Positions 1 to 64,000 of a DNA stretch of 64,000 bases are shown piece by piece; position 1 is the stretch's first letter, and each line of letters starts with the position of its first letter. The position numbers and the translations under genes are program-made. A model generated the notes under the pieces. The model searched no databases. It worked only from the letters and a program-made list of their open reading frames with translations, and was not told the DNA's origin. Source of the DNA: Candidatus Bathyarchaeota archaeon (lineage in GTDB: Archaea; Thermoproteota; Bathyarchaeia; Bathyarchaeales; Bathycorpusculaceae); the NCBI GenBank assembly GCA_026014545.1, contig JAOZIH010000004.1, forward strand, positions 1 to 64,000, read 5' to 3'.

Positions 1-21
1 CATGGCTTAGCCGCCGCTGCA

Positions 22-552
22 CTATGATTGCTTTCGTTCTGTGGGTTCCTCCGCGTTTTTCTTGTTTAGCTCTATCAGGTCGCCTAAAGTTGTCTCGCGG
101 CTCGGTAACCTTAGCATTGTAGGCGCAGCTTCATCTTTCACTGGAACAAGCAGCTTGATTTTCAAGGCATGCTCAAGCTTCGCAGCAAGAACATTGTCAG
201 GCTCCATTTTCCCGGTTTCAATCTTGCTTAAAACTGAGGCCTTCTCATTTATTCTCTTGCCAAGCTCTTCATGTGTAAGCCCCAGTTTTTCTCGCGCCTG
301 CCTTATCTTGACAGGATAATCGTTCACAACTTCCTGGGTAATTTCCACCTTGGCTTGTGCAGGCTTCTTTTTCTGGGTAAACGACGCAGGCGCTAACAGC
401 TTTTTCGGCTGTCTCTGGCCTAACTCTGTCTCTTCTTCAGTGATTATCTTCCCATGTTTTGCACATTCAGCGCATACCATTAGTTTAGCGCCTTCGATTA
501 CAGCGTGGATTGGTGCGCCGTGAATTTTGCGGCCGCAGACTTCGCATCGCAA
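22..552 (-). CDS. MBF1-type transcription factor (zinc ribbon + HTH)
   Basis: This is a 176-residue archaeal multiprotein-bridging-factor-1 homologue. The N-terminus carries a small zinc ribbon (C3-x2-C6 and C27-x2-C30). A basic linker follows, and then a Cro/C1-type helix-turn-helix at about residues 80-135, whose core reads LTHEELGKRINEKASVLSKI. That order and length are the usual ones for archaeal MBF1. Family knowledge: MBF1 bridges TBP and activators in eukaryotes, and in archaea it associates with ribosomes and transcription. An AGGTGA motif lies upstream of the start. The gene is divergent from the PUA-domain gene across about 80 bp. The assignment is firm; the exact cellular role is not. 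Confidence 0.9.
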   Translation of the reverse strand: MRCEVCGRKIHGAPIHAVIEGAKLMVCAECAKHGKIITEEETELGQRQPKKLLAPASFTQKKKPAQAKVEITQEVVNDYPVKIRQAREKLGLTHEELGKRINEKASVLSKIETGKMEPDNVLAAKLEHALKIKLLVPVKDEAAPTMLRLPSRETTLGDLIELNKKNAEEPTERKQS

Positions 553-632
553 TGCACATTCACCTATACTGTTTTTATTATGTGGTAATGTTTATAGTTG
601 TCGAAACAAAAAGGGCGCATCGGTGAATATAA

Positions 633-1103
633 GTGGATAGTGATTTGCAGCGGCTTAGGAGCAGCGCTGATTACCAGTTCGGAAAAGGCGTCGGCGCGGT
701 ACTGTTCCCGGAAAACGTTGAGGTCTTGTATTCAAAGGCCACTGGAAGAATCCGCTATGTGAATCTATGTGGCAAGAGACTTGCAACCCTTCGCCCCATG
801 GACGGTTTGCTATCCTTAAGTATAAACGCGGCAAAGTGCATTGCTAAAAATGCCGCTTTCGCCCGCTGTTTCGTCACGGTTAGAAAAGATGTTTCACAGG
901 TTATTGCTGCTGGAGGCGACGTTTTTGCGGCGCACATAGTCAAAGTTGATGATGCCATTCATGCCAAGGATGAAGTTATCATAGTCGATGAGGAAGGACA
1001 GGTTTTGGCTGTTGGCCGCGCCTTGTTGTCAAGCGCTGAGATGAGGGCGTTTAAGACAGGCGTCGCCGTTAAGGTTAGGCACGGCAGCATGAAGGAAAGT
1101 TAA
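633..1103 (+). CDS. PUA-domain RNA-binding protein
   Basis: A 156-residue protein with a PUA fold in the C-terminal half (about residues 75-150), marked by the glycine-rich stretch VIAAGGDVFAAHIVKVD, a DEVIIVDEEG strand pair and AVGRALLSS. The N-terminal half resembles the small domain that precedes PUA in archaeal tRNA-guanine transglycosylase-like proteins. Such stand-alone proteins are thought to bind structured RNA, but no catalytic domain is visible here. The start is GTG at 633, six nucleotides after a GGTGA Shine-Dalgarno site. It lies 44 bp upstream of the NAC gene on the same strand, which suggests a translation-related operon. Confidence 0.8.
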   Translation: MDSDLQRLRSSADYQFGKGVGAVLFPENVEVLYSKATGRIRYVNLCGKRLATLRPMDGLLSLSINAAKCIAKNAAFARCFVTVRKDVSQVIAAGGDVFAAHIVKVDDAIHAKDEVIIVDEEGQVLAVGRALLSSAEMRAFKTGVAVKVRHGSMKES

Positions 1104-1147
1104 GTATATGAGTTGCTGCTGTAGAATAGTTTGTGGAGCTGTTTCCT

Positions 1148-1510
1148 ATGCATAGGCGCATGAGTCCTCGAGAAACAAGGCGCATGATGCAGCGCATGGG
1201 CATGAACATGGACGCTGTCCCCGACGTGGAGCAAGTGGTCATAAAAACAAGCAGTAAAGAGATAACGATTGAGCAGCCTGAAGTAGCCATTCTTGAGATG
1301 CAGGGACAAAAAATCTTCCAGGTCATCGGCGGAAAAGTCACCGAGAAAGCACCTGAACGCACAGCAGCCAGCGCGCCAAGGTTCACAGTGTCTGAGGAAG
1401 ACGTGAAGCTCGTGGCTGACCAAACAGGCAAAAGCGTGGAAGAAGCCAGAAAAGCGCTGGAAGAATGCGAGGGCGACTTGGCAAAAGCGATATTGCTGCT
1501 TCAATCATAA
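1148..1510 (+). CDS. nac: Nascent polypeptide-associated complex protein (archaeal NAC)
   Basis: This is the archaeal homologue of alpha-NAC, a ribosome-associated chaperone that contacts nascent chains. The methionine- and arginine-rich N-terminus (MHRRMSPRETRRMMQRMGMN) is typical of the family. The NAC beta-barrel follows (about residues 30-70, with EQVVIKTSSKEITIEQPEV). A C-terminal UBA domain starts at FTVSEEDVKLVADQTG and ends AKAILLLQS. I chose ATG 1148 because a GGAG site at 1135-1138 sits nine nucleotides upstream; a GTG at 1133 would add five residues. The length of about 120 residues is normal. Confident assignment. Confidence 0.93.
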   Translation: MHRRMSPRETRRMMQRMGMNMDAVPDVEQVVIKTSSKEITIEQPEVAILEMQGQKIFQVIGGKVTEKAPERTAASAPRFTVSEEDVKLVADQTGKSVEEARKALEECEGDLAKAILLLQS

Positions 1511-1591
1511 TTTTCCTTCCTGTTTCCCATGCGCTATCGAGTAAACATGGCTAAAATTTCGTTTCTGGTTTCAAGTATTCCTATATAGCAC

Positions 1592-2554
1592 ATGCGCTAT
1601 ACGTGTTTCCCGAGAAGAAGGGGTTGGAGGGTGCTTCACGCTTCTGACGTTACAGTGGTCGGACACTTCACCATAGACACTATACACTTGCCAAGGCATT
1701 CGAGCACAGTCACTATTTTAGGTGGCGCGGCGGCGTATGTTTCTCTTGCAGCAAGACGCTTAGGCGCGTCGGTTTCCGTTATCTCCAGGGTTGGCGGAGA
1801 TTTCCCAGAAGCGTACTTGTGGTGGCTTGGCGCAGAGGGCATAGACCTTTCCAGCGTTACTAAACGCGATGAGGAGCAGACCACACGGTTTAAGCTAGAA
1901 TACAGCAGCGATTTAGCAGAGAGAACGCTCAAACTAACAAGCAAAGCTTCTGCGCTGGATACATGCGACTTGCCGCAGTTTCTATGCGCCAAAGCAGTTC
2001 ACATCGCGCCTGTCGCCGGCGAAGTCTCCTACGAGGCGGTCGAGCGGCTAAGGGCTTCCGCAGAGGTTTTATCTCTTGACCCGCAGGGTTTACTGCGCAG
2101 CTTCGACGAAGATGGCGCTGTAACGCTGCAGGCGCAATCAGACCCGCGCATACTCAGTCTCATTGATGTCTACAAATCGTCACAAGATGAACTTAGCGCG
2201 TTAACTGGGCATGCTGACTTAAGGGCGTCGGTAAAGGCGGTTCATGACTTCGGGGTTGAAACCGTAATCGTCACATTAGGCGCTAAAGGCGCTCTGCTCT
2301 CTGAGAACGGCGTGCAATATACTATTCCCGCGTGCCGCTCCAGAAAAGTGGTTGACCCTACAGGCGCAGGAGACACGTTCATAGGTGGCTTCTTAGCCGA
2401 ATACATTCGACAGAAGGACCCGCTATGGTGTGCTTGCGTAGGCTCTGCGGCGGCTTCGCTTGTTGTCGAGGGCGTCGGGCCCACTTTTTTCGGAGAAAAA
2501 GAGGAAATTTATGAGAGAGCCCGCGGCATTTATGAAAAAGAAATTAAGCAATGA
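1592..2554 (+). CDS. PfkB-family carbohydrate/nucleoside kinase
   Basis: A 320-residue ribokinase-fold kinase. The N-terminal GGAAAYVSLAARRLGA segment matches PfkB signature 1. The C-terminal DPTGAGDTFIGGFLAEY matches signature 2, with the catalytic aspartate in GAGD. Substrate cannot be told from sequence; archaeal members phosphorylate sugars, nucleosides or ADP-linked substrates. The first 13 residues before HASDVTVVGH are unusually basic. A GTG at 1631 directly follows GGAGG, so either start is possible. A TATA-like CCTATATAG lies just before ATG 1592. It is followed after 25 bp by a small zinc-finger gene and then thrS. Confidence 0.85.
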   Translation: MRYTCFPRRRGWRVLHASDVTVVGHFTIDTIHLPRHSSTVTILGGAAAYVSLAARRLGASVSVISRVGGDFPEAYLWWLGAEGIDLSSVTKRDEEQTTRFKLEYSSDLAERTLKLTSKASALDTCDLPQFLCAKAVHIAPVAGEVSYEAVERLRASAEVLSLDPQGLLRSFDEDGAVTLQAQSDPRILSLIDVYKSSQDELSALTGHADLRASVKAVHDFGVETVIVTLGAKGALLSENGVQYTIPACRSRKVVDPTGAGDTFIGGFLAEYIRQKDPLWCACVGSAAASLVVEGVGPTFFGEKEEIYERARGIYEKEIKQ

Positions 2555-2579
2555 CGTCTATTGTAGTGCGTAAAGCTGT

Positions 2580-2804
2580 GTGGAGACAAAAACTTTGGGT
2601 CGTATAGACAAGGGGGTCAAATGCAGCGTGGCCGGTTGCAGCGGTGAAGCTGTCCGTTCGCTTTCCTTTCAAAAAGCCAAGTCTGCTGGCTTAAACGTCG
2701 GCAGCAGCGAAAAGCGCGTTTACGTTTGTAGGGAGCATTATAAGGAGTTTAAGAAGAAGACTAAAAAGGATAAAACTATTGATAAGTGGCGTTACAGCGC
2801 CTAA
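2580..2804 (+). CDS. Small putative zinc-binding protein upstream of thrS
   Basis: A 74-residue basic protein with two metal-ligand pairs, C-x4-C (KCSVAGCSG) and C-x2-H (YVCREHYKEF), followed by a lysine-rich tail (KKKTKKDKT). The layout suggests one zinc site and nucleic-acid binding. I do not recognise a named family. It starts on GTG and lies 14 bp before the thrS start, in a row of same-strand translation genes, so a ribosome- or tRNA-related role is plausible but inferred. Confidence 0.7.
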   Translation: METKTLGRIDKGVKCSVAGCSGEAVRSLSFQKAKSAGLNVGSSEKRVYVCREHYKEFKKKTKKDKTIDKWRYSA

Positions 2805-2818
2805 GAGAGTGAATTTGC

Positions 2819-4696
2819 ATGCGAATACTCCAGTTGCATTCCAACTTCATTGTGTTCAAGCCTATTGAGAAAGAAATAGCCATGGCCGAAGAAGACAGCA
2901 AAGAAGAACGCCGCGTTGAAGAAGTTGTTGTGCTCTTTACCGCCGTCGAGGAAGGAGACGACGCAGTTTTAGCGCAGAAAGCCATAGATGATGTGGCGGC
3001 TTTCCTGGCGAAGCTTAAGGTTAACCGAATTCTGATTTACCCGTTTGCGCATTTAAGCAGCAACCTGGCTAAGCCCTCTGAAGCGCTTAAGGTAATAAAG
3101 GCCATGGAAGCCTACGCGAAGAAGAAGGGAATTGAAACCTACCGTGCACCCTTTGGATGGAACAAGCAGTTCACCATTTCCATCAAAGCGCATCCACTGG
3201 CGGAGCAAGCCCGCTCCTATGCGCCCGCGGCTGCAGAGGCCGCTGCCAAGCCGGAGGAGAAGGTTTCTGAAGCGCTGAAAGCGGAGGAGAAGCTGAAGTC
3301 TTATTGGCACATTCTCAAGCCTGATGGCGAGCTTACGCCAATTGAAAACTTTAACTTTAAGGGGCATAGGAACCTTGAAAAATTCGCTAAATATGAGATC
3401 TCGAAGGTACGCGCAAGCCAGCAGATGCCGCCGCATGTGCCCTTGATGAAGCGGCTGGAAATAGCTGACTATGAGCAGGGCAGCGACCCCGGAAACATCC
3501 GCTGGTACCCGAAGGGGCGTTTGATCAAATCGCTGCTGGAGCAGTTCGTGACTTCCGAGATGATTGCCTACGGCGCTATGGAAGTGGAAACGCCTGTCAT
3601 GTACGATTTTAATCATCCCAGCTTAGCGAATTATCTGAATCGGTTTCCCGCACGGCAGTATCTGCTGAAAACGGAGGACAAAGAGCTTTTCCTAAGGTTC
3701 GCCGCGTGCTTCGGGCAGTTTCTGATGATGCATGATGCCCAGTTCTCATATAAGCAGTTGCCGCTTAAGGTTTACGAGTTAACCCGCTACAGTTTTAGAC
3801 GCGAAAAAAGCGGCGAAGTCGTAGGCTTAAAGCGGTTACGCGCGTTCACCATGCCCGACTGCCACGCCTTCTGCGCTGATCTGGAACAGGCGAAACAGGA
3901 GTTTAAGAAGCGCTTCAACTTGTGCATAAGCGTTTTGAGCAGCATCGGCTTGTCAAAAGATGATTATGAGATTGCCATGCGCTTCACAAAGGATTTCTAC
4001 GAAGAAAACAAAGACTTCATTGCGGAACTGGCCAAAATCTTCGGCAAACCCATGCTGGTGGAAATGTGGACAGAACGTTTCTTCTACTTCGCGCTTAAAT
4101 GGGACGCTAACTTCGTGGATAATCAGGACAAGGCAGCGGCGCTTTCCACAGATCAAATAGACGTTGAAAACGCAAAGAGATACGAAATAACTTACGTAGA
4201 CGAGAAAGGCGAGAAGCAGCATCCGCTGATTCTGCACTGTTCACCCAGCGGGGCCATCGAAAGATGCGTATATGCACTGCTGGAAAAAGCCTATAGAGAA
4301 CAGCAAAGCGGCAAATTGCCAATGCTTCCCTTGTGGTTGTCGCCTACACAAGTGCGGTTAATACCTATCTCAGACAGCTTTACGGAGAAAGTCGAGGAAA
4401 TCGCCCGCAAGATAGCTGAGCACAACATACGCGTGGACATTGATGACCGAGCTTTCACGTTGCAGAAGAAAATCCGCGAAGCAGAGATGGAGTGGGTGCC
4501 CTACATCATCGTAGTAGGCCAAAGAGAACTCGAATCAGGTGTCCTTGCAGTGAGAGATCGAGAAGCACATGGTAAAGTGCAAAACTTGAAGATAGAAGAG
4601 CTAATAACGAGAATCATTGACAAACTCCAAGGCAAGCCGTTTAAGCCATTACCCTTGCCCTTGAATCTCTCCAAGCGACCGCAATTCTACGGTTAA
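2819..4696 (+). CDS. thrS: Threonyl-tRNA synthetase, archaeal type
   Basis: Class II synthetase of 625 residues that charges tRNA-Thr. The first 140 or so residues form the archaeal editing domain (related to D-aminoacyl-tRNA deacylase), including the [18 protein letters not shown] region. The catalytic core shows motif 2 ([20 protein letters not shown]), zinc-site residues in AACFGQF and MPDCHAFC, and motif 3 ([15 protein letters not shown]). The anticodon-binding domain begins near [16 protein letters not shown]. The length is normal for archaeal ThrRS. An alternative start at ATG 2882 (MAEEDSK) would remove part of the editing domain, so I keep 2819. Confidence 0.97.
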
Positions 4697-4776
4697 TATA
4701 TGAAGCATATAGATCACTGCCAAAAAATATATCAGATAATAGGTATAATAAAAGCGCCAATACCGAAGTGAAGGCT

Positions 4777-5667
4777 ATGGAAAAAGAGCTGCAAGTCTAC
4801 ATAGACGGCGCTTACTATCCGAAGTCGCAGGCTAAAATCTCTGTTTACGATCACGGTTTACTCTACGGCGACGGAGTTTTCGAAGGCATCCGCGCCTACA
4901 ACGGTGTCGTCTTCAAACTAAAGGAGCATATTGACCGCTTGTACCGCTCAGCCCACGCTATCATGCTCAAGATACCCTTGACAAAGGAAGAAATGACGCA
5001 GGCAGTTGTTGAGACGCTGCGCAGAAACAAGCTGAAAGACGCATACATACGCCTTGTAGTAACCAGAGGCGTAGGCGACCTCGGCTTAGATCCACGGAAG
5101 TGCCCGAAGCCCTCGGTGATTATTATAACTGACTCGATTTCCATAATGTCAAAGGAAGCTAAAGAAAAAGGCATCTCCGCAATGATTAGCTGGGTCAGAC
5201 GAAACTCCGTTGATGCATCCACACACGAGATAAAATCACTAAACTACCTCAACAGCGTATTAGGCAAGATAGAAGCCACTGCAAGCGGCGCTGACGAAGC
5301 TATATGCTTAGACAAAAATGGCGTCATTGCTGAGGGAGTAGGCGAAAACCTATTCATCGTCAAGGACGGAAAAATCTTCACGCCGCCAAGCAGCACCGGC
5401 GCATTAGCAGGCATCACAGCGCAATTTGTAATCAAGCTTGCTAGAAGCTTAGGATACGAAGTAACCGAGTTCAACATTACGCCGTTCCAGTTATTCACTG
5501 CTGATGAGGCATTCTTTACAGGCACCGCGGCGGAGATTGTGCCCATCAGAGAAGTAAATAAGCGGCAAATAGGCGATGGAAAACCTGGGCCTGTCACGAA
5601 AAGGCTTATGGACGCTTTCCAGAAGGCAGTTGCTGATCCAGCAGAAGGCGTGCCAATTTATCAGTAA
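4777..5667 (+). CDS. ilvE: Branched-chain amino acid aminotransferase
   Basis: A fold-type IV PLP enzyme of 296 residues that transfers amino groups between glutamate and the keto acids of Val, Leu and Ile. Diagnostic segments are [20 protein letters not shown] near the N-terminus, the PLP lysine in [17 protein letters not shown], and the phosphate-binding [13 protein letters not shown] chose ATG 4777 because it gives the usual [11 protein letters not shown] beginning; a GTG at 4768 would add three residues. It is transcribed away from thrS with an 80 bp gap and converges on the next aminotransferase. Confidence 0.95.
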
Positions 5668-5687
5668 AGGTTTCATTAGCTTTTTTG

Positions 5688-6887
5688 TTAGCTTTTCACG
5701 AATCTTTCTATTTCGTTAAATGCTTGCTCCAGCGTCTCGATTGGAGGCAGGAACACTATACGCACATGCCCGGCGCCATAAGCAGGGTCAAAGCCTGAAC
5801 CGTGCACCAGTAGAACACCTGTCGCCTTTAAGAGTTCAATGGCGAATTCCATGTCTGTCTTCCATCTTGCGCCGACACCGTGAATTTTCGGGAACACGTA
5901 GAATGCGCCATCAGGCTTTGCGCAGCTTACACCTTCAATTTCATTCAATCGCTTCAACGCATAGTCTCGCCTAACTCTCAGCCTTTCAACCAAATCTTTT
6001 ATGTGATCCTGCGGGCCTTTCAGCGCAGCCACTCCTGCAACTTGAACAGGCGTGTTGGCGCAGATTCTTATGCGCTGCTCTTTTTCTATGCTTTCTTTCA
6101 ACTCCTGCAACTCGCCATTCTGGTCGTGGAAATATATATAGCCAAGCCGCCAGCCCGTCATGAGATACACTTTTGAGAATCCGTTCAAGCCTACAACTGG
6201 GATGTCTTTGGCTAAGCGTGCTGTGCTCTCGTATTCTTCAACATATCGTATCTGATCGTAAATCTCATCTGACAGAACCAACAGATCGTGCTCGCCTGCT
6301 ATATCCAATATCTCCTTAACCACTTTCTTCCTGTAAAGCGCGCCTGTGGGGTTATTTGGATTAATTATCACTATAGCCCGTGTTTTCTTCGAAATTTTTT
6401 TCCGCAAATCGTCAATATTCGGCTGCCAGTTTTCCTCCTCTACAGTTTCGTACGTAACGGGCTTTCCATAGTATGCCTTCGCGTAGGAGATGTACGGCGG
6501 ATAGGCGGGTCCAGGGACAAGGATTTCGTCTCCTTTCTCTATCAACGCTGATATGACCATTCTGATTCCTTCAGAGACGCCGGCGGTTACTAAGACGTTT
6601 TCCGCAGTTATGTCTATACCGTTGACTCTTTTCTCCTTTTCAGCTATAGCTCGCCTCAGTTCTGGTAGCCCTTCTGAAGGAGCATAATAGTTCTTTTCCG
6701 ATTGAATCGCATCACAAAGAGCTTGTTTAATGTGCGGTGGCGTTGGAAAATCAAATGCCACAGGGTCGCCTATGTTCAGGTAGAAAATTTTTCTACCCTC
6801 TGTGGCAAATGATCCAGCGCTGACTACTACATCACGTATTGCGTATTCAACAGACTTTGCACGTTTAGTGACTTTTATGTGCACCAC
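5688..6887 (-). CDS. Class I/II aminotransferase (alanine-aminotransferase-like)
   Basis: A 399-residue fold-type I PLP aminotransferase of the AlaT/AspC group. Visible motifs are NIGDPVAFDFPTPPHI, YYAPSEGLPELRRAIA, the NPNNPTGALY substrate loop, LVLSDEIYDQI with the PLP-contacting Asp and Tyr, and GFSKVYLMTGWRLGY with the Schiff-base lysine. LPPIETLEQAF ends the small domain. Archaeal homologues act on alanine or aspartate, but specificity is not decidable here. It starts on GTG and converges with ilvE, the two stops being only about 20 bp apart. Confidence 0.93.
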   Translation of the reverse strand: MVHIKVTKRAKSVEYAIRDVVVSAGSFATEGRKIFYLNIGDPVAFDFPTPPHIKQALCDAIQSEKNYYAPSEGLPELRRAIAEKEKRVNGIDITAENVLVTAGVSEGIRMVISALIEKGDEILVPGPAYPPYISYAKAYYGKPVTYETVEEENWQPNIDDLRKKISKKTRAIVIINPNNPTGALYRKKVVKEILDIAGEHDLLVLSDEIYDQIRYVEEYESTARLAKDIPVVGLNGFSKVYLMTGWRLGYIYFHDQNGELQELKESIEKEQRIRICANTPVQVAGVAALKGPQDHIKDLVERLRVRRDYALKRLNEIEGVSCAKPDGAFYVFPKIHGVGARWKTDMEFAIELLKATGVLLVHGSGFDPAYGAGHVRIVFLPPIETLEQAFNEIERFVKS

Positions 6888-7062
6888 TATTAAAGCCTCT
6901 GCATAACTTCACACTTGCACTATTCTAAAACATAAAGTTTCCGAAAAACCATTAAGTCAAAACAAAAGTGCATTGCTTCTTTGGATAAAGATTAGTCGTA
7001 ACCGTTGATTAACCTTTTATTTTTTGGGATTCATAATATTGAATCGTTTAGGTGAACTATGC

Positions 7063-8895
7063 GTGTTCGGTTGGAATGGTGTTTTCCTGCAGGTGGACTT
7101 AAGCAGGAATAAGGCAGTCGCAGAATCCTATGACGCAAGCTTGGCTTTGAATTTTTTCGGCGGCAGAGGTTTCGCTGCCAAGATTCTATGGGACAGACTA
7201 AAACCTGGAACTGATCCGTTATCGCCTGAAAATAAGCTTGTCTTCGCCGCTGGCCCATTAACGGGGATAGGCTTACCGAACAGCGGCAAATTTGTTGTAG
7301 CCGCAAAGAGTCCTCTTACAGGCGGCTACGGAGACGGGAACATTGGCAGTGCCGCGGCAGTTCAGATGCGCCGGGCTGGCTACGACGCAGTTATTATCGA
7401 GGGAAAAGCAGAGACACCGGTGATTCTGCACGTTAAGGATAAAACTGCTGAGTTTATAGACGCCAAAGACTTCTGGGGATTAAGCACATTTGAAACTGAA
7501 GACCAGCTAAAGAGCATTTACGGCCATAGCGCCGGCATTGTATCTATTGGCCCAGCAGGAGAAAACAGGGTCAAGTTTGCCACCGTTATTTCTCAGGAAG
7601 GCCGCTCCGGTGGAAGACCTGGCATGGGCGCTGTTATGGGCTCCAAGAATTTGAAAGCGGTGGTTTTTGAGGGCTCTGAAAGCTTGCCGATTGCTCAGCC
7701 TAAGGAGATGAAGGAGCTTAGCGCAGCAGGTTACCGTGAAGTGCTTACTCTGCCGCTTTACACGTTTTGGAAAAGGCAGGGAACAATGTCCACTATAGAG
7801 TGGAGTCAAGAAAACAGTGTTCTGCCAACTTTCAATTTTCGAGAGGCAGTGTTTGATAAGGCGGATAAGATAGGCGGGTTTGCCATGGAGAAAATCAAGG
7901 TCTCCAATCGCGGTTGCCCACAATGCAACATGACATGCGGCAACGTGGTTAGGGACTCGGATAGAAAAGAGGCGGAGTTGGATTATGAAAACGTGGCAAT
8001 GCTCGGCGCTAACATAGGACTAGGTAACCTTAGGCAAGCAGCAGCCTTAAACCGTATTGCAGACGAGTTGGGTTTAGACACGATTTCACTTGGGAACGTG
8101 CTGGGCTTCACCATTGAAGCTTCCCAGAAGCAACTAATTTCTGAAAAGTTGGACTGGGGGAAATTTGCAGAGGCCAAAGAGTTGATTAAAGACATAGCTT
8201 ACAGACGCGGTTTAGGCGCAACACTCGCTGAGGGAGTGCAAGCTGCAGCGGCAAAAATAGGAAATGACGCAGGCGATTGGGCAATGCATGTAAAGGGTTT
8301 AGAGGTTTCCGCTTATAATTGTCACGCTGCGCCAGGCATGGCGTTGGCTTATGGCACCAGCGCAATCGGCGCACACCACAAGGATGCATGGCTTATATCT
8401 TGGGAGGTTCACACAGACCGCGGAAGCTACGGCGAAGAAAAAATCAACAAAATTATAGAAATGCAGCATATCCGCGGCGGAGTTTTTGAATCTTTAACTG
8501 TTTGCCGTTTCCCAAGCATTTCGCTTGGTTTAGAGCTTCAATGGTACACGCGTTTTCTCCGTGCCACCACAGGCTTAGACTTCACATTGAATGCTTTAGC
8601 CGAAATGAGCGAACGCATCTGGAATCTGATTCGAGCTTTTTGGATACGTGAATACGGCAGCAAGTGGTCACAGGAAATGGATGTTCCCCCAGCACGATGG
8701 TTTAAAGAGCCGCTGACCGAGGGCGCGTTGAAAGGAGCCAAACTTGACTTGACAAGATATAACATTATGCTACGGCAGTACTACCAGAAGCGAGGATGGG
8801 ATGAGCGGGGAATACCGAAAAAATCGACACTGAAGAGGCTAGGGCTAGAGGATGTGGCCAAGCAGCTAAACAAGCACGTAAACTTAGCCGAATAG
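7063..8895 (+). CDS. Aldehyde:ferredoxin oxidoreductase family tungstoenzyme
   Basis: A 610-residue member of the AOR family, tungstopterin/4Fe-4S enzymes that oxidise aldehydes with ferredoxin. The N-terminal domain contains LNFFGGRGFAAKILWDRL and the GRSGGRPGMGAVMGSKNLKA pterin-binding signature. The cluster ligands are C-x2-C-x3-C in NRGCPQCNMTCGN, with a distant Cys in SLTVCRF. The start is set at GTG 7063 because GGTGA (7051-7055) lies seven nucleotides upstream; a longer form would begin at TTG 7024. The second pterin loop, usually DPRG-like, is replaced by AYNCHAAPGMALAYGTS, so substrate range may differ from classical AOR. It stands alone with its own T-rich promoter. Confidence 0.93.
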   Translation: MFGWNGVFLQVDLSRNKAVAESYDASLALNFFGGRGFAAKILWDRLKPGTDPLSPENKLVFAAGPLTGIGLPNSGKFVVAAKSPLTGGYGDGNIGSAAAVQMRRAGYDAVIIEGKAETPVILHVKDKTAEFIDAKDFWGLSTFETEDQLKSIYGHSAGIVSIGPAGENRVKFATVISQEGRSGGRPGMGAVMGSKNLKAVVFEGSESLPIAQPKEMKELSAAGYREVLTLPLYTFWKRQGTMSTIEWSQENSVLPTFNFREAVFDKADKIGGFAMEKIKVSNRGCPQCNMTCGNVVRDSDRKEAELDYENVAMLGANIGLGNLRQAAALNRIADELGLDTISLGNVLGFTIEASQKQLISEKLDWGKFAEAKELIKDIAYRRGLGATLAEGVQAAAAKIGNDAGDWAMHVKGLEVSAYNCHAAPGMALAYGTSAIGAHHKDAWLISWEVHTDRGSYGEEKINKIIEMQHIRGGVFESLTVCRFPSISLGLELQWYTRFLRATTGLDFTLNALAEMSERIWNLIRAFWIREYGSKWSQEMDVPPARWFKEPLTEGALKGAKLDLTRYNIMLRQYYQKRGWDERGIPKKSTLKRLGLEDVAKQLNKHVNLAE

Positions 8896-8909
8896 AAGAT
8901 TATGCGTGG

Positions 8910-10352
8910 CTAGTAGGATCTGGCAAAGTACACCATTTCAACAGCTTTTGCACCGCAATAAATGCAGTCGGTTATTGGCGGTTCCTTCTCAAAAGGTCTC
9001 AGCCTAATCGTGGCGCCTGTTTCTTCCTTAATCTTCTCCTCGCAGCGTGAGTGACCGCACCATGCTGCCTTGATGAAGCCGCCTTTTGCTTCAAGTGTCC
9101 ACTGGAATTCATTATAGCTGCTCACGGTGGTTATCTTTTCCGCTAGGGCTGCTTTGGCTTTGGCGTACAAGCTGTTTTGGATTTCCTCAAGAAGCTTTTC
9201 TATGGCGTGCACTGCATCATCCAGCTTGACCGCCGTTTTCTGGTAAGTGTCGCGTCTCGCCAAGGTCACTTGTTCTTGCTTAAGGTCTCTTGGTCCTATC
9301 TCTACACGGATAGGCACACCCTTCAGTTCCCACTCATTGAATTTCCAGCCAGGCGTGTATTCTTCCCTGTCGTCTAAAATGGTAGTTATGCCTTTCTCAA
9401 CAAGTTTCTCTCGAACTTCTTTGGCCTTAGCCATTATAGCGGCAGAGTCTGCGCCTTTGTAAGGTATCGGCACTATGACCACTTGTATTGGCGCAACTTT
9501 TGGCGGTATCACTAAGCCCTTGTCGTCGCCGTGAACCATGACAAGCGCGCCTATCAGCCGCGTGGATATGCCCCATGAGGTTTGCCAGACATAGTGCTCC
9601 TTCTCGTCTTCTCCTATATATTTTATGTCGAACACTTTGGCGAAGTTTTGGCCCAAATTATGCGATGTGCCCATCTGTAATGCTTTTCCATCAGGCATTA
9701 TAGCTTCCAGCGTAGTCGTATAAAGGGCGCCGGCGAACTTTTCATTATCGGTTTTAACGCCAACAAGCACCGGAATAGCCAAATAGCTTTCCATCAGATC
9801 CCTGTATTCATTCAGGATGTCCATTACTTCTTTATCAGAATCTTCCTTCGTTGCATGCGCCGTATGCCCCTCCTGCCACAGGAATTCTCGGGTTCTGAGG
9901 AAAGGCTTAGTTGCCTTGGTTTCCCATCTGACGATGTTGCACCATTGATTAAGTTTGATGGGAAGGTCCCGCCAACTTCTGATCCATTTCGCGTAAGTAG
10001 CGTAAATTATGGTTTCAGAAGTCGGCCTTACAGCGAGCTTCTCTTCCAGCGGCGAGTCTCCGCCTTGGGTTACCCAAGCAACTTCTGGAACAAAACCGGC
10101 GAAGTGCTCTGCTTCTTTCTTCAGAAAACTTTCAGGTATGAACATGGGAAAATAGACGTTCTTGTGGCCTGTTGCCTTGATTTTTTTATTAAAAATTTCC
10201 TGGATTTTCTCCCATATGGCGTAGGAAAGCTCGCGGAAAATCATGCAGCCCTTTATTGGGGCGTAATCTGCCAGTCCAGATTTTAAAACCACTTCTGTGT
10301 ACCATTCTGAGAAGTTCTCGTTTTTCTTTACGGTTACGCCTATGTCTGACAT
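8910..10352 (-). CDS. proS: Prolyl-tRNA synthetase, archaeal/eukaryotic type
   Basis: Class II synthetase of 480 residues that charges tRNA-Pro. It shows RPTSETIIYATYAKWIRSW (motif 1 and 2 area), the motif 2 run KATKPFLRTREFLWQEGHTA, and motif 3 near HVWQTSWGISTRLIGALVM-like sequence. The anticodon domain follows, and a C-terminal zinc-binding domain (CGHSRCEEKIKEETGATIR, then CIYCGA) ends in AVEMVYFARSY, the typical terminal tyrosine of archaeal-type ProRS. A GGGAG site precedes the ATG. It is transcribed divergently from the sugar-nucleotide operon. Confidence 0.97.
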   Translation of the reverse strand: MSDIGVTVKKNENFSEWYTEVVLKSGLADYAPIKGCMIFRELSYAIWEKIQEIFNKKIKATGHKNVYFPMFIPESFLKKEAEHFAGFVPEVAWVTQGGDSPLEEKLAVRPTSETIIYATYAKWIRSWRDLPIKLNQWCNIVRWETKATKPFLRTREFLWQEGHTAHATKEDSDKEVMDILNEYRDLMESYLAIPVLVGVKTDNEKFAGALYTTTLEAIMPDGKALQMGTSHNLGQNFAKVFDIKYIGEDEKEHYVWQTSWGISTRLIGALVMVHGDDKGLVIPPKVAPIQVVIVPIPYKGADSAAIMAKAKEVREKLVEKGITTILDDREEYTPGWKFNEWELKGVPIRVEIGPRDLKQEQVTLARRDTYQKTAVKLDDAVHAIEKLLEEIQNSLYAKAKAALAEKITTVSSYNEFQWTLEAKGGFIKAAWCGHSRCEEKIKEETGATIRLRPFEKEPPITDCIYCGAKAVEMVYFARSY

Positions 10353-10528
10353 GGTTTTTCTCCCTTTCTGTTTTGCCTCGGCTACATATAACCATAACGC
10401 AGCTTTTCAGACGAATCGGCAAGTTATGTTTAGCATGTAGAAATAATTTGTCGATGTTGAAATTGCGTATCTACATTGAAGGCAAAGTCTGCTTTGCAAT
10501 CTATGTCCGAGGCGCTTTTCCATAATTG

Positions 10529-10540
10529 TTTATATTTAAA
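10529..10540 (+). promoter_or_regulatory. TATA-like promoter of the sugar-nucleotide operon
   Basis: The run TTTATATTTAAA lies about 50 bp upstream of the proposed CTG start at 10580. A transcript starting 25 nt downstream would include the GGGTGA ribosome-binding site at 10568-10573. This spacing fits a leadered archaeal mRNA and supports the upstream start. It is a sequence match only. Confidence 0.6.
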
Positions 10541-10579
10541 ACATGCAGATAGTATTACTTCCTCATAGGGTGAAGTTAA

Positions 10580-11671
10580 CTGAAAGCTGTAATCCTTGCA
10601 GGCGGATTCGCCACTAGGCTGAGACCGCTGAGTTGCACAAGACCGAAAACCTTGTTTCCAATAGTTAACAAGCCGCTGCTTCAGTGGATTTTTGAGCGGC
10701 TTGCAAGAACCGACATTCGAGAGGTGATATTGGCGGTTAATTTGCAAACACAATTTTACATAAAAAAACAGCGAATCCCAAAAAATGGGTTGCGAATAAA
10801 ATATTCCATTGACCCACCTAAAATGCCGCTTGGAACCGCGGGGCCTATAAAGAAGGCGGAAAGGCTTCTCGGCGACGCAGAGCCTTTCCTAGTTTTAAAC
10901 GGCGATATATTCGCAGATGTTGATTACTCAGAAATAGTGAAGAAACATAGAGAAACAAATGCTTTAGCCACAATTGCGTTGTGTGAAGTGAAAGACCCAA
11001 GCAGATATGGGGTAGCCGAGATAACAAAGGATGGGCTTGTGAAAAGATTCATTGAAAAACCAGCAAAGGGCACGGCGCCAACCAACCTGATAAACGCTGG
11101 GATTTACGTGCTTAGCCCAAAGGTGCTTAGTTATATCCCTAAAGGGAGGTCGGTGTCGATGGAGCGGGAAATCTTTCCGAAACTGGTGGAAGAGAGCAAA
11201 CTTTATGGGCACGTCATAAAAGGGCTGTGGCAGGACATAGGGAAGCCAGAGGAATACCTGCAAGCAAACAAGATAATTCTTGATATGCTTATGAAAAAGC
11301 AGGAAGTTAAAGCGGCTGGCAGGTTTGAAGTTAGACAGCCCGTCGCGTTAGACAAGAATGTTGCTATCAACGAAAACTCTATCATAGGACCATACGCGAT
11401 ACTGGGAAAAAACGTGAAGGTGGGAAGAAACGTGCAAATAAGCAACTCGATAATTTTTCCAGACACGGAAATAGATGACTACGCTATGGTAAATGGCGCG
11501 GTTATAGGTGAAGCAGCCATAATAGGGAAAAAAGTCAAAATTAGCCAAGGCTGCATCATCGCCGACCAAGCAAAAATCAAAGATGGCGTCTCACTTGCAG
11601 ATGGAACAGCAGTTTGCCCAGCCAAAGAGGTCTCTGAAAACCATTTAAGAGCCGACCACATCATTTGGTAA
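10580..11671 (+). CDS. Sugar-1-phosphate nucleotidyltransferase with hexapeptide C-terminus; apparent CTG start
   Basis: This enzyme makes an NDP-sugar from a sugar-1-phosphate and NTP, in the GlmU / mannose-1-P guanylyltransferase group. The N-terminal signature KAVILAGGFATRLRPLS is encoded from 10583. The only codon available before it is CTG at 10580, because TAA stands immediately upstream. A GGGTGA site six nucleotides before CTG supports initiation there. The next ordinary start (TTG 10652) would delete the whole nucleotide-binding loop. The core continues with EKPAKGTAPTNLINAGIYV. After about residue 240 come left-handed beta-helix repeats (NSIIGPYAILGKNVKVGRNV and similar). It overlaps or abuts the mutase gene downstream. 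Confidence 0.88.
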   Translation: MKAVILAGGFATRLRPLSCTRPKTLFPIVNKPLLQWIFERLARTDIREVILAVNLQTQFYIKKQRIPKNGLRIKYSIDPPKMPLGTAGPIKKAERLLGDAEPFLVLNGDIFADVDYSEIVKKHRETNALATIALCEVKDPSRYGVAEITKDGLVKRFIEKPAKGTAPTNLINAGIYVLSPKVLSYIPKGRSVSMEREIFPKLVEESKLYGHVIKGLWQDIGKPEEYLQANKIILDMLMKKQEVKAAGRFEVRQPVALDKNVAINENSIIGPYAILGKNVKVGRNVQISNSIIFPDTEIDDYAMVNGAVIGEAAIIGKKVKISQGCIIADQAKIKDGVSLADGTAVCPAKEVSENHLRADHIIW

Positions 11672-11694
11672 AAGATAAGAGGAGCAGAGAACCA

Positions 11695-13062
11695 ATGGGG
11701 ACAAACAAGCTTTTCGGGACAAATGGCATCCGCGGATTAGTAAACAAAGAATTAACCGTAGAGATGGCGGTGAAAGTTGGCTCATCCATCGGAACCTTCT
11801 TCAAAAAGAAAAACTTGTTGCTCGGCCACGACGCCAGAACAAGCGGGCCGATGTTCGCAAAAGCAGTTGCGGCGGGCTTAATTGCTACGGGCTGCAACGT
11901 GTACTTCGCGGGGATGGCGCCGACTCCTGCACTACAGTATGCGATAAAGAATCATTGCATGGACGGCGGCGTGATAATAACTGCGTCGCATAATCCGCCG
12001 GAATATAATGGCATAAAAGTCATCTGGAACGATGGGATAGAAATCGCTCATGAACAGGAAAGTGAGATAGAAAAAATCTATTTTGAAGGCAAACAGGTAT
12101 CTGTGGAATGGAATAAACTAGGCACCAAGCATGAATTTTTAACAGTGAACGACGAATATGTCGAAGCGATAAAAAAACACGTTGATGTTTCCGAGATAGC
12201 AGGAAAAAAGTTTCAGGTTGTTGTGGATCCAGCAAACAGCGTAGGCAGCCTCACAGCTCCGCGCCTTCTACGCGAATTGAACTGCAAGGTTCTCACCATC
12301 AACGCGAACATTGATGGAACATTTCCTGGGCGAATGCCTGAGCCGCGTCCAGAAAATCTAACAGAGCTGGCTACAGTTGTGAAGGCTATGGGCGCAGATT
12401 TAGGCGTAGCATTCGACGGTGATGCGGACCGAGCCATATTTGTAGATGAAAAAGGAGAAATTCACTGGGGCGACAAAACCTTCGCGTTAATTGAAAAAGA
12501 ATTTCTAATTGAAAACCCAAATGAGAAGATAGTCACGCCCGTCAGCTCCTCAACACTTGTGAAAGATATTGCCGACGCATATAAGGGCGAAATCGTCTGG
12601 ACCAAGGTTGGAAGCGTAACTGTTTCTCAAACAATGAAGGCGGTGAAGGCCAAGCTAGGTGGAGAAGAAAATGGCGGAGTCTTTTATGGTCCACATCAGG
12701 CCGTGCGCGACGGCGCCATGACAACAGCGCTAATTTTGGAGATAATGGCTAAAACTGGCAAGAAGCTTTCACAGCTTATCGCGGAGCAGCCTCAATATTT
12801 CATTGAAAAAGGCAAAATCGAGTGCCCAGAAGACAAAAAAGACAAGGTGCTTCAAAAACTGCGTGATCAGGTGCAAGGTTTGAACATAAGCACCATTGAC
12901 GGCGTAAAGATATGGTTTGAAGATAAAAGCTCCATTCTGATAAGGCCCAGCGGAACCGAGCCAATTTATAGGTTGTACGCAGAGGCAAAAAGCCGGGAAA
13001 AAGCGCGGAAGCTGGTTGAAGAGTACAGTTTGAAACTTGCGAAAATCCTCAAAACCCTTTAA
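11695..13062 (+). CDS. glmM: Phosphoglucosamine/phosphohexo-mutase
   Basis: Alpha-D-phosphohexomutase of about 455 residues that interconverts hexose (or hexosamine) 6- and 1-phosphates. The phosphoserine loop is IITASHNPPEYNGIK, the metal loop is AFDGDADRAIFVDEKG, the sugar-binding loop contains GGEENGGVF, and the C-terminal phosphate site is IRPSGTEPIYRLYAE. All four standard loops are intact. I chose ATG 11695, preceded by GAGGAG; an upstream GTG would overlap the previous gene by 7 bp. Archaeal homologues are usually called GlmM, and the preceding nucleotidyltransferase makes a UDP- or GDP-sugar route likely. Confidence 0.92.
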   Translation: MGTNKLFGTNGIRGLVNKELTVEMAVKVGSSIGTFFKKKNLLLGHDARTSGPMFAKAVAAGLIATGCNVYFAGMAPTPALQYAIKNHCMDGGVIITASHNPPEYNGIKVIWNDGIEIAHEQESEIEKIYFEGKQVSVEWNKLGTKHEFLTVNDEYVEAIKKHVDVSEIAGKKFQVVVDPANSVGSLTAPRLLRELNCKVLTINANIDGTFPGRMPEPRPENLTELATVVKAMGADLGVAFDGDADRAIFVDEKGEIHWGDKTFALIEKEFLIENPNEKIVTPVSSSTLVKDIADAYKGEIVWTKVGSVTVSQTMKAVKAKLGGEENGGVFYGPHQAVRDGAMTTALILEIMAKTGKKLSQLIAEQPQYFIEKGKIECPEDKKDKVLQKLRDQVQGLNISTIDGVKIWFEDKSSILIRPSGTEPIYRLYAEAKSREKARKLVEEYSLKLAKILKTL

Positions 13063-13089
13063 ACAAATAAACTTGGAGAACATTTGCCA

Positions 13090-14439
13090 ATGCCTACAGT
13101 TCTACGCGTGAAACCTGAAGAAATAGCTACAGCTGAAAAGCGTCAAGCATATACAGTAAGCGTAGTAGGTTGCAGGCAAATAGGCGTTCTTTATGCGGTT
13201 GCCTTCGCAGAGGCAGGCTACAAAGTCTTATGCACAGATATAGACCAAAGCTTAGTTAGAAACATAGCAAAGGGAAAAGCACCCTATGTTGCTCGCGAAG
13301 CAGAAATCAAATTGAAGCGCTTTGCAAAGACAGGGCAACTAAACGCTGCAAGCGATTTGAAAAGCGCAGTGTCGCAGAGTGACATAATACTCATATCAAC
13401 GCCAGTAAAGTTTGATGATAAGAAAAGAGCGGATTACTCAGATATAGAGAAGATCTGCAAACAAATTGGCGCTGCACTTCGCAGGGACACCCTTGTCATT
13501 TATGCGGGCATAACAGGCTTTGGTGCTACAGAAGGAGTTATTAAAGAACTTTTGGAAAACACATCAGGGTTCAAAGTTGGCGATTCCTTTGGTTTTGCCT
13601 ACAACCCCATGTATATTCCAAACAGTCAAAGGCTTGCCACAATCAGAGACCAAGAATTAAAGATAGCTGCCGCAGACAAGACCAGCTTAGATTCCGCTAC
13701 AAAAATCCTAGGAACCATAACGGAAAAACCTATACGAAGAATACTTGACATAAAGACCGCTGAAGCTGCTGCACTTTTTTCCATTGTAAAAATGGATGCA
13801 CGTACAGCGTTAGCCAACGAATTAGCTATTTTCTGTGAAAACGCAGGCATAGATTACATTGAAACATTAAAAATCGTGGACTTGCAGTATACGGACATCG
13901 CACCAACAATTGCTGAGGAAAACTGCCGCGATGGAGCCTACCTTTTGCTTGAAAGCGCCGATAATCTAACCGTCAAGCTTTGGTTGCCTGCGCGTGCTAG
14001 ACAAATAAATGAGCAGATGACTGTGCATGCAGTCAATTTAGCGCAAGATGCTCTACGAAGCTGCGGGAAAACCTTGAGAAGAGCCCGTATTGCCTTGTTG
14101 GGCAATGTCCAGCCTCAGACAGCAGCAGAAACACTTCTGCAGATGCTAGAGAAGAAAGGTGCAAAGCTGAATCTCTATGATCCGGCATTTTCGATAAATG
14201 AACAGGCGAGTATGGCGCGTGCGCTTAAAAAAAGTTTGAATGAAGCAGTGGAAGGCGCAGACTGCATAATGATAATCAGCCCGTTGGATGTGCTTACACG
14301 TCTAAATCTCAAAAAGTTATATGGAGTAATGAAAGCGCCTGCGGCTTTTGTTGATTTAACAGGCATGGTTGAACCGCAAAAAGTTGAAAAAGAAGGATTC
14401 ATATATCGTGGAATAGGCCGAGGAGTAGGAAATAGATGA
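13090..14439 (+). CDS. UDP/GDP-sugar dehydrogenase-like protein, probably degenerate active site
   Basis: A 449-residue protein with the three-part layout of nucleotide-sugar 6-dehydrogenases. A Rossmann strand-loop (VSVVGCRQIGVLYAVAFAEA) opens it. A central helical region contains ALANELAIFCENAGID, and a C-terminal UDP-binding domain shows RIALLGNVQPQTAAET and LYDPAF. The dinucleotide loop is GCRQIG, not GLGYVG. The usual catalytic Cys segment (G-x-C-x-P-K-D) aligns with EENCRDGAYLLL, and the usual conserved lysine of the EAAK segment is alanine (TAEAAALFSIVK). I infer altered or lost oxidase chemistry. It is cotranscribed with the Gfo/Idh gene by an ATGA overlap. Confidence 0.75.
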   Translation: MPTVLRVKPEEIATAEKRQAYTVSVVGCRQIGVLYAVAFAEAGYKVLCTDIDQSLVRNIAKGKAPYVAREAEIKLKRFAKTGQLNAASDLKSAVSQSDIILISTPVKFDDKKRADYSDIEKICKQIGAALRRDTLVIYAGITGFGATEGVIKELLENTSGFKVGDSFGFAYNPMYIPNSQRLATIRDQELKIAAADKTSLDSATKILGTITEKPIRRILDIKTAEAAALFSIVKMDARTALANELAIFCENAGIDYIETLKIVDLQYTDIAPTIAEENCRDGAYLLLESADNLTVKLWLPARARQINEQMTVHAVNLAQDALRSCGKTLRRARIALLGNVQPQTAAETLLQMLEKKGAKLNLYDPAFSINEQASMARALKKSLNEAVEGADCIMIISPLDVLTRLNLKKLYGVMKAPAAFVDLTGMVEPQKVEKEGFIYRGIGRGVGNR

Positions 14440-15392
14440 AAAAGCTAGGCGTAGCAGTAATAGGCGTGGGCGGCTGGGGAAAAAACCATGCACGCGCCTA
14501 CAAAGAACTCGATTCCACTGAGCTTGTGGCTGTTTGCGACGTAAACGCGGAAAGAGCGAAAAGCATAGCCAAACAGTTTGGTGTTAAAGCGTACACAAAT
14601 AGCGCGAGGATGCTGAAAAACCCTGAGATTGAAGCCGTAAGCGTATGTACATGGTCAACCATCCTCGCTAAGGAAGCTTTAAAGGCACTTAACGCGGGGA
14701 AACATGTTTTAGTTGAAAAGCCAATGGCGGCCAACACGAAGCAAGCGAAAGTGCTTCTGGAAACAGCCGAGAAAAATGGCTTGCACTTGACAGTTGGCTT
14801 CCTAATGCGGTTCATCCCCGGGCTGCAGCATATCCGAAGAGCGGTGGAAAAGAAGGAAATCGGCGAGCTTGTGTGCGCTACTGCAAAGCGGTTTTCGCAG
14901 TGGCCTGAAAGAATAGGAGACGTGGGTGTAGTCAAAGACACCGCAATTCATGACATAGATGTCATGCGTTACATCTTCAACGAGGAACCCATCATGGTTT
15001 ACGCAAAAACGGGGAACATGCGGCATAGAAAGTTTGAGGATTACGCGCAGATAATGCTTACTTACAAGGATGGGAAAAGCGCTTTCATCGAATCCAACTG
15101 GCTAACGCCCTACAAAACGCGTTTGCTTACAGTTACGGGCAGCAATGCCATAATGCGGCTGGATTACATGACGCAAGAACTGTGGATTGAAGATCAAAAG
15201 GAAACCTTGCAGCCGAGATACGCTTGGCAAGAGCCTTTAAAACTTGAACTCCAGCACTTCGCAGAATGCATACTAGAAAAGAAGAAGCCGCTGATAACAG
15301 GCGTTGATGGCTTAAAAGCACTGGAGATTGCGGAAGCAGCCTTGCGCTCATCAGCAAAGAACAAAGCAATAAAATTGGGTGCAAGCGCTTAA
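14436..15392 (+). CDS. Gfo/Idh/MocA-family NAD(P)-dependent oxidoreductase
   Basis: A 318-residue oxidoreductase with an N-terminal Rossmann domain (AVIGVGGWGKNHARAYKEL), the EKPMAANTKQAK motif carrying the catalytic lysine, and a C-terminal substrate domain with DTAIHDIDVMRYIF in the usual catalytic-histidine region. Archaeal relatives include UDP-GlcNAc 3-dehydrogenase of glycan pathways. The ATG overlaps the previous stop (ATGA), and a nucleotidyltransferase and mutase lie upstream, so a sugar-nucleotide modification step for glycoprotein or S-layer glycans is the best inference. Substrate is unproven. Confidence 0.88.
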   Translation: MKKLGVAVIGVGGWGKNHARAYKELDSTELVAVCDVNAERAKSIAKQFGVKAYTNSARMLKNPEIEAVSVCTWSTILAKEALKALNAGKHVLVEKPMAANTKQAKVLLETAEKNGLHLTVGFLMRFIPGLQHIRRAVEKKEIGELVCATAKRFSQWPERIGDVGVVKDTAIHDIDVMRYIFNEEPIMVYAKTGNMRHRKFEDYAQIMLTYKDGKSAFIESNWLTPYKTRLLTVTGSNAIMRLDYMTQELWIEDQKETLQPRYAWQEPLKLELQHFAECILEKKKPLITGVDGLKALEIAEAALRSSAKNKAIKLGASA

Positions 15393-15661
15393 CGCTTTAA
15401 GCTGAAGGGCTTACCCTCAAAAACTATTTTTTCAGGTATTTTTTCTCGCCATTTTTTCAAAAACGGCAAATCCTCAGCTTCTTTTCGCAACTCATCAGGC
15501 AGCATCTCTGGGATTTCATCACGTATCGGATACCATCGCAGGCATTTAGGGCAGACAATTAAGCCCTCGGTTATCTCGTCTTTTTCTTCGAAAACATGGA
15601 GCTCAAGTGGATGATACTTGTCTATAGGACAAGCCAATATCTCCATCAACTTCCGTTTCAT
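15389..15661 (-). CDS. Trm112-family zinc protein
   Basis: A 90-residue Trm112/UPF0434-type protein. It shows LACPIDKYHPLELHVFEE near the N-terminus and LIVCPKCLRWYPIRDEIPEML in the middle. These give the C-P-x-D and C-P-x-C pattern of the family. Trm112 proteins are activator subunits for methyltransferases acting on tRNA, rRNA and release factors; partners are not encoded next door. Its stop shares the TTAA tetranucleotide with the convergent oxidoreductase gene. Confidence 0.85.
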   Translation of the reverse strand: MKRKLMEILACPIDKYHPLELHVFEEKDEITEGLIVCPKCLRWYPIRDEIPEMLPDELRKEAEDLPFLKKWREKIPEKIVFEGKPFSLKR

Positions 15662-15807
15662 TCTACATCACACTCAAACAGATGAGAGAAACTATTATTA
15701 AGATTATCGAAATTGAACCTTGCTCGCAAACACTATAGCTCGCATATAACCACAAGTTTTTTCTTACAAGCGCTCCACTACATGAAGCATAAAAGGAGAC
15801 GAACAAA

Positions 15808-17343
15808 ATGTCCTCTGACGTGCATTCAGCCTATAAGAAGCTAGTCGAGTTAACCAAAGACCTAATTATCCTACAGTCTGCCGAGGCCATAATTCACTGG
15901 GACATGGAAACCATGATGCCGCCAAGGGGCATCGAGCAGCGTAGCCAGCAGCTTGCTCTTTTGAGCCGCCTCAGTCACAAGATGAGCACTTCACCAGAAA
16001 TCGGAAGTCTCTTAAACGAGATACTTAACAGCCCGCAGTATGAAACTTTAACAGAGGTAGAAAAGCGCAATGTGTATCTTATCAAGAAAAATTATGACGA
16101 ACAAACTCAGCTGCCGGAAAAGCTTGTTGCCGAAATCGCTAGGCAGCAAGCATTAACCGTGAATACTTGGAAGAAAGCAAAGGCTGCAAAAAGCTTCAGT
16201 ATGCTTCAGCCTGAGTTGGAGAAACTCGTGGAGCTTAACCGGGAAAAAGCCGAAATCCTCATGAGAGTCAAGGCGGTGGCTACACCCTATGATGCGCTCA
16301 TAGACATTTTCGAGCCGAAAATGACCGCCGCGGCAATCGCGCCAATTTTTGAGCAGCTCCAAAATGGGTTAGTCACATTGCTTAGGAAAATCCAGAATGC
16401 GCCGAACCAGCCAAACACGGCGATACTTAAGTGTAGCGTTCCAGTTGAAACGCAGCGCCAAATTGCAAAGGCCCTCGCTGAGACAATGGGCTACGATGTT
16501 AGCTCGCCTACCGCGGCTGGACGAATCGATGAAACTGAGCATCCGTTCACAACAGGATATTACGATGACGTGAGAATTACAACGCATTATTACCCAGAAG
16601 AATTCGCCTCCTCAATCTTTTCAGTGCTCCACGAAACGGGCCACGCGTTATATGAGCAAGGGCTTCCGCGGGAGTGGAAGTATCAGCCCGTCGGCGCAAG
16701 CTGCTCCTACGGCATACATGAATCGCAATCGCGTTTTGTAGAAAACATTATTGGGCGTTCTAGAGAATTCTGGAGCAGTTTCCTTCCTAAACTGAAAGCG
16801 ATTGCCGGCGTAAGCTTGGCGCATCTTGAATTGGATTCGTTTGTGAGTGCTATAAATGAGGTTAAGCCCTCAAAGATCCGTGTGGAAGCTGATGAAGTAA
16901 CTTATTGCCTTCACATAGTAATCCGATTCCAGATTGAAAGAGACCTATTCGGAAACAAAATTGAAGTTAACCAGCTGCCAGAGATATGGAATCAGAAGTA
17001 TGAGGAGCTTTTGGGCTTGAAAATTGAGAATGACGCTGAAGGGGTAATGCAGGATACGCATTGGGCAAGCGGCTATTATGGCTATTTCCCAAGCTACGCC
17101 TTAGGCAACATCTACAGCGGGCAACTGCTCTCCGCTTTGGCAAAGGACATAGGCGACTGGCAAAGTCAACTTGCAGAGGGCAACACGAAAAATATTATGG
17201 AGTGGCTAGCCAAAAATGTGCACGCATACGGAGCCCTGTATGACCCAAATGACTTGATAACTAAAATAACTGGAAGGAAACTAGACGCCGGCCCCTACTT
17301 GCAGTACCTGCAAGAAAAGTATAGCACGCTCTATGGATTCTGA
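15808..17343 (+). CDS. Metallocarboxypeptidase, M32 (Taq) family
   Basis: A 511-residue zinc carboxypeptidase. The active site HETGHALYEQG is the HExxH motif, followed by the M32-specific GIHESQSRFVENIIGRS segment, which carries the third ligand region. HIVIRFQIERDLF and YGYFPSYALGNIYSGQL are further family signatures. The length matches Thermus and Pyrococcus enzymes (about 500 residues). It is cytosolic, with no signal peptide, so peptide turnover is likely. An AAAAGGAGAC site precedes the ATG. The 3' end overlaps the small membrane-protein gene by 13 bp. Confidence 0.95.
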   Translation: MSSDVHSAYKKLVELTKDLIILQSAEAIIHWDMETMMPPRGIEQRSQQLALLSRLSHKMSTSPEIGSLLNEILNSPQYETLTEVEKRNVYLIKKNYDEQTQLPEKLVAEIARQQALTVNTWKKAKAAKSFSMLQPELEKLVELNREKAEILMRVKAVATPYDALIDIFEPKMTAAAIAPIFEQLQNGLVTLLRKIQNAPNQPNTAILKCSVPVETQRQIAKALAETMGYDVSSPTAAGRIDETEHPFTTGYYDDVRITTHYYPEEFASSIFSVLHETGHALYEQGLPREWKYQPVGASCSYGIHESQSRFVENIIGRSREFWSSFLPKLKAIAGVSLAHLELDSFVSAINEVKPSKIRVEADEVTYCLHIVIRFQIERDLFGNKIEVNQLPEIWNQKYEELLGLKIENDAEGVMQDTHWASGYYGYFPSYALGNIYSGQLLSALAKDIGDWQSQLAEGNTKNIMEWLAKNVHAYGALYDPNDLITKITGRKLDAGPYLQYLQEKYSTLYGF

Positions 17344-17522
17344 GCAGCGCTTTTTTTCTTTAATTCCTTATAAATGTATAAGAGAAGAAAGGCAAGTGAG
17401 CCTCCAAGAAAGATAAACACACCCGCCCATCCGACAAGTGCGTCATAGAAATTGGCGCCGTAAAGAAAGAGCGCAAAACCGAGCAGTATTAAGCCGAAGC
17501 ATATCAAATTAAGCTTAACCAT
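17331..17522 (-). CDS. Small two-helix membrane protein
   Basis: A 63-residue hypothetical protein with two hydrophobic helices (LNLICFGLILLGFALFLYGA and GWAGVFIFLGGSLAFLLLYI) and a lysine-rich cytosolic tail. ATG 17522 is chosen because GGGTG lies five nucleotides upstream; a longer form to 17552 is possible. No family is recognised. It converges with the M32 peptidase gene and overlaps its end. Confidence 0.6.
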   Translation of the reverse strand: MVKLNLICFGLILLGFALFLYGANFYDALVGWAGVFIFLGGSLAFLLLYIYKELKKKSAAQNP

Positions 17523-17750
17523 CTGGGCACCCTTATTTTTGATGTTACACACAATACACGCAGAAATATAGATTTACCGATTATCTAAAGAGGACTGTTA
17601 ACTTCTACTGCCCCAAGACGAGCACACAGCATTTTAGCGTACAACCGCAACATGGCTTAACAAGCTTTCGAAAACCAAAATTATGCGCAACCGACAAAAT
17701 CTTGAAGAAACAGCTGCGCCTTCAATAAAACAATCAATTTGCTCCGACAC

Positions 17751-17760
17751 TCTTATATAC
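17751..17760 (+). promoter_or_regulatory. TATA box of the fae-hps gene
   Basis: TCTTATATAC lies about 36-44 bp before the ATG at 17795. Transcription 25 nt downstream would leave a short leader containing the GAGGCGAC ribosome-binding site at 17782-17789. This is the only clear promoter in the roughly 240 bp gene-free stretch upstream, which otherwise holds nothing I recognise. Confidence 0.65.
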
Positions 17761-17794
17761 AAGATGCTTCATACAGAGCGCAGAGGCGACATAA

Positions 17795-19249
17795 ATGTCG
17801 GGTATAGACACCAAAAAACCTGAAACACGTGAAGAATTCATAAAACTTGTGACGGAAGCCGCGAAAAAAGAAGTCGAACACAGGCTTTCACAAGGGCAGA
17901 AGCCGACAAAACCGACAGTTGCTGGAACAGCAAAAGAGCTGAATATACATAGAGATACGCTTTACACTTGGCTGAAAGAGTTCAATGTCGATTTTAAAGA
18001 AATTGTAAACCGCATTCCAATGTCGTTTGCAGACGAATGTGTCGAAGAGTCGTGGCCGACGTACCTAATTGGCGAAGCTCTTTTAGGTGAAGGAAACGAG
18101 TTGGCGCATATAGATCTCTTAATCGGCGACAAAAATGGGCCTGTTGGGCAAGCTTTCGCCAACGGTTTGGCAAATCTTTCGGCAGGGCACACGCCTTTGC
18201 TGTCGGTTATTCGACCTAATCTTCCGCCTAAGCCGCATACATTGCTTGTGCCGAAAGTAACTATCAAGAATATGGAGGATGCAGGGAAAATTTTTGGGCC
18301 AGCGCAGGCTGCAGTTGCAAAGGCAGTGGCAGACGCCGTAGAGGAAGGGATTATTCCAAGGGAGAAAGTGGATGACTGGGTAATTATATGCAGCGTATTT
18401 GTCCACCCGCAGGCAAGTGATTACCGCAAAATATACCAGTACAATTATGGCGCGACAAAGCTGGCGCTACGGAGAGCCTTAAACAAATATCCATCGCTTG
18501 AAAAGATGCTCTACGAGAAGGATCGAGCTAAGCACCCAATAATGGGCTTCAGAGTCCCGCGCTTGTGGAGACCGCCATACCTGCAGATTTCGCTTGACCC
18601 GCCAGAGCTGGAAAAGGCAAAGAAAGTTCTCTCTGAGATGCCTGGAAGCGACAGAATAATCATTGAAGTTGGAACTCCATTGATTAAACGTTACGGAACA
18701 AGAGTGATAAACGAGTTGCGGCAGGTTGCCAAAGACGCGTTTATGATTGCTGATTTGAAGACGTTGGATGTGGGGAAAGTTGAAGTTGACATAGCCTACG
18801 AGGACACGGCAGACGCTGTGGTTGCTGCTGGCTTGGCACCGCCTGAAACGTTAGATGCATTCGTGCATGAAGCGAAAAGGCTGGGAATATACGGCGTTGT
18901 CGACATGCTAAACGTTGAAGACCCCATCGGAAAGCTCAAGCGGCTTAAGGAGTTTCCAGACATGGTCATAATTCACAGGGGAATAGACCAAGAAACAGGA
19001 AAAACCTTAGGGCTGGATCTGATACCGAAACTGCGGCAAACCTTCCCTGACAAGCGATTCCTAATAGCCGTCGCAGGCGGAATAGTGCCTGAAACCGCAA
19101 AAGAAGCGTTGGAGAAAGGCGCTGACGTCATTATCGTTGGAAGATACGTAACCCAAGCAAAGGATGTGGAGCGCGCGGTCAGAGATTTCTTAGAGCTAAC
19201 ACCAACGATGCGCGAAGACATCGACCTCTTCCGAGTACATACAGAATAA
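17795..19249 (+). CDS. fae-hps: HTH-Fae-Hps fusion: formaldehyde-activating enzyme / 3-hexulose-6-phosphate synthase
   Basis: A 484-residue three-part protein. Residues about 1-75 form a helical domain with a helix-turn-helix-like stretch ([20 protein letters not shown]). Residues about 80-245 are Fae, which condenses formaldehyde with a tetrahydropterin: [19 protein letters not shown] holds the catalytic His, and [20 protein letters not shown] is diagnostic. Residues about 265-484 are the Hps barrel that joins formaldehyde to ribulose-5-P or runs in reverse to make pentose: [13 protein letters not shown] and [18 protein letters not shown] carry the D-x-K-x-x-D site. Archaeal Fae-Hps is known for pentose supply; the N-terminal HTH-like domain is not a standard part. 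Confidence 0.93.
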
Positions 19250-19250
19250 C

Positions 19251-19268
19251 CGCCTTTTTTCTTCTTTT
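19251..19268 (+). terminator. T-rich terminator after fae-hps
   Basis: Two T-runs (CCTTTTTTCTTCTTTTTATG region) follow directly on the fae-hps stop, as is usual for archaeal intrinsic termination. The convergent MFS gene ends at the same place. Confidence 0.5.
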
Positions 19269-20461
19269 TATGAAAAAACTTTGAAAAACACGTAAGCCAT
19301 AAAGAAGATGGCGCTTGCTATCAAGAATTGAGGTAGAAATCCAAAATTTTCAGCTATGAAAGGGCCTAGGAAAGAGCCTAAAGAGGCGCCTAAACCTACC
19401 AGCACGTCGAACAAACCTGCTTTGCCAGCGGGAATCAGCTCCATCGACAGCGACAGCGTTAGGATGTGATAAAAGCCGTATGCGAAACCCATGAAAATCA
19501 AGATAGCTGAAGCCAAAAGCGCTGGTGAGAAAGCAAAATTGACAATAAGAGCCAATGAGATTACTAATATGCTTCGAAGAAGCACGAATCGCTGAACATA
19601 CGATTTTGAATTGAAAGTTGCCGAGTGTTTTCCTGCGAGAAAGTATCCTGTCATTGTGCCGCTGGAATTCAGTATGTAAATCAAAAACACCATGTTTTCT
19701 GGTAAGGCAAGCGCGCTAGAGAAGAATATTGGGAGAGGCGTGAAGAATAGGCTAGAAGCCAAAGAAAAAAGAATCAAACCAGCACCGAACAGCGCGAAGT
19801 TTTCACTTTTGAGCTTTTCGCGCAGAGGCAAGCCATCCGCAAGTTTTGAGAAGATTTGCGCGCCGTTATATGTGTAGTCAATCTTTTTTTCTATGCTTAC
19901 TAGCCGCCTCTCAAAAATGATAAGCGGATCCGCCATGAAGAAGATGGCTAGAACAAAGGCCGCCACGTTTAAGCCGCTGCACAGTAGCAGTATGTAAGTG
20001 GGACTCAAGGCAATTGTTGCCGTAAATAAGCCCGTGATTAGTCCAATTAGCCAGCCTATTTCCGTGAAGCCTTCATAGAGAGCATAAGATTTGCCCCAAT
20101 TTTCGCGCGGGTAGTGCTCGGCTATAAGAACATTTTTTGGCGCTTCATGTGCCACGTGAAGAACCGCCATTACTACATAAAGAATGATAAATGTGCTGAT
20201 GTCTGTTGCGAAGGTTAAAAAGTAAAGTAGGGCGGCCACCGAAACAAAAGATAGAAGGATATACCGCTTGTAACGCCTTGTCTTGTCGCAGATGTAGCCC
20301 CAGAGGAATGAGGCAGGTATAGACAAAAGCAGCGCCATGGATGTCATCACACCCAAGTGGAATAATGATCCGCCCACTGCAGGCGTTACTACGTACAGTG
20401 GAATGAAGATTGAAAGCAGGCCGAATGCGATCTCGTGGAAGAAGAAGCCTAAGCGCCACAT
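19268..20461 (-). CDS. Major facilitator superfamily transporter
   Basis: A 397-residue integral membrane protein with about 12 hydrophobic segments. The loop between helices 2 and 3 reads GYICDKTRRYKRYI, a variant of the MFS G-x-x-x-D-R/K-x-G-R-R motif. A central cytosolic loop (about residues 180-220, FERRLVSIEKKIDYTYNG) separates two six-helix halves. The substrate is unknown; the general shape resembles multidrug or sugar MFS members. It is transcribed alone, converging on fae-hps. Confidence 0.85.
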   Translation of the reverse strand: MWRLGFFFHEIAFGLLSIFIPLYVVTPAVGGSLFHLGVMTSMALLLSIPASFLWGYICDKTRRYKRYILLSFVSVAALLYFLTFATDISTFIILYVVMAVLHVAHEAPKNVLIAEHYPRENWGKSYALYEGFTEIGWLIGLITGLFTATIALSPTYILLLCSGLNVAAFVLAIFFMADPLIIFERRLVSIEKKIDYTYNGAQIFSKLADGLPLREKLKSENFALFGAGLILFSLASSLFFTPLPIFFSSALALPENMVFLIYILNSSGTMTGYFLAGKHSATFNSKSYVQRFVLLRSILVISLALIVNFAFSPALLASAILIFMGFAYGFYHILTLSLSMELIPAGKAGLFDVLVGLGASLGSFLGPFIAENFGFLPQFLIASAIFFMAYVFFKVFS

Positions 20462-20602
20462 AGCAGCAAGACTTCTACAGAGCTAAATTAAAATGTTTAC
20501 GCTGGAGAAAACCACTTTGCGACTTGAATAGTCGCATATTCGCCATAAATCCTTAATAGAGAGATGCTTAACTTCATACTTCGCTGGAGAGTTAAGTCGA
20601 AC

Positions 20603-21001
20603 ATGGCTAAATTCAAGGTAATAGTATCTGATCCAGAAACGGGAACCTCAAAAGTGGTTGAGCTTGAGGAAACACGTGCGGCACCATTCATTGGAAGAAA
20701 AATCGGCGAGATAGTGGATGGCTCAGTTGTGGATTTGCCGGCGCACAAACTGCAGATAACAGGCGGTGCAGACAAAGATGGCGTACCCATGAGGGCGAAC
20801 GTGCATGGCGGAGGCCGGCGGAAAGTTATACTAAGTGGAGGAACAGGATTTAACCCTAAGAGAGAAGGCGAACGAAGGCGAAAGACTGTTCGAGGAAACA
20901 TAATAACTGATGAAATTGTGCAAATAAACGCAAAAATCGTTGAAAAGCCACAAAAACCCGCAGAAAACAAAGCAGAGCAGCAAACGACCCAAACAGCATA
21001 G
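20603..21001 (+). CDS. rps6e: Ribosomal protein S6e
   Basis: A 132-residue archaeal/eukaryotic small-subunit protein. Signatures are MAKFKVIVSDPETG, PFIGRKIGEIVDG, the family segment ITGGADKDGVPMRANVHGGG, and RRKTVRGNIITDEIVQIN. ATG 20603 gives the usual beginning; an upstream in-frame ATG at 20564 would add 13 residues without similarity. The glutamine- and lysine-rich tail is a short addition. It stands alone before a gene-free stretch of about 195 bp that contains a dispersed repeat. Confidence 0.95.
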   Translation: MAKFKVIVSDPETGTSKVVELEETRAAPFIGRKIGEIVDGSVVDLPAHKLQITGGADKDGVPMRANVHGGGRRKVILSGGTGFNPKREGERRRKTVRGNIITDEIVQINAKIVEKPQKPAENKAEQQTTQTA

Positions 21002-21052
21002 CCACATACATAAAATTCGTTTTGTACCTGTGTTTTTCGGCAAGCAGCGCCT

Positions 21053-21106
21053 TCATATTTGGCGGCTATTAGTGGTTCATTGCAGAAACCTATAGAGGGG
21101 GTCTAT
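21053..21106 (-). repeat. Dispersed intergenic repeat, copy 1
   Basis: First of three copies of a roughly 45-54 bp element. Read on the minus strand it begins ATAGACCCCC, continues TCTATAGGTTTCTGCAATG, then AACCACTAATAGCCGCCAAA and ends TATGA. It lies between the S6e stop and the cdhE stop, in the same direction as the cdh operon, and so could be in its 3' untranslated region. It carries two extra Cs relative to copy 3. The hairpin GGTT-loop-AACC flanked by CTAT/ATAG can form. Confidence 0.85.
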
Positions 21107-21196
21107 CCCGCAGCGGTGGCAGCAGAAAACCAGCTATTGCTTAGGCTTATCTGAAAAAGGGAGAAACGAAAAATTATTGGCTGAGAAGTGGCTGGG

Positions 21197-22630
21197 TTAA
21201 GGTTGCCATTTTTCTTGCAGGTACTTCGGTATTTCTGAAGAATCTCTTGGGCCTACTTGGACTTTCCAGCCTGTGAGCTCCTCGATTTCGCCGCTTATTC
21301 TCGAAGCTTTTCCGGGAATGATGAGCCTTCGATGTTTCACCTTCTGCTCGATGCCCGTGGCTTTTATGGCGTCTGCCACTTTCTCCGCTGTCAGCTTTCG
21401 GCCTGCAACTCCGCTGTCCACGGCTGAGCCTTCAGTGTCAACGACGATTAAGTAGGCATTAAGCTTCGAGTTCTCAATGTCTGAGGCAACGGTGTAATAC
21501 GTCAAAGCAAAGTTTGTGGTGAATAGTACAGGCGAATTCTCGTCTGGCGCGCCGAACACTTTTAGGCCTGGCTCCACCGCCACAGGCTTTCTCGGATCAG
21601 TGTAAATGTTCTGACGTAGCACAGCGTTGGGAAGAAGCGACCAGCCATCAATACTATGCAGCACAAGGACATCCGCGTAACGGACTATTAGCATGGCTGC
21701 CAAGTAAGCCTCGCGCCACTTTACGATTTCCTCTGCTAGATCGCCCTTATTCATCCAGGCAACCATTGGGACGCCCATAAGCGGGAACCCAGCTAACTCT
21801 TCGCCTGCTTTGCAAGCAGCCCTACGTAGCATAGTAAAGTTATTCAGCGTATCAGCCAAACCCTCATTGACAAAGGTGCCTGGATCCAAAACCAGATCTT
21901 GTACGCCATAAGCCAGCAACGTCTTAGTTAATGACATTAGCATGTCCAAATCGTTCGGTGCCGAAACAGCCAATGGACAATTATACATAAGCGCTAACTC
22001 AGCCATATCTCGCCAATTATCAGCGGTCGCCGCGTACAACAGTGGTCTCGCCTTTGGCGCAGCCATCAAACCGGCCTCAGCCACATTCGGATTCAACGCG
22101 CACAGGATCAGCGGCAACTTGGTGTTTTCGGAGACTTTCTTAACAGCTGCTTTAAACCTTTCAGGGTCGCCTGATGTAGAGCGAACAGCAATCATGTCAA
22201 GTTTAAGCGTATAACCAATATACTCATAGCTAAACTGCTCTGTACGCTTTATACGGCTTAACAATTCCTCCTCAGACATCTGATCCGTAACGTCAATTGC
22301 GATGGCTGTGGGGTTAAAGTATGTAAACTCGTGCCGGTACATGACAAGCTTGCCGCCGAGTTTAACGGCTTTATCACCAACGCCCACAATCACTTCCTTA
22401 ACTGGAGGCTTCAGCATTTCCTTAAGCTGATTGTAAGCTTTCTCATACTCCTTCTTCAGTAACGGCGGGCACTGGTCAATTTGCACTTCGCGGTTAACGA
22501 TTTTTGTGGCGAAAGCCATGCAATTCGCTTCGCCGCACTCTTTACAATTAATCTTAGGAAGAAGCTTGTAAACATCTATGGGGCTTAGCTCTTTTACTCC
22601 AGCCTTACTCTTCTTTTCCCGTTCAGTCAT
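21197..22630 (-). CDS. cdhE: CODH/ACS gamma subunit (corrinoid Fe-S protein large subunit)
   Basis: A 477-residue corrinoid iron-sulfur protein subunit that passes the methyl group from tetrahydropterin to the acetyl-CoA synthase. The N-terminus has the low-potential 4Fe-4S motif INCKECGEANCMAFATKI followed by CPPL. A TIM-barrel region follows (LILCALNPNVAEAGLMAA, DLVLDPGTF). The C-terminal corrinoid-binding part holds EGSAVDSGVAGRKLTAEKVA. The length matches methanogen CdhE. It is the last gene of the cdh operon, 16 bp after cdhD. Confidence 0.95.
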   Translation of the reverse strand: MTEREKKSKAGVKELSPIDVYKLLPKINCKECGEANCMAFATKIVNREVQIDQCPPLLKKEYEKAYNQLKEMLKPPVKEVIVGVGDKAVKLGGKLVMYRHEFTYFNPTAIAIDVTDQMSEEELLSRIKRTEQFSYEYIGYTLKLDMIAVRSTSGDPERFKAAVKKVSENTKLPLILCALNPNVAEAGLMAAPKARPLLYAATADNWRDMAELALMYNCPLAVSAPNDLDMLMSLTKTLLAYGVQDLVLDPGTFVNEGLADTLNNFTMLRRAACKAGEELAGFPLMGVPMVAWMNKGDLAEEIVKWREAYLAAMLIVRYADVLVLHSIDGWSLLPNAVLRQNIYTDPRKPVAVEPGLKVFGAPDENSPVLFTTNFALTYYTVASDIENSKLNAYLIVVDTEGSAVDSGVAGRKLTAEKVADAIKATGIEQKVKHRRLIIPGKASRISGEIEELTGWKVQVGPRDSSEIPKYLQEKWQP

Positions 22631-22646
22631 GCACTACACGTCTCCA

Positions 22647-23867
22647 TTAAAGCTTCATGGAAACCCAGTCGGCAAATTTGCTTGCGTCAGCCTTTTTGCC
22701 ACTTAGCAGGTGGTTTACGATTTCTTTCAGCGTCTTCACCGCGGCAGGATGCATCATCATGAACAAGTCCACGCCTGCGAGCAAAAGCGTCAACGCAGTT
22801 GTTACTTCCCATAGTGGACCTCGAAGCTCACGAGGCTCCCATTCAGGTGCCATCTTGAGCCAAGCTTCACGCGCAGCCCAAGCATTAGTGGTGCCCGAAG
22901 ACATTGGATGCGCAAGTTCAATGTCGCCCATTAAACCCGCCAGCCTCGCGCGTTCCATGTTGGTGAAAGCGTAGTCTAAACCGTAGCCAAGCGCGGCAGT
23001 TGTCAAGTCCATAACGATGTCTTCTTTGCCGAGAAAGTCGTATAGGCGCCGATTAAGTTCACGCGCTAAGTTCAAATCCATAGGCGTGAAAGACAACGCC
23101 ACATGACCATTCTTCTTGACAAACTTGGCGCAGCGCTCTACATCCATATCTTGCGTTATGGAGCTAATCAAGAAGCGTTCACCAGCAAAGGTTTCGGCTA
23201 TTTCAGCGAAAACATCCGCATCCTTAACTGGGTCGCCGCAGCCGCCAATCACCAGCGGCACATCCACAGCCTGAGCAACTTCCTCGACCGTTTTAACGGC
23301 ATCCTTCGGTTTGGCATCTTTAAGCAGCGGATCAATGCTGATTAAGTGAACTGTAACCATATCCGCGCCGAACTTGTCAACCGCAAGCTTCGCCCATGCT
23401 GCTGGATCGCCGATGACGTCCTTCACGTGCATCTTGACAGCTTTAGAAAGCGGAACCTCCATGTCGAAAACGTCAACTGTAACCACTGGCGGATGAAGAA
23501 CAGGCCGCTCGAAAGTGTAGAACGCAGGCGAAGTCTCTCCGCCGATTATGATGGAACGACCACGCGTTCCGCCTTCGCCTTTGGTGGCGCCAAGTTTAAC
23601 TTCAACTATTCTCCCCGGATAAGTCTCTATTGGAGGCACAAACCGTGTTTTCAGCAACTCTGATGGTTTACCCTTCACTGCAGGCGCTACTTTTGGCGGG
23701 GGTAGTAACTGTGCAGGCATGCCTCCCGCGCCAAACCACAACTCTAAGTCAGCTGCTTCCAACTCGAAATCTTCCAGTTCTATTTCCTGAAACTTCGCCA
23801 GCAACTCCAGCAGATCAGGACTGAAGGGTAGCCCTGAATCATCTTCTTTCTTCTTTTTGTCAGCCAA
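22647..23867 (-). CDS. cdhD: CODH/ACS delta subunit (corrinoid Fe-S protein small subunit)
   Basis: A 406-residue small subunit of the corrinoid iron-sulfur protein. An acidic N-terminal helix region precedes PPIETYPGRIVEVKLGATKG and IIIGGETSPAFYTFE, both typical of CdhD. The barrel contains VTVHLISIDPLL, VPLVIGGCGDPVKDADVF and VMDLTTAALGYGLDYAFTNM. With CdhE it forms the heterodimer that holds the corrinoid. It sits 6 bp after cdhC. Confidence 0.95.
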   Translation of the reverse strand: MADKKKKEDDSGLPFSPDLLELLAKFQEIELEDFELEAADLELWFGAGGMPAQLLPPPKVAPAVKGKPSELLKTRFVPPIETYPGRIVEVKLGATKGEGGTRGRSIIIGGETSPAFYTFERPVLHPPVVTVDVFDMEVPLSKAVKMHVKDVIGDPAAWAKLAVDKFGADMVTVHLISIDPLLKDAKPKDAVKTVEEVAQAVDVPLVIGGCGDPVKDADVFAEIAETFAGERFLISSITQDMDVERCAKFVKKNGHVALSFTPMDLNLARELNRRLYDFLGKEDIVMDLTTAALGYGLDYAFTNMERARLAGLMGDIELAHPMSSGTTNAWAAREAWLKMAPEWEPRELRGPLWEVTTALTLLLAGVDLFMMMHPAAVKTLKEIVNHLLSGKKADASKFADWVSMKL

Positions 23868-23873
23868 CCAAGT

Positions 23874-25289
23874 TCACCCAGCTCTAACTTTTTTCTCGTC
23901 TTTTATGGGGCGTATCAGGACTTTCTTGGCGTAGATTTTCGCGTCTTTCAGGATGATCTTGAAGCCGCCGGCCATTATAGGCAAAGTTGCCGCTGTCGCC
24001 ATAGGAATCATGGCACCTTCTTCTTCTTTGACTTCTGCGGGCGCTGCTTCTCCAGCTGCTGCTTCTGCTGCAGCCCATTTAGCCACTACAGGGTGTCCCT
24101 TCTCCTTCAAAAAGGCTTTCAAAGCATCAAGGTTCTGCGCATCTTCTTCGGTAGCTATCTTGTCAACTACATCTTTTGGGATGAAGTCTTTTACGCGTTC
24201 TTTGACTTCCTTGGGCACCCAGACTACGCGGTGCCAGCCGCCATCAGCCTCCAAAAATTTCTTGGAGCGCATGTACTCGATGGATAAGCCATGGAAGCCA
24301 TCTACTTGCCTGCCGCCTGCTGTTGAATCAGCAAGAGTTGAGAAAGGCAAGCCGTTCACAGTTACGCCTTTGAAGCCGCGGTGCACCAAGCCGAAGCCAT
24401 CTACTTCGGGGATGTAGAATGCAACGGCCTCGAAGCAACCACAGGAAGTGTGCGGATGGCCGAAGGCTGTGTAGAGCCAAACTTGGTTAACTTCCCCCAG
24501 CGTCTTCTTTTTGACGGTTTCATTTACGCCTGAGTACTCGCCTTTTACTGGATCCAGCAACTCGCCTTTTTCGATAGCAAACACTGGACCTTTGGGGTCT
24601 ACGCTTGCAGAAGCTCGTCCGTCAAACCAGCTTATGGCGCCGCAGTTTGAGTAGCGCTGTGGTGTGATAACACAGACATGGGTTGGAGCAAAAGATTGGC
24701 AAAGTATGCAACCGTAGAATTTATCAACATCCTCGTCTTTTAAGCCTCTGGCTTTGGCGTCTCTTGCTTCGTATGCTTGCAGGGCTTGAGGATAGAGTTC
24801 TTTTATTTTCTCAGGGTCGGTTATGAAAGTTACTTGCAATTTTTCAATTATAGGCAGTTCGCTTTTGAAGAGCCTATGCAGAACTTTGCCGATATATTCG
24901 AAAGAGTTCAAGCCTTTCTGGAAAGATTTCTTGCTCAATCTTATCCAGATGTCATAGCGCTGGTTAAGGTGCATGAAACCTTCAATGAAGTTCATGTAGC
25001 CATGGATACGCCTTTCAATCACGCCTTCTAATCCTTCATCAAGTGTAGCGCCAGCAGCTTCAACTAAGACGCCTAACGGGTAGGCACCCCCTTCTTTCAT
25101 GTCCTTGATGTCTGGGCCAATTATGATTACTTTTCCATCTTCTATGGTGTCTGCTGGTCGAACTTTTGCTAGCTCGAACTTCTCTTGGACAGTTGGTCCT
25201 CCGAGTTCCACGTACATGTCGTTTCTGCGGATGCGTTCGCCTTCGTAGATTACGCCGACGTCGACGGGTATATCACTAAACATTGACAT
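23874..25289 (-). CDS. cdhC: CODH/ACS beta subunit (acetyl-CoA synthase)
   Basis: A 471-residue acetyl-CoA synthase catalytic subunit with the Ni-Fe-S A-cluster. Ligand segments include FYGCILCQSFAPTHVCV and HTSCGCFEAVAFYIPE. DGFGLVHRGFKGVTVNGLPF and the glycine-rich ADSTAGGRQVDGFHGLS are also family signatures. It lacks the N-terminal CODH-interacting domain of bacterial AcsB, as expected for archaeal CdhC. The C-terminal alanine/glutamate-rich segment precedes a last hydrophobic stretch. A strong GGAGG precedes the ATG. It lies 5 bp after cdhB. Confidence 0.96.
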   Translation of the reverse strand: MSMFSDIPVDVGVIYEGERIRRNDMYVELGGPTVQEKFELAKVRPADTIEDGKVIIIGPDIKDMKEGGAYPLGVLVEAAGATLDEGLEGVIERRIHGYMNFIEGFMHLNQRYDIWIRLSKKSFQKGLNSFEYIGKVLHRLFKSELPIIEKLQVTFITDPEKIKELYPQALQAYEARDAKARGLKDEDVDKFYGCILCQSFAPTHVCVITPQRYSNCGAISWFDGRASASVDPKGPVFAIEKGELLDPVKGEYSGVNETVKKKTLGEVNQVWLYTAFGHPHTSCGCFEAVAFYIPEVDGFGLVHRGFKGVTVNGLPFSTLADSTAGGRQVDGFHGLSIEYMRSKKFLEADGGWHRVVWVPKEVKERVKDFIPKDVVDKIATEEDAQNLDALKAFLKEKGHPVVAKWAAAEAAAGEAAPAEVKEEEGAMIPMATAATLPIMAGGFKIILKDAKIYAKKVLIRPIKDEKKVRAG

Positions 25290-25294
25290 CTTTC

Positions 25295-25837
25295 TTATTG
25301 TCCTCCTTCAAATTTTTGAGTCATGACTTTGAGGTTGCTAGCCCATTCCTCCAAAGTTGCGTTTGGGAAAGACCAGCTAGCATGCGGGTGATAAAGGTTA
25401 TCTAAGGTCATGGTTTTAAGGTTAGGGGCAAAATGCTTGAGTCCACATAGTATCAGCGATTCCATGTAATAGGGCAAGGCTATGAACAATGCCAAGTCAG
25501 GGTGCCCTTTGCCGTCGATGCCCTGCCATTCTGGATCAACTAAGCGATTTCCTATATCCATTGCAGACATAAACGCGGCAGGCTCATAACCGCGCTTCAG
25601 AAATTCACCGACCATGTGGGCTGTGGCTACAACTGGGACTTTTGAGGCTTTGGCGAAGTCGATTATGTATTCGATAAGTTGTCTGCCCTCCAGCCAGCGT
25701 TCAGCGGCGTTGCTGCCCACGATGAGTATGGGCCGCTCAGCCTTCTTTATCATTGCAACAGCTACTTCTGGTTTAGTTATAGGATTTGCCTTCTTCGTTG
25801 CGGCTATCTCTGCACATTGCCATGGTTCACATGACAT
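25295..25837 (-). CDS. cdhB: CODH/ACS epsilon subunit
   Basis: A 180-residue epsilon subunit, found only in archaeal-type CODH/ACS, where it binds the alpha subunit. It has a DHS-like NAD/FAD-binding fold: RPILIVGSNAAERWLEGRQL, SKVPVVATAHMVGEFLKRG, then HPDLALFIALPYYMESLILCG. The end reads LDNLYHPHASWSFPNATLEEW. A near-perfect GGAGTGATG ribosome-binding site lies just before the ATG. It is 7 bp after cdhA. Confidence 0.94.
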   Translation of the reverse strand: MSCEPWQCAEIAATKKANPITKPEVAVAMIKKAERPILIVGSNAAERWLEGRQLIEYIIDFAKASKVPVVATAHMVGEFLKRGYEPAAFMSAMDIGNRLVDPEWQGIDGKGHPDLALFIALPYYMESLILCGLKHFAPNLKTMTLDNLYHPHASWSFPNATLEEWASNLKVMTQKFEGGQ

Positions 25838-25844
25838 TTCAACA

Positions 25845-28193
25845 TCACTCCTTCTTCTTACGTATCATTCTCGGAAGCAAGGTCGGGTCTGGAATTACAG
25901 TTTCCTTCCAGCCTTTCGCTTCCAGAATCTTTACGATTTCATCTTTCATGGTCATTGGCACATCAGCCAGAGTGCGCACGAATAAGTGTATGTCTGGAGG
26001 CATGCATCCATAGTGGCGCTTATGCAAGTCAATATAGTGGCTTAGTTTGATGCTGCGGCCCTTCCATGTGTCGTTAGGCCTCATGCACAGCTTAGCTATG
26101 GCAACCATAGCTTCCTGCGGCGTCTCCACAGTCTGGAACAAATGCTCAGGCGCTGGACCAACATTAACTTTTTCGCCTGTGCGCGCATCATAAACTTCCC
26201 AGTTTTCAGGTTTATCCGCTCTTCCAAGGAGCATGCGTCGGTATTTGCTGCCGTGTGGCCCCACCAACACGGGGATGCCTAGGCTCCAGAAGCCCGCGGC
26301 GATTGATGCTGCTTTCTGCGAGTAGGCGCCCCATGCCAAGCCCACAGCGCCGACACGGTTGTGTATGTAATCAGCTATCTCCTCATAATTGCCTCGGAGG
26401 TTACGTTTGGCGAATATATTAGCAACCTTTATTGCTGCGCCAGCGATGTGCGAGTTGGCTACGCAGGAGCCTACGTTAAGCACGCCTCCTGCAGCAAATT
26501 CTCCGGGGAATTCTTCATAGAGTGTCTTGCCTTCAGCATTTTTGTATGAACCTGCGGACATCGCTGAGCAACCGGAAGTGACCACGATGAAACGCCGAAG
26601 AGCAAATTCCCGGCATATGTCGTAAACGTCTTTGCCGCCATGTGGATAGTTTGCGCATCCCACAACTGCGAGTATGCCTGGAATCTCGCCGAGCACTATG
26701 GGACTGCCAACGTTACGGATTTCTGTATCTTGCACAGCACCTCTGCCTGAGCGGCAGTAGTTCTTTTCTTCAAGCATACATTTTTCGCCTGCTTTGATTA
26801 TGAAGCTGTGTATTTGCAATTTTACTGGGCAGGCTTCTTCACAGCGCCCACAGCCAATGCATTCTTCATATAAATCAGCGAGCAACGCCATGTTACCTTC
26901 AGCTGCTGCTTTTAGAGCAACGGGGATCGATAGGTCCTGTGGGCAGCTTCTCTGGCACATGTTGCATTGTCTGCAGGTTTTTGCAAGCGCCTTAATTTCG
27001 TCAATTTCAGGAAGAACACGGTACTTCCTTCGTATAGGTGCGATTTTTGTTGCCACTTTTACTGCAACTTCACCTACTTTCTCAGGATCAAGAATCAAGA
27101 CTCCTGGCACTTTGCCGCTCACTAAATCAGCAACTATTTCGTCTGCTGGATCATTTGTACGATTCTTGAAGCCCATGCAATTTTTCTCTGATGCGGCGAT
27201 AACTGGCGCTTTGACACGTTCTGCTTCGCTGAAGATGTCTGTTCTGATACATTGCTCGTCCAGAACCACGACATCAGCGAATCCTCCTCGCACAAATCGG
27301 AGTTGCCATGAGATTGGCCCCACAATTTTCGCGCGGTCGTAATAGCGTGTATTGTCAAAGGCGGTGCAGCATAAACCTACGACTTCGATTTTCCCGTCAA
27401 GTTTGTTTTCTTTCATATAATCAATTATTCCAACTGACGGCACGACGTTATGTCCTATACACATGATAACTGGTTTGGATGTGTCTACGGTGCCTATGCC
27501 CATCTCAATCAGAGGCGCTTCAGGATCAGCCTTAGGAAAGTCGAGCGCAGAGATTTGGGCGATGTCGGCAACTTCCATGCCTACTTGGTCGATGCGCCCA
27601 GCGTGAAATGCTTTTGATTCAAAATCTAAATTATTGCCCTCTTGACCCGTGTGGGCTGCCGAGAGACAATGAGTTATTTGCGTTTCACAGTAATCTAAAA
27701 CTTCCGCCAAGTCTCCAAGCGTTTTAGGCCTTATGCCTGTGACAAGTCGTGTAACTGGCGCCTCAACTTTTACGTTTAAACCGCCTACATCTAACGGATA
27801 GTTTCTACCGTATTTTTCAATTAAGTGGTCAACCAGGTGGCGGGCATGTGCCGTGTGGGTTGCAGCACCAATACTGCATGCAATAAGCACGATACGCGAT
27901 GATTGGGCAGCTATGTCTAAGCCGCATGCGCCTCTTTTTCCTGCTGTTAAATCGCATTTACCATAGGTGCAGAGGCAGCAGAGGTCGCAGTCGGGCATAT
28001 AGAAGGGCTTGTATTTGGTTAAAAGTTTCATGTCCCAGTCGCGTAATGCGGATATTGAGGGCATGGGTGTTGGACCCATGGGTTCTGCCCATGAGTCGTC
28101 AACAATTTTTCCAATGGATACTTCAAGGTTCTTAACGAGACCCGTGGCGGTCTTCATTTCGCCAATTTTCATGTGCACATTTTTGGTGGTCAA
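25845..28193 (-). CDS. cdhA: CODH/ACS alpha subunit (Ni-Fe carbon monoxide dehydrogenase)
   Basis: A 782-residue CO dehydrogenase that interconverts CO2 and CO for acetyl-CoA synthesis. The N-terminal cluster region is YMPDCDLCCLCTYGKCDL followed by GKRGACG. Two ferredoxin-type motifs (CRQCNMCQRSCPQDLS and CIGCGRCEEACPVKLQI) are the extra clusters of the archaeal alpha subunit. C-cluster regions include VVGCANYPHGGKDVYDI and VTSGCSAMSAGSY. The start is TTG 28193 because GAGGT lies six nucleotides upstream; ATG 28172 is the alternative. It is the first gene of the five-gene cdh operon. Confidence 0.96.
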   Translation of the reverse strand: MTTKNVHMKIGEMKTATGLVKNLEVSIGKIVDDSWAEPMGPTPMPSISALRDWDMKLLTKYKPFYMPDCDLCCLCTYGKCDLTAGKRGACGLDIAAQSSRIVLIACSIGAATHTAHARHLVDHLIEKYGRNYPLDVGGLNVKVEAPVTRLVTGIRPKTLGDLAEVLDYCETQITHCLSAAHTGQEGNNLDFESKAFHAGRIDQVGMEVADIAQISALDFPKADPEAPLIEMGIGTVDTSKPVIMCIGHNVVPSVGIIDYMKENKLDGKIEVVGLCCTAFDNTRYYDRAKIVGPISWQLRFVRGGFADVVVLDEQCIRTDIFSEAERVKAPVIAASEKNCMGFKNRTNDPADEIVADLVSGKVPGVLILDPEKVGEVAVKVATKIAPIRRKYRVLPEIDEIKALAKTCRQCNMCQRSCPQDLSIPVALKAAAEGNMALLADLYEECIGCGRCEEACPVKLQIHSFIIKAGEKCMLEEKNYCRSGRGAVQDTEIRNVGSPIVLGEIPGILAVVGCANYPHGGKDVYDICREFALRRFIVVTSGCSAMSAGSYKNAEGKTLYEEFPGEFAAGGVLNVGSCVANSHIAGAAIKVANIFAKRNLRGNYEEIADYIHNRVGAVGLAWGAYSQKAASIAAGFWSLGIPVLVGPHGSKYRRMLLGRADKPENWEVYDARTGEKVNVGPAPEHLFQTVETPQEAMVAIAKLCMRPNDTWKGRSIKLSHYIDLHKRHYGCMPPDIHLFVRTLADVPMTMKDEIVKILEAKGWKETVIPDPTLLPRMIRKKKE

Positions 28194-28237
28194 ACTAAAA
28201 CCTCAGTAAAGGTTTACCTACATTCAACGCTTACACA

Positions 28238-28254
28238 GTTTTTAAACTTTTCCG
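28238..28254 (-). promoter_or_regulatory. BRE/TATA-like promoter of the cdh operon
   Basis: On the minus strand CGGAAAAG is followed by TTTAAAAAC, about 45-60 bp before the cdhA start. This allows a short leader with the GAGGT ribosome-binding site (28200-28204). It sits in the 122 bp gap between the second CooC gene and cdhA, so the operon can be transcribed separately from the maturation genes. Confidence 0.5.
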
Positions 28255-28315
28255 AGATTTTTTAACAAAATTAACAACACACTAATATGAATGTAATATT
28301 ACTTAAATGTGCTTT

Positions 28316-29083
28316 TTACACAAAATAAGCAGCGTTATTCAGTATTTTCTTCACAGAGAGATAAGCAGCATTATCTGAAGGCAGGTTAAGCAGCGATTTT
28401 CCAGCGAGAACATAGTCATCCACTTCTTCATCAAAAGCGATTTTTCCTAGATATTTGAATTTCAATGTTTTTTCCGCGGTATCGCCGAGTTGTTCTGGAA
28501 ATCGGTAGCCGCCTACTATGTAAAAGTTGTCGAATTGTATGCCTACTTCCTGCGCTATGCGGTACGCACGCCTAACATGATCAAAAGATTTCTTTGAATG
28601 GTCAAGAATGTCAAAAATATCATTTACTTTTGACGTAATTCTCCTGTTTAAATGCTCAAGCCCAGCAGGCGAATCAATAAGCACATATTTATAGTTTTTA
28701 GTTAACGCTTCCAAAGCGCCTTTGAGGGCAGCGTTCGGCATGCAATAGCAACCCTCAACCCACTTGGTGCCTACAGCAAGAAAATCGAAATGGTCGCTTT
28801 CAAAAAGTCCGCTTGACCAAATCTTGCTTTCTATCCGTTCCGAGGGTGGAATGCCAACTGTGGTGCCGCCTTGTTCTATAAACGTGCTTACAAGCAGTTC
28901 GGAAATCGTGTGTTTCCCAGCCTCTTTAAGGTCGACGCCGACCATTTCAGCGAGGTTCTGGTCAGGATCAGCATCCACAAGCAGCAATGGTGCTTGGCCA
29001 GCTTCAATGAGGCATTTAGCCATCAGAGCCACAAAGCTGGATTTACCTGTTCCGCCGCGGCCAATAGTTACGAGAGTTTTCAT
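28316..29083 (-). CDS. cooC: CooC-type nickel-insertion ATPase
   Basis: A 255-residue MinD/ParA-type P-loop ATPase. The deviant Walker A is TIGRGGTGKSSFVALM, and the switch region is LLVDADPDQNLAEMVGVD. The CooC hallmark C-x-C pair appears as GCYCMPNAALKGAL. It is followed by VLIDSPAGLEHLNRRI. Family knowledge: CooC dimers bind nickel at C-x-C and load the CODH active site. It lies 122 bp upstream of cdhA and 19 bp after a second CooC gene. The Walker A has Arg instead of the usual Lys as its signature lysine (GRGG). Confidence 0.9.
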   Translation of the reverse strand: MKTLVTIGRGGTGKSSFVALMAKCLIEAGQAPLLLVDADPDQNLAEMVGVDLKEAGKHTISELLVSTFIEQGGTTVGIPPSERIESKIWSSGLFESDHFDFLAVGTKWVEGCYCMPNAALKGALEALTKNYKYVLIDSPAGLEHLNRRITSKVNDIFDILDHSKKSFDHVRRAYRIAQEVGIQFDNFYIVGGYRFPEQLGDTAEKTLKFKYLGKIAFDEEVDDYVLAGKSLLNLPSDNAAYLSVKKILNNAAYFV

Positions 29084-29102
29084 TTAAAACACAAACCTCA
29101 CA

Positions 29103-29882
29103 TTAAGCTTGCTTCTTAAGTAAAACGTCACATATATTGTCTATGGTTTGTATTGCCTCAATCTCTTTATGCCTAAGCGGCGTGTCGCCAAGCATATCGG
29201 CTTCGATGATTTTTGAGTCAAACGGAATGAAAGCAAGCGCCGATAAGCCGTTTTTCTCAGCGAAGCCCAAGATAGCGCCCTTCTGAGTTTCATTCATTAC
29301 CCTGTTCCCGATCAAATAGAGTTGCTGCATTCCCGCTTTTGCAGCTAAGTCATGTATGTGCTTTGCTATTTCAAGTGATTTCAGGTTGGAGTCAGCCACA
29401 ATCAGCAAAGCGTCAACTTGCCGTGCAGTTCCGCGGCCTATGTGCTCAACTCCTGCTTCTAAATCTAAAACAACAGCTTCATTACGCTCAACAATTAGGT
29501 GGCGCAGTAAAGCGCGGATAACAGCGTTCGGTGCGCACATGCAGCCGGAATCCATGGCTTTAACGGTGCCCATAACAAGCAGGTGCACGCCGAAAGGAGT
29601 GGCGACGGCGTAATCGCGGACAATGTCATCCACAGTGAAGGATAAACGGTAAACGCCAGAGTAGCCCGTGCTTGTTTTGGATTCCACAAGCTCCTTGTTC
29701 TCGGAGATGGGCACTATCTTTCGGGCTTCCTCGGTGGATAAGCCTAAAGTTAAAGCAAGATTCGGCGAGGAATCAGCGTCTATGGCTATGGTTTTTAATC
29801 CTCTTTCAGCGAAGCCACGCGCGAGACCAGCAGCGATGAGGGTTTTGCCCACTCCGCCCTTACCAGAAACAGCTACTTTCAT
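29103..29882 (-). CDS. cooC: CooC-type nickel-insertion ATPase, second copy
   Basis: A 259-residue paralogue of the neighbouring CooC. It has the classical deviant Walker A (VSGKGGVGKTLIAAGLA), the DADSSPNLALTLGL switch and the C-x-C pair in GCMCAPNAVIRALL, then VLDLEAGVEHIGRGTARQV. It is the first gene of the CooC pair upstream of the CODH operon. Two non-identical CooC proteins suggest separate loading of different metal sites (CODH C-cluster and ACS A-cluster), but this is inference. Confidence 0.9.
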   Translation of the reverse strand: MKVAVSGKGGVGKTLIAAGLARGFAERGLKTIAIDADSSPNLALTLGLSTEEARKIVPISENKELVESKTSTGYSGVYRLSFTVDDIVRDYAVATPFGVHLLVMGTVKAMDSGCMCAPNAVIRALLRHLIVERNEAVVLDLEAGVEHIGRGTARQVDALLIVADSNLKSLEIAKHIHDLAAKAGMQQLYLIGNRVMNETQKGAILGFAEKNGLSALAFIPFDSKIIEADMLGDTPLRHKEIEAIQTIDNICDVLLKKQA

Positions 29883-30010
29883 AATGCGTTCCCATCAGGA
29901 AAATACCTTTGTTTGATGGTTTATTTACGTTTCCTTAAAAGATAAGAAGATTTGTATGCAAAAGATTTTTAATGCAAAGGCGCCTTCCCTTTTAGCCGTG
30001 ATGATATATA

Positions 30011-30736
30011 ATGAAGATACTGAACGAGTTTGTTCCGACACGCAAATTTCTGAAGCTTGCTGAAGAAATCAAAGACTTAGTTGACGGCTGGAACGTAACT
30101 GACAGCGCTGCCGGTTTTCCAGCACCAAGCGGCACGGTGGTAAGCTGCATTCTCAAGTCGAAATATCCAGAGAAATACGTCTGCCCCATATTCATCCTGC
30201 ACTACAAGGGACCAGTCGAAGTAGGAGGCTTAGCGCTGGCAGCAGACATAATCGGCTTAGACGGCTTGGCAATTACAATGGGTGATGTGCCTAAGTACGG
30301 CGAACCGATAAAGATGCTGAAATCTTCCGAAGAAGCCAGAGACTTCCTACGCAATACAGTGAAACTGAAGAACCTCAAGTTAGGCTGCTTACTAACGGCA
30401 CGCCGATCCATGGAGGAAACACTTGCAAGAGTAAGAGACACATGGGACTTCATCTACTTTATGAGGCTTGAAGATAAATCCTTCCCAATACTGGAGCAAG
30501 TAGCCAAAGAATGCAAGCGCTTAAACAAACCCTGCTACGCCTACTTCCTCGTAGGAACACCAAGAAATGTTGAGACCGTGAAGATGATTGGCTGGCCAGT
30601 CGCCGCAACCATGGACAAGGTTGAAGAAACTGCTGCAAAGCTAGACGGGCTTGTTGACGGCATAATCGCCACATGCGCTGGAGACGCTGAAGGCGACAAA
30701 GAAATGCTAAAGAAGCTGCAGAAATTCAGAAGTTAA
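30011..30736 (+). CDS. MetF-like methylenetetrahydropterin reductase family protein
   Basis: A 241-residue TIM-barrel protein resembling MetF/MTHFR. VTDSAAGFPAPSGTVVSCIL is the family NT/D-P-S region, PIFILHYKGPVEVGGLALAA is the histidine-containing substrate strand, and LAITMGDVPKYGEPIK is the FAD-binding L-x-GD-x-P motif. It is shorter than bacterial MetF (about 290). CGTGAT lies eight nucleotides before the ATG. It is divergent from the cooC-cdh cluster, so it may reduce the methylene-pterin to methyl-pterin that feeds CdhDE. An F420-dependent Mer is not present here; other functions of this subfamily cannot be excluded. Confidence 0.7.
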   Translation: MKILNEFVPTRKFLKLAEEIKDLVDGWNVTDSAAGFPAPSGTVVSCILKSKYPEKYVCPIFILHYKGPVEVGGLALAADIIGLDGLAITMGDVPKYGEPIKMLKSSEEARDFLRNTVKLKNLKLGCLLTARRSMEETLARVRDTWDFIYFMRLEDKSFPILEQVAKECKRLNKPCYAYFLVGTPRNVETVKMIGWPVAATMDKVEETAAKLDGLVDGIIATCAGDAEGDKEMLKKLQKFRS

Positions 30737-30750
30737 AGAAGCAATTACCA

Positions 30751-30776
30751 TCTTTTTTGTTTATCCTTCTTTTTTG
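30751..30776 (+). terminator. T-rich terminator after the MetF-like gene
   Basis: Two T-runs (CTTTTTTGTTTATCC and TTCTTTTTTGCC) lie 15-40 bp after the stop and between two convergent genes. This fits archaeal termination on T-tracts. Confidence 0.5.
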
Positions 30777-30806
30777 CCAAAATCTTGCAGCAAAAGTCGC
30801 CACGCA

Positions 30807-32408
30807 TCAGCGCAGAGCTAAAGCCAATTTAACAGTTTCCTCATCTAGCGGTTCTGAAGTAAAGCCCATTTTGGCGCACATGTGCAGCATCTTATAGTTA
30901 TTGGGCAGAACATAACCGAAAATCCATTCTAACCGCATGTCCTTGGCGATCATTATGAGATGATCCATTAATTTTGAACCGAGACCAAGACCCTGCCATT
31001 CATCGCCCACAACCACAGCGAACTCGCCGCTCTTTCCATCAGGTTCAACGATAACGCTTCCAGCGCCGACAATTTTTCTGCTATCCTGCTGATGCTCCGC
31101 TATAATGGTGACTTCACGGTTATAATCCAAATTGCAATATCGCGCCAGCAAGTCGTGAGAAACATCTTTCAATATTTGGAAAAACCTGAAGCGCATGGTT
31201 TCCTCGGAAAGAGAACTCAAAAACTCGTTAAAACGCCTCTCGTCTTCAGGTTTTACTGGGCGAAGCAAAACTTGAGCACCATTCTTCAGCTTTCTGGCGG
31301 CAATATACTTCTGAGGATAAGAAGCGATAAGCAAGTCGTTTTGATGCTCGGCAGTTTCTCGCAGGATTCTGTCCCAGTCAAGCACTATGCGGGCATCAAC
31401 CGCGACGACGCCATCTTCATTAACTATCAAGGGGTTTATGTCCATCTCAGCTATTTCCGGAAAATCCATGATAAGCTGCGAAAAATACACCAATATTTTT
31501 TCCAGAAGCCTAACGTTCAAAGGCTGCCCAGCAGACTGCACATGCCTGCAGATGTGTGTATCTTCTATTAGCTGTCTTGCAAGCGTCTGATTTAATGGTG
31601 GAAAACCAATGCTAACATCTTTGAACAGTTCAGTTGCGGCTCCACCCATCCCAAAAATAATTATTGCGCCAAAATTTGGGTCTTTCTTATAGCCTATAAG
31701 CAGCTCATACCCTTTTTCACGCAGCAAAGGCTGAATAGCGACTCCTTGGAACTCTACTGCATAGCTTTTGACACGGCGGGCTATTTCTTCGAAGAAAGCT
31801 GAAGCTTCGGATGAGGAACAAACACTCAAGATAACGCCGCCGATTTTTGATTTATGCGAAATCAAAGGGGACAATGCCTTCATGACCACTGGGTAGCCAA
31901 GCTTAGAGGATAATGCGCTCGCTTCCTCAGGAGTCCTTGCGACAAGCGTCTCCACAGTCGGAATTTTATACTCCTCTAGGAAACGTAGGGATTCAGTTAA
32001 ACCGAGGACTTTACGGCCCTCACAGAAAGCGCGTCTTAGAATTCCCTTGAGAGAAGCAGTATTGGTTTGTACTGTAGGTATTTCTTCAGGAGTCTGATAT
32101 AGAAGCTCCATGCGCCTAGTATAATTATACATGTACATGAACGTGGCAACGGCTTCTTCAGGAGTTTTAAATGAGGGAATGCCGTTTCGATGAAGAAAAA
32201 CGCGAGCTCTACGGCAACGTCCATCTTCACTCATCAAAGATGCAAGAACAGGCTTCTTGACGTGCTTTGCAAGCTCTGCTATTACCTTGGCGAGAGCAAT
32301 GGGGCTTGTGGCGCCTTGCGGCGTATAAATGACCAAGAAACCATCACTCTTTTGATCTTTAAAACATATCTCCAGCACGCTTCGGAACCTAGAGAGAGGC
32401 TTCTTCAT
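30807..32408 (-). pseudogene. Pat-like acyl-CoA synthetase, 3' part (ATP-grasp + GNAT) after a frameshift
   Basis: A 533-residue segment equivalent to the second half of Pat/PatZ-type proteins. It begins with the end of the CoA-ligase domain (KSDGFLVIYTPQGATS). The ATP-grasp beta domain follows (about residues 125-345: GYPVVMKALSPLISHKSKIG, FGMGGAATELFKD, IAEMDINPLIVNEDG). From about residue 370 comes a GNAT acetyltransferase (LLRPVKPEDERRFNEFLSS, VVGDEWQGLGLGSKLMDHLI, LPNNYKMLHMCAKMGF). The open frame overlaps the upstream part by 20 bp at a CTCTCTC run. The ATG at 32408 has no clear ribosome site and lies inside what should be continuous coding. It may be a real frameshift, a sequencing error or a translationally coupled subunit. 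Confidence 0.75.
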
Positions 32409-33489
32409 AAATATCGATGGGGTTTGCTACGCTGCAGTATGGAGGCAAAATTTTCTTTAAAGCGTGAATCGTCTCGTCGCTTAACTGCGCTAGTTTTCCG
32501 CCCTTGGCTATGAGGCGGTCTGCAGCTATTATAGCTGGACCACCAGCGTTTGTGATTATTGTTAGGTTAAAGCCAGCGGGATTTGGCTGCGTAGCCAAGG
32601 CCTCTGCGCAGTTGAAGAGGTCGCTAATGGCTTCAACGCGAACGATGCCTGTGCGTTTGAAGGCGGCATCATACACAGCGTCTTCTCCGCCTAAAGAGCC
32701 GCTGTGAGAAAACGCTGCTCCGATGCATTCCTTGAACCGCCCAGCTTTGACCAGCATAATAGGTTTGTTTTGGGAGGCAATACGTGCGGCGCTCATAAAC
32801 TTTCGACCGTCTTTTACAGATTCAACATAGAGCAGCATGCATTTAGTCTGAGTGTCAGCGTTGAAGTAATCGATTAAGTCTCCAAAGTCCACATCAAGCG
32901 CTGAGCCTAAGGAAACCATGGCGCTGAAACCAACGTTGGCTTCTGCTGCCCAGTCCAGCGCTGAAGCGCATAATGCGGCGCTCTGTGAGAGAAAAGCGAT
33001 TTTTCCAGAGATTGCGGGTTTATCGGCAAAAGTGGCATAGAGATTAATTTTTGGTTTTATCACACCAAAACTGTTAGGTCCAATAATCCGTATGCCATAC
33101 TTTTTCTTACACTCTAAAAGCTGCTTCTCAAGATGCGCTCCCGCTTCACCTGTTTCCTTGAAACCTGCTGAAATTACAATTGCGCCTTTCACACCAGCCT
33201 CGCCACATTCTTCGATTATTTGCGGAACGATGTGCGCAGGAGTAGCGACAACGGCTAAATCTATCTTTGAAGGAATCTTACTTACGCTTGAATATGCAGG
33301 TATCCCTTCTACTGTTTGCCTAAACGGGTTCACAGGCAAAACTTCACCCTTGTAGCCTAACCGTGTTAGATTTCGGAAAATTTTGGCGCCGATTGAATCT
33401 TTCCTTTCACTTGCGCCTATCACTGCTATTTTTTTAGGATTAAAAATGCAATTGAGATTTTCTATTCCCAAATTTGGTAATTCCCTCAA
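32389..33489 (-). pseudogene. Pat-like acyl-CoA synthetase, 5' part (CoA-binding) before a frameshift
   Basis: A 366-residue segment that begins like ADP-forming acyl-CoA synthetases and Pat proteins (CIFNPKKIAVIGASERKDSI). It contains the CoA-binding domain, FLSQSAALCASALDWA, and the phospho-histidine loop (AAFSHSGSLGGEDAVYDAAF). It stops at SVANPIDIYEEASL, just where the family sequence continues as NPIDI-x(2)-A followed by the TPQ segment. That continuation is found in another frame one step downstream. Natural alpha subunits do not end here, so this is a broken or frame-shifted gene and not a normal subunit boundary. It starts on TTG with a TATA-like CTTTATACATT 25-30 bp upstream. Confidence 0.75.
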
Positions 33490-33664
33490 AGAGAAGCAAC
33501 TTTTCTGTATAATGTATAAAGGGTAGTTATGGTTTTAAAATCTTCTCAAAATCGCGTCTATAGCTAATTTAGCCAGATGGCAAGGACATTTGGTAGGCAT
33601 AGAATAACCTTTAAGTTTTATTGACAAATAGCCATTCATGCCTATGAAAGCGAGGTAGACAACC

Positions 33665-34423
33665 GTGGATGTTGTTAAGATAATTGCTGTTAAAAATTTA
33701 CCATTAGTAACGAAAGGCGATAATATAGCGGAACTTATCTGCAACGCCGCTAGAGAACAGAACACGCCCATTCAGGATGGAGATGTAATAGTAATCACGC
33801 ATGTTGCCGTTTCTAAAGCTGAGGGAAATATTGTTAACCTAGATGAGGTTATGCCATCGGAACGGGCTAAAGAAATAGCGCAGAAAACAGGGAAAGAACC
33901 TGCTTTAGTAGAAGCAATTCTTCGCGAAACAAAAGAAATCGTGCGGCTAGGGCCAAACAGCATCATTACTGAAATAAAAAATGGGATGGTTTGTGCAAAC
34001 GCTGGCGTAGATAGATCAAATGTCGAAGGCGAAAGAAACGTGGCTTTGCTGCCTAAAAATCCCGACGCATCAGCCCAGAAGATCAAGCGAGAGATAAAAA
34101 GGTTGACGAGTTGTGATGTGGCAGTAATAATTTCCGATACACATGGCCGTCCATTCAGAATGGGCGAGGTTAACGTTGCCATAGGCGTGGCTGGAATTCG
34201 GCCCTTAAGGGATAGGCGCGGAGAGAAAGACTTGTTCGGCTACGTGCTTAGAGTAAAGCGGACCGCTGTGGCTGATGAATTAGCTTCTGCTGCGGAACTT
34301 GTGATAGGCCAAGCGAATGAAGGCATACCTGCTGCTATCATAAGAGGTTACAAGTACCAGCCTGCAGAAGATGCATCTGCAACGGAGCTTGTTAGACCAA
34401 AAGAAAAAGATTTGTTCAGATAA
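33665..34423 (+). CDS. cofE: Coenzyme F420-0:L-glutamate ligase
   Basis: A 252-residue ligase that adds L-glutamates to F420-0 using GTP. Family segments seen are NLPLVTKGDNIAELICNAA, DGDVIVITHVAVSKAEG, ETKEIVRLGPNSIITE, MVCANAGVDRSNVEGE, and VIISDTHGRPFRMGEVNVAIG. The length matches archaeal CofE (about 250), without the bacterial FbiB extension. It starts on GTG after a GAGGT site. The aldolase and SCP2 genes follow on the same strand, with gaps of 16 and 43 bp. Confidence 0.95.
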   Translation: MDVVKIIAVKNLPLVTKGDNIAELICNAAREQNTPIQDGDVIVITHVAVSKAEGNIVNLDEVMPSERAKEIAQKTGKEPALVEAILRETKEIVRLGPNSIITEIKNGMVCANAGVDRSNVEGERNVALLPKNPDASAQKIKREIKRLTSCDVAVIISDTHGRPFRMGEVNVAIGVAGIRPLRDRRGEKDLFGYVLRVKRTAVADELASAAELVIGQANEGIPAAIIRGYKYQPAEDASATELVRPKEKDLFR

Positions 34424-34439
34424 ACGGAGTGCAGCTGGA

Positions 34440-35072
34440 ATGGATGAAAAATTGATTTATGAATTAAGTGAAAGAATAGTCAAAGCCGGCAAGGAGCTGT
34501 ATGCTCGCGGTTTAGTGAAGGGAGCAAGTGGGAACATTAGCGCGAGGATCCCTGGCGCAAACACGTTTCTGATAAAGCCTTCTGGAGCCTGCATGGGAAA
34601 CTTGAAGCCAGACGAGCTGGTTCTCGTGGATTTGCAAGGCAACAAGATTAGAGGCGAATTGAATGTTTCCATGGAGACGCCTATACATGCAGCGATTTAT
34701 AGGGCGCGAAAGGATGTGCAAGCTGTTGTTCACACGCATCCGCCTACGGCCACGGCTTTTGGTATTGCAAAAAACGAGATTCTACCATTGCAGATAGAGC
34801 TGTTTATGCTTTTACCGAATGGTGTTCCCATTATTCCTTTTGAAGCACCTGGTTCGAGAGCGCTTGCGGAAGCTGTGCAGAAAAAGATTGCGGATTACGA
34901 TGCGGTTATTCTGGAAAATCATGGCATCATAACCGTGGGCACAACAGTGGAAGCTGCTTGCAATCTGAACGAGATGGTTGAAGAGGCCGCTAAAGTTCAG
35001 CTTTCAACTATGATGCTGACTGGCGGGCGCGTAATGAATTTAGCTGAGCTTAAGAAAAAGTTCAAAATGTAG
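34440..35072 (+). CDS. Class II aldolase (L-fuculose-phosphate aldolase family)
   Basis: A 210-residue class II aldolase/adducin-family enzyme. Zn ligands are visible in VVHTHPPTATAF (two His) and LENHGIITVG, with the catalytic Glu region near LPLQIELFMLLPNG. SGNISARIPGANTFLIKPSG is the N-terminal phosphate loop. ATG 34440 is chosen because GGAG precedes it; an upstream frame overlaps cofE. In Methanocaldococcus a FucA homologue makes lactaldehyde for the lactyl part of F420, which fits its place directly behind cofE. The link here is inferred from context. Confidence 0.88.
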   Translation: MDEKLIYELSERIVKAGKELYARGLVKGASGNISARIPGANTFLIKPSGACMGNLKPDELVLVDLQGNKIRGELNVSMETPIHAAIYRARKDVQAVVHTHPPTATAFGIAKNEILPLQIELFMLLPNGVPIIPFEAPGSRALAEAVQKKIADYDAVILENHGIITVGTTVEAACNLNEMVEEAAKVQLSTMMLTGGRVMNLAELKKKFKM

Positions 35073-35115
35073 AATGCTATAAGATAAGCAAAAAGAATAA
35101 AGGGAGCTAAGCACG

Positions 35116-35448
35116 GTGGCAGAAGCGCATACACCAAGAGAGTTTTTTGAGCGCATATTACCACGGAGATTCAAACCTGACAAAGCCGTGGGCGTCGATG
35201 TTACGGTTCAAGTGGACATAGCGGGTCCTAACGGCGGCAGCTGGACGGTTACAATAAAAAACCAGAAGATAGGGGTTAAAGAGGGAACACATGCTTCGCC
35301 TACGCTACTTATTGCAATGGAAGAAAAAGATTACTTGGATGTGGTTAACGGGAAAATAAGCGGCGAAAAAGCCTTTTTCAGCGGAAAGCTTCGAATTAAG
35401 GGAGATCTTGGCATGGCTTTAAGATTAAAGGAAATGGGTTTCCTATAG
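35116..35448 (+). CDS. SCP2 sterol-carrier-like domain protein
   Basis: A 110-residue single-domain protein with the SCP2 pattern: DVTVQVDIAGPNGGSWTVTI, then GVKEGTHASPTLLIAMEEKD, and finally the GKISGEKAFFSGKLRIKGDL helix-strand typical of the fold. Such proteins bind hydrophobic ligands, but no archaeal ligand is established. It starts on GTG with GGGAG upstream. As the third gene after cofE and the aldolase it may be cotranscribed, which is only a weak hint of function. Confidence 0.85.
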   Translation: MAEAHTPREFFERILPRRFKPDKAVGVDVTVQVDIAGPNGGSWTVTIKNQKIGVKEGTHASPTLLIAMEEKDYLDVVNGKISGEKAFFSGKLRIKGDLGMALRLKEMGFL

Positions 35449-35470
35449 AGAAGCAGCCAAGTGCAGAGTG

Positions 35471-36037
35471 TTAAGCCATCGTTCCTCTATGGAACATGGA
35501 ATTATTTCTGTTCTGCGGTTTATTGTTTGATTTCAAGAGTTGAATTGCGAGGAAAGTGAAAGTTAATGGCAAGGTGCTTCTTTCTTCTTCAAGATTGATT
35601 AGGAACGTGTTCATCTCGGTTATGCTTGCGCCCATCGCAGTCTTTACGTAATTCCTAAAGGCATCATAAGAAGAGTAGTTTTGGTGAAGCGAAACTATTG
35701 CCGCATCATATCCCAAGCCCATTCCACGTTGAATTAAGATGACGCCAAATGGGTCTTTGCCTATTGTTTCAGGATGAGCTTTCCTAAACATTTCAATTTG
35801 TTCTTGGTTTAATTTAGGATCAAATTTTAAAAAATTTAACGCCATTATGGAATAGCCGATTTTGCTAAAGTTCGGAATAACCGTGTACTCTTTTATGTAC
35901 CCTTCTTTTTCCAGCTTTGACCGCAGCCTTGTGGTGGTGGGCTGCGATGCACCTATAGCCTTAGCTAATTCCCTATCGCTTCTTCGAGAATTTTTAATGA
36001 GTTCAGCGAGAAGCTTCTTTTCTAATTCTTTTAACAA
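35471..36037 (-). CDS. Lrp/AsnC-type winged-helix regulator
   Basis: A 188-residue DNA-binding protein. The N-terminal winged helix is LEKKLLAELIKNSRRSDREL with AIGASQPTTTRLRSKLEKEG as recognition part, close to Lrp/AsnC. The C-terminal part (VIPNFSKIGYSIMALNFLKF and after) is longer than a RAM domain and I do not see the usual RAM glycine pattern. The start is TTG with GGAGAA just upstream. No clear target; the neighbours are the SCP2 gene (convergent) and the YkgJ/GCS2 pair. Confidence 0.78.
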   Translation of the reverse strand: MLKELEKKLLAELIKNSRRSDRELAKAIGASQPTTTRLRSKLEKEGYIKEYTVIPNFSKIGYSIMALNFLKFDPKLNQEQIEMFRKAHPETIGKDPFGVILIQRGMGLGYDAAIVSLHQNYSSYDAFRNYVKTAMGASITEMNTFLINLEEERSTLPLTFTFLAIQLLKSNNKPQNRNNSMFHRGTMA

Positions 36038-36152
36038 TTATTCTCCTTTCTCCTTGATATGCACACGTTAAGTGCCACTGCCACTTTATCAAAAAATATT
36101 CGCGAATCCTTATTTATTAACTTGCCGAATTAGGCACAAATGCATGTGCAAG

Positions 36153-36701
36153 TTAAAGTTTAGCCAGAATTTCTTTCGGCAAGTCTTCTTCACCTATCTT
36201 GAAGGTCTGAGGCTCCTCGATTTTCAGAATTGCCCGCAAAGCTTCACCGTCAAGCTCGCAGACAAGCCGCAATATTTCTTCTCGTGCTACTTTAAAGTGC
36301 TCCTTAAACAAGCTTGGATCATTGTGCATCACATCGGCAAGAGGGCAAATTTCAGCTGTTTTCAGGTACCACTCAAGTTTGCCAGTTTGACGGTTTATAT
36401 CGAAGGTAATCGGGCCAGCCCTGCAGGTTTCAGGTTTTACTGCGTGGACTAGACAGCATCTCGTTTTTTTGTCATAGAAAACGCATATGCCAGACTCATC
36501 AACTGCTGGAAAAGAGTACTGACCATGCGAAAAGGGCTTTGTGATTTTGAGTTGCTGTTTTTTTATGTATTCTTCTATGATTTTTTGGCGTTTCCGCGTC
36601 AGCGGTGGCTTAGCATCTTGACAGCATATAATGGCACATTGAAAACAAATATCGGAGGCACATGTCTTCCTTTCGGTTTCGTTCAACATGAGATCAAACA
36701 C
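36153..36701 (-). CDS. YkgJ-family cysteine cluster protein
   Basis: A 182-residue protein of the CxxCxxCC group. Cysteines appear in CASDICFQCAIICCQDAK, SGICVFYDKKTRCCLVHAVK and ETCRAGPITFD. These give the usual eight-cysteine metal-binding pattern (Fe-S or zinc). C-terminal segment KTAEICPLADVMHND has another Cys. The function of the family is unknown. It begins 11 bp after the GCS2-like gene on the same strand and the two are probably cotranscribed. Confidence 0.78.
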   Translation of the reverse strand: MFDLMLNETERKTCASDICFQCAIICCQDAKPPLTRKRQKIIEEYIKKQQLKITKPFSHGQYSFPAVDESGICVFYDKKTRCCLVHAVKPETCRAGPITFDINRQTGKLEWYLKTAEICPLADVMHNDPSLFKEHFKVAREEILRLVCELDGEALRAILKIEEPQTFKIGEEDLPKEILAKL

Positions 36702-36712
36702 CTTTGCGAGTT

Positions 36713-37882
36713 TCAGAAGTAGGGTCGATTATCAGCAAGGCACTTAATAAGCGTTAAATAAACATCTAATATGGCTTCCTTCAGGCTGGTTTTCTGCGCT
36801 CTCTGAAGTACGCGGCTTCTTATAAGCTCAGACAAACTGCCTTCTTCAATCCGCTTTTTTACTATCCACAGATACTTCTTCTCCTCTTCTGTTGCGTTTT
36901 CAAATGCTAAATTGAAAAAGTGCTGACAAACTTGCCGTGCAGTTTTGCCTTTCGGATGGGAAACTTTCGCGTTTAATCCATCCGCGATTACCACGTTAAA
37001 GTCTCGTACGAGAAGCGGATGCGGCAGAGGCTCGGTTTTTTCCGCTATTAGACCGCGAAGCGCGGCACGGATAAAGCAGCTTAAGGCCACATCTGACTTC
37101 ACGCATTCTTGCTCATCCATTACGCGCACTTCGAGGGCTGAGCGGTCAAATCTGAAGATTACGCCTCTTGAGTTTATCCATTCCTTGAGAAGAATTGTTT
37201 TCCCTGCGCCAAGTTTAGCTAAGTCCTGCGAATATTGCCCAATTATTGCGTTGTGGTATTGTTCAAAGGAAGAGGCATACTCGGGAACAACATCGCCTGT
37301 TATTGATGGAACTTCCGCCTGGTTTGTCTTGTAAAAATGCAATCTGTTGTCCACATTAGGGCCGATGGCTCCCTCAAATATTGGCGATGAAGCGGAGATA
37401 GCTGGAACATAAGCACACAAGCCAGCAAGCAGATTATGCAATAGGATGCCGTTTTCCTCTTTTGAGTAGGGCAGGTTGAGGTGAAAACTTTGAATGTTAA
37501 GCCAACCATGCTGCTTGAGATTGAAGATTCTCCCGAGTTCATGATAGATTTTTCTGTGGCGATGCGGCCATACGCCTGTTTCCTCAAGTCTAAGCAGCGG
37601 ATGCATCCCCGTTCCGAGAAGGGAGGCGTGATATTTTCTTTTGAGAAAATCCAGCATGGTTTCCACGGCGTTCTGCATAGTTTCTTCGAAAAATTCAGGC
37701 GACTTAAAAGGAGAGTTAGCCTTTATTTCCATAACATGCAACTGGAGTTCTTTGCCGAAAGTGAAGCGCGGAAGCTCAACAAAGTTTACAATTCTCCCGT
37801 GAAAATCTTTGATAAGCTTGTCTACGATAGGTAAGGCTTTAAGTTCCTCGTTGACAATGGAAAACTCATGCTCCGGACCCAA
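36713..37882 (-). CDS. GCS2-like carboxylate-amine ligase
   Basis: A 389-residue protein of the glutamate-cysteine ligase type 2 / COG2170 group. It shows GPEHEFSIVNEELKALPIVD at the start, LHVMEIKANSPFKSPEFFEE (metal and ATP site), GTGMHPLLRLEETGVWPHRH, and IQSFHLNLPYSKEENG. The C-terminal RFDRSALEVRVMDEQECVKS fits the family. It joins an amino acid to a carboxylate in known members, but substrate is open. The apparent TTG start lacks a properly spaced ribosome site. The frame stays open upstream through EEEISTYKPLEVLG, so the true start is uncertain. Confidence 0.75.
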   Translation of the reverse strand: MGPEHEFSIVNEELKALPIVDKLIKDFHGRIVNFVELPRFTFGKELQLHVMEIKANSPFKSPEFFEETMQNAVETMLDFLKRKYHASLLGTGMHPLLRLEETGVWPHRHRKIYHELGRIFNLKQHGWLNIQSFHLNLPYSKEENGILLHNLLAGLCAYVPAISASSPIFEGAIGPNVDNRLHFYKTNQAEVPSITGDVVPEYASSFEQYHNAIIGQYSQDLAKLGAGKTILLKEWINSRGVIFRFDRSALEVRVMDEQECVKSDVALSCFIRAALRGLIAEKTEPLPHPLLVRDFNVVIADGLNAKVSHPKGKTARQVCQHFFNLAFENATEEEKKYLWIVKKRIEEGSLSELIRSRVLQRAQKTSLKEAILDVYLTLIKCLADNRPYF

Positions 37883-38243
37883 AACCTCTAACGGCTTGTA
37901 CGTGGATATTTCCTCTTCTTCTCGTCAATTACTTGTTTGGAATAGCGTGTAGCAATCGGTTAATTTTAAACGTAACTGTGGATTTTCTTTACGCCCGTGA
38001 ACATCTAGTTTTGATAAAAAAAGTCAGTTGGATAAGCGCATACATGTTTGAGTTCATAGTTCCAAAAAGCTCCTCGGGCAAATTTGCGATGGATAACTAA
38101 ATTTACGGTTTGCCCTCGATTAAATCAGAATATTAGTGAACAGGGTACATAAAAATAGCAATAGAAACAATTTTAAGAATGGAGATTTTAACGGTATTGT
38201 AACCCAACTCGAAGGGCGAATCAACAAATGGATTGTGGCGATT

Positions 38244-41234
38244 ATGGAAGCGCAGAATGGAGAGAATCAGAAAGCAAGCGGAAAACCGAGTTGGGTTCTT
38301 ACAAGCACTGAAGAACTTTTAAGCATATCAAATGACGAGCTATTCACTCGCTTAAACATCTCTTTGTCAGGGCTCTCTTCAGAGGAAGCAGAAAAGCGTC
38401 TAAGAATTTATGGGCGCAATGAACTAGCCAAGAAAAAGAAACGCGCAGCCATTGTTGAGTTTCTTTCTCATTTTCGAAGCCCGCTTATAATAATATTGAT
38501 GATTGCAGGTTTGATTTCAGGCTTTCTCGGCGAAGTCATAAACGTCGCCATAATATTTTTCATAATATTCATTAGTGTTATACTGGACTTTTATCAGGAA
38601 TCTAAAGCTGAAAAAGCCGCTGAGATGCTAAAGGAAAAAGTAACTACGACAGCAACAGTTCTCAGAGACGGCACGAAACAGGAAGTGAAACTTTCCGAAA
38701 TTGTCCCCGGAGACATTATATATCTTTCAGCAGGAGACATAACGCCCGCAGACGCACGGGTTCTCGTCGCAAAAGATCTATTTCTAAATCAATCAGCGCT
38801 AACAGGAGAGTCATTTCCCGTTGAAAAAACGGCTGCGCCCATAAAATCAAAGGGAACCTCGATTACCGAATGGAACAACTGCCTTTTTATGGGAACCTCT
38901 GTTGTAAGCGGGACAGCAACAGCCGTGGTGCTGAAAACAGGAAGCTTCACGGAATATGGGAAAATAGCGAAGAGACTTGTGGAAAAGGAGCCGGAAACAG
39001 AGTTTGAAAAAGGCCTAAGAGGTTTTGGTTTTCTAATTATGCAAGCTACATTTCTTTTGGTTATGTTTGTTTTTCTAATAAATGCACTTTATAAGCGCGA
39101 TGTATTAGAGTCGCTTCTATTCGCTGTAGCGCTTGCTGTGGGTTTAACACCGGAACTTTTGCCGATGATTCTTTCAGTTAACCTTTCCAAAGGAGCCCTT
39201 GCAATGTCCAGAAAGGGCGTTATCGTGAAACGTTTGTCAGCGATAGAAAATTTTGGAAGCATGGATGTTCTGTGCACGGACAAAACTGGCACGCTTACAG
39301 AGAACAAAATAAAGCTTGTATTACATGTAGATGCTGACGGGAACAATGATGAAAAAGTGCTGTTGTATTCGTTTCTGAATAGTTTTTATCAAACTGGACT
39401 GAAAAGCCCGCTTGACGAAGCCATACTTAGTTATAAGGATGGTGATGTGAAGGGATACCAGAAGATAGACGAAGTACCTTTTGATTTTGTCCGAAGACGC
39501 GTCTCCGTAGTTGTCGAATATGAAAGGCAACGGTTTCTTATCGCCAAAGGTGCGCCTGAAGAAATAGCCAAAGTTTGCGCTTACTACGAGTTGGGTGGCG
39601 TCGTGGTCGATTTAACAGAGGAAATGCATAAGAAGATTGAGCAGAAGTATTATGATTTAAGTTCTGAAGGTTTCCGAGCACTAGGGGTTGCATATAAGAA
39701 ATTAAGAGAAGATAAAGCGGTTTATTCCGTGAATGATGAAAATGATATGGTGTTTCTGGGTTTTGTCGCGTTTCTAGACCCACCCAAAGAAACCGCTAGA
39801 GAATCTATAAGGCTATTAAATAAGGTTGGTATAGAGCTGAAGATTCTCACAGGAGATAATGAGTTAGTTGCCAGAAAAACATGCGAACATATAGGTTTTG
39901 AGGTGAAGGGAGTTGCTCTTGGAAGCGAAATTGCACAAATGCATGATGACGCACTTGCTAGAGTCGTCGAGGAAGCAAACATATTTGCAAGAGTAACCCC
40001 TGCACAGAAAGACAGAATCATAAATGCGCTGAAAAATAATGGGCATGTCGTCGGCTTTATGGGCGATGGAATTAATGATGCCCCCTCGCTTAGAACGGCA
40101 GATGTAGGAATTTCTGTTAACAATGCCGTGGATGTCGCGAAAGAATCTAGCGACATTATACTCTTAAGAAATGACCTGACCGTTCTGGAAGAAGGCGTGT
40201 TGGAAGGGCGAAAAACCTTCGGCAACACCATGAAGTACGTCATGATGGGCGTAAGCTCGAACTTCGGCAACATGTTCAGCGTTGCGGGAGCATCACTGTT
40301 CCTTCCGTTCTTGCCTATGCTCCCAATACAGATACTTCTGAACAATTTGCTTTATGATTTCTCTCAGTCAGCTATAACGACGGACAACGTAGATGCAGAG
40401 TACGTGGAAAAACCTAAGCGTTGGGATATTCACTTTATAAGGAATTTCATGATATCTTTAGGACCTATCAGCTCAATTTTCGACTTTCTAACATTCTTCA
40501 TAATGCTGCTGGTTTTTAGAGCAACGGAACCACTGTTTCAGACCGCATGGTTCATTGAGTCACTGTGCACGCAAACCCTGGTTATATTTGTTATAAGAAC
40601 AAAAAGAACGCCTTTCTATAAAAGCAAGCCAAGCATACTTCTGCTATTAAGCAGCCTAAGCATAGTTGCTTTCGCATTAATTTTGCCATTCACGCCATTA
40701 GGCGATTTATTCCATTTTGTAAAGCCGCCGCCTACATTCTTTATCGTTCTAGCGCTTATCATCGTAGCTTATTTAATACTAGCTGAAGGCGCAAAGAGAT
40801 GGTTCCACAAGCGATATGGCTACCGTTTAGAACAAGTTTTGATTCCGAAAAAACCAGCAGGGTTCTATCTCAGCACCACGGCTAGGCTTATGCAGGACAT
40901 GGTAGCCATCATTTGTCTGCGCGCTGAAGAAGAAATCTCTATAGACGCTTTACTTGATGATCTAAAAGGAAGCGTAAACTATCCTATTGATAAAGAATTA
41001 TTCGTTCATAATCTCCAACACTTGCGCCGTGCAGGGCTTATTAGCTTCAATTGGCAGAAAAGAACAATAAAACGCGAGAAGCCAATAAAGGAATATGTAA
41101 TGCAACAGGTCGTTAACAGCAAGTTTTGGTCAAGACTAGTTGACGATTGGCGCAGGATCAGCAATACTATCCAAAACAGGCATGGCGAAGTTAACATGGA
41201 GTATCAGAGCATTCTGTTAGCACAAAACAAATAG
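38244..41234 (+). CDS. mgtA: MgtA-type P-type Mg2+ ATPase with C-terminal extension
   Basis: A P-type IIIB ATPase of about 996 residues that imports Mg2+. Seen in order: SNDELFTRLNISLSGLSSEE N-terminus, LTGESFPVEKT, the phosphorylation site LCTDKTGTLTENK, KILTGDNELVARKTCEHIG, and VGFMGDGINDAPSLR. The membrane signature SNFGNMFSVAGASLFLPFLP and LLNNLLYDFSQSAITTDNVD is diagnostic of MgtA/MgtB. After the last helix is a roughly 140-residue tail, not usual in MgtA, with a possible winged-helix (residues after RLMQDMVAIICLRAEEEIS). I prefer ATG 38244; GTG 38136 would add 36 unusual residues. The preceding 250 bp contain nothing I recognise. Confidence 0.9.
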   Translation: MEAQNGENQKASGKPSWVLTSTEELLSISNDELFTRLNISLSGLSSEEAEKRLRIYGRNELAKKKKRAAIVEFLSHFRSPLIIILMIAGLISGFLGEVINVAIIFFIIFISVILDFYQESKAEKAAEMLKEKVTTTATVLRDGTKQEVKLSEIVPGDIIYLSAGDITPADARVLVAKDLFLNQSALTGESFPVEKTAAPIKSKGTSITEWNNCLFMGTSVVSGTATAVVLKTGSFTEYGKIAKRLVEKEPETEFEKGLRGFGFLIMQATFLLVMFVFLINALYKRDVLESLLFAVALAVGLTPELLPMILSVNLSKGALAMSRKGVIVKRLSAIENFGSMDVLCTDKTGTLTENKIKLVLHVDADGNNDEKVLLYSFLNSFYQTGLKSPLDEAILSYKDGDVKGYQKIDEVPFDFVRRRVSVVVEYERQRFLIAKGAPEEIAKVCAYYELGGVVVDLTEEMHKKIEQKYYDLSSEGFRALGVAYKKLREDKAVYSVNDENDMVFLGFVAFLDPPKETARESIRLLNKVGIELKILTGDNELVARKTCEHIGFEVKGVALGSEIAQMHDDALARVVEEANIFARVTPAQKDRIINALKNNGHVVGFMGDGINDAPSLRTADVGISVNNAVDVAKESSDIILLRNDLTVLEEGVLEGRKTFGNTMKYVMMGVSSNFGNMFSVAGASLFLPFLPMLPIQILLNNLLYDFSQSAITTDNVDAEYVEKPKRWDIHFIRNFMISLGPISSIFDFLTFFIMLLVFRATEPLFQTAWFIESLCTQTLVIFVIRTKRTPFYKSKPSILLLLSSLSIVAFALILPFTPLGDLFHFVKPPPTFFIVLALIIVAYLILAEGAKRWFHKRYGYRLEQVLIPKKPAGFYLSTTARLMQDMVAIICLRAEEEISIDALLDDLKGSVNYPIDKELFVHNLQHLRRAGLISFNWQKRTIKREKPIKEYVMQQVVNSKFWSRLVDDWRRISNTIQNRHGEVNMEYQSILLAQNK

Positions 41235-41417
41235 AACCATTCAATACATCGCATAACTTTGAAAACCAAGCGTTACGGTAAAAGCAGGATACATAACAGC
41301 CGTAGGAGATGACAAGTCACAGTGCATACAAGTGCAAAATTCTGAAAGAAAACATGGTTAAAAAACTTAAAAGCACATAGAAATATTTACATAGCTCAAA
41401 CAGGTCTGGATTTAGCA

Positions 41418-42032
41418 ATGTCACCCGTTAAATTTGAATCAAGAAAATTCGTTTCAGTTGACCCAAGCAAATGCACCGGCTGCGGCATCTGCGAATACGC
41501 TTGCACGCTTGAAAAGAGTGAGGCAGCCTGTAACCCTATCAAGTCGCGGATACGTGTTGTCCGCATGACGCCACTTTTCAATTTCGCACTGGCATGTCGC
41601 TTCTGCGAAGACGCCAAATGCGTGGCTGCTTGTCCAGAGAAGGCATTGGTGCAATCTGAGAAAACTGGTATTTTGACGGTTAATGAAAAGAAATGCAAGG
41701 GCTGCGACTGGTGCATTCAGGCTTGCCCACATGGCGGCATAACGCTTCACCCGGAAAAGGGCATAGCCATAGCCTGTGACTTCTGCAGTGGAGAACCCAA
41801 ATGCGTTGAATTCTGCCCAGAAGAAGCACTTGAAGTTGTATCCACAGACGAGGAAGCAGAGGAACGATTCAGCCGAGCGCTTGAGAAGCTTCCCGCAGAA
41901 ATTGAACGCTTAACCAACGCCGTTAAGAATAAGGATTGGAAGCCGCTGCTGGCAGAAGCTGAAAAGAGATCGCTAAAGGTAACAGAGAAGCTTGAAGCGT
42001 TAAACAAGAAGGCAACAAAAGAGAAGAAATAA
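41418..42032 (+). CDS. Four-cluster ferredoxin-like electron-transfer protein
   Basis: A 204-residue iron-sulfur protein with ferredoxin-type cysteine motifs: CTGCGICEYACTLEKSEAAC, CRFCEDAKCVAACPEKA, CKGCDWCIQACPHGG and CDFCSGEPKCVEFCPEEA. This fits the CooF / HycB / DMSO-reductase-beta group that passes electrons between a redox enzyme and ferredoxin-linked partners. A charged, helical tail (after EEAEERFSRALEKL) has no clusters. No catalytic partner is adjacent; AOR-type enzymes elsewhere in the window are candidates. It has its own TATA-like stretch near 41360. Confidence 0.9.
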   Translation: MSPVKFESRKFVSVDPSKCTGCGICEYACTLEKSEAACNPIKSRIRVVRMTPLFNFALACRFCEDAKCVAACPEKALVQSEKTGILTVNEKKCKGCDWCIQACPHGGITLHPEKGIAIACDFCSGEPKCVEFCPEEALEVVSTDEEAEERFSRALEKLPAEIERLTNAVKNKDWKPLLAEAEKRSLKVTEKLEALNKKATKEKK

Positions 42033-42089
42033 AGGCGCACAGTAAAAGTCTCAGAAAACCAAGCCTGTTTTGGCTATAAAAAGAGAGGG

Positions 42090-42938
42090 TTAGGGTTCTC
42101 CTTCGTAGCCCCTTAACAGTTGGTCAATGTCTTTTCCGTTCTTCTCGCCTGCGTATCCTCCTTCCAAGACGAAGAATGTGGGTTTCTTTAGTGCAGCAAT
42201 TCTTTCACCTATTTTCCTGAAAGCCGGCTCAGTCAAGCCGAGCGAAGCTAAATCCCCAAGATGGGTGTCAAACCCTGCTGAAACCGCTACTACCTCAAAT
42301 CTGTCCATCTTCACCATGCCTAATGCTTGATCAAGCGTCTCCAAGTAGCGTTGCTCGCCGCAGTCAGCTGGAAGCGGAAAGTTCAAGCAGTTCTCCTCGT
42401 GATGTAGTCCTGTGCCAGGATAATGCGGATAACGATGGAGCGAAATGTAGACTACTTTTTCGTCGCCTCGGAAAATCTCCTGCGTGCCATTTCCATGATG
42501 CCCATCAATGTCCAGTATAAGCGTTGGCCTATCAAGGGCTTTCACGGCTATCGCAACATTATTCAGGTAACAGAACCCCCGCGTGTAAACGCCAAGTGCG
42601 GCGCCATGACGCCCGGCGTGATGACCTGGCGGCCGCATAAGCGAGAAACCATTAATCTTGGCGGCTAAGAGCGCGCCGCCGGCGGAAAGCCGTGCATACT
42701 CGTAGATGTTCTCGTATGCTGGCGTGTCTGGGTCTTCAACTAAGCCTTTTTTTAGGTTCCAGATGTAATCGGAATCATGAACACGTAAAAGGTCTTCTTC
42801 GGCTGTGGCTTCGGGTTCCACGAACTGGTAACTTCGGGTTTTTAAGAAGTCATAGGCTGTTTTGACTCGTTGTGGGCTTTCGATGTGCCAGCCGCCGTAG
42901 CTTAGGCATTTTTCTGAGAAAACTATTTTTGTTTTCAT
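42090..42938 (-). CDS. Histone deacetylase / acetoin-utilisation family deacetylase
   Basis: A 282-residue zinc deacetylase (arginase-deacetylase fold). Catalytic residues are in LMRPPGHHAGRHGAALGVY (His-His pair), LILDIDGHHGNGTQEIF (Asp/His zinc site), SLHRYPHYPGTG and VSAGFDTHLGDLASLGLT. Targets in archaea are unknown; candidates include acetylated proteins such as Alba or polyamines. ATG 42938 (MKTKIVFSEKCL) is chosen over TTG 42977 because a TATA-like GGTATATTTTAA lies just upstream of the latter, leaving the shorter start with a normal leader. The Pat-like acetyltransferase in this window is a possible counterpart. It is divergent from argS. Confidence 0.9.
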   Translation of the reverse strand: MKTKIVFSEKCLSYGGWHIESPQRVKTAYDFLKTRSYQFVEPEATAEEDLLRVHDSDYIWNLKKGLVEDPDTPAYENIYEYARLSAGGALLAAKINGFSLMRPPGHHAGRHGAALGVYTRGFCYLNNVAIAVKALDRPTLILDIDGHHGNGTQEIFRGDEKVVYISLHRYPHYPGTGLHHEENCLNFPLPADCGEQRYLETLDQALGMVKMDRFEVVAVSAGFDTHLGDLASLGLTEPAFRKIGERIAALKKPTFFVLEGGYAGEKNGKDIDQLLRGYEGEP

Positions 42939-43038
42939 GCCAGTTGCATCCATACATAGATAAGCGACGCTTTTCAAATTAAAATATACCTTCCCCTTAA
43001 AGATTTAGCGCGCGCTTAAAAGTTTGGAGAAGCCGCAG

Positions 43039-44985
43039 ATGATAGCCGAGAACCCCTTTGCCAAGTTCCGAAATGAATGCGAAGAAGCATTAGCCCATGC
43101 GCTAAAGAAGATTTTGCCCGAAATTAAGGTTGAAGCTTTCGCGTTTAATAAGCCGCCGAACCCTGAGTTTGGGCAGCTTGCGTCTTCTTTGTGTTTTGAG
43201 CTTGCCAAGAAACTCAACCAGAAACCAGTGGAATTAGCGGCGCATCTTGCTGGAGCCATTGACAAGCGAAAGTTCACGTTAATAGAGGAGGTTTCGGCTG
43301 TTGGCGGCTACGTTAATTTTCATGTTGACTTCGCAAAGTTTTCTGCGTTAACGCTTCAGTCGATAAGGCAGTATGGCGCAACGTACGGATTCATTAAAAC
43401 GGAAAAACCATTGAAGATAATTGTTGAGCATACCAGCGTTAATCCGCTTCATCCGATTCACATTGGACAGGCGCGAAACCCGATGATAGGCGACGCTGTA
43501 GCGCGGATTCTCAGGTATAGAGGGCATACGGTTTTCTGCCACTACTACATTGATGATGTCGGCCGTCAATCTTCGGTTGTTGCCTACGGCTATGATAAGC
43601 TTGGCAGGCCACAGCCAGATGAGAAGGCAGACCATTTTGTAGGCAAGATTTACACGATAACCAGCTGCTTGGTTGAGCTTAACCGCTTACGCAGAGAACT
43701 TGAACTTGTAAAGGCGACTGCGCCTCCCGATGAAGTGGCGAAGATTAATAGGCAGATTGACGAGTGGATGTCAATTGCCGCGGAGCTTAAGGAAAAGTTT
43801 CCATTGCTCTTTGAGAAGCTCTTGGAGAAAATAGGCAAAGCTGAAGACGCCGAGGATGAGATAAACAGGCTGAATCTTGCCTACGAAAATGGTCAGTCAG
43901 AGGCCATGAAGCTTGTGCGTGAAGTAAGCGAATTGTGCCTTAAAGGTTTCAGGGAAACACTGGAGCGCGTCGGAGTCTGCTATGACTCTTGGGATTGGGA
44001 AAGCGACTTGGTGTGGAGCGGGCAGGTTTCTGAAGTTCTCCAAAGGCTAAAGGCAACGCCCTTTGTTTATACTGAAGGCGGCGTTTTAGAGTTTGACGCG
44101 GAAAGGGTGGCGCGTGTTTTTAAGCTTAAGGCTAAATTGGGTTTAAGGGAAGATTACGAGGTTCCGCCTTTGACGCTTACGCGGGCGGATGGCACATCGC
44201 TTTATACAACACGCGACGTCGCCTATACATTGTGGAAATTTGACCGCTCGGATAAAGTGATCAATGTTATTGGTATGGAACAATCTCTGGCGCAGTTGCA
44301 GTTAAAGTTGGCATTACACGCCTTGGGCTACGGCAAATGCGCGGATAATCTGGTGCATTTCGCTTATAACCTTGTCACGCTGCCTGGGTACAAGATGTCT
44401 AGCAGGCGAGGGCGATACATAACCTTCGACGAGGTGCTTGACGAAGCGGTTGAGCGCGCCTACGCGGAAGTTTCGAAGCGCTCTCCGCAGTTGTCGGAGG
44501 AAGAAAAGCGTGAAATAGCCCGCTTCGTAGGCATCGGCGCCGTGCGCTACGCTCTTGTAGATGTTGACGCGGCTAAGCCTGTTGTTTTCACGTGGGATAG
44601 AGTGCTGAACTTTGAAACTAACAGCGCACCTTACGTGCAGTACACGCATGCCCGCGCATGCAGTATCCTGCGCAAAGCGGCAAGAGAGCCTGTTGAAGCT
44701 GACTTCTCGCTTTTGAAGGAGCCGCTGGAACGTGAACTTGTGCTCTCGTTGGCGGGCTTTCCAGAAACCTTCATCGACGCCGCGGAATACTTGAAACCGA
44801 ACTTGATCGCGGATTTCGCTAACGCGTTAGCAGACAAATTTAACACCTTCTATAATGCATTGCCAGTCATAAAAGCTGAGCCGCAAGCGCTCAGCGATGC
44901 CAGACTTGCGTTAACCGACGCAATAAGAATAGCGCTCCATAACGCGTTAAACATAATTGGCGTAGTAGCACCAGAAAAAATGTAG
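43039..44985 (+). CDS. argS: Arginyl-tRNA synthetase
   Basis: Class I synthetase of about 648 residues. The N-terminal Add1 domain includes EALAHALKKILPEIKVEAFA. The HIGH-type motif is SVNPLHPIHIGQARNPMIGD, and the KMSK-type motif is GYKMSSRRGRYITFDEVLDE. The C-terminal DALR anticodon-binding domain contains YVQYTHARACSILRK and ALHNALNIIGVVAPEKM. ATG 43039 has a GGAG site 10 nt upstream; TTG 43024 is an alternative. The length matches archaeal ArgRS. Confidence 0.96.
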   Translation: MIAENPFAKFRNECEEALAHALKKILPEIKVEAFAFNKPPNPEFGQLASSLCFELAKKLNQKPVELAAHLAGAIDKRKFTLIEEVSAVGGYVNFHVDFAKFSALTLQSIRQYGATYGFIKTEKPLKIIVEHTSVNPLHPIHIGQARNPMIGDAVARILRYRGHTVFCHYYIDDVGRQSSVVAYGYDKLGRPQPDEKADHFVGKIYTITSCLVELNRLRRELELVKATAPPDEVAKINRQIDEWMSIAAELKEKFPLLFEKLLEKIGKAEDAEDEINRLNLAYENGQSEAMKLVREVSELCLKGFRETLERVGVCYDSWDWESDLVWSGQVSEVLQRLKATPFVYTEGGVLEFDAERVARVFKLKAKLGLREDYEVPPLTLTRADGTSLYTTRDVAYTLWKFDRSDKVINVIGMEQSLAQLQLKLALHALGYGKCADNLVHFAYNLVTLPGYKMSSRRGRYITFDEVLDEAVERAYAEVSKRSPQLSEEEKREIARFVGIGAVRYALVDVDAAKPVVFTWDRVLNFETNSAPYVQYTHARACSILRKAAREPVEADFSLLKEPLERELVLSLAGFPETFIDAAEYLKPNLIADFANALADKFNTFYNALPVIKAEPQALSDARLALTDAIRIALHNALNIIGVVAPEKM

Positions 44986-45068
44986 AATGCGGCGCGCTTT
45001 CCACTGCTTTAAAGAAGGAGAGATTTGTCGAGTTAATAGCCACAGCAAGTGAGGATAACGGCTGACCT

Positions 45069-45113
45069 ACCCTCTATAGGTTTCTGCAATAAACCACTAA
45101 TAGGCGCCAAATA
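45069..45113 (+). repeat. Dispersed intergenic repeat, copy 2
   Basis: Second copy of the repeat. It begins ACCCTCTATAGG, continues TTTCTGCAATAAACCACTAA and ends TAGGCGCCAAATA. Relative to the other copies it has A for G in the loop-closing base and G for C near the 3' side. The A change turns a possible U-G closing pair into U-A, so GGTTT-CTGCAAT-AAACC becomes a perfect 5-bp stem. It lies between argS and the deoxyhypusine-synthase-like gene, in the same direction as both. Confidence 0.85.
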
Positions 45114-45179
45114 GAAGCGGGGTTAGAGATGATAAATTTCATATACAAGGCGCCTAATCTACAATGCGGGTGCAGGTTA

Positions 45180-46244
45180 ATGAGCGCATCATACTTCAAT
45201 AGGAAATTGGAGCCTATAAGGGTTAGAGAGAAAAGCGTTTCGCAGCTTCTGGCGGAAATGAGCAGAACTGCCTATCAAGGGCGGAAGCTGGGTGAAGCCG
45301 TGGACATTTGGGAGAAAATGCTTCAGGAAAAGGATTTGACTATTGTTATGGGTTTGGCGGGTTCGATGAGCACTGCTGGCCAGTGGACCATTGTGAATTG
45401 GCTTATGGAGAACCGCTTCATTGACGTGCTGGTTTCCACAGGCGCTAACGTCTCCGAGGACATCGTTGACGCCATGGGCTTCGGCTACTGGCAGGGCAGC
45501 CACATGGTGAACGACGAGGAATTGCTGAAAGCAGATATTAACAGGTACTATGATGTGTTCGGAAAGGAAACTGACTACCGCAAAATGGAAGAGCTAATAA
45601 CGGATTTCATCATGACCTTGAAAACTGATCATGTATATTCATCTGCAGAATTCTTCTACCTCCTCGGCAAATATCTCAGCGAAAGGAAAATTCCCGCTAT
45701 AGCCGCGGTTGCCTACGAAAACGGTGTCCCAATTTTCAGTCCAGCCATGGTTGACAGCGCTTACGGCGAAGCGTTCCTGATGGCGAAAAACAGGGGCCAC
45801 AATATAATCCTCGACAGCGTTAAAGAATTCGATCAGTTCGTTACTATCGGCACCAAAACACAGGACATCGGCGTCGTCTACATCGGCGGTGGAGTGCCTA
45901 AAGACTTCACACAGCTGATCGCCATATCGGTTTCGCCGAAGACAAACGACCAAGGCGTCAAACACAGGAAAGGCGGCTTACGCAAAAGCTTGCAGGAATA
46001 CTATTACCCGCACAAGTACGCCATACAAATAACCACTGACTCGCCACAATGGGGCGGCTTAAGCGGTTGCACGCTGGAAGAAGCCATTAGCTGGGGAAAA
46101 ATTAACAGCCAAAGCGGCACCCGTGCCGTCTGCTACTGCGACGCCACCATCGCCTTGCCGCTGATCTCGCACGCGTTATGTGAACGGGTGAAGACTAAGC
46201 GTAAAGGGCCAGACATGTCTTGGCTCTTCAAAGAAATAGTCTAA
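45180..46244 (+). CDS. Deoxyhypusine synthase-like protein
   Basis: A roughly 354-residue member of the DHS family. The NAD-binding stretch LTIVMGLAGSMSTAGQWTIV, the DVLVSTGANVSEDIVDAMG region and GVVYIGGGVPKDF are family segments. The active-site lysine motif is kept in LEEAISWGKINSQSGTRAV. The His pocket differs from the other paralogue. DHS-like proteins can act as homospermidine or agmatine-linked enzymes or lack deoxyhypusine activity. ATG 45180 is chosen; an upstream in-frame ATG at 45129 would add 17 residues lying close behind the dispersed repeat. Confidence 0.85.
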   Translation: MSASYFNRKLEPIRVREKSVSQLLAEMSRTAYQGRKLGEAVDIWEKMLQEKDLTIVMGLAGSMSTAGQWTIVNWLMENRFIDVLVSTGANVSEDIVDAMGFGYWQGSHMVNDEELLKADINRYYDVFGKETDYRKMEELITDFIMTLKTDHVYSSAEFFYLLGKYLSERKIPAIAAVAYENGVPIFSPAMVDSAYGEAFLMAKNRGHNIILDSVKEFDQFVTIGTKTQDIGVVYIGGGVPKDFTQLIAISVSPKTNDQGVKHRKGGLRKSLQEYYYPHKYAIQITTDSPQWGGLSGCTLEEAISWGKINSQSGTRAVCYCDATIALPLISHALCERVKTKRKGPDMSWLFKEIV

Positions 46245-47179
46245 GCTCTGCTAAGCCGGGTTAGCAACGCGCTTGCCATGAGGGGCAGTATCAGCGAAGC
46301 GTCGCCTTCAATCATGACGCGTTTCGCTTGCGCGCTTATTTTTCCCCATGAAACCGCCTCGCGCGGTCTCGCGCCGCTGAGGCTACCATCCCACTCGTCC
46401 GCGGTGCTTACGTAAACGACGTAGTCTAAGCCGTCTTTAAACTGGTTCCACCATATCGTGTGGTGCTTTGAGATGCCGCCGCCAACGATTAGCGCTCCTG
46501 TTTTTTTAGCTGTGAAAATTATGTCGTTTAGTTCTCCTTCGTCCTTCAGCAGGTTAAGCCTAAAATCGTGGTCTTGGCTGAAAAGCCATGTTTGATAGCC
46601 GACGGCGCCGTCTGTTATGCCTGGCACGTAGACGGGTATGCCGTTTTTCGCCGCCCAATAGAGTATGGAAGTCTCGTTGCAGCAGCGTAAGCCTATTTCG
46701 CGGCACAGTTGGCTGGCGGAGACTTCGCGTATGCCCTCTTTCCAGAGGCTTTCCAGCAACAGCTGCATCTTCTTTTCGATTATTGTTCCGTAGCTGTCGT
46801 TTGGAACCAGCACGTTGCCTAAGCGGTTTATGCCCAGTTCATGCAGCTTAGCATCGTTCATGACGAAGGAACCCTTGTAATAGTTTCGCCAACACCTTGC
46901 CATATCATGATCCAGCGTTCCACAGGTTGTGATGATAACGTCAACGAGTTTCCTTTTTGCCAGTTCTTTGAAAACGCCACGCGCGCCCGTAGCCACAAGG
47001 TTGCCTGTGAAAGAAAGAAACTTGACACAACCAGTTGCGCGAATCATGCGCGCCATTATGTCTACGCCAACGGCGACTTTGCCAGCTGTGAAGCCCCACG
47101 CCTCTTTCATTTGATTGACAAGCTCGTTTGCCGTCATGTTTTCGCTGAACTCGTAATCTTTGACAGTGTCCTTCAGCAT
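46241..47179 (-). CDS. dys: Deoxyhypusine synthase
   Basis: A 312-residue NAD-dependent enzyme that transfers an aminobutyl group from spermidine to a lysine of aIF5A. It matches canonical DHS more closely than the neighbour: FLSFTGNLVATGARGVFKEL, IITTCGTLDHDMARCW, IVGGGISKHHTIWWNQF, and DEWDGSLSGARPREAVSWGK with the catalytic Lys. Its stop shares the CTAA tetranucleotide with the convergent DHS-like gene. No eIF5A gene is seen here. Confidence 0.9.
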   Translation of the reverse strand: MLKDTVKDYEFSENMTANELVNQMKEAWGFTAGKVAVGVDIMARMIRATGCVKFLSFTGNLVATGARGVFKELAKRKLVDVIITTCGTLDHDMARCWRNYYKGSFVMNDAKLHELGINRLGNVLVPNDSYGTIIEKKMQLLLESLWKEGIREVSASQLCREIGLRCCNETSILYWAAKNGIPVYVPGITDGAVGYQTWLFSQDHDFRLNLLKDEGELNDIIFTAKKTGALIVGGGISKHHTIWWNQFKDGLDYVVYVSTADEWDGSLSGARPREAVSWGKISAQAKRVMIEGDASLILPLMASALLTRLSRA

Positions 47180-47240
47180 ATGTGCTGCTCTCCGCTTTAC
47201 CCTTGTTACTTGAGTAAATAAATATATGTCGAATGGGTTG

Positions 47241-48119
47241 TTATTCGGCTAAGTAGGCGATGATTTTTTCGTATAAGTCCTTATCTCTCTGGTCTTCGTA
47301 GCCAGCGTAAATGCTCGGGTTATCATTAACCTCCACCACGACATAGTCGCCATCAACTTCCTTGATGTCCACGCCGTAAAGACCTTTCCCGACGACCCGG
47401 CAGGCTTTCAACGCCACTTCCTTCAGCCTCTCGGGCGCGTTTCTCTTATTAACAGCCACGGTTCTGCCCCAGATAACCGTAGGCTTGCCTCGGAGTTTTG
47501 CGCCGTGCTTCCATCTGCCCTTCGGAATCATGTACTTGCACACGTATAAGACCTCGTCGTTTAAAACGCCGACGCGCCAGTCAAAGGCTGTTGGCACAAA
47601 TTTCTGCACGGCTATCACGTCGGATTTTCGGAAGAAGCGTTTGGCGACGTCTCGGAAGCTGGTTTCGCATGCGGCTTTTTCCACGTAACGCGAGAAGCTG
47701 GTGTAAGGCGCCTTTATCACAACGGGCTTTCCCAAAGTGTCAAACGCGTCTAAAATTTTCTTGTGATTAAGCTCATACTTGCTTAGGAACAGCGTGGGAA
47801 TACGGGGTATATTGAATTTCTCAAATAACGAGTATTGATGGATCTTGTTCGCGCAGACCTTTATCGATTCTGGGTCGTCGATTACCTTCAGCCCCAGCGT
47901 CCAAGCAGTTTTGGAAACCACGTACGCGGTGTTAAGCGGGTCAGTGGTTGCTCTGATAAAAACAGCATTGTATTCGGGTATTTCTGGTATGTCTTCTTTG
48001 AATAGAAACTTGAATTCACGTCCCGAGTTTTCTGCGGCGCGTTTAAAGTTTTGAAGGGCCGCTTCTTCCGCGGGATCAGAGAAATTATATTTCTCTACGA
48101 AACAGGCAATTTTAGTCAT
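47241..48119 (-). CDS. RimK-type ATP-grasp ligase
   Basis: A 292-residue ATP-grasp protein. After an N-terminal domain (AVFIRATTDPLNTAYVVSKT), the core shows DDPESIKVCANKIHQYSLFE, LGKPVVIKAPYTSFSRYVEK, AVQKFVPTAFDWRVGVLNDE, and the metal-binding DYVVVEVNDNPSIYAG. This is closest to RimK/LysX-type amino acid or peptide ligases. It overlaps the RLAN-like gene by 8 bp at the stop and start. The pair together resembles RimK proteins with an RLAN N-terminal domain; the substrate is not predictable. Confidence 0.85.
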   Translation of the reverse strand: MTKIACFVEKYNFSDPAEEAALQNFKRAAENSGREFKFLFKEDIPEIPEYNAVFIRATTDPLNTAYVVSKTAWTLGLKVIDDPESIKVCANKIHQYSLFEKFNIPRIPTLFLSKYELNHKKILDAFDTLGKPVVIKAPYTSFSRYVEKAACETSFRDVAKRFFRKSDVIAVQKFVPTAFDWRVGVLNDEVLYVCKYMIPKGRWKHGAKLRGKPTVIWGRTVAVNKRNAPERLKEVALKACRVVGKGLYGVDIKEVDGDYVVVEVNDNPSIYAGYEDQRDKDLYEKIIAYLAE

Positions 48120-48852
48120 TCACTGGATCATCCTGCTTGGAGAGCAGCAAAACTTCTCGAGATATTTGTTGTACATCGTTTGGAGAAAGTTCATTTCTTT
48201 TTAAGGGTTGAAAACCGCAGAGATACGCTTTCCCTTCAACTTTTTGGATGTGTAGTTTACAAACTGGAATCTTAAAGACCTCATAGACCTTTTCCAAAAT
48301 TTTCCTTACTTCCTCGTCATCAGTTTCGCATTTGCCAAAAAGCGATTTAAACGAAAACATTTCTCCCTTAAGCGGTTGAGCACAAACAGCGAACTTGTAG
48401 TTCATGCTTAAGCTCTTGATTGCCCTGTACAACGCGCTTTTGTTGTGCGCTATTTTATAGCCACTGTAAATGAACGGGTTAACTGCGAAAACAGTTACTG
48501 GAAAACCAAGTTCAAGAACTATTTTCTTCACAGAATCAGTCACAAGAAAGGGTATCGTGGGAATCCCTGCCTTGGAGGCTCTAAGCAGCAAGATTGGGGT
48601 GCGGTTAGCGTCGATTATGTTTTCACTTGATGGAATTACTGGGTTACCGATTACTTCTGCATGCAAAGATACGTAGTATCCAATTTTCAAATAACGATAG
48701 TCACTGTTAACGTTGAAAATGAAGTCTTTAATTGTTGACTCAAGAAACTCTGAAGGACGCATTACGCGAATAGTAGCAGTTAGGTCAAGGTCAGAGACGA
48801 CCAACACCCATAGGACACCAGACAATTGAAAGGTCGTTATCACTTTAGCCAT
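48112..48852 (-). CDS. Stand-alone RLAN-domain-like protein (RimK ATP-grasp partner)
   Basis: A 246-residue protein. Its FNVNSDYRYLKIGYYVSLHA segment, with AEVIGNPVIPSSENIID after it, resembles the RLAN domain that is usually the N-terminal half of RimK-like ATP-grasp proteins. The second half (KIAHNKSALYRAIKSLSMNY, KIPVCKLHIQKVEG) has no family I know. It lies immediately upstream of the RimK-type gene and overlaps it by 8 bp, so the two are translated together. This suggests a two-protein version of a normally fused ligase. Confidence 0.7.
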   Translation of the reverse strand: MAKVITTFQLSGVLWVLVVSDLDLTATIRVMRPSEFLESTIKDFIFNVNSDYRYLKIGYYVSLHAEVIGNPVIPSSENIIDANRTPILLLRASKAGIPTIPFLVTDSVKKIVLELGFPVTVFAVNPFIYSGYKIAHNKSALYRAIKSLSMNYKFAVCAQPLKGEMFSFKSLFGKCETDDEEVRKILEKVYEVFKIPVCKLHIQKVEGKAYLCGFQPLKRNELSPNDVQQISREVLLLSKQDDPVND

Positions 48853-48943
48853 ATTTAAAATTAACTATCTACCTCTCGCAAACACTTCAAAAAGCACAAA
48901 GGATATCCCATGTATGGAAAAGCATGTAGCCACCAGCCGCAGA

Positions 48944-48995
48944 ATAGACCCTCTATAGGTTTCTGCAATGAACCACTAATAGCCGCCAAATATGA
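48944..48995 (+). repeat. Dispersed intergenic repeat, copy 3
   Basis: Third copy. It begins ATAGACCCTCTATAGG, continues TTTCTGCAATGAACCACTAA and ends TAGCCGCCAAATATGA. It matches copy 1 over about 50 bp apart from two extra Cs in copy 1. It is opposite in direction to both flanking genes, so it is not simply a leader or trailer of one operon. Confidence 0.85.
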
Positions 48996-49013
48996 TGCAC
49001 TTTTTGTGAGTCA

Positions 49014-49610
49014 TTATGTTGAGGGAGCAGCGGGTTGAGTTTCGCTTCCCGTGGCAGAAGCAGTTGGTGTCTGCGCAACTGTGCCAGCAGACTGTGTTGT
49101 TGTGGGCTGCGCCGGTTGTGTAGATGCTTGCGGAGTTGCAGTTTGGCCAGTTCCGGATTCAGATTTAGGCGAGGCAGGTAATATTTGGATTTTTTCTGCC
49201 ATGGGATGCAGCAAATCCGGCGGTGGGTAAGGTGTGTTTAGAATAGATGCGAGAATGTAGATTGAGTTAAAAACATGCTGGTAAACTGTGAAGAGGATTT
49301 GGGGAATATTTGTTTTCGGGTTCGCTTCCAACTTCTTTTTAACGTCGGCAGGTGCGCCTTCCAAGGTTACGACGCCAGCGGTAGAGTATTTCACAACATT
49401 TGGTTTGGTAGTTATAGACAAGTTGAAGTTTAGGTCAACTTGGTTACCGCTTCGCTTTTGCTCTTCAAGCTTGGCGCTTACATCAAAAAATAAATCTTCT
49501 GTAGGCAGATATTGGCTGGTTCTTTCAGCTTGGAGGCTGTCTATACGGATGGAAACGATGACGCCTGTAACAGAATATTTTGGGCAGATTACCGATTCCC
49601 CTAACTTAAT
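49014..49610 (-). CDS. SecB-like chaperone with no ordinary start codon
   Basis: The C-terminal 135 codons have a TTG start at 49421, but the same frame is open upstream to a stop at 49611-49613 and continues a SecB-like fold. Upstream come GVIVSIRIDSLQAERTSQYL, DLFFDVSAKLEEQKRSGNQV and DLNFNLSITTKP. Inside the shorter frame follow STAGVVTLEGAPADVKKKLE, then NIPQILFTVYQHVFNSIYIL and the proline run TPYPPPDLL, matching the SecB PNILFPYVRE and PPINF region. The only codon at the upstream edge is ATT at 49610; an ATG at 49614 is one base out of frame. A T/P/A/Q-rich tail of about 55 residues ends it. Start and integrity are unresolved. Confidence 0.7.
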   Translation of the reverse strand: MKLGESVICPKYSVTGVIVSIRIDSLQAERTSQYLPTEDLFFDVSAKLEEQKRSGNQVDLNFNLSITTKPNVVKYSTAGVVTLEGAPADVKKKLEANPKTNIPQILFTVYQHVFNSIYILASILNTPYPPPDLLHPMAEKIQILPASPKSESGTGQTATPQASTQPAQPTTTQSAGTVAQTPTASATGSETQPAAPST

Positions 49611-49674
49611 TCATTTATTTCATATTTAACTTTTGTAGCTTCTGAAATCACATTCATTAATGAGGAGAGAGCCG

Positions 49675-50241
49675 TTATTTATTGGTGAAATCTATAAAGG
49701 CAGCAGGAACCGAAAGTTCAGTGGCAAATTTGAAAACCTCATCGGTAAGTGAACCGCTCTTTGCTCGCAGCACTATCTTTTGAGGAATGTCATCTTCAAT
49801 GTAAACCATGTAATTGACGTTTTTTCCTAAACCGAGACGCTCGAACTGCTGAACTGCGGCTCTGAACTTTTCGATGCTCTGAATTTTTTCACCGATTTTC
49901 TCGATTGCCTCGAATAGCATTTCTGCTTGTCCCTGCTCAGTTGAAGACAGCAAAATGTCACCTGATTGGATCCAAACTGATGTTTCAGTCTTTCCTTTTC
50001 CGCCTTTTTTGCCAGAAGCCTTTTTTTCAGTAGTTTTTTTTGGAGGACCACGCAGGTTTTTTTGCAGCGCAGCTAACTTTTGATACCACTCGTCATTTTT
50101 GTGGTTTTCTTCGCAGCTTCGTAATAGCGCGCCTAGCCATTGACTGTAGTCCTCATATAGCAGCTTATACTGGTCTAACTGCTCGCTTATGTATTCGTTC
50201 ATTTCTTTTAGGGTAGTAAATGTCCGAATTTCAGTTCCCAC
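49675..50241 (-). CDS. Unknown helical protein with basic linker
   Basis: A 188-residue protein I do not recognise. The first 65 residues look like helices (LKEMNEYISEQLDQYKLLYE). A strongly basic low-complexity linker follows (PPKKTTEKKASGKKGGKGK). The C-terminal part has amphipathic helices (MLFEAIEKIGEKIQSIEKFR) and mixed strands with VNYMVYIEDDIPQKIVLRAK. There is no signal peptide or membrane segment. It lies 53 bp after another unknown gene and 64 bp before the SecB-like frame, so the three probably form one operon, divergent from the MoxR/VWA pair. Confidence 0.75.
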   Translation of the reverse strand: MGTEIRTFTTLKEMNEYISEQLDQYKLLYEDYSQWLGALLRSCEENHKNDEWYQKLAALQKNLRGPPKKTTEKKASGKKGGKGKTETSVWIQSGDILLSSTEQGQAEMLFEAIEKIGEKIQSIEKFRAAVQQFERLGLGKNVNYMVYIEDDIPQKIVLRAKSGSLTDEVFKFATELSVPAAFIDFTNK

Positions 50242-50294
50242 TGCATATCACCCTCATGGGGCTATTTTTTGCCGCCGTTAGCAACGGCCAGAGA

Positions 50295-50867
50295 CTATTT
50301 TTGAGCAGCTAAATTCAGTGTCGCCATTGTATCGGAGACCCTTTGGATTTCCTTAGTTACCGTTGACAGGAATTGAATTCTGTTTTCAATTTTGGTTTTC
50401 TGTGCGCTAGTAAGTGTTTTAAATTTCGGCATCACGTCTTGAATTACCAGAATCATGAGTTCGCGATTTTGTTCATCTGCCAGATTTCGCAATTCCATAT
50501 TTCCATCTTCGTGTATCAGTGCGATGTGGCCTGTAGGGTCGACATAAGCTTGCTTGATGTTGCCAACTTCAGCAGGCAAAACCGCGTTTGAAACGGGTAT
50601 TGATGTTGCCAAAGGCTGCATTAGTTTGAGGAAGGACTTGAAGAATTCTGCAACTAAAAGTTTTTCTTCAGAGGACATCTCGCTTATTTGGCCGATGTCT
50701 TCTGCTAGGCTTCTTATAGTTTCTGCGAATTCTTGGAGAGACATCTGGGTGGGTTGTGTTGGTTTTCCTTCTATTTTAGTTGAGTAGGTTTGTTGTTCAA
50801 TGATTTGGCTCAAGGTTGATCGATATGGCTTACGTTGTTCGCTGAAAAAAGTGCTTGTATGTTTCAA
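50295..50867 (-). CDS. Unknown soluble protein, first gene of the operon beside MoxR/VWA
   Basis: A 190-residue protein of unknown family. An N-terminal polar segment (FFSEQRKPYRSTLSQIIEQQ) precedes a helical region (SLQEFAETIRSLAEDIGQIS and EKLLVAEFFKSFLKLMQPLA). A short strand motif (VDPTGHIALIHEDGNMELRN) and more helices end the protein. No metal site or signal peptide is visible. It starts on TTG and is divergent from the AAA+ gene across about 147 bp, which contains TATA-like stretches for both directions. Confidence 0.75.
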   Translation of the reverse strand: MKHTSTFFSEQRKPYRSTLSQIIEQQTYSTKIEGKPTQPTQMSLQEFAETIRSLAEDIGQISEMSSEEKLLVAEFFKSFLKLMQPLATSIPVSNAVLPAEVGNIKQAYVDPTGHIALIHEDGNMELRNLADEQNRELMILVIQDVMPKFKTLTSAQKTKIENRIQFLSTVTKEIQRVSDTMATLNLAAQK

Positions 50868-50960
50868 GAGTTACACACATGAAAATTTAGCTTGGGGCTT
50901 TTGGGGAAGTGGATTGTAGTTTTTGTAAACAAGAGAGCATATAACAAGTCGTAATACACA

Positions 50961-50972
50961 ATATTTATATTC
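50961..50972 (+). promoter_or_regulatory. TATA-like promoter of the MoxR/VWA genes
   Basis: AATATTTATATT lies about 30-40 bp before a strong GGAGG site (51001-51005) and the ATG at 51015. This spacing fits a transcript starting near 50990. The divergent operon probably uses the other end of the same gap. Confidence 0.55.
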
Positions 50973-51014
50973 ATTTTTCAAAACAATAAATAACGTCTCC
51001 GGAGGCTACTCCAC

Positions 51015-52040
51015 ATGAGTTATGGACATCAAGGTCTAAGAGAAGAGCGTGCAATCAGCAGAATTGAAGAAGTCTCCTCCCTTAGACACGACAGATTCAA
51101 AGTAACGGTGTCCATAAACAAGGAGCGCCCAATGTCAAAATCACCCTTATACGAAAAATATAACATTCAAAAATACGATCTCCATCCGAATTATAGTTTT
51201 GCACACCTCGAAGACATGATACCCAAAAACACGCCAGAGTACATAGACAATGGCCAACATTATGTGGAACGCATAGTACGCGCGCTCTACTACTTCAAGC
51301 AGTGCGCCTTAATAGGTCCCTCAGGAACGGGCAAAACACACGTAGTTTACTTAGTAGCAGAACTTTGCGGTTTGCCCCTCTGGGAAGTAAACTGTGGATT
51401 ACAAACATCATCCTACGACCTCATCGGCCGCTTCATCGGTCTCGGAAAAGAAAACTGGGTTGACGGATTACTAACACAGTGGCTCAGACTCGGCGGAATA
51501 ATGTATCTCGACGAAGCCAACATGATGAAACAGGATGTGGCTACGAGACTAAACCCTGTTTTAGACACCAGAGGCCACCTCGTGCTTAACGAAAAAGACA
51601 ACGAAGTAATAGAACGGCACAAATACGGCTACCTCATCATCAGCATGAACCCCTACTCAGCCGAGTTCGCAGGAACCAAACCATTAAACGCCGCTATGAG
51701 AAGACGCATGGCAGTATGGATAAACTTTGACTATCCAAGTGTTGGCGAAAGGATCGCGCCAAATGAAGTGAAAATGCTTCAAAAGCGAGCAAAAATAGAC
51801 TATGACACAGCCTATAAAGTTATACAGGTAGGCGCTGAACTTAGGCGGCAATATAAAGTTGGAGACTTGCCCTACGGTCCATCTCTTGGCGATTTAATAA
51901 ACTGGGCTACGTTGATATATGATGGGAACACACCGCTTGAAGCAGCGGAAGAAACAATCATAGCATTGACGAGTGATAACGCAGACATTCAAGATGATGT
52001 TAGACGTGTTATAGAAACTGTATTCGGCAACTCACGGTAA
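51015..52040 (+). CDS. MoxR/CbbQ-type AAA+ ATPase
   Basis: A 341-residue AAA+ ATPase. The Walker A is ALIGPSGTGKTHVVYLVAEL, the Walker B GGIMYLDEANMMKQDVATRL, and sensor 1 and the arginine-finger area are LIISMNPYSAEFAG and ALNAAMRRRMAVW-like sequence. The lid is helical. This is the MoxR/GvpN/CbbQ branch, which remodels metalloenzymes with a VWA partner. GGAGG nine nucleotides before ATG 51015 marks the start. A second in-frame ATG at 51132 also has AAGGAG upstream, giving a version without the first 39 residues. The VWA partner follows 24 bp later. Confidence 0.92.
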   Translation: MSYGHQGLREERAISRIEEVSSLRHDRFKVTVSINKERPMSKSPLYEKYNIQKYDLHPNYSFAHLEDMIPKNTPEYIDNGQHYVERIVRALYYFKQCALIGPSGTGKTHVVYLVAELCGLPLWEVNCGLQTSSYDLIGRFIGLGKENWVDGLLTQWLRLGGIMYLDEANMMKQDVATRLNPVLDTRGHLVLNEKDNEVIERHKYGYLIISMNPYSAEFAGTKPLNAAMRRRMAVWINFDYPSVGERIAPNEVKMLQKRAKIDYDTAYKVIQVGAELRRQYKVGDLPYGPSLGDLINWATLIYDGNTPLEAAEETIIALTSDNADIQDDVRRVIETVFGNSR

Positions 52041-52064
52041 CCTAATATTTCAAGGTCCATCTCT

Positions 52065-53786
52065 ATGGGATTCATTGATTACGCGTGGAACATTTCACTT
52101 CAGAGGGACTGCTTAAAATTAAGAATGCTTATGGATTCCACGCTAAATCAGCCTACACTTGAACCAGACACCTTTGGCTACACTATAAAACTGCCAACTG
52201 CACACTCACAAGATCCGGAAAAGATTTCATATTTATGTTATAATTTTCCATTCAACAGAGGTGGAAAAGTAAAAATTGGGCGGTTGTTCCGCGCTTCTGT
52301 TCTGCACTTAACAACACATACAATGTTACCTTTGTCGAAAGAAAGAGTTGCCCCAAAGTTTTCATCAAATTCTATTCTTCAAGTTTTTGCGAAAACTTTG
52401 GCAGTGGACATGTGCGTGAACGCTTACATCCAAACAGCGCACAGAGATAAACTTGCTGACATAGCATATGCAAACACTATGTTCTTCATGAAACTTAAGC
52501 CATGCGAAAGAATCATGACGCCTTCAACAAGAGCAATGGCTGCATTACTTGCAAAAACCAGCACAGGAATCATTAAAGGCAAGCTTGACATGGAACTGGA
52601 AAACACCGTAAACGAATTGAACGATAAATTGATGACTCTGAAAAAAGCAGCGGCATCATCATTTGCTGGAAACACGGTTAACATTGAAGGGCTATTTGAC
52701 GAAACAGTAAACGGCATAATCGCAGAGTTGGAACCATTTGGCCCTTTTTTGGAAACGCCGTCTTTGCCGCACACAGAATATATAGGACCATGCAGCATCA
52801 TAAATCAAATGGATGTACAGCAAAACCATGAATTTTACGAGGTTTTTTGTAAAGCCATCCAAACATTAGGCGGCTCGATTCTAAATGAAGTTGATTTTGA
52901 CGCGTTGTGGCAAAAAGAACAGGAAATAGAGGCTCTACAAGCTTTTGATTCTGAACAATATCAAAAAACGAAAAAAGAGAAAATTCTTTCAAGAATCCAA
53001 CCGTTTGCTGCATGGACAAGATTCAAAAAAGTCTGCTTTCCAGAGGAAGATTATACGCAGTATCTGCGAGCTAGAACACTTATCCAAGGAAGCAGCAAAA
53101 GACTTCTAGACAGCTTAAGGGTAGCGCAAAACACTCTGGATGATGACTATGGCAAGGACATAGGTCAACTCGATTTGCCCGCCGTAATTCAGGCGATTGC
53201 AAGCAAGAAACCGGCGACAGACGTTTTCTTTAAAGAAGAGTATCTAAAACAAAGTTTTGCATGGTCAATCGTTTTTGATACAAGTGCTAGCATGCAAGTG
53301 AAAGGCGAGTACGCAAGGGCGTTGCTCATATGCGTTGCCGAAGCAGCAAAAGAATTACTGATGGATCCAGGTTCATGGTCACTTTTCGGTTTTAACGATA
53401 AATTTTACATACTAAAAGACAGCAGCGAAGCCTATAATCGGCAAGTACGCGCTAGAATTGGTGGGCTAAAATTTGAAGGACTATCTTACTTGCCTGATGC
53501 TGTTCGTGTTGCAGGCCAGGTTTTGACCAAGCGTTTCGAAGAACAACGCGTACTAGTAGTAATTTCTGACGGTTATCCATACGGCTATGCAAATATGCAC
53601 CCTGCATTAGCATCGACAGTTAACCGGTTGCAGAAACAAGGGGTAATAGTGATTGGCATAGGAGTCGAAACCGAAAAAATGAGCACGTTATTTAAGCTGA
53701 ATGCGGCGATTAATACTCAAAAAGACTTGATCAAACGCTTCGCCAAAATATATACAGATGCCTCTGCCGCGTTGCTTGAAACTTAG
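52065..53786 (+). CDS. VWA-domain partner protein (CbbO/NorD-like)
   Basis: A 573-residue protein whose C-terminal third is a von Willebrand factor A domain. The MIDAS loop is SIVFDTSASMQVKGEYARAL, followed by SLFGFNDKFYILKD and VISDGYPYGYANMHP. The N-terminal two thirds are helical without a recognised domain, as in NorD and CbbO proteins. Together with the preceding AAA+ ATPase it should form a metal-dependent adaptor that brings the ATPase to its client. No client enzyme of known type is encoded nearby. Confidence 0.88.
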   Translation: MGFIDYAWNISLQRDCLKLRMLMDSTLNQPTLEPDTFGYTIKLPTAHSQDPEKISYLCYNFPFNRGGKVKIGRLFRASVLHLTTHTMLPLSKERVAPKFSSNSILQVFAKTLAVDMCVNAYIQTAHRDKLADIAYANTMFFMKLKPCERIMTPSTRAMAALLAKTSTGIIKGKLDMELENTVNELNDKLMTLKKAAASSFAGNTVNIEGLFDETVNGIIAELEPFGPFLETPSLPHTEYIGPCSIINQMDVQQNHEFYEVFCKAIQTLGGSILNEVDFDALWQKEQEIEALQAFDSEQYQKTKKEKILSRIQPFAAWTRFKKVCFPEEDYTQYLRARTLIQGSSKRLLDSLRVAQNTLDDDYGKDIGQLDLPAVIQAIASKKPATDVFFKEEYLKQSFAWSIVFDTSASMQVKGEYARALLICVAEAAKELLMDPGSWSLFGFNDKFYILKDSSEAYNRQVRARIGGLKFEGLSYLPDAVRVAGQVLTKRFEEQRVLVVISDGYPYGYANMHPALASTVNRLQKQGVIVIGIGVETEKMSTLFKLNAAINTQKDLIKRFAKIYTDASAALLET

Positions 53787-53967
53787 CTGACCAGAGAGAG
53801 AAATTTAGCTGATTCTACATTCGAGCCAAGCAAGTTTGCCTGTTGGCACATACGCTGCAAATATGGATTTGTAATTCAGATTTGGAGGTCATAATTATAA
53901 AATATATAGCCAGTCAGAATTAGTCGCTAAAAATTCAGAAACAGAATCGGAAGGAGAACTTGCCTGC

Positions 53968-54888
53968 ATGGAACTCGCAATGGAAACCCATACTGACATG
54001 ATGAAAATCTACAGCGAAAAAAGCCAAACATGGAAATACATAAAAAAAGACAAAAACTACACCAAACAATTATCAGCCATTGAAGAAACCCTTTCACGCT
54101 TCGGTCTTCTGAAAAACGAGATCAGAGTATACTTGTATCTTGCAAGATCAGGTGAAAAAAAGGCAAGCGAAATAGCTGAAGCAATCGCCCTGCACAGAAC
54201 TGAAACTTACCGAATACTTCGCGATCTTGAAAAGAAGGGAATAGTGTTTTCGGTTTTCGCAAAACCACTAAAATTCACAGCTGTACCGCTAGACAAAGCC
54301 ATAGACATGCTCGTAGAAGCACAGAAAATGAAAATTAAGCTTCTGGAGAAAGAAAAAGAAAACCTTGTGGAACTTTGGCTATCAATACCACAGCCTAAAA
54401 TGGAAAAAACTCCGAAGGAACTTTTCCAGATGCTGCAGGGCGAGCAGCAAGTAGTGCTAAAAGCTGAGGAACTGCTTGAAAAAACAGAGAGAGAATTACA
54501 GCTTTTTGCACCCGCAGAGTATCTGGCACATCTCTATTACAGCGACTTCACCGACAAGCTGAAAAAGAAACTCGGAAAAATCAACATAATCTTGCTGGTT
54601 GAGAACTCTCCTAAAAGCATATTCTTCATTGAGCAAATGCAATGGCCGAAGCACAAGTACAAATTGGTAAACGCCCAAAAATTACCATGCTTTATGATCT
54701 CCGACAAAAAAGAACTATTAATCGCTTTTCAAGACGAAGACAACGCAGGTCAAGACGAAGAAAAACGAAGAGACAAGACAGCGGCAATTTGGACAAACTA
54801 CAACGCATTCATTTGGACGCTGCAGATGCTATTCCTTAAACTGATGGAAACAGAAGCACATGAAACCTTAATTCAAAACCGAGTTTAA
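53968..54888 (+). CDS. TrmB-family transcriptional regulator
   Basis: A 306-residue regulator with an N-terminal winged helix (LSRFGLLKNEIRVYLYLARS, ASEIAEAIALHRTETYRILR, LEKKGIVFSVFAKPLKF). A coiled helix follows, and a C-terminal region like that of TrmB/Ssh7 proteins (LLEKTERELQLFAPAEYLA). Family members sense sugars or other ligands. A ribosome-binding site AAGGAG lies 11-12 nt before the ATG and a TATA-like ATTATAAAATATATA near 53893. Its stop overlaps the convergent beta-propeller gene by 4 bp. Confidence 0.88.
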   Translation: MELAMETHTDMMKIYSEKSQTWKYIKKDKNYTKQLSAIEETLSRFGLLKNEIRVYLYLARSGEKKASEIAEAIALHRTETYRILRDLEKKGIVFSVFAKPLKFTAVPLDKAIDMLVEAQKMKIKLLEKEKENLVELWLSIPQPKMEKTPKELFQMLQGEQQVVLKAEELLEKTERELQLFAPAEYLAHLYYSDFTDKLKKKLGKINIILLVENSPKSIFFIEQMQWPKHKYKLVNAQKLPCFMISDKKELLIAFQDEDNAGQDEEKRRDKTAAIWTNYNAFIWTLQMLFLKLMETEAHETLIQNRV

Positions 54889-56177
54889 AGCACATTTTTC
54901 GATTTATGCCGCGTTAAAAGCAATAAAATCGCAATTAACAGCAAGACTGCGGCTAAGCATACCGCTACATAAACTATCCATGCTACGCCGCCGCTTCCAA
55001 CATTAATTTTTACGATGTAAAAATCATAAGCGCCGCGGCCAATTGAGTTTGTCCATCCAGCCATAACATATGTATCTTCCGCAACCTCTACGACACCATA
55101 AGCTTCTTCATAGTTGCCTTTGCCGACAGTAGCCTGCCACAAAACATTACCTGCATCATCTATTTTGAACAGCCAGAAATCTCTGCAGCCTTCGCCAAAG
55201 GAGAAAGTGAAGCCGCCGACTAGGTAGCCACCGCTCGCCGAGTTGGAAATGCATGTTGGCATATCAAAACTTGAACCGCCAACGGTTCGCTCCCAAATTA
55301 GGTTACCTTCGAAGTCTACTTTTATTACCCAAGCATCACTATCGCCTGCTCCTTTTGATCGTGTATCGCCCACAAGTAAAAGACCGCCATCGGCATCCAG
55401 CATTGCATACGCTTTATCGCTTTGGGCGCCGCCATAAGTCCTATTCCATAACAAGTTACCTTCAGCGTCAATTTTCAACAGCAGAAAATCATAGTCATCA
55501 TTCCCAGCCGAATTCTTGTAACCAACTATAAAGTATTGATTGCCAGCCGAAGACAGCACAGCTCTGCCTGCATCATCCATGCCCCAATCATACGTTTTAC
55601 TCCAGACTAAATGACCGTCTTCGCTTATTTTTACAACCCAGACATCGGAGCCGCTGCCGCCAACAGGGTTTGTTAGACCTGCAAGTACAAATCCGTCTTG
55701 AGTTTGCACCGCAGAGAATAGCTTGTCCACTCCACCGTTGCTAATGGAGAATTGCCATAGCGGCTTGCCATCGTGATCAGTTTTGACGACGTAGCCGTCT
55801 GTGTCGCCGGATGTTAAAAACGTGTTGCCGACAAACAGAAAGCTATCATCTAATATTAGCACATAGCGGAATTCACTGTTTTGAGTGTCAGAAAACGTTC
55901 GATTCCAAAGCATATCGCCCTCATCGCCAAGTTTTAGAGCCAACGCCATTGTCTTATTTGGCTGAAGCGACGTCGTCGATCCGACAACTAGAAAGCCTTC
56001 TGGAAGAGCAGCCGCGTAAAAAGCCCGATCATCGCCTGCTCCGCCATACGTTTTCTCCCAAAGCGCATCTGCCTTGTAAACGCCAGATGCTGCAACGCTA
56101 AAGTTTGGAAGCATAATTACCCAAGAGCCTGCCAGCAGGAGATAGAACAGCAGCGCAATTTGTCTTTTTGCTAACAT
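54885..56177 (-). CDS. Membrane-anchored surface protein with propeller-like repeats
   Basis: A roughly 430-residue secreted protein. It has an N-terminal signal (LFYLLLAGSWVIMLPNFSVA), about seven 50-residue repeats of the type W-x-(R/K)-T-Y-G-G then G-x-(L/V)-V-G-x-T, ending in D-x-W-V-x-K-I, and a C-terminal membrane helix (YVAVCLAAVLLLIAILLLLT) before KSKNVL. The repeat number suggests a beta-propeller facing outside. The function is unknown; such proteins may bind glycans or other surface proteins. ATG 56177 has AAAGG upstream; ATG 56195 would add six residues. It converges with the TrmB gene. Confidence 0.8.
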   Translation of the reverse strand: MLAKRQIALLFYLLLAGSWVIMLPNFSVAASGVYKADALWEKTYGGAGDDRAFYAAALPEGFLVVGSTTSLQPNKTMALALKLGDEGDMLWNRTFSDTQNSEFRYVLILDDSFLFVGNTFLTSGDTDGYVVKTDHDGKPLWQFSISNGGVDKLFSAVQTQDGFVLAGLTNPVGGSGSDVWVVKISEDGHLVWSKTYDWGMDDAGRAVLSSAGNQYFIVGYKNSAGNDDYDFLLLKIDAEGNLLWNRTYGGAQSDKAYAMLDADGGLLLVGDTRSKGAGDSDAWVIKVDFEGNLIWERTVGGSSFDMPTCISNSASGGYLVGGFTFSFGEGCRDFWLFKIDDAGNVLWQATVGKGNYEEAYGVVEVAEDTYVMAGWTNSIGRGAYDFYIVKINVGSGGVAWIVYVAVCLAAVLLLIAILLLLTRHKSKNVL

Positions 56178-56362
56178 CCGCGTGCCTTTCTCCATAGAGT
56201 GAAATTATTTGCTTTTTTTGCGCTAAAAGTCTTTTTAACCTTACCGTAATTTATGGCACCGACTTCCTATTCACAAAAAAGCAAGCGATTGAAGATCATT
56301 CAAGTACACATGTAGTATAAACATTGAAAAATAGAAAGAAGCACAAAAGAAGGTGAAAATGC

Positions 56363-56530
56363 CTAAACTATGTATGAAACAACCTGGGGAGTACTGACCA
56401 GCTCGTCTCTTGCGTGCTTCAGTAGCCAGTTAGAAAGTTTCGCGCATGAATTTGGACTGCAGGAAAAACTTTTGGTTTCCTGATTCCACGACAAACATTT
56501 AGCACATGGTATAATATCATCGCTTTTCAT
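56363..56530 (-). CDS. Small cysteine-rich (zinc-ribbon-like) protein
   Basis: A 55-residue open frame in the otherwise gene-free 56196-56643 stretch. It reads C-x2-C then C-x4-C (IPCAKCLSWNQETKSFSCSP and NSCAKLSNWLLKH), so four cysteines could hold one zinc. The tail is helical and ends VSYIV. Weak GGAT sequence lies a few bases before the ATG. No family is recognised. The regular cysteine spacing, Trp and composition look like real coding. The rest of the gap holds AT-rich sequence but no other gene that I see. Confidence 0.55.
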   Translation of the reverse strand: MKSDDIIPCAKCLSWNQETKSFSCSPNSCAKLSNWLLKHARDELVSTPQVVSYIV

Positions 56531-56643
56531 ATCCATCGATAATTAGTGGATTCAGAATTAATTTATCGCTTGTGAATACATAATCATTATTAGGAATACA
56601 TATCCGCTACAGCCACCATTGCAACGGCTAAAATTGTGTAGTG

Positions 56644-57420
56644 CTAAAGTCTAGTGCAGGTTACGTTTGTCCTAACGAATATCCCGCGTAAGTCGTGGCA
56701 GTGCACCGAAACTATTACCGGATCATCCGGGTTTGTTGTTTCTGCGGTAAACGTAATGGAATATGTACCGTTGCCGTAGTCTGTTATGCTTGGCGCTTTA
56801 ACTTGAATCCATTCTTCCTGTGTAAGCGAGCCGTCTCTTTCAAAGTAAACAGTGAAGTTCTCCGCTGAAGCAAGATTGCCCTCGTTACGAACCGTACATA
56901 TTAAAATTGCAGACTTCAAATTATCTTGCCGCATCCAAACGCCGCTTACACTAAGCTCTGAAGTAACATTAACAGAGTATTCTTCCCGATAACTTGTTGA
57001 CAGCCCGGATGCGTTTATGCGAAAGCCCACGTAGGCGCTTGAAATCCCTTTTCCGTTAGCTGCCCAGTCTATCCAGAAGCCATTCTGATAAGGCGCAGTA
57101 TTCGATGGCGCAAATTCCATGCTGAACATTACATTATACAAGCGCTTTTCAACCACAGCAACAAAGCGATTTAGATTTGTGGCTAGAATATTCGTGGAGC
57201 CTCCATTAGAAACGTTAGCCAAAGCACTTACGACCGTATGCATAATACCTAACTGATACGCTGACAAGGCGTTGTTAGCGTCTTCCAAGCTGTAAAGTAC
57301 TCGGTTCTCTTCAGTTTTAATAACGTATACAGCGGTGGAAAGTATCAACAGAGTTATTATTAGCGCGACAATGATAAGCACTTGCCCCGAATTATGATGA
57401 CGAAAACCGTGCAGTGACAT
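56644..57420 (-). CDS. Pilin-operon secreted protein with N-terminal membrane helix
   Basis: A 258-residue protein. After a short basic start comes GQVLIIVALIITLLILSTAV, a single long membrane helix like pilin-type anchors. The rest is extracellular and threonine/asparagine-rich (ALANVSNGGSTNILATNLN, NVTSELSVSGVWMRQDN, with a short fold VYFERDGSLTQEEW). It is the last gene of the pilus operon, four bases after the previous one. It may be a minor pilin or assembly component. Confidence 0.72.
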   Translation of the reverse strand: MSLHGFRHHNSGQVLIIVALIITLLILSTAVYVIKTEENRVLYSLEDANNALSAYQLGIMHTVVSALANVSNGGSTNILATNLNRFVAVVEKRLYNVMFSMEFAPSNTAPYQNGFWIDWAANGKGISSAYVGFRINASGLSTSYREEYSVNVTSELSVSGVWMRQDNLKSAILICTVRNEGNLASAENFTVYFERDGSLTQEEWIQVKAPSITDYGNGTYSITFTAETTNPDDPVIVSVHCHDLRGIFVRTNVTCTRL

Positions 57421-57424
57421 CAGG

Positions 57425-57850
57425 CTAATTCACCACAGATAGTTGTAACCTGATGATGTAGACGGCATAGTTGCGTGCTGCCGATGCGCACACGTAATTC
57501 ACTACCACAACTTCGTCGGCGACCGCGCTTCCACTGCAGATTGGCACGTCATTAAGGGCCGTCATGTTTTCATCAAAAACTGTGAGGTTAAACCATACTG
57601 TAGGCGCAAGCAAAGATTGAACCGCACTTTTTAAGCCTGTCCAGTTTTGGTTCTCCACCGCATTAGCTAAGTAACCGTCACTGTCCAAGCTTATTAGAAG
57701 GTTATACGCTGTCGTGGCAAGATTTCCCGCTGACTCCTCTAGACTATTCTGAGTAACTTGTATAAGCGAAAGCGAGGATAGCAAAAGAAAAGCGGCGAAA
57801 ACAGCTTCGATTGTGTGTATTTGCCCTCTACGGTTTCTCAGCAAACTCAT
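57425..57850 (-). CDS. Prepilin-like protein (type III signal)
   Basis: A 141-residue pilin-type protein. The start NRRGQIHTIEAVFAAFLLLS fits archaeal class III signals: a basic residue, G-Q and a hydrophobic helix with Glu near position +5. A prepilin peptidase could cut after the Gly. The mature part is short, with a VWFNLTVFDENMTALND strand pair and one Cys pair (VPICSG, NYVCAS). It overlaps the previous gene by 4 bp. Confidence 0.75.
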   Translation of the reverse strand: MSLLRNRRGQIHTIEAVFAAFLLLSSLSLIQVTQNSLEESAGNLATTAYNLLISLDSDGYLANAVENQNWTGLKSAVQSLLAPTVWFNLTVFDENMTALNDVPICSGSAVADEVVVVNYVCASAARNYAVYIIRLQLSVVN

Positions 57851-58890
57851 CCCTTTACATCTCCAAAGCTTATGGTTAGCTTATAGAAGGTTTCTTTGAT
57901 GGTTACAACGTAGGAAAACACGTTTTTCTCGGCATTGGCAAAGTTGGCGCCAAAATCAAAGGGTACATTGGGATACGCAACCCACTCGATAAACGGCGTA
58001 GTATCATTATATCCGCAGACAACAAGGACCAAAGGGCTTTTGTCCACCCAGTTCGGTATCGCATAGGATGCCGATGAAGCGGCAGTCAAGTTAGTTTGGT
58101 AATTGTAAGAAAACGCGTAAGCATTAGTGACGGTAACATTTGGGAAATTGTAAACTACGCTCAGCGTGTAATTCAGCGGATTCAGTGTCAAAAAAGCAGA
58201 GTTAGCCAACTGCTCCTGCCACAGATGAGTAAAAGAATACGCTGCATAGGAGGTGATTCTATCATCAAACGCAGCACGAGCAAACACTACTAGAAGCGCA
58301 GGCCCGCTGGCACTGTTAGGTATTTGCACACTTACATAGCCTAAGCCTGTTCCTGATGTTGTGTTATACGCTTTGCTTGTGAAAGCGCCAGCTACAACAT
58401 AACATTGCAAAGTTGCGTTTACCGGCCCGGATGCATGCCTCACGGCAATCGTAAACGTATAATCTGTTACACTTTCTGAAGGTTCAATCTTGGCGAGTGC
58501 AACATCGATGGACAAAATCTGTGATACAGATATACCTAACGCGATATTTCGCAGTCTCGTCGCATTGAGTACTTGAACATAAGAGAGAGCATAACTGCTT
58601 TGACTGTTTAGTCTACTAATTTTATCGATGTCCACTTCATAAAGGAAAAGGGAACCATTACGGGACAGGCCGAAGACTGATGGCACAGTACTGCTTGCGC
58701 CCCAATCTTCTGGCGTACCGCTATTTGTTATTATGTACTCGGCTATTGCATTCAGATAATCATTCTTATTCAGGTCTGGCAAGTTGTTTATTCGTGCCTG
58801 CATCGTACCAGCTAAAGACGCCATAGCCAGCAAAGCAACCGAAACTAGTAGGGTACAAGCGAAGAATGTGTCAATGGACTCGGTGGGCAA
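57847..58890 (-). CDS. Pilin-like secreted protein
   Basis: A 347-residue protein with an N-terminal helix (IDTFFACTLLVSVALLAMAS) and a large extracellular part rich in Ser, Thr, Asn and aromatic strands. A central segment (TDYTFTIAVRHASGPVNATL) looks like an Ig-type or pilin beta fold. It follows the TadC-like gene by 15 bp and overlaps the next gene by 4 bp, so it belongs to the pilus operon. Confidence 0.72.
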   Translation of the reverse strand: MPTESIDTFFACTLLVSVALLAMASLAGTMQARINNLPDLNKNDYLNAIAEYIITNSGTPEDWGASSTVPSVFGLSRNGSLFLYEVDIDKISRLNSQSSYALSYVQVLNATRLRNIALGISVSQILSIDVALAKIEPSESVTDYTFTIAVRHASGPVNATLQCYVVAGAFTSKAYNTTSGTGLGYVSVQIPNSASGPALLVVFARAAFDDRITSYAAYSFTHLWQEQLANSAFLTLNPLNYTLSVVYNFPNVTVTNAYAFSYNYQTNLTAASSASYAIPNWVDKSPLVLVVCGYNDTTPFIEWVAYPNVPFDFGANFANAEKNVFSYVVTIKETFYKLTISFGDVKG

Positions 58891-58905
58891 GCATCCCCCT
58901 CCATG

Positions 58906-60423
58906 TCAAGGGACTATAGCTGTTACGTCAAACATGCCTGAAAGGAACTGTTGAGACAGCACCAGCGACAGATACGCCACTGCTGCTAACACGGCGGAAT
59001 GTTGGAAGCCGGCGCCGAGATTGCCCTCGCTTATTTTCCCTATGAAGAACCCTGAGATCCAGCATTGAAGTATGATGCCAACGGAAAACATCCGCAGTTG
59101 CTCCTGCATAGCCATGTAAGCTACTGGCGCTAGGCTCATGCTTACCGCACTGGACATCATGTAAGTTGTTAAAGCTACAATTGTTGTTGTTACGGCAATT
59201 AGTATGCTCCAGATAAAGGCAAGAATTATGTAGGGCTTCAGCAGCGCCCGCTTGTTAATTTGCAGTTCCCGCTCTTTTTCGCTATAATCCGAAAGTATCT
59301 CAAGCGACTGGGTTGAGCTACCACCGATCTCGATTGTTTCAACCAGCATCGCAAAATTTACGGTGACAAACCAGCTTCTTATGCTCCGCCGCAAATTATC
59401 ATATGTTTTCCTTAATGGTGTGCCCCATTCTATCTGGCTCCGCAGCAAATCCAAGTATTTAGAGAATGAACCCGGATACCTGCGCTTGGTAGCGTGGATT
59501 ATGCTTTTCTCTGGGGAAAGACCGATTTTTCTGGCTTCGGTGATTTCTCTAACAAGGCTGGGAACAGCGTCTTCAGCGTCATAGTTCATTTTCGCAATAC
59601 GCCAATATTGAACAGCTGGAATTGCTGAAGCAGACACCAAACCCGCCGTTACAATTTCAGGTAACCCCACTGGCTTTATCAGCTCAGCTAACGACGGAAG
59701 CAAGATAAACAGTGAGAGAGCTATGCCAGTAGCCATGAAGATGATAGCTGCTTTTTTGTACAAGTCCTGCAGGCTTTCAAAGGAGCTTTGCTGCATATTA
59801 TGCGCGATAAGTATGAAGAACAACGATATTACGGGCATAAGCACAAAAGCCACTATGTAGGACATTAAAGGGGAAATAGTTATTGACGTGTTAGTTAGCA
59901 GCTCCAGCGTATTGGTCGAAGAAAAAACGACGAAAAGAATATAGGCACACAGCACAACGATAAGCATCACCGTGTAAGCCTCAACCAAAGTTGCTATTCT
60001 CTCGACTGAACGGGACATTGAATTATGTCTGAGCTCGAAAATGGCGCGCAATTCACTTTTCATGTAATCAACTGTTTTTCCACCACTTCTTATTGACGCC
60101 GCAAAGCCGCTTATGAAGTTCCTGTAAAGTTTCGAGTTTGTACTTTCAGCTCTCTGAGCCATAGCTGGCAGCAAGCCTTTTCCTAAAACCTCTACTTGCC
60201 GAATTATTTCTTCTGCTTCTTTCTGGAACATGGGGAAAAAGTTCATTTTCCGCACTTTTTTCCAGCTGTCATAGGGTGAAACACCGCTTGCAGCCAAAAG
60301 AGTGAATATCATAACTACGAAAGGCAACTCACGCTCGATTTTATCTTTTTCTTCACTCGCAATTTTCCGCAGGAATCCTTTAATCTTGCCAACGAAGCTG
60401 CTGGAAGATTGAGCCGTCATCAT
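58906..60423 (-). CDS. TadC/ArlJ-type pilus assembly membrane protein
   Basis: A 505-residue platform protein of the T2SSF/TadC family, in which two similar halves each follow the family pattern. The first half has FVVMIFTLLAASGVSPYDSW and KLYRNFISGFAASIRSGGKT. The second has PSLVREITEARKIGLSPEKS and VNFAMLVETIEIGGSSTQSL. Clusters of membrane helices follow each half. It works with the ATPase encoded immediately upstream (3 bp gap). It may drive secretion or fibre assembly. Confidence 0.92.
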   Translation of the reverse strand: MMTAQSSSSFVGKIKGFLRKIASEEKDKIERELPFVVMIFTLLAASGVSPYDSWKKVRKMNFFPMFQKEAEEIIRQVEVLGKGLLPAMAQRAESTNSKLYRNFISGFAASIRSGGKTVDYMKSELRAIFELRHNSMSRSVERIATLVEAYTVMLIVVLCAYILFVVFSSTNTLELLTNTSITISPLMSYIVAFVLMPVISLFFILIAHNMQQSSFESLQDLYKKAAIIFMATGIALSLFILLPSLAELIKPVGLPEIVTAGLVSASAIPAVQYWRIAKMNYDAEDAVPSLVREITEARKIGLSPEKSIIHATKRRYPGSFSKYLDLLRSQIEWGTPLRKTYDNLRRSIRSWFVTVNFAMLVETIEIGGSSTQSLEILSDYSEKERELQINKRALLKPYIILAFIWSILIAVTTTIVALTTYMMSSAVSMSLAPVAYMAMQEQLRMFSVGIILQCWISGFFIGKISEGNLGAGFQHSAVLAAVAYLSLVLSQQFLSGMFDVTAIVP

Positions 60424-60426
60424 TCG

Positions 60427-61995
60427 CTACCCAACTGTTTTATCTAAATCTAACGTGTTAACAGAACTGTTCAATGCTTTGTGTACGCTTCTGAAGTCCC
60501 GAAGTCCCTTTTCAACCAGCATAAGCAGTATTTTCTTTCGCCGCTCCAATTCCTGAGCAACAACGCTAAAGGGTATCTCTAGGTTCTTTGCTATTTTATT
60601 TAGTAAATAACTTTTTTCGAGATTCTGCTGGAACGTGTCAGTTGATGGATTCCACGTGAACACGTCATTAATAGCGCAGGTAGAGTCTATTTCTGAAATT
60701 CTAATGAAGCGCCGGCTGCTGGACATCTTGCGGTTCAATGACACAAAAGTTGGCATCTTCACCTGTTTAACAACAATCACGCAGTTCATCAGCGGTATTA
60801 TTCCCCGTGGGATGTTCATTGGCGGCTGAGTTAACCGCGTAATTGCTGCTTCCACATCCTCGGCGTGCAGCGTGCAGAGTCCACCGTGACCTGTAGCTAA
60901 AGCTTGAAATAGTACATAGGCTTCTTCACCTCTAACCTCGCCTACAAGAATTAACGTTGGACGATGTCGTACCGCTGATTTGATAAGGTCATAAAGCGAT
61001 ACTTCACCTTCACTCTCGCCGCCGAAGCCGGGACGTGCAATGGTTGAAACCCAGTTTTCCTGAGGCAGGTTAATCTCGGCTACTTCCTCGACGGAGATTA
61101 TCTTAAAGTCAGGTCGTGCAAGACAAGCGATGGCGTTAAGCGCTGTGGTTTTGCCTGCGCCTGTTGCGCCGACTATCATCATTGACATTTTATTTTCCAT
61201 CAGCAACCACAAGTAGGCGCCTATTGTTTCATTGATGGTTTCGTTCATTATTAGATCTACAATGGTAATCGGGTCTTCTCTGAACTTTCTAATGGTGAAG
61301 CTTGTCCCTGCAGGTGTAGTTTCTTTCCCATAGGCTACCGCAAGCCTGTGCTTCCCCGGAAGGGTTATGTCCACAATGGGATGCGCGATGCTGACGTGCT
61401 TTCCTTCCCGGTGAACCAATCGAGCCACGAAATCGTCAAGTTCCTCTTCAGAGCTGAAGATTATGTTTGTTCGCATGCTTTCGTATTTTCTATGCCATAG
61501 GTAGACGGGTTTGTTTACGCCTAAACAGCTTATGTCCTCAATATAATGATCGCATATTAATGGGTCTATCTTGCCATAACCGACGAGGTCCCTTTCTATA
61601 TAATAAAGGATTTTCTTTAAGCCTATTTGGTCGATCTCCGCTAAGGCCTTTGCGTGCTCATCCATTATACTGGGCAATTGCCTCTTGAAGGAGTCAGCGA
61701 GGGTTTCATCTGCGCGTGGCGCTTTCAACTCGTATTCTAAAATGTTCTTTAACCGCTTGTACGCCTCACGCTCCTCTATAGTCATGGCAAGCTCATCAAC
61801 AACATAGAAGAAGCTGCCTTCCGTTTCTTCTTGGAATATCCATGCGTATGCAAAAGGCGGCTTAAGCGGATAACTTTCTATCTGTACGTAGCCTTCAGGT
61901 ATACGCGCACCCTGGATTCCCAGGTACCCGAGCAATTCTTCATCTTGAATTTTCGGTTTTTCTTCCTCTTCTTCCTTCTTTTTCTTTCCAAACAA
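60427..61995 (-). CDS. TadA/ArlI-type pilus assembly ATPase
   Basis: A 522-residue hexameric secretion ATPase of the GspE/TadA/ArlI group. After a charged N-terminus there is an N-domain, then VDITLPGKHRLAVAYGKET. The Walker A is MMIVGATGAGKTTALNAIAC, the Asp box IISVEEVAEINLPQENWV, and the Walker B LILVGEVRGEEAYVLFQALA followed by the His box TGHGGLCTLHAED. All essential motifs are present. It powers assembly of the pilus encoded around it. Confidence 0.94.
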   Translation of the reverse strand: MFGKKKKEEEEEKPKIQDEELLGYLGIQGARIPEGYVQIESYPLKPPFAYAWIFQEETEGSFFYVVDELAMTIEEREAYKRLKNILEYELKAPRADETLADSFKRQLPSIMDEHAKALAEIDQIGLKKILYYIERDLVGYGKIDPLICDHYIEDISCLGVNKPVYLWHRKYESMRTNIIFSSEEELDDFVARLVHREGKHVSIAHPIVDITLPGKHRLAVAYGKETTPAGTSFTIRKFREDPITIVDLIMNETINETIGAYLWLLMENKMSMMIVGATGAGKTTALNAIACLARPDFKIISVEEVAEINLPQENWVSTIARPGFGGESEGEVSLYDLIKSAVRHRPTLILVGEVRGEEAYVLFQALATGHGGLCTLHAEDVEAAITRLTQPPMNIPRGIIPLMNCVIVVKQVKMPTFVSLNRKMSSSRRFIRISEIDSTCAINDVFTWNPSTDTFQQNLEKSYLLNKIAKNLEIPFSVVAQELERRKKILLMLVEKGLRDFRSVHKALNSSVNTLDLDKTVG

Positions 61996-61998
61996 TAT

Positions 61999-62445
61999 TT
62001 ATGATCCTCCAATAAGCGTTAGATACACGGCGTCTGCCTCCACGCGGCATTCCAGCACGGCTGGGCCTGAGCCGCTTACGTAGGCGCCTGAAGCAGAAAC
62101 CTCTGCGGGAATATGCACTACATATTGGCCCTGCTGGATGCTTGTGCCGAAGCCTACTTCAACCCATGCTGTTGCAGAGTCATTCGCGATTTTAATCCAG
62201 TAGCTTTTTTCTCCTATGAAGGTGGGGACATTAAGCGAGAGCTGCGCCGTTGCATTATTTCTTTTTGTGCATGTAACCAGCGCTAAGCTTTCTGTCGAAA
62301 CATATCTTGCCAAATTGAGCAACTGCTGCTCTTCGGCTTCGGCGCGAATGTTCATGGCTGAAAGGCTGCATGCGCCGATGATTAAGGCGCCAACGATGAT
62401 TGTTGCAAACAAGGTGTAAATGTAGCTTGGAACTATGGACGGCAT
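61999..62445 (-). CDS. Pilin-operon small secreted protein
   Basis: A 148-residue protein with an N-terminal helix (YIYTLFATIIVGALIIGACS) and a beta-rich outer part (FIGEKSYWIKIANDSATAWV, GQYVVHIPAEVSASGAYVS). It sits 3 bp before the ATPase gene. It resembles minor pilins of archaeal Tad-like systems, but no exact family is seen. Confidence 0.72.
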   Translation of the reverse strand: MPSIVPSYIYTLFATIIVGALIIGACSLSAMNIRAEAEEQQLLNLARYVSTESLALVTCTKRNNATAQLSLNVPTFIGEKSYWIKIANDSATAWVEVGFGTSIQQGQYVVHIPAEVSASGAYVSGSGPAVLECRVEADAVYLTLIGGS

Positions 62446-62448
62446 GTC

Positions 62449-63276
62449 TTATCTTATCCACCTTTGGATTGTTATATTGCAGGTGACAAGTTCGATGTTT
62501 ATGATTGCGCCGCTGGGAGTGCTTATAATTGGGATGTTAACACTGCCGCTTGAGCCGCCGAGAATTGAGGTTACAGTCAAAGTTTCTGGCCCATAGGAAA
62601 GCTCATACGTGAATGATGCTACTTCAGTTGATGAGCATGCCATTCGAAGAGGAACTTTACCGTACAGCGCAATTGACTCAGATGTGTTCAGGTTGACTGT
62701 GTATATGCGTATGTTGTTGACCGCCCTGCCGTTTTCCACGCCTGCGGCAACATAGGAAACTTTGGGGCGATAGCGCAGCAGGATTTCTGCATTCTGATCA
62801 CCTCTTGCAATAAATAGTTGGGTTATTGTGGCGCCGCTTTGGCTGACTATTGTTCTGCTGTCGCCTTTCAGGAAAACGCCGGTGTCAGCGGTTTCAGAAA
62901 ACGGCAATTCATAGATTATTTGCCCTACTGTCTCATTGAAAATTGTGTCTGCGATCTCTCCGCCGTCATTGACGCTTAGAGTTAAGATGTTTGAGTCGGG
63001 TTGAACGTTTATTCTGCCTCCTGAATCGCTGATCTCAAATGTCCGCGCTGATACTGGAAGCCCGATTAACTGCAGTATATTTTCATTTAGAGCCAACATG
63101 TCCTGTCTCGCAGTGGCTATTTTCAACATGCCGCTACGCGAATTGACCTGCTCGATCGCAAAGTAGTAGGTGACAGAAATTACACCCAGCATAGCAACGA
63201 ATAATGTTAAAAAAGTGACTGGGATACTTAGCGCGCTTCTTGATGGGAGAAACTTGCGCTTGAAGATTTTGAGCAT
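62449..63276 (-). CDS. Pilin-operon secreted protein
   Basis: A 275-residue protein with a basic start and one N-terminal helix (LSIPVTFLTLFVAMLGVISV followed by TYYFAIEQ). The remainder is extracellular and beta-rich (TFEISDSGGRINVQPDSNIL, GATITQLFIARGDQNAEIL, GPETLTVTSILGGSSGSVN). It precedes the small secreted protein by 3 bp. It is probably a structural or tip component of the pilus, but the role is inferred only from position. Confidence 0.72.
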   Translation of the reverse strand: MLKIFKRKFLPSRSALSIPVTFLTLFVAMLGVISVTYYFAIEQVNSRSGMLKIATARQDMLALNENILQLIGLPVSARTFEISDSGGRINVQPDSNILTLSVNDGGEIADTIFNETVGQIIYELPFSETADTGVFLKGDSRTIVSQSGATITQLFIARGDQNAEILLRYRPKVSYVAAGVENGRAVNNIRIYTVNLNTSESIALYGKVPLRMACSSTEVASFTYELSYGPETLTVTSILGGSSGSVNIPIISTPSGAIINIELVTCNITIQRWIR

Positions 63277-63453
63277 GTCACCTGCCTCTCCAATAGTTGT
63301 GCGCTAAAAACGGATTAAGCCATTTGTGTGTAAAAACAGATACACATAATTTAAAGGTAAAATTAGAGCGCGCCTTATGTAGAACATGTATTTGTTTTCT
63401 TCAAAAAGAAAAAAGGAAATGTTGGGGGGGTAGGGTTTTGCTTAAATTTTTTC

Positions 63454-63999
63454 TTAAGAGGCTTCTACGTTGGTCTCTTTATAGTACATGGCTTGTGACG
63501 TGAAGACGGTTATTGCAACGGTTAAACCAATGTCGTTGACAGTAATGCTGTCGGGGCTAGCGATGTAAATTATCATAGTTTTGCCTGATTCAAGCGTAAG
63601 ATCGGTACTTGCCTGCTCGAATATGTAATCAGTAGTGCCGATGGTTATTTCTCCGCCATCAACTAAGGTTGTGTTAAATGTCAAATCAGCGGATACCGAG
63701 TCTGTGGTGACGTTATAGAAAACATTGCTCCATGATATCTCCTGGCCTCTAACAGTTAGTTTATCGATGACAACATCGCGGCCTCCAGTATTTATGATCA
63801 TGATAGCTGCTTCAGAAGAGTAACTTGTGCCATTTGCTGCGTACCAGACATGCTGCTTTGTTAGGTGTAGGCTTTCTTCTTGCACACGCGTGCTCGTGAC
63901 GTTGATAGCAAAGTAGGTGACGACTCCAGCGAGTAGCACTGAAACAACGAGGATGATCAGCGTGGTTACGACTGTACTCAGAGCCCAACGATTCTTCAA
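63454..63999 (-). CDS. Archaeal pilin-type protein, possibly partial at the window edge
   Basis: A 181-residue protein. The N-terminus KNRWALSTVVTTLIILVVSV is the archaeal type-IV-pilin/DUF1628-like signal and helix, with AGVVTYFAINVTSTR after it. The outer part is Thr- and Ile-rich (GRDVVIDKLTVRGQEISWSN). The only start seen is TTG at the last codon in the window, so the true start may be beyond the right edge. It is separated from the next gene by 177 bp, which contains poly-T and A-rich stretches, and could be the major pilin. Confidence 0.78.
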   Translation of the reverse strand: MKNRWALSTVVTTLIILVVSVLLAGVVTYFAINVTSTRVQEESLHLTKQHVWYAANGTSYSSEAAIMIINTGGRDVVIDKLTVRGQEISWSNVFYNVTTDSVSADLTFNTTLVDGGEITIGTTDYIFEQASTDLTLESGKTMIIYIASPDSITVNDIGLTVAITVFTSQAMYYKETNVEAS

Positions 64000-64000
64000 T

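Follow-up and report, generated by a model that had tools for sequence, protein, structure and literature searches.

The DNA analyzed in this work, referred to as the window, comprises 64,000 nt from Candidatus Bathyarchaeota archaeon (GCA_026014545.1, contig JAOZIH010000004.1, positions 1 to 64,000 of the forward strand). Two plus-strand genes encode a predicted AAA+ ATPase of the MoxR type, CbbQ/NorQ class (AAA, 51015..52040), and a VWA protein whose intact C-terminal MIDAS follows a large N-terminal region (VWA, 52065..53786). They face three minus-strand genes, which encode two putative soluble proteins recognized from their family alignments, U1 (50295..50867) and U2 (49675..50241), and a candidate SecB-like chaperone (SecBl, 49014..49610), the latter delimited by its open frame and a family of 50 members. 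All five frames are present and under protein-level constraint, in agreement with the initial annotation, which had described a MoxR/VWA pair divergent from three minus-strand frames.

Downstream of VWA lie a gene for a TrmB-family transcription regulator (53968..54888, plus strand), which is a recurrent neighbour of the five genes, and a minus-strand gene for a repeat protein with a weak beta-propeller match (54885..56195), predicted to be secreted or membrane-anchored and conserved at this place in close relatives only. A type IV pilus (T4P) operon, entirely on the minus strand, starts about 3 kb downstream of VWA. It comprises three pilin-like/TadE-like proteins (56644-57420, 57425-57850 and 57847-58890) with N-terminal hydrophobic segments and weak or no Pfam matches, a TadC/PilC-like platform protein (58906..60423; Pfam T2SSF, E 1.2e-17), the assembly ATPase (60427..61995; Pfam T2SSE, E 1.6e-32), two further pilin-like proteins (61999-62445 and 62449-63276) and, running to the window edge, an archaeal type IV pilin (63454..63999; Pfam Pilin_N, E 3.3e-5, slightly below the curated cut-off). 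The pilin-like proteins were recognized by their recurrence in T4P loci. The stretch from 56.6 to 64 kb, in which pilin-like genes begin at 56.6 kb, thus combines a T2SSE ATPase, a T2SSF/TadC protein and pilins with class III signal peptides. Since the assembly ATPase has Archaeoglobus GspE (2oap, 9e-102) as its closest relative of solved structure, ahead of the archaellum protein FlaI (1e-68), a pilus is favoured over an archaellum.

The MoxR ATPase and its VWA partner

In Pfam, AAA reaches 76.2 bits against AAA_5 (cut-off 22) and 48.9 bits against CbbQ_C (cut-off 20.6), and its closest single-domain relatives in the PDB are CbbQ and NorQ. Mean column identity amounts to 77% among 16 members from several families, with the Walker A motif GPSGTGKT and the Walker B region LDEAN both invariant. 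The start at 51015 is supported because most members have the N-terminus YGHQG. These sequence features place AAA in the CbbQ/NorQ class of MoxR ATPases. Midasin was rejected as its nearest relative: the whole-chain E-values of midasins (4e-52 to 2e-58) are sums over several AAA domains, and the best single midasin domain yields 53 bits versus 94 for CbbQ. Identity with GvpN is likewise not indicated, the score against the NCBIfam equivalog (35.7 bits) lying below the cut-off of 266.8.

The partner protein matches VWA_2 and VWA above the Pfam cut-offs. Its MIDAS is strongly conserved: 73/73 VWA proteins carry the DxSxS motif unchanged, 72 of the 73 have T or S at the T position, and 72/73 retain the second D. 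In nearly all intact loci AAA and VWA are adjacent. Neither NO reductase nor Rubisco was seen among the recurrent neighbour families of the module.

The SecB-like protein and the U1 and U2 families

SecBl is longer than the initial annotation had assumed. The ORF 49014-49421 is only its C-terminal part, the frame being open to 49610 and thus exceeding the ORF with an ATG, GTG or TTG start by about 60 codons. Conservation reaches almost to the start of the frame, and no ATG, GTG or TTG occurs in it upstream of the beginning of the fold; an AUC or AUU at codon 8 is a possible start. The fold takes up about the first 130 codons and is followed by a low-complexity P/T/Q tail.

The likeness to SecB itself, a guess in the initial annotation, was upheld by structure prediction. 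SecB was not detected by any sequence search with SecBl, and none of the 50 members matches the Pfam or NCBIfam SecB families. In the AlphaFold2 model obtained with 50 relatives (pLDDT 87, pTM 0.79), strands are followed by two helices in the same order as in SecB, and Foldseek comparison with the PDB returned SecB structures at all ranks from 1 to 15 with probability 1.00. The top match is the TAC chaperone Rv1957 (5mtw, E 1.1e-4); further matches are 1fx3, 1ozb and 1qyn, and the H. influenzae and E. coli SecB proteins are included. TM values of about 0.4-0.55 go along with 7-18% identity. On this structural basis we assign SecBl to the SecB fold, a four-stranded sheet plus two helices. Descent from SecB is likely, although it is not apparent from the sequence. 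SecA is not known from archaea, and a SecB-type route of export can therefore not be taken for granted for SecBl. A relation to Trypco1 was dismissed, as a single one of the 50 members gave a match (E 1e-3), which was taken as chance.

In many genomes SecBl is encoded elsewhere, away from AAA and VWA, and then often adjoins genes that read like N-glycosylation genes. A weak SecBl paralogue is near-universal and adjoins ribosomal genes. By eye, the genes next to SecBl-U2 in one genome read like chemotaxis genes.

Neither U1 nor U2 reaches the cut-off of any Pfam family, even when every relative is scanned, and by sequence they represent new families. In the predicted structure of U1, a three-stranded sheet lies in sequence between two long helices (pLDDT about 97 for residues 41-190), and no significant fold match to this model was found in the PDB. 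A likeness to prefoldin extends to the order of elements (helix, strands, helix) and is not significant in Foldseek (E 0.4-0.7). For U2, the alignment suggests a helix, a K-rich basic linker, another helix and a C-terminal strand pair. Pentatricopeptide matches of U2 are repeat artefacts, no stretch passing alone, and mutual homology of U1 and U2 was discarded at an hhalign probability of 0.2. A distant U2 paralogue of about 142 aa occurs in most of the Bathyarchaeia genomes searched, and in 6/6 loci examined its gene comes immediately after that of a PilA-type pilin; it is followed by a protein of about 225-310 aa, which reads Roadblock-like, and by a smaller protein that matches Roadblock/LC7 weakly. 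Because these paralogues adjoin pilins, the U2 superfamily is linked to pili independently of AAA and VWA.

Synteny and co-inheritance with type IV pilus genes

When the AAA alignment was scanned against 84,980 species genomes, 145 relatives were obtained, the best 80 of which belong to Bathyarchaeota and Thaumarchaeota/Nitrososphaerota, save for a few records without a group. Within the phylum, AAA is present in 31 of 300 genomes spread over it, and these comprise the order of the window, one other family and one further genome; the match positions of that other family (f17) coincide with the Nitrosopumilaceae set. The module is lineage-restricted.

Within Nitrosopumilales, the five genes lie inside the pilus operon. 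Outward from the divergent point, SecBl, two pilin genes, U1 and U2 follow one another on one arm and AAA, VWA, a pilin, the T4P ATPase, TadC and a large secreted protein on the other (loci L128, L131, L133, L134, L135 and L141). At L135, genes with Pfam T2SSE and T2SSF matches are present and the large pilin-like protein carries a LamG domain. Bathyarchaeia show at least three arrangements, namely that of the window, one with U1 and U2 convergent downstream and one with SecBl divergent upstream, and many of these are flanked by genes for T4P ATPase, TadC, prepilin-peptidase-like and pilin-like proteins. For 36 loci the sequence extends 8 kb or more to either side; any T4P gene is found in 23 of them and the T4P ATPase in 19. 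As a genome of about 1.6 Mb carries 1-5 T4P ATPases, we roughly estimate the chance expectation for such an ATPase at the locus at 4%. In 13 of these 36 loci T4P genes are missing from the surrounding 10 kb or so, which together with the frequent location of SecBl elsewhere means that the five genes do not always form an operon. Their linkage is nonetheless far beyond chance. The proposal that a MoxR/VWA motor faces a SecB-like chaperone and two further families is supported: other Bathyarchaeia and the Nitrososphaeria have retained the genes together as a module, and the minus-strand families share this context rather than having separate ones. On the other hand, the statement of the initial annotation that no known client is adjacent and that the target is unknown does not hold, as genes for T4P ATPase, TadC and pilin-like proteins begin 3 kb downstream and recur at other loci.

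Co-inheritance was analyzed in 61 relatives, 33 with and 28 without AAA. U1 occurs in 33/33 of the former and 1/28 of the latter, U2 in 31/33 versus 1/28 and a strong SecBl orthologue in 30/33 versus 2/28. The T4P ATPase of the window type, defined by at least 60% identity and including two fragmentary cases, is present in 27/33 versus 2/28 (p 2.6e-9), the Fisher p-values here and below counting genomes as independent, although they are related, and ignoring phylogeny. Two controls show no such association: a second T4P ATPase paralogue with 43-56% identity (p 0.26) and IscU (23/33 versus 19/28, p 1.0). Some of the six AAA-positive relatives without the window-type ATPase are incomplete MAGs. 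Absence is doubtful in three cases: in G042, the sole exception for U1 and U2, the contig begins inside the cluster and AAA-VWA was probably lost at the contig end, and G015 and G159 possess only fragments of the pilus ATPase. In an independent replicate with 101 Nitrosopumilaceae, 26 genomes had both AAA and the ATPase, two had AAA only and one had the ATPase only, as a fragment, neither being present in the other 72 (p 1e-20). The ATPase paralogue with 40-45% identity again served as a negative control (p 0.17). The contrast with controls in the same genomes is a stronger argument than the p-values.

Proposed role of the module and comparison with known systems

Linkage and co-inheritance tie the module strongly to the pilus. 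We propose, with a probability of roughly 0.62, that AAA, VWA, SecBl, U1 and U2 are a cytoplasmic accessory module for one lineage of archaeal T4P in Bathyarchaeia and Nitrososphaeria; most likely, the five genes form a dedicated workshop in which one kind of pilus is built or run. In the NorQD system, the client is bound by the MIDAS of the VWA protein, which serves as adaptor, and is remodelled by the MoxR ring, for which ATP hydrolysis is needed (PMC9976466). By analogy, the MoxR hexamer could take VWA as its adaptor, hold a pilus client via the MIDAS and remodel it with ATP. The likeliest clients would be the assembly ATPase/TadC platform or the precursors of pilins and adhesins. SecBl may keep precursors or pilins as unfolded chains within the cytoplasm until export or insertion, and U1 and U2 might act as scaffold or targeting factors that join the module to the pilus base. 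The full version of this proposal, in which a T4P has its own ATP-driven cytoplasmic chaperone line with MoxR/VWA as remodeller, an archaeal protein of SecB fold as holdase and U1 and U2 as adaptors of two new families, is put forward tentatively and falls somewhat short of even odds.

The chief competing explanation follows the regulator proposal made by Makarova et al. (2016); in it, the MoxR/VWA pair and its partners would constitute a signalling or regulatory switch for T4P expression or activity, similar to ArnA/ArnB, and not a set of assembly chaperones. These authors list vWA proteins (arCOG02900, ArnB subfamily) and the MoxR/GvpN ATPase as predicted T4P regulators (PMC4858521), and the proximity of the TrmB regulator and, in thaumarchaea, of HTH proteins that neighbour the module, as well as the single case of SecBl-U2 beside chemotaxis-like genes, agree with such a role. 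However, a transcription factor of its own is already present at the locus, Pfam reveals no DNA-binding, kinase or FHA domain in any of the five proteins, and a SecB-fold chaperone next to a NorQ-class remodeller fits protein handling better than transcription control. We regard regulation as unlikely, though well ahead of the explanations that follow. It is improbable that only AAA and VWA serve the T4P, with SecBl, U1 and U2 travelling along in separate housekeeping functions: SecBl is indeed often unlinked and then found by N-glycosylation-like genes, and its weak paralogue by ribosomal genes is near-universal, but across the 61 genomes U1, U2 and the strong SecBl orthologue follow AAA nearly without exception, and they share the same divergent cluster in two classes.

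A module for metalloenzyme or Fe-S maturation, acting on a metal-protein client in the manner of CbbQO, NorQD or CoxDE, is suggested by the relationship of AAA to CbbQ and NorQ and by the NifS-IscU-NifS genes directly upstream of AAA in one clade of Bathyarchaeia. IscU is equally common in genomes with and without the module, so this adjacency is shared synteny; NifS/IscU as the client was rejected for lack of co-occurrence, no metalloenzyme recurs across clades among the neighbour families, and we hold this explanation to be very improbable. Least probable of all is a VMAP-type conflict (defence) system; bacterial MoxR-vWA ternary systems with a third protein provide a precedent (PMC7159879). 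PADLOC gave no credible match and, like PHROGs, nothing specific, no effector domain and no VMAP or iSTAND component was found with Pfam or PADLOC, and the gene content is stable and not variable as in VMAP-type systems. The five genes are co-inherited with the pilus, and AAA and VWA show a degree of conservation that conflict genes lack.

Under the preferred reading as a pilus accessory module, a MoxR/VWA pair of unknown client gains a specific candidate client, the type IV pilus, and three uncharacterized soluble proteins become likely parts of this pilus in Bathyarchaeia and Nitrosopumilaceae. In addition, a protein family with the predicted SecB fold is recognized in archaea, from which hardly any chaperone of this kind is known, and the module makes two questions concrete, the export competence of archaeal pilins or large adhesins and the roles of MoxR/VWA proteins beyond metalloenzymes. 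If the full version with its own chaperone line is true, SecBl would be without precedent in two respects, as a SecB-type chaperone devoted to pilus biogenesis and as a dedicated SecB-like helper of export in an archaeal lineage.

The module resembles NorQ/NorD and CbbQ/CbbO in its ATPase with a CbbQ_C domain, in the adjacent gene for a VWA protein with a MIDAS and in the hexameric remodeller expected from them, and differs in its partners, which are T4P genes, a SecB-fold protein and U1/U2, neither Rubisco nor NO reductase having been seen among the recurrent neighbour families. SecBl shares its predicted fold with SecB and with Rv1957 of the TAC systems, its best matches in the PDB, whereas it lacks a Pfam SecB match, and no toxin-antitoxin pair was seen. 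GvpN of gas vesicles is, like AAA, a MoxR ATPase with a weak NCBIfam match between them, and no gas vesicle genes were seen. ArnB is itself a VWA protein, and MoxR-linked VWA proteins have been placed in its subfamily (PMC4858521); in contrast to the archaellum regulators ArnB/ArnA, the module VWA has an AAA partner instead of an FHA partner and resides in T4P loci. The designation as an undescribed system applies in part. The link between MoxR/vWA and T4P in thaumarchaeal loci was predicted in 2016, as regulation (Makarova et al., PMC4858521). The main text of that paper does not contain the words SecB and chaperone, no mention of SecBl, U1, U2, the strict co-inheritance or the occurrence in Bathyarchaeia including unlinked loci was found in it, and its supplementary tables may list U1/U2 as unnamed arCOGs; no other description of the module was found in the open-access literature. 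SecBl, U1, U2, their strict co-inheritance and the extension to Bathyarchaeia thus appear to be new. With the thaumarchaeal vWA and MoxR/GvpN proteins (arCOG02900/arCOG00441), the module has in common the already known pair itself and its T4P context, as judged by family and context from the text of that study (PMC4858521).

Start codons of the SecB-like genes

Between the upstream stop codon and the start of the fold, many SecB-like genes contain no ATG, GTG or TTG, among them SecBl, the SecB-like chaperone gene of the window (stretch 49580-49610, minus strand), and its counterparts in relatives' genomes (loci L063-L065, L071, L074, L076, L100, L168 and L170). A recurring GGGGAATC-NNN-AT(C/T) motif suggests that AUC or AUU acts as a conserved start codon, which would open the possibility of translational control of the SecB-like genes. 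In some relatives (L167, L169, L171, L175) a possible TTG or GTG start is present a few codons downstream.

SecB-like genes in other surroundings

Where SecBl is unlinked from the AAA ATPase gene, it often adjoins genes that by eye resemble the N-glycosylation genes STT3/AglB and GPT/AglH (L167, L168, L169, L170, L171, L173), and from these loci pilin export may be tied to glycosylation. At L174:3984-7380, SecBl and U2, one of two new soluble families beside it, adjoin genes judged by eye to be CheW-, CheB- and methyl-accepting-protein-like.

A distant SecB-like paralogue, scoring 36-57 bits against the query A2 and without a Pfam match, was found in nearly all Bathyarchaeia searched (L163:5994-6464; L164:6355-6777; also L165, L166, L178 and L162). 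It is possibly a housekeeping archaeal SecB-like protein. Its neighbours, named by eye, are S24e/S27ae/Spt4/RPB7-like genes and, on the other side in most cases, the L3-L4-L23-L2 ribosomal cluster.

Further genes and the U1 and U2-like families

In the window, an adjacent gene pair (47241-48852, minus strand) jointly resembles a split RimK-type ATP-grasp enzyme with RLAN domain, and both members of a convergent pair (45129-47179) appear by eye deoxyhypusine-synthase homologue-like.

A domain of U1, the other new family, is fused to a long protein (530-540 amino acids) that probably forms a coiled coil and whose gene lies apart from the AAA/VWA module of ATPase and VWA protein (L159:5701-7323; L160:6578-8176; L161:5120-6742). 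Bathyarchaeia furthermore possess a cassette of a pilin, a U2-like protein, a Roadblock-like protein and a small Roadblock-like protein (L144:5963-6388; L145:6698-7126; L146:6577-7029; L148:6026-6487, with neighbouring genes), which occurs both with and without the AAA/VWA module.
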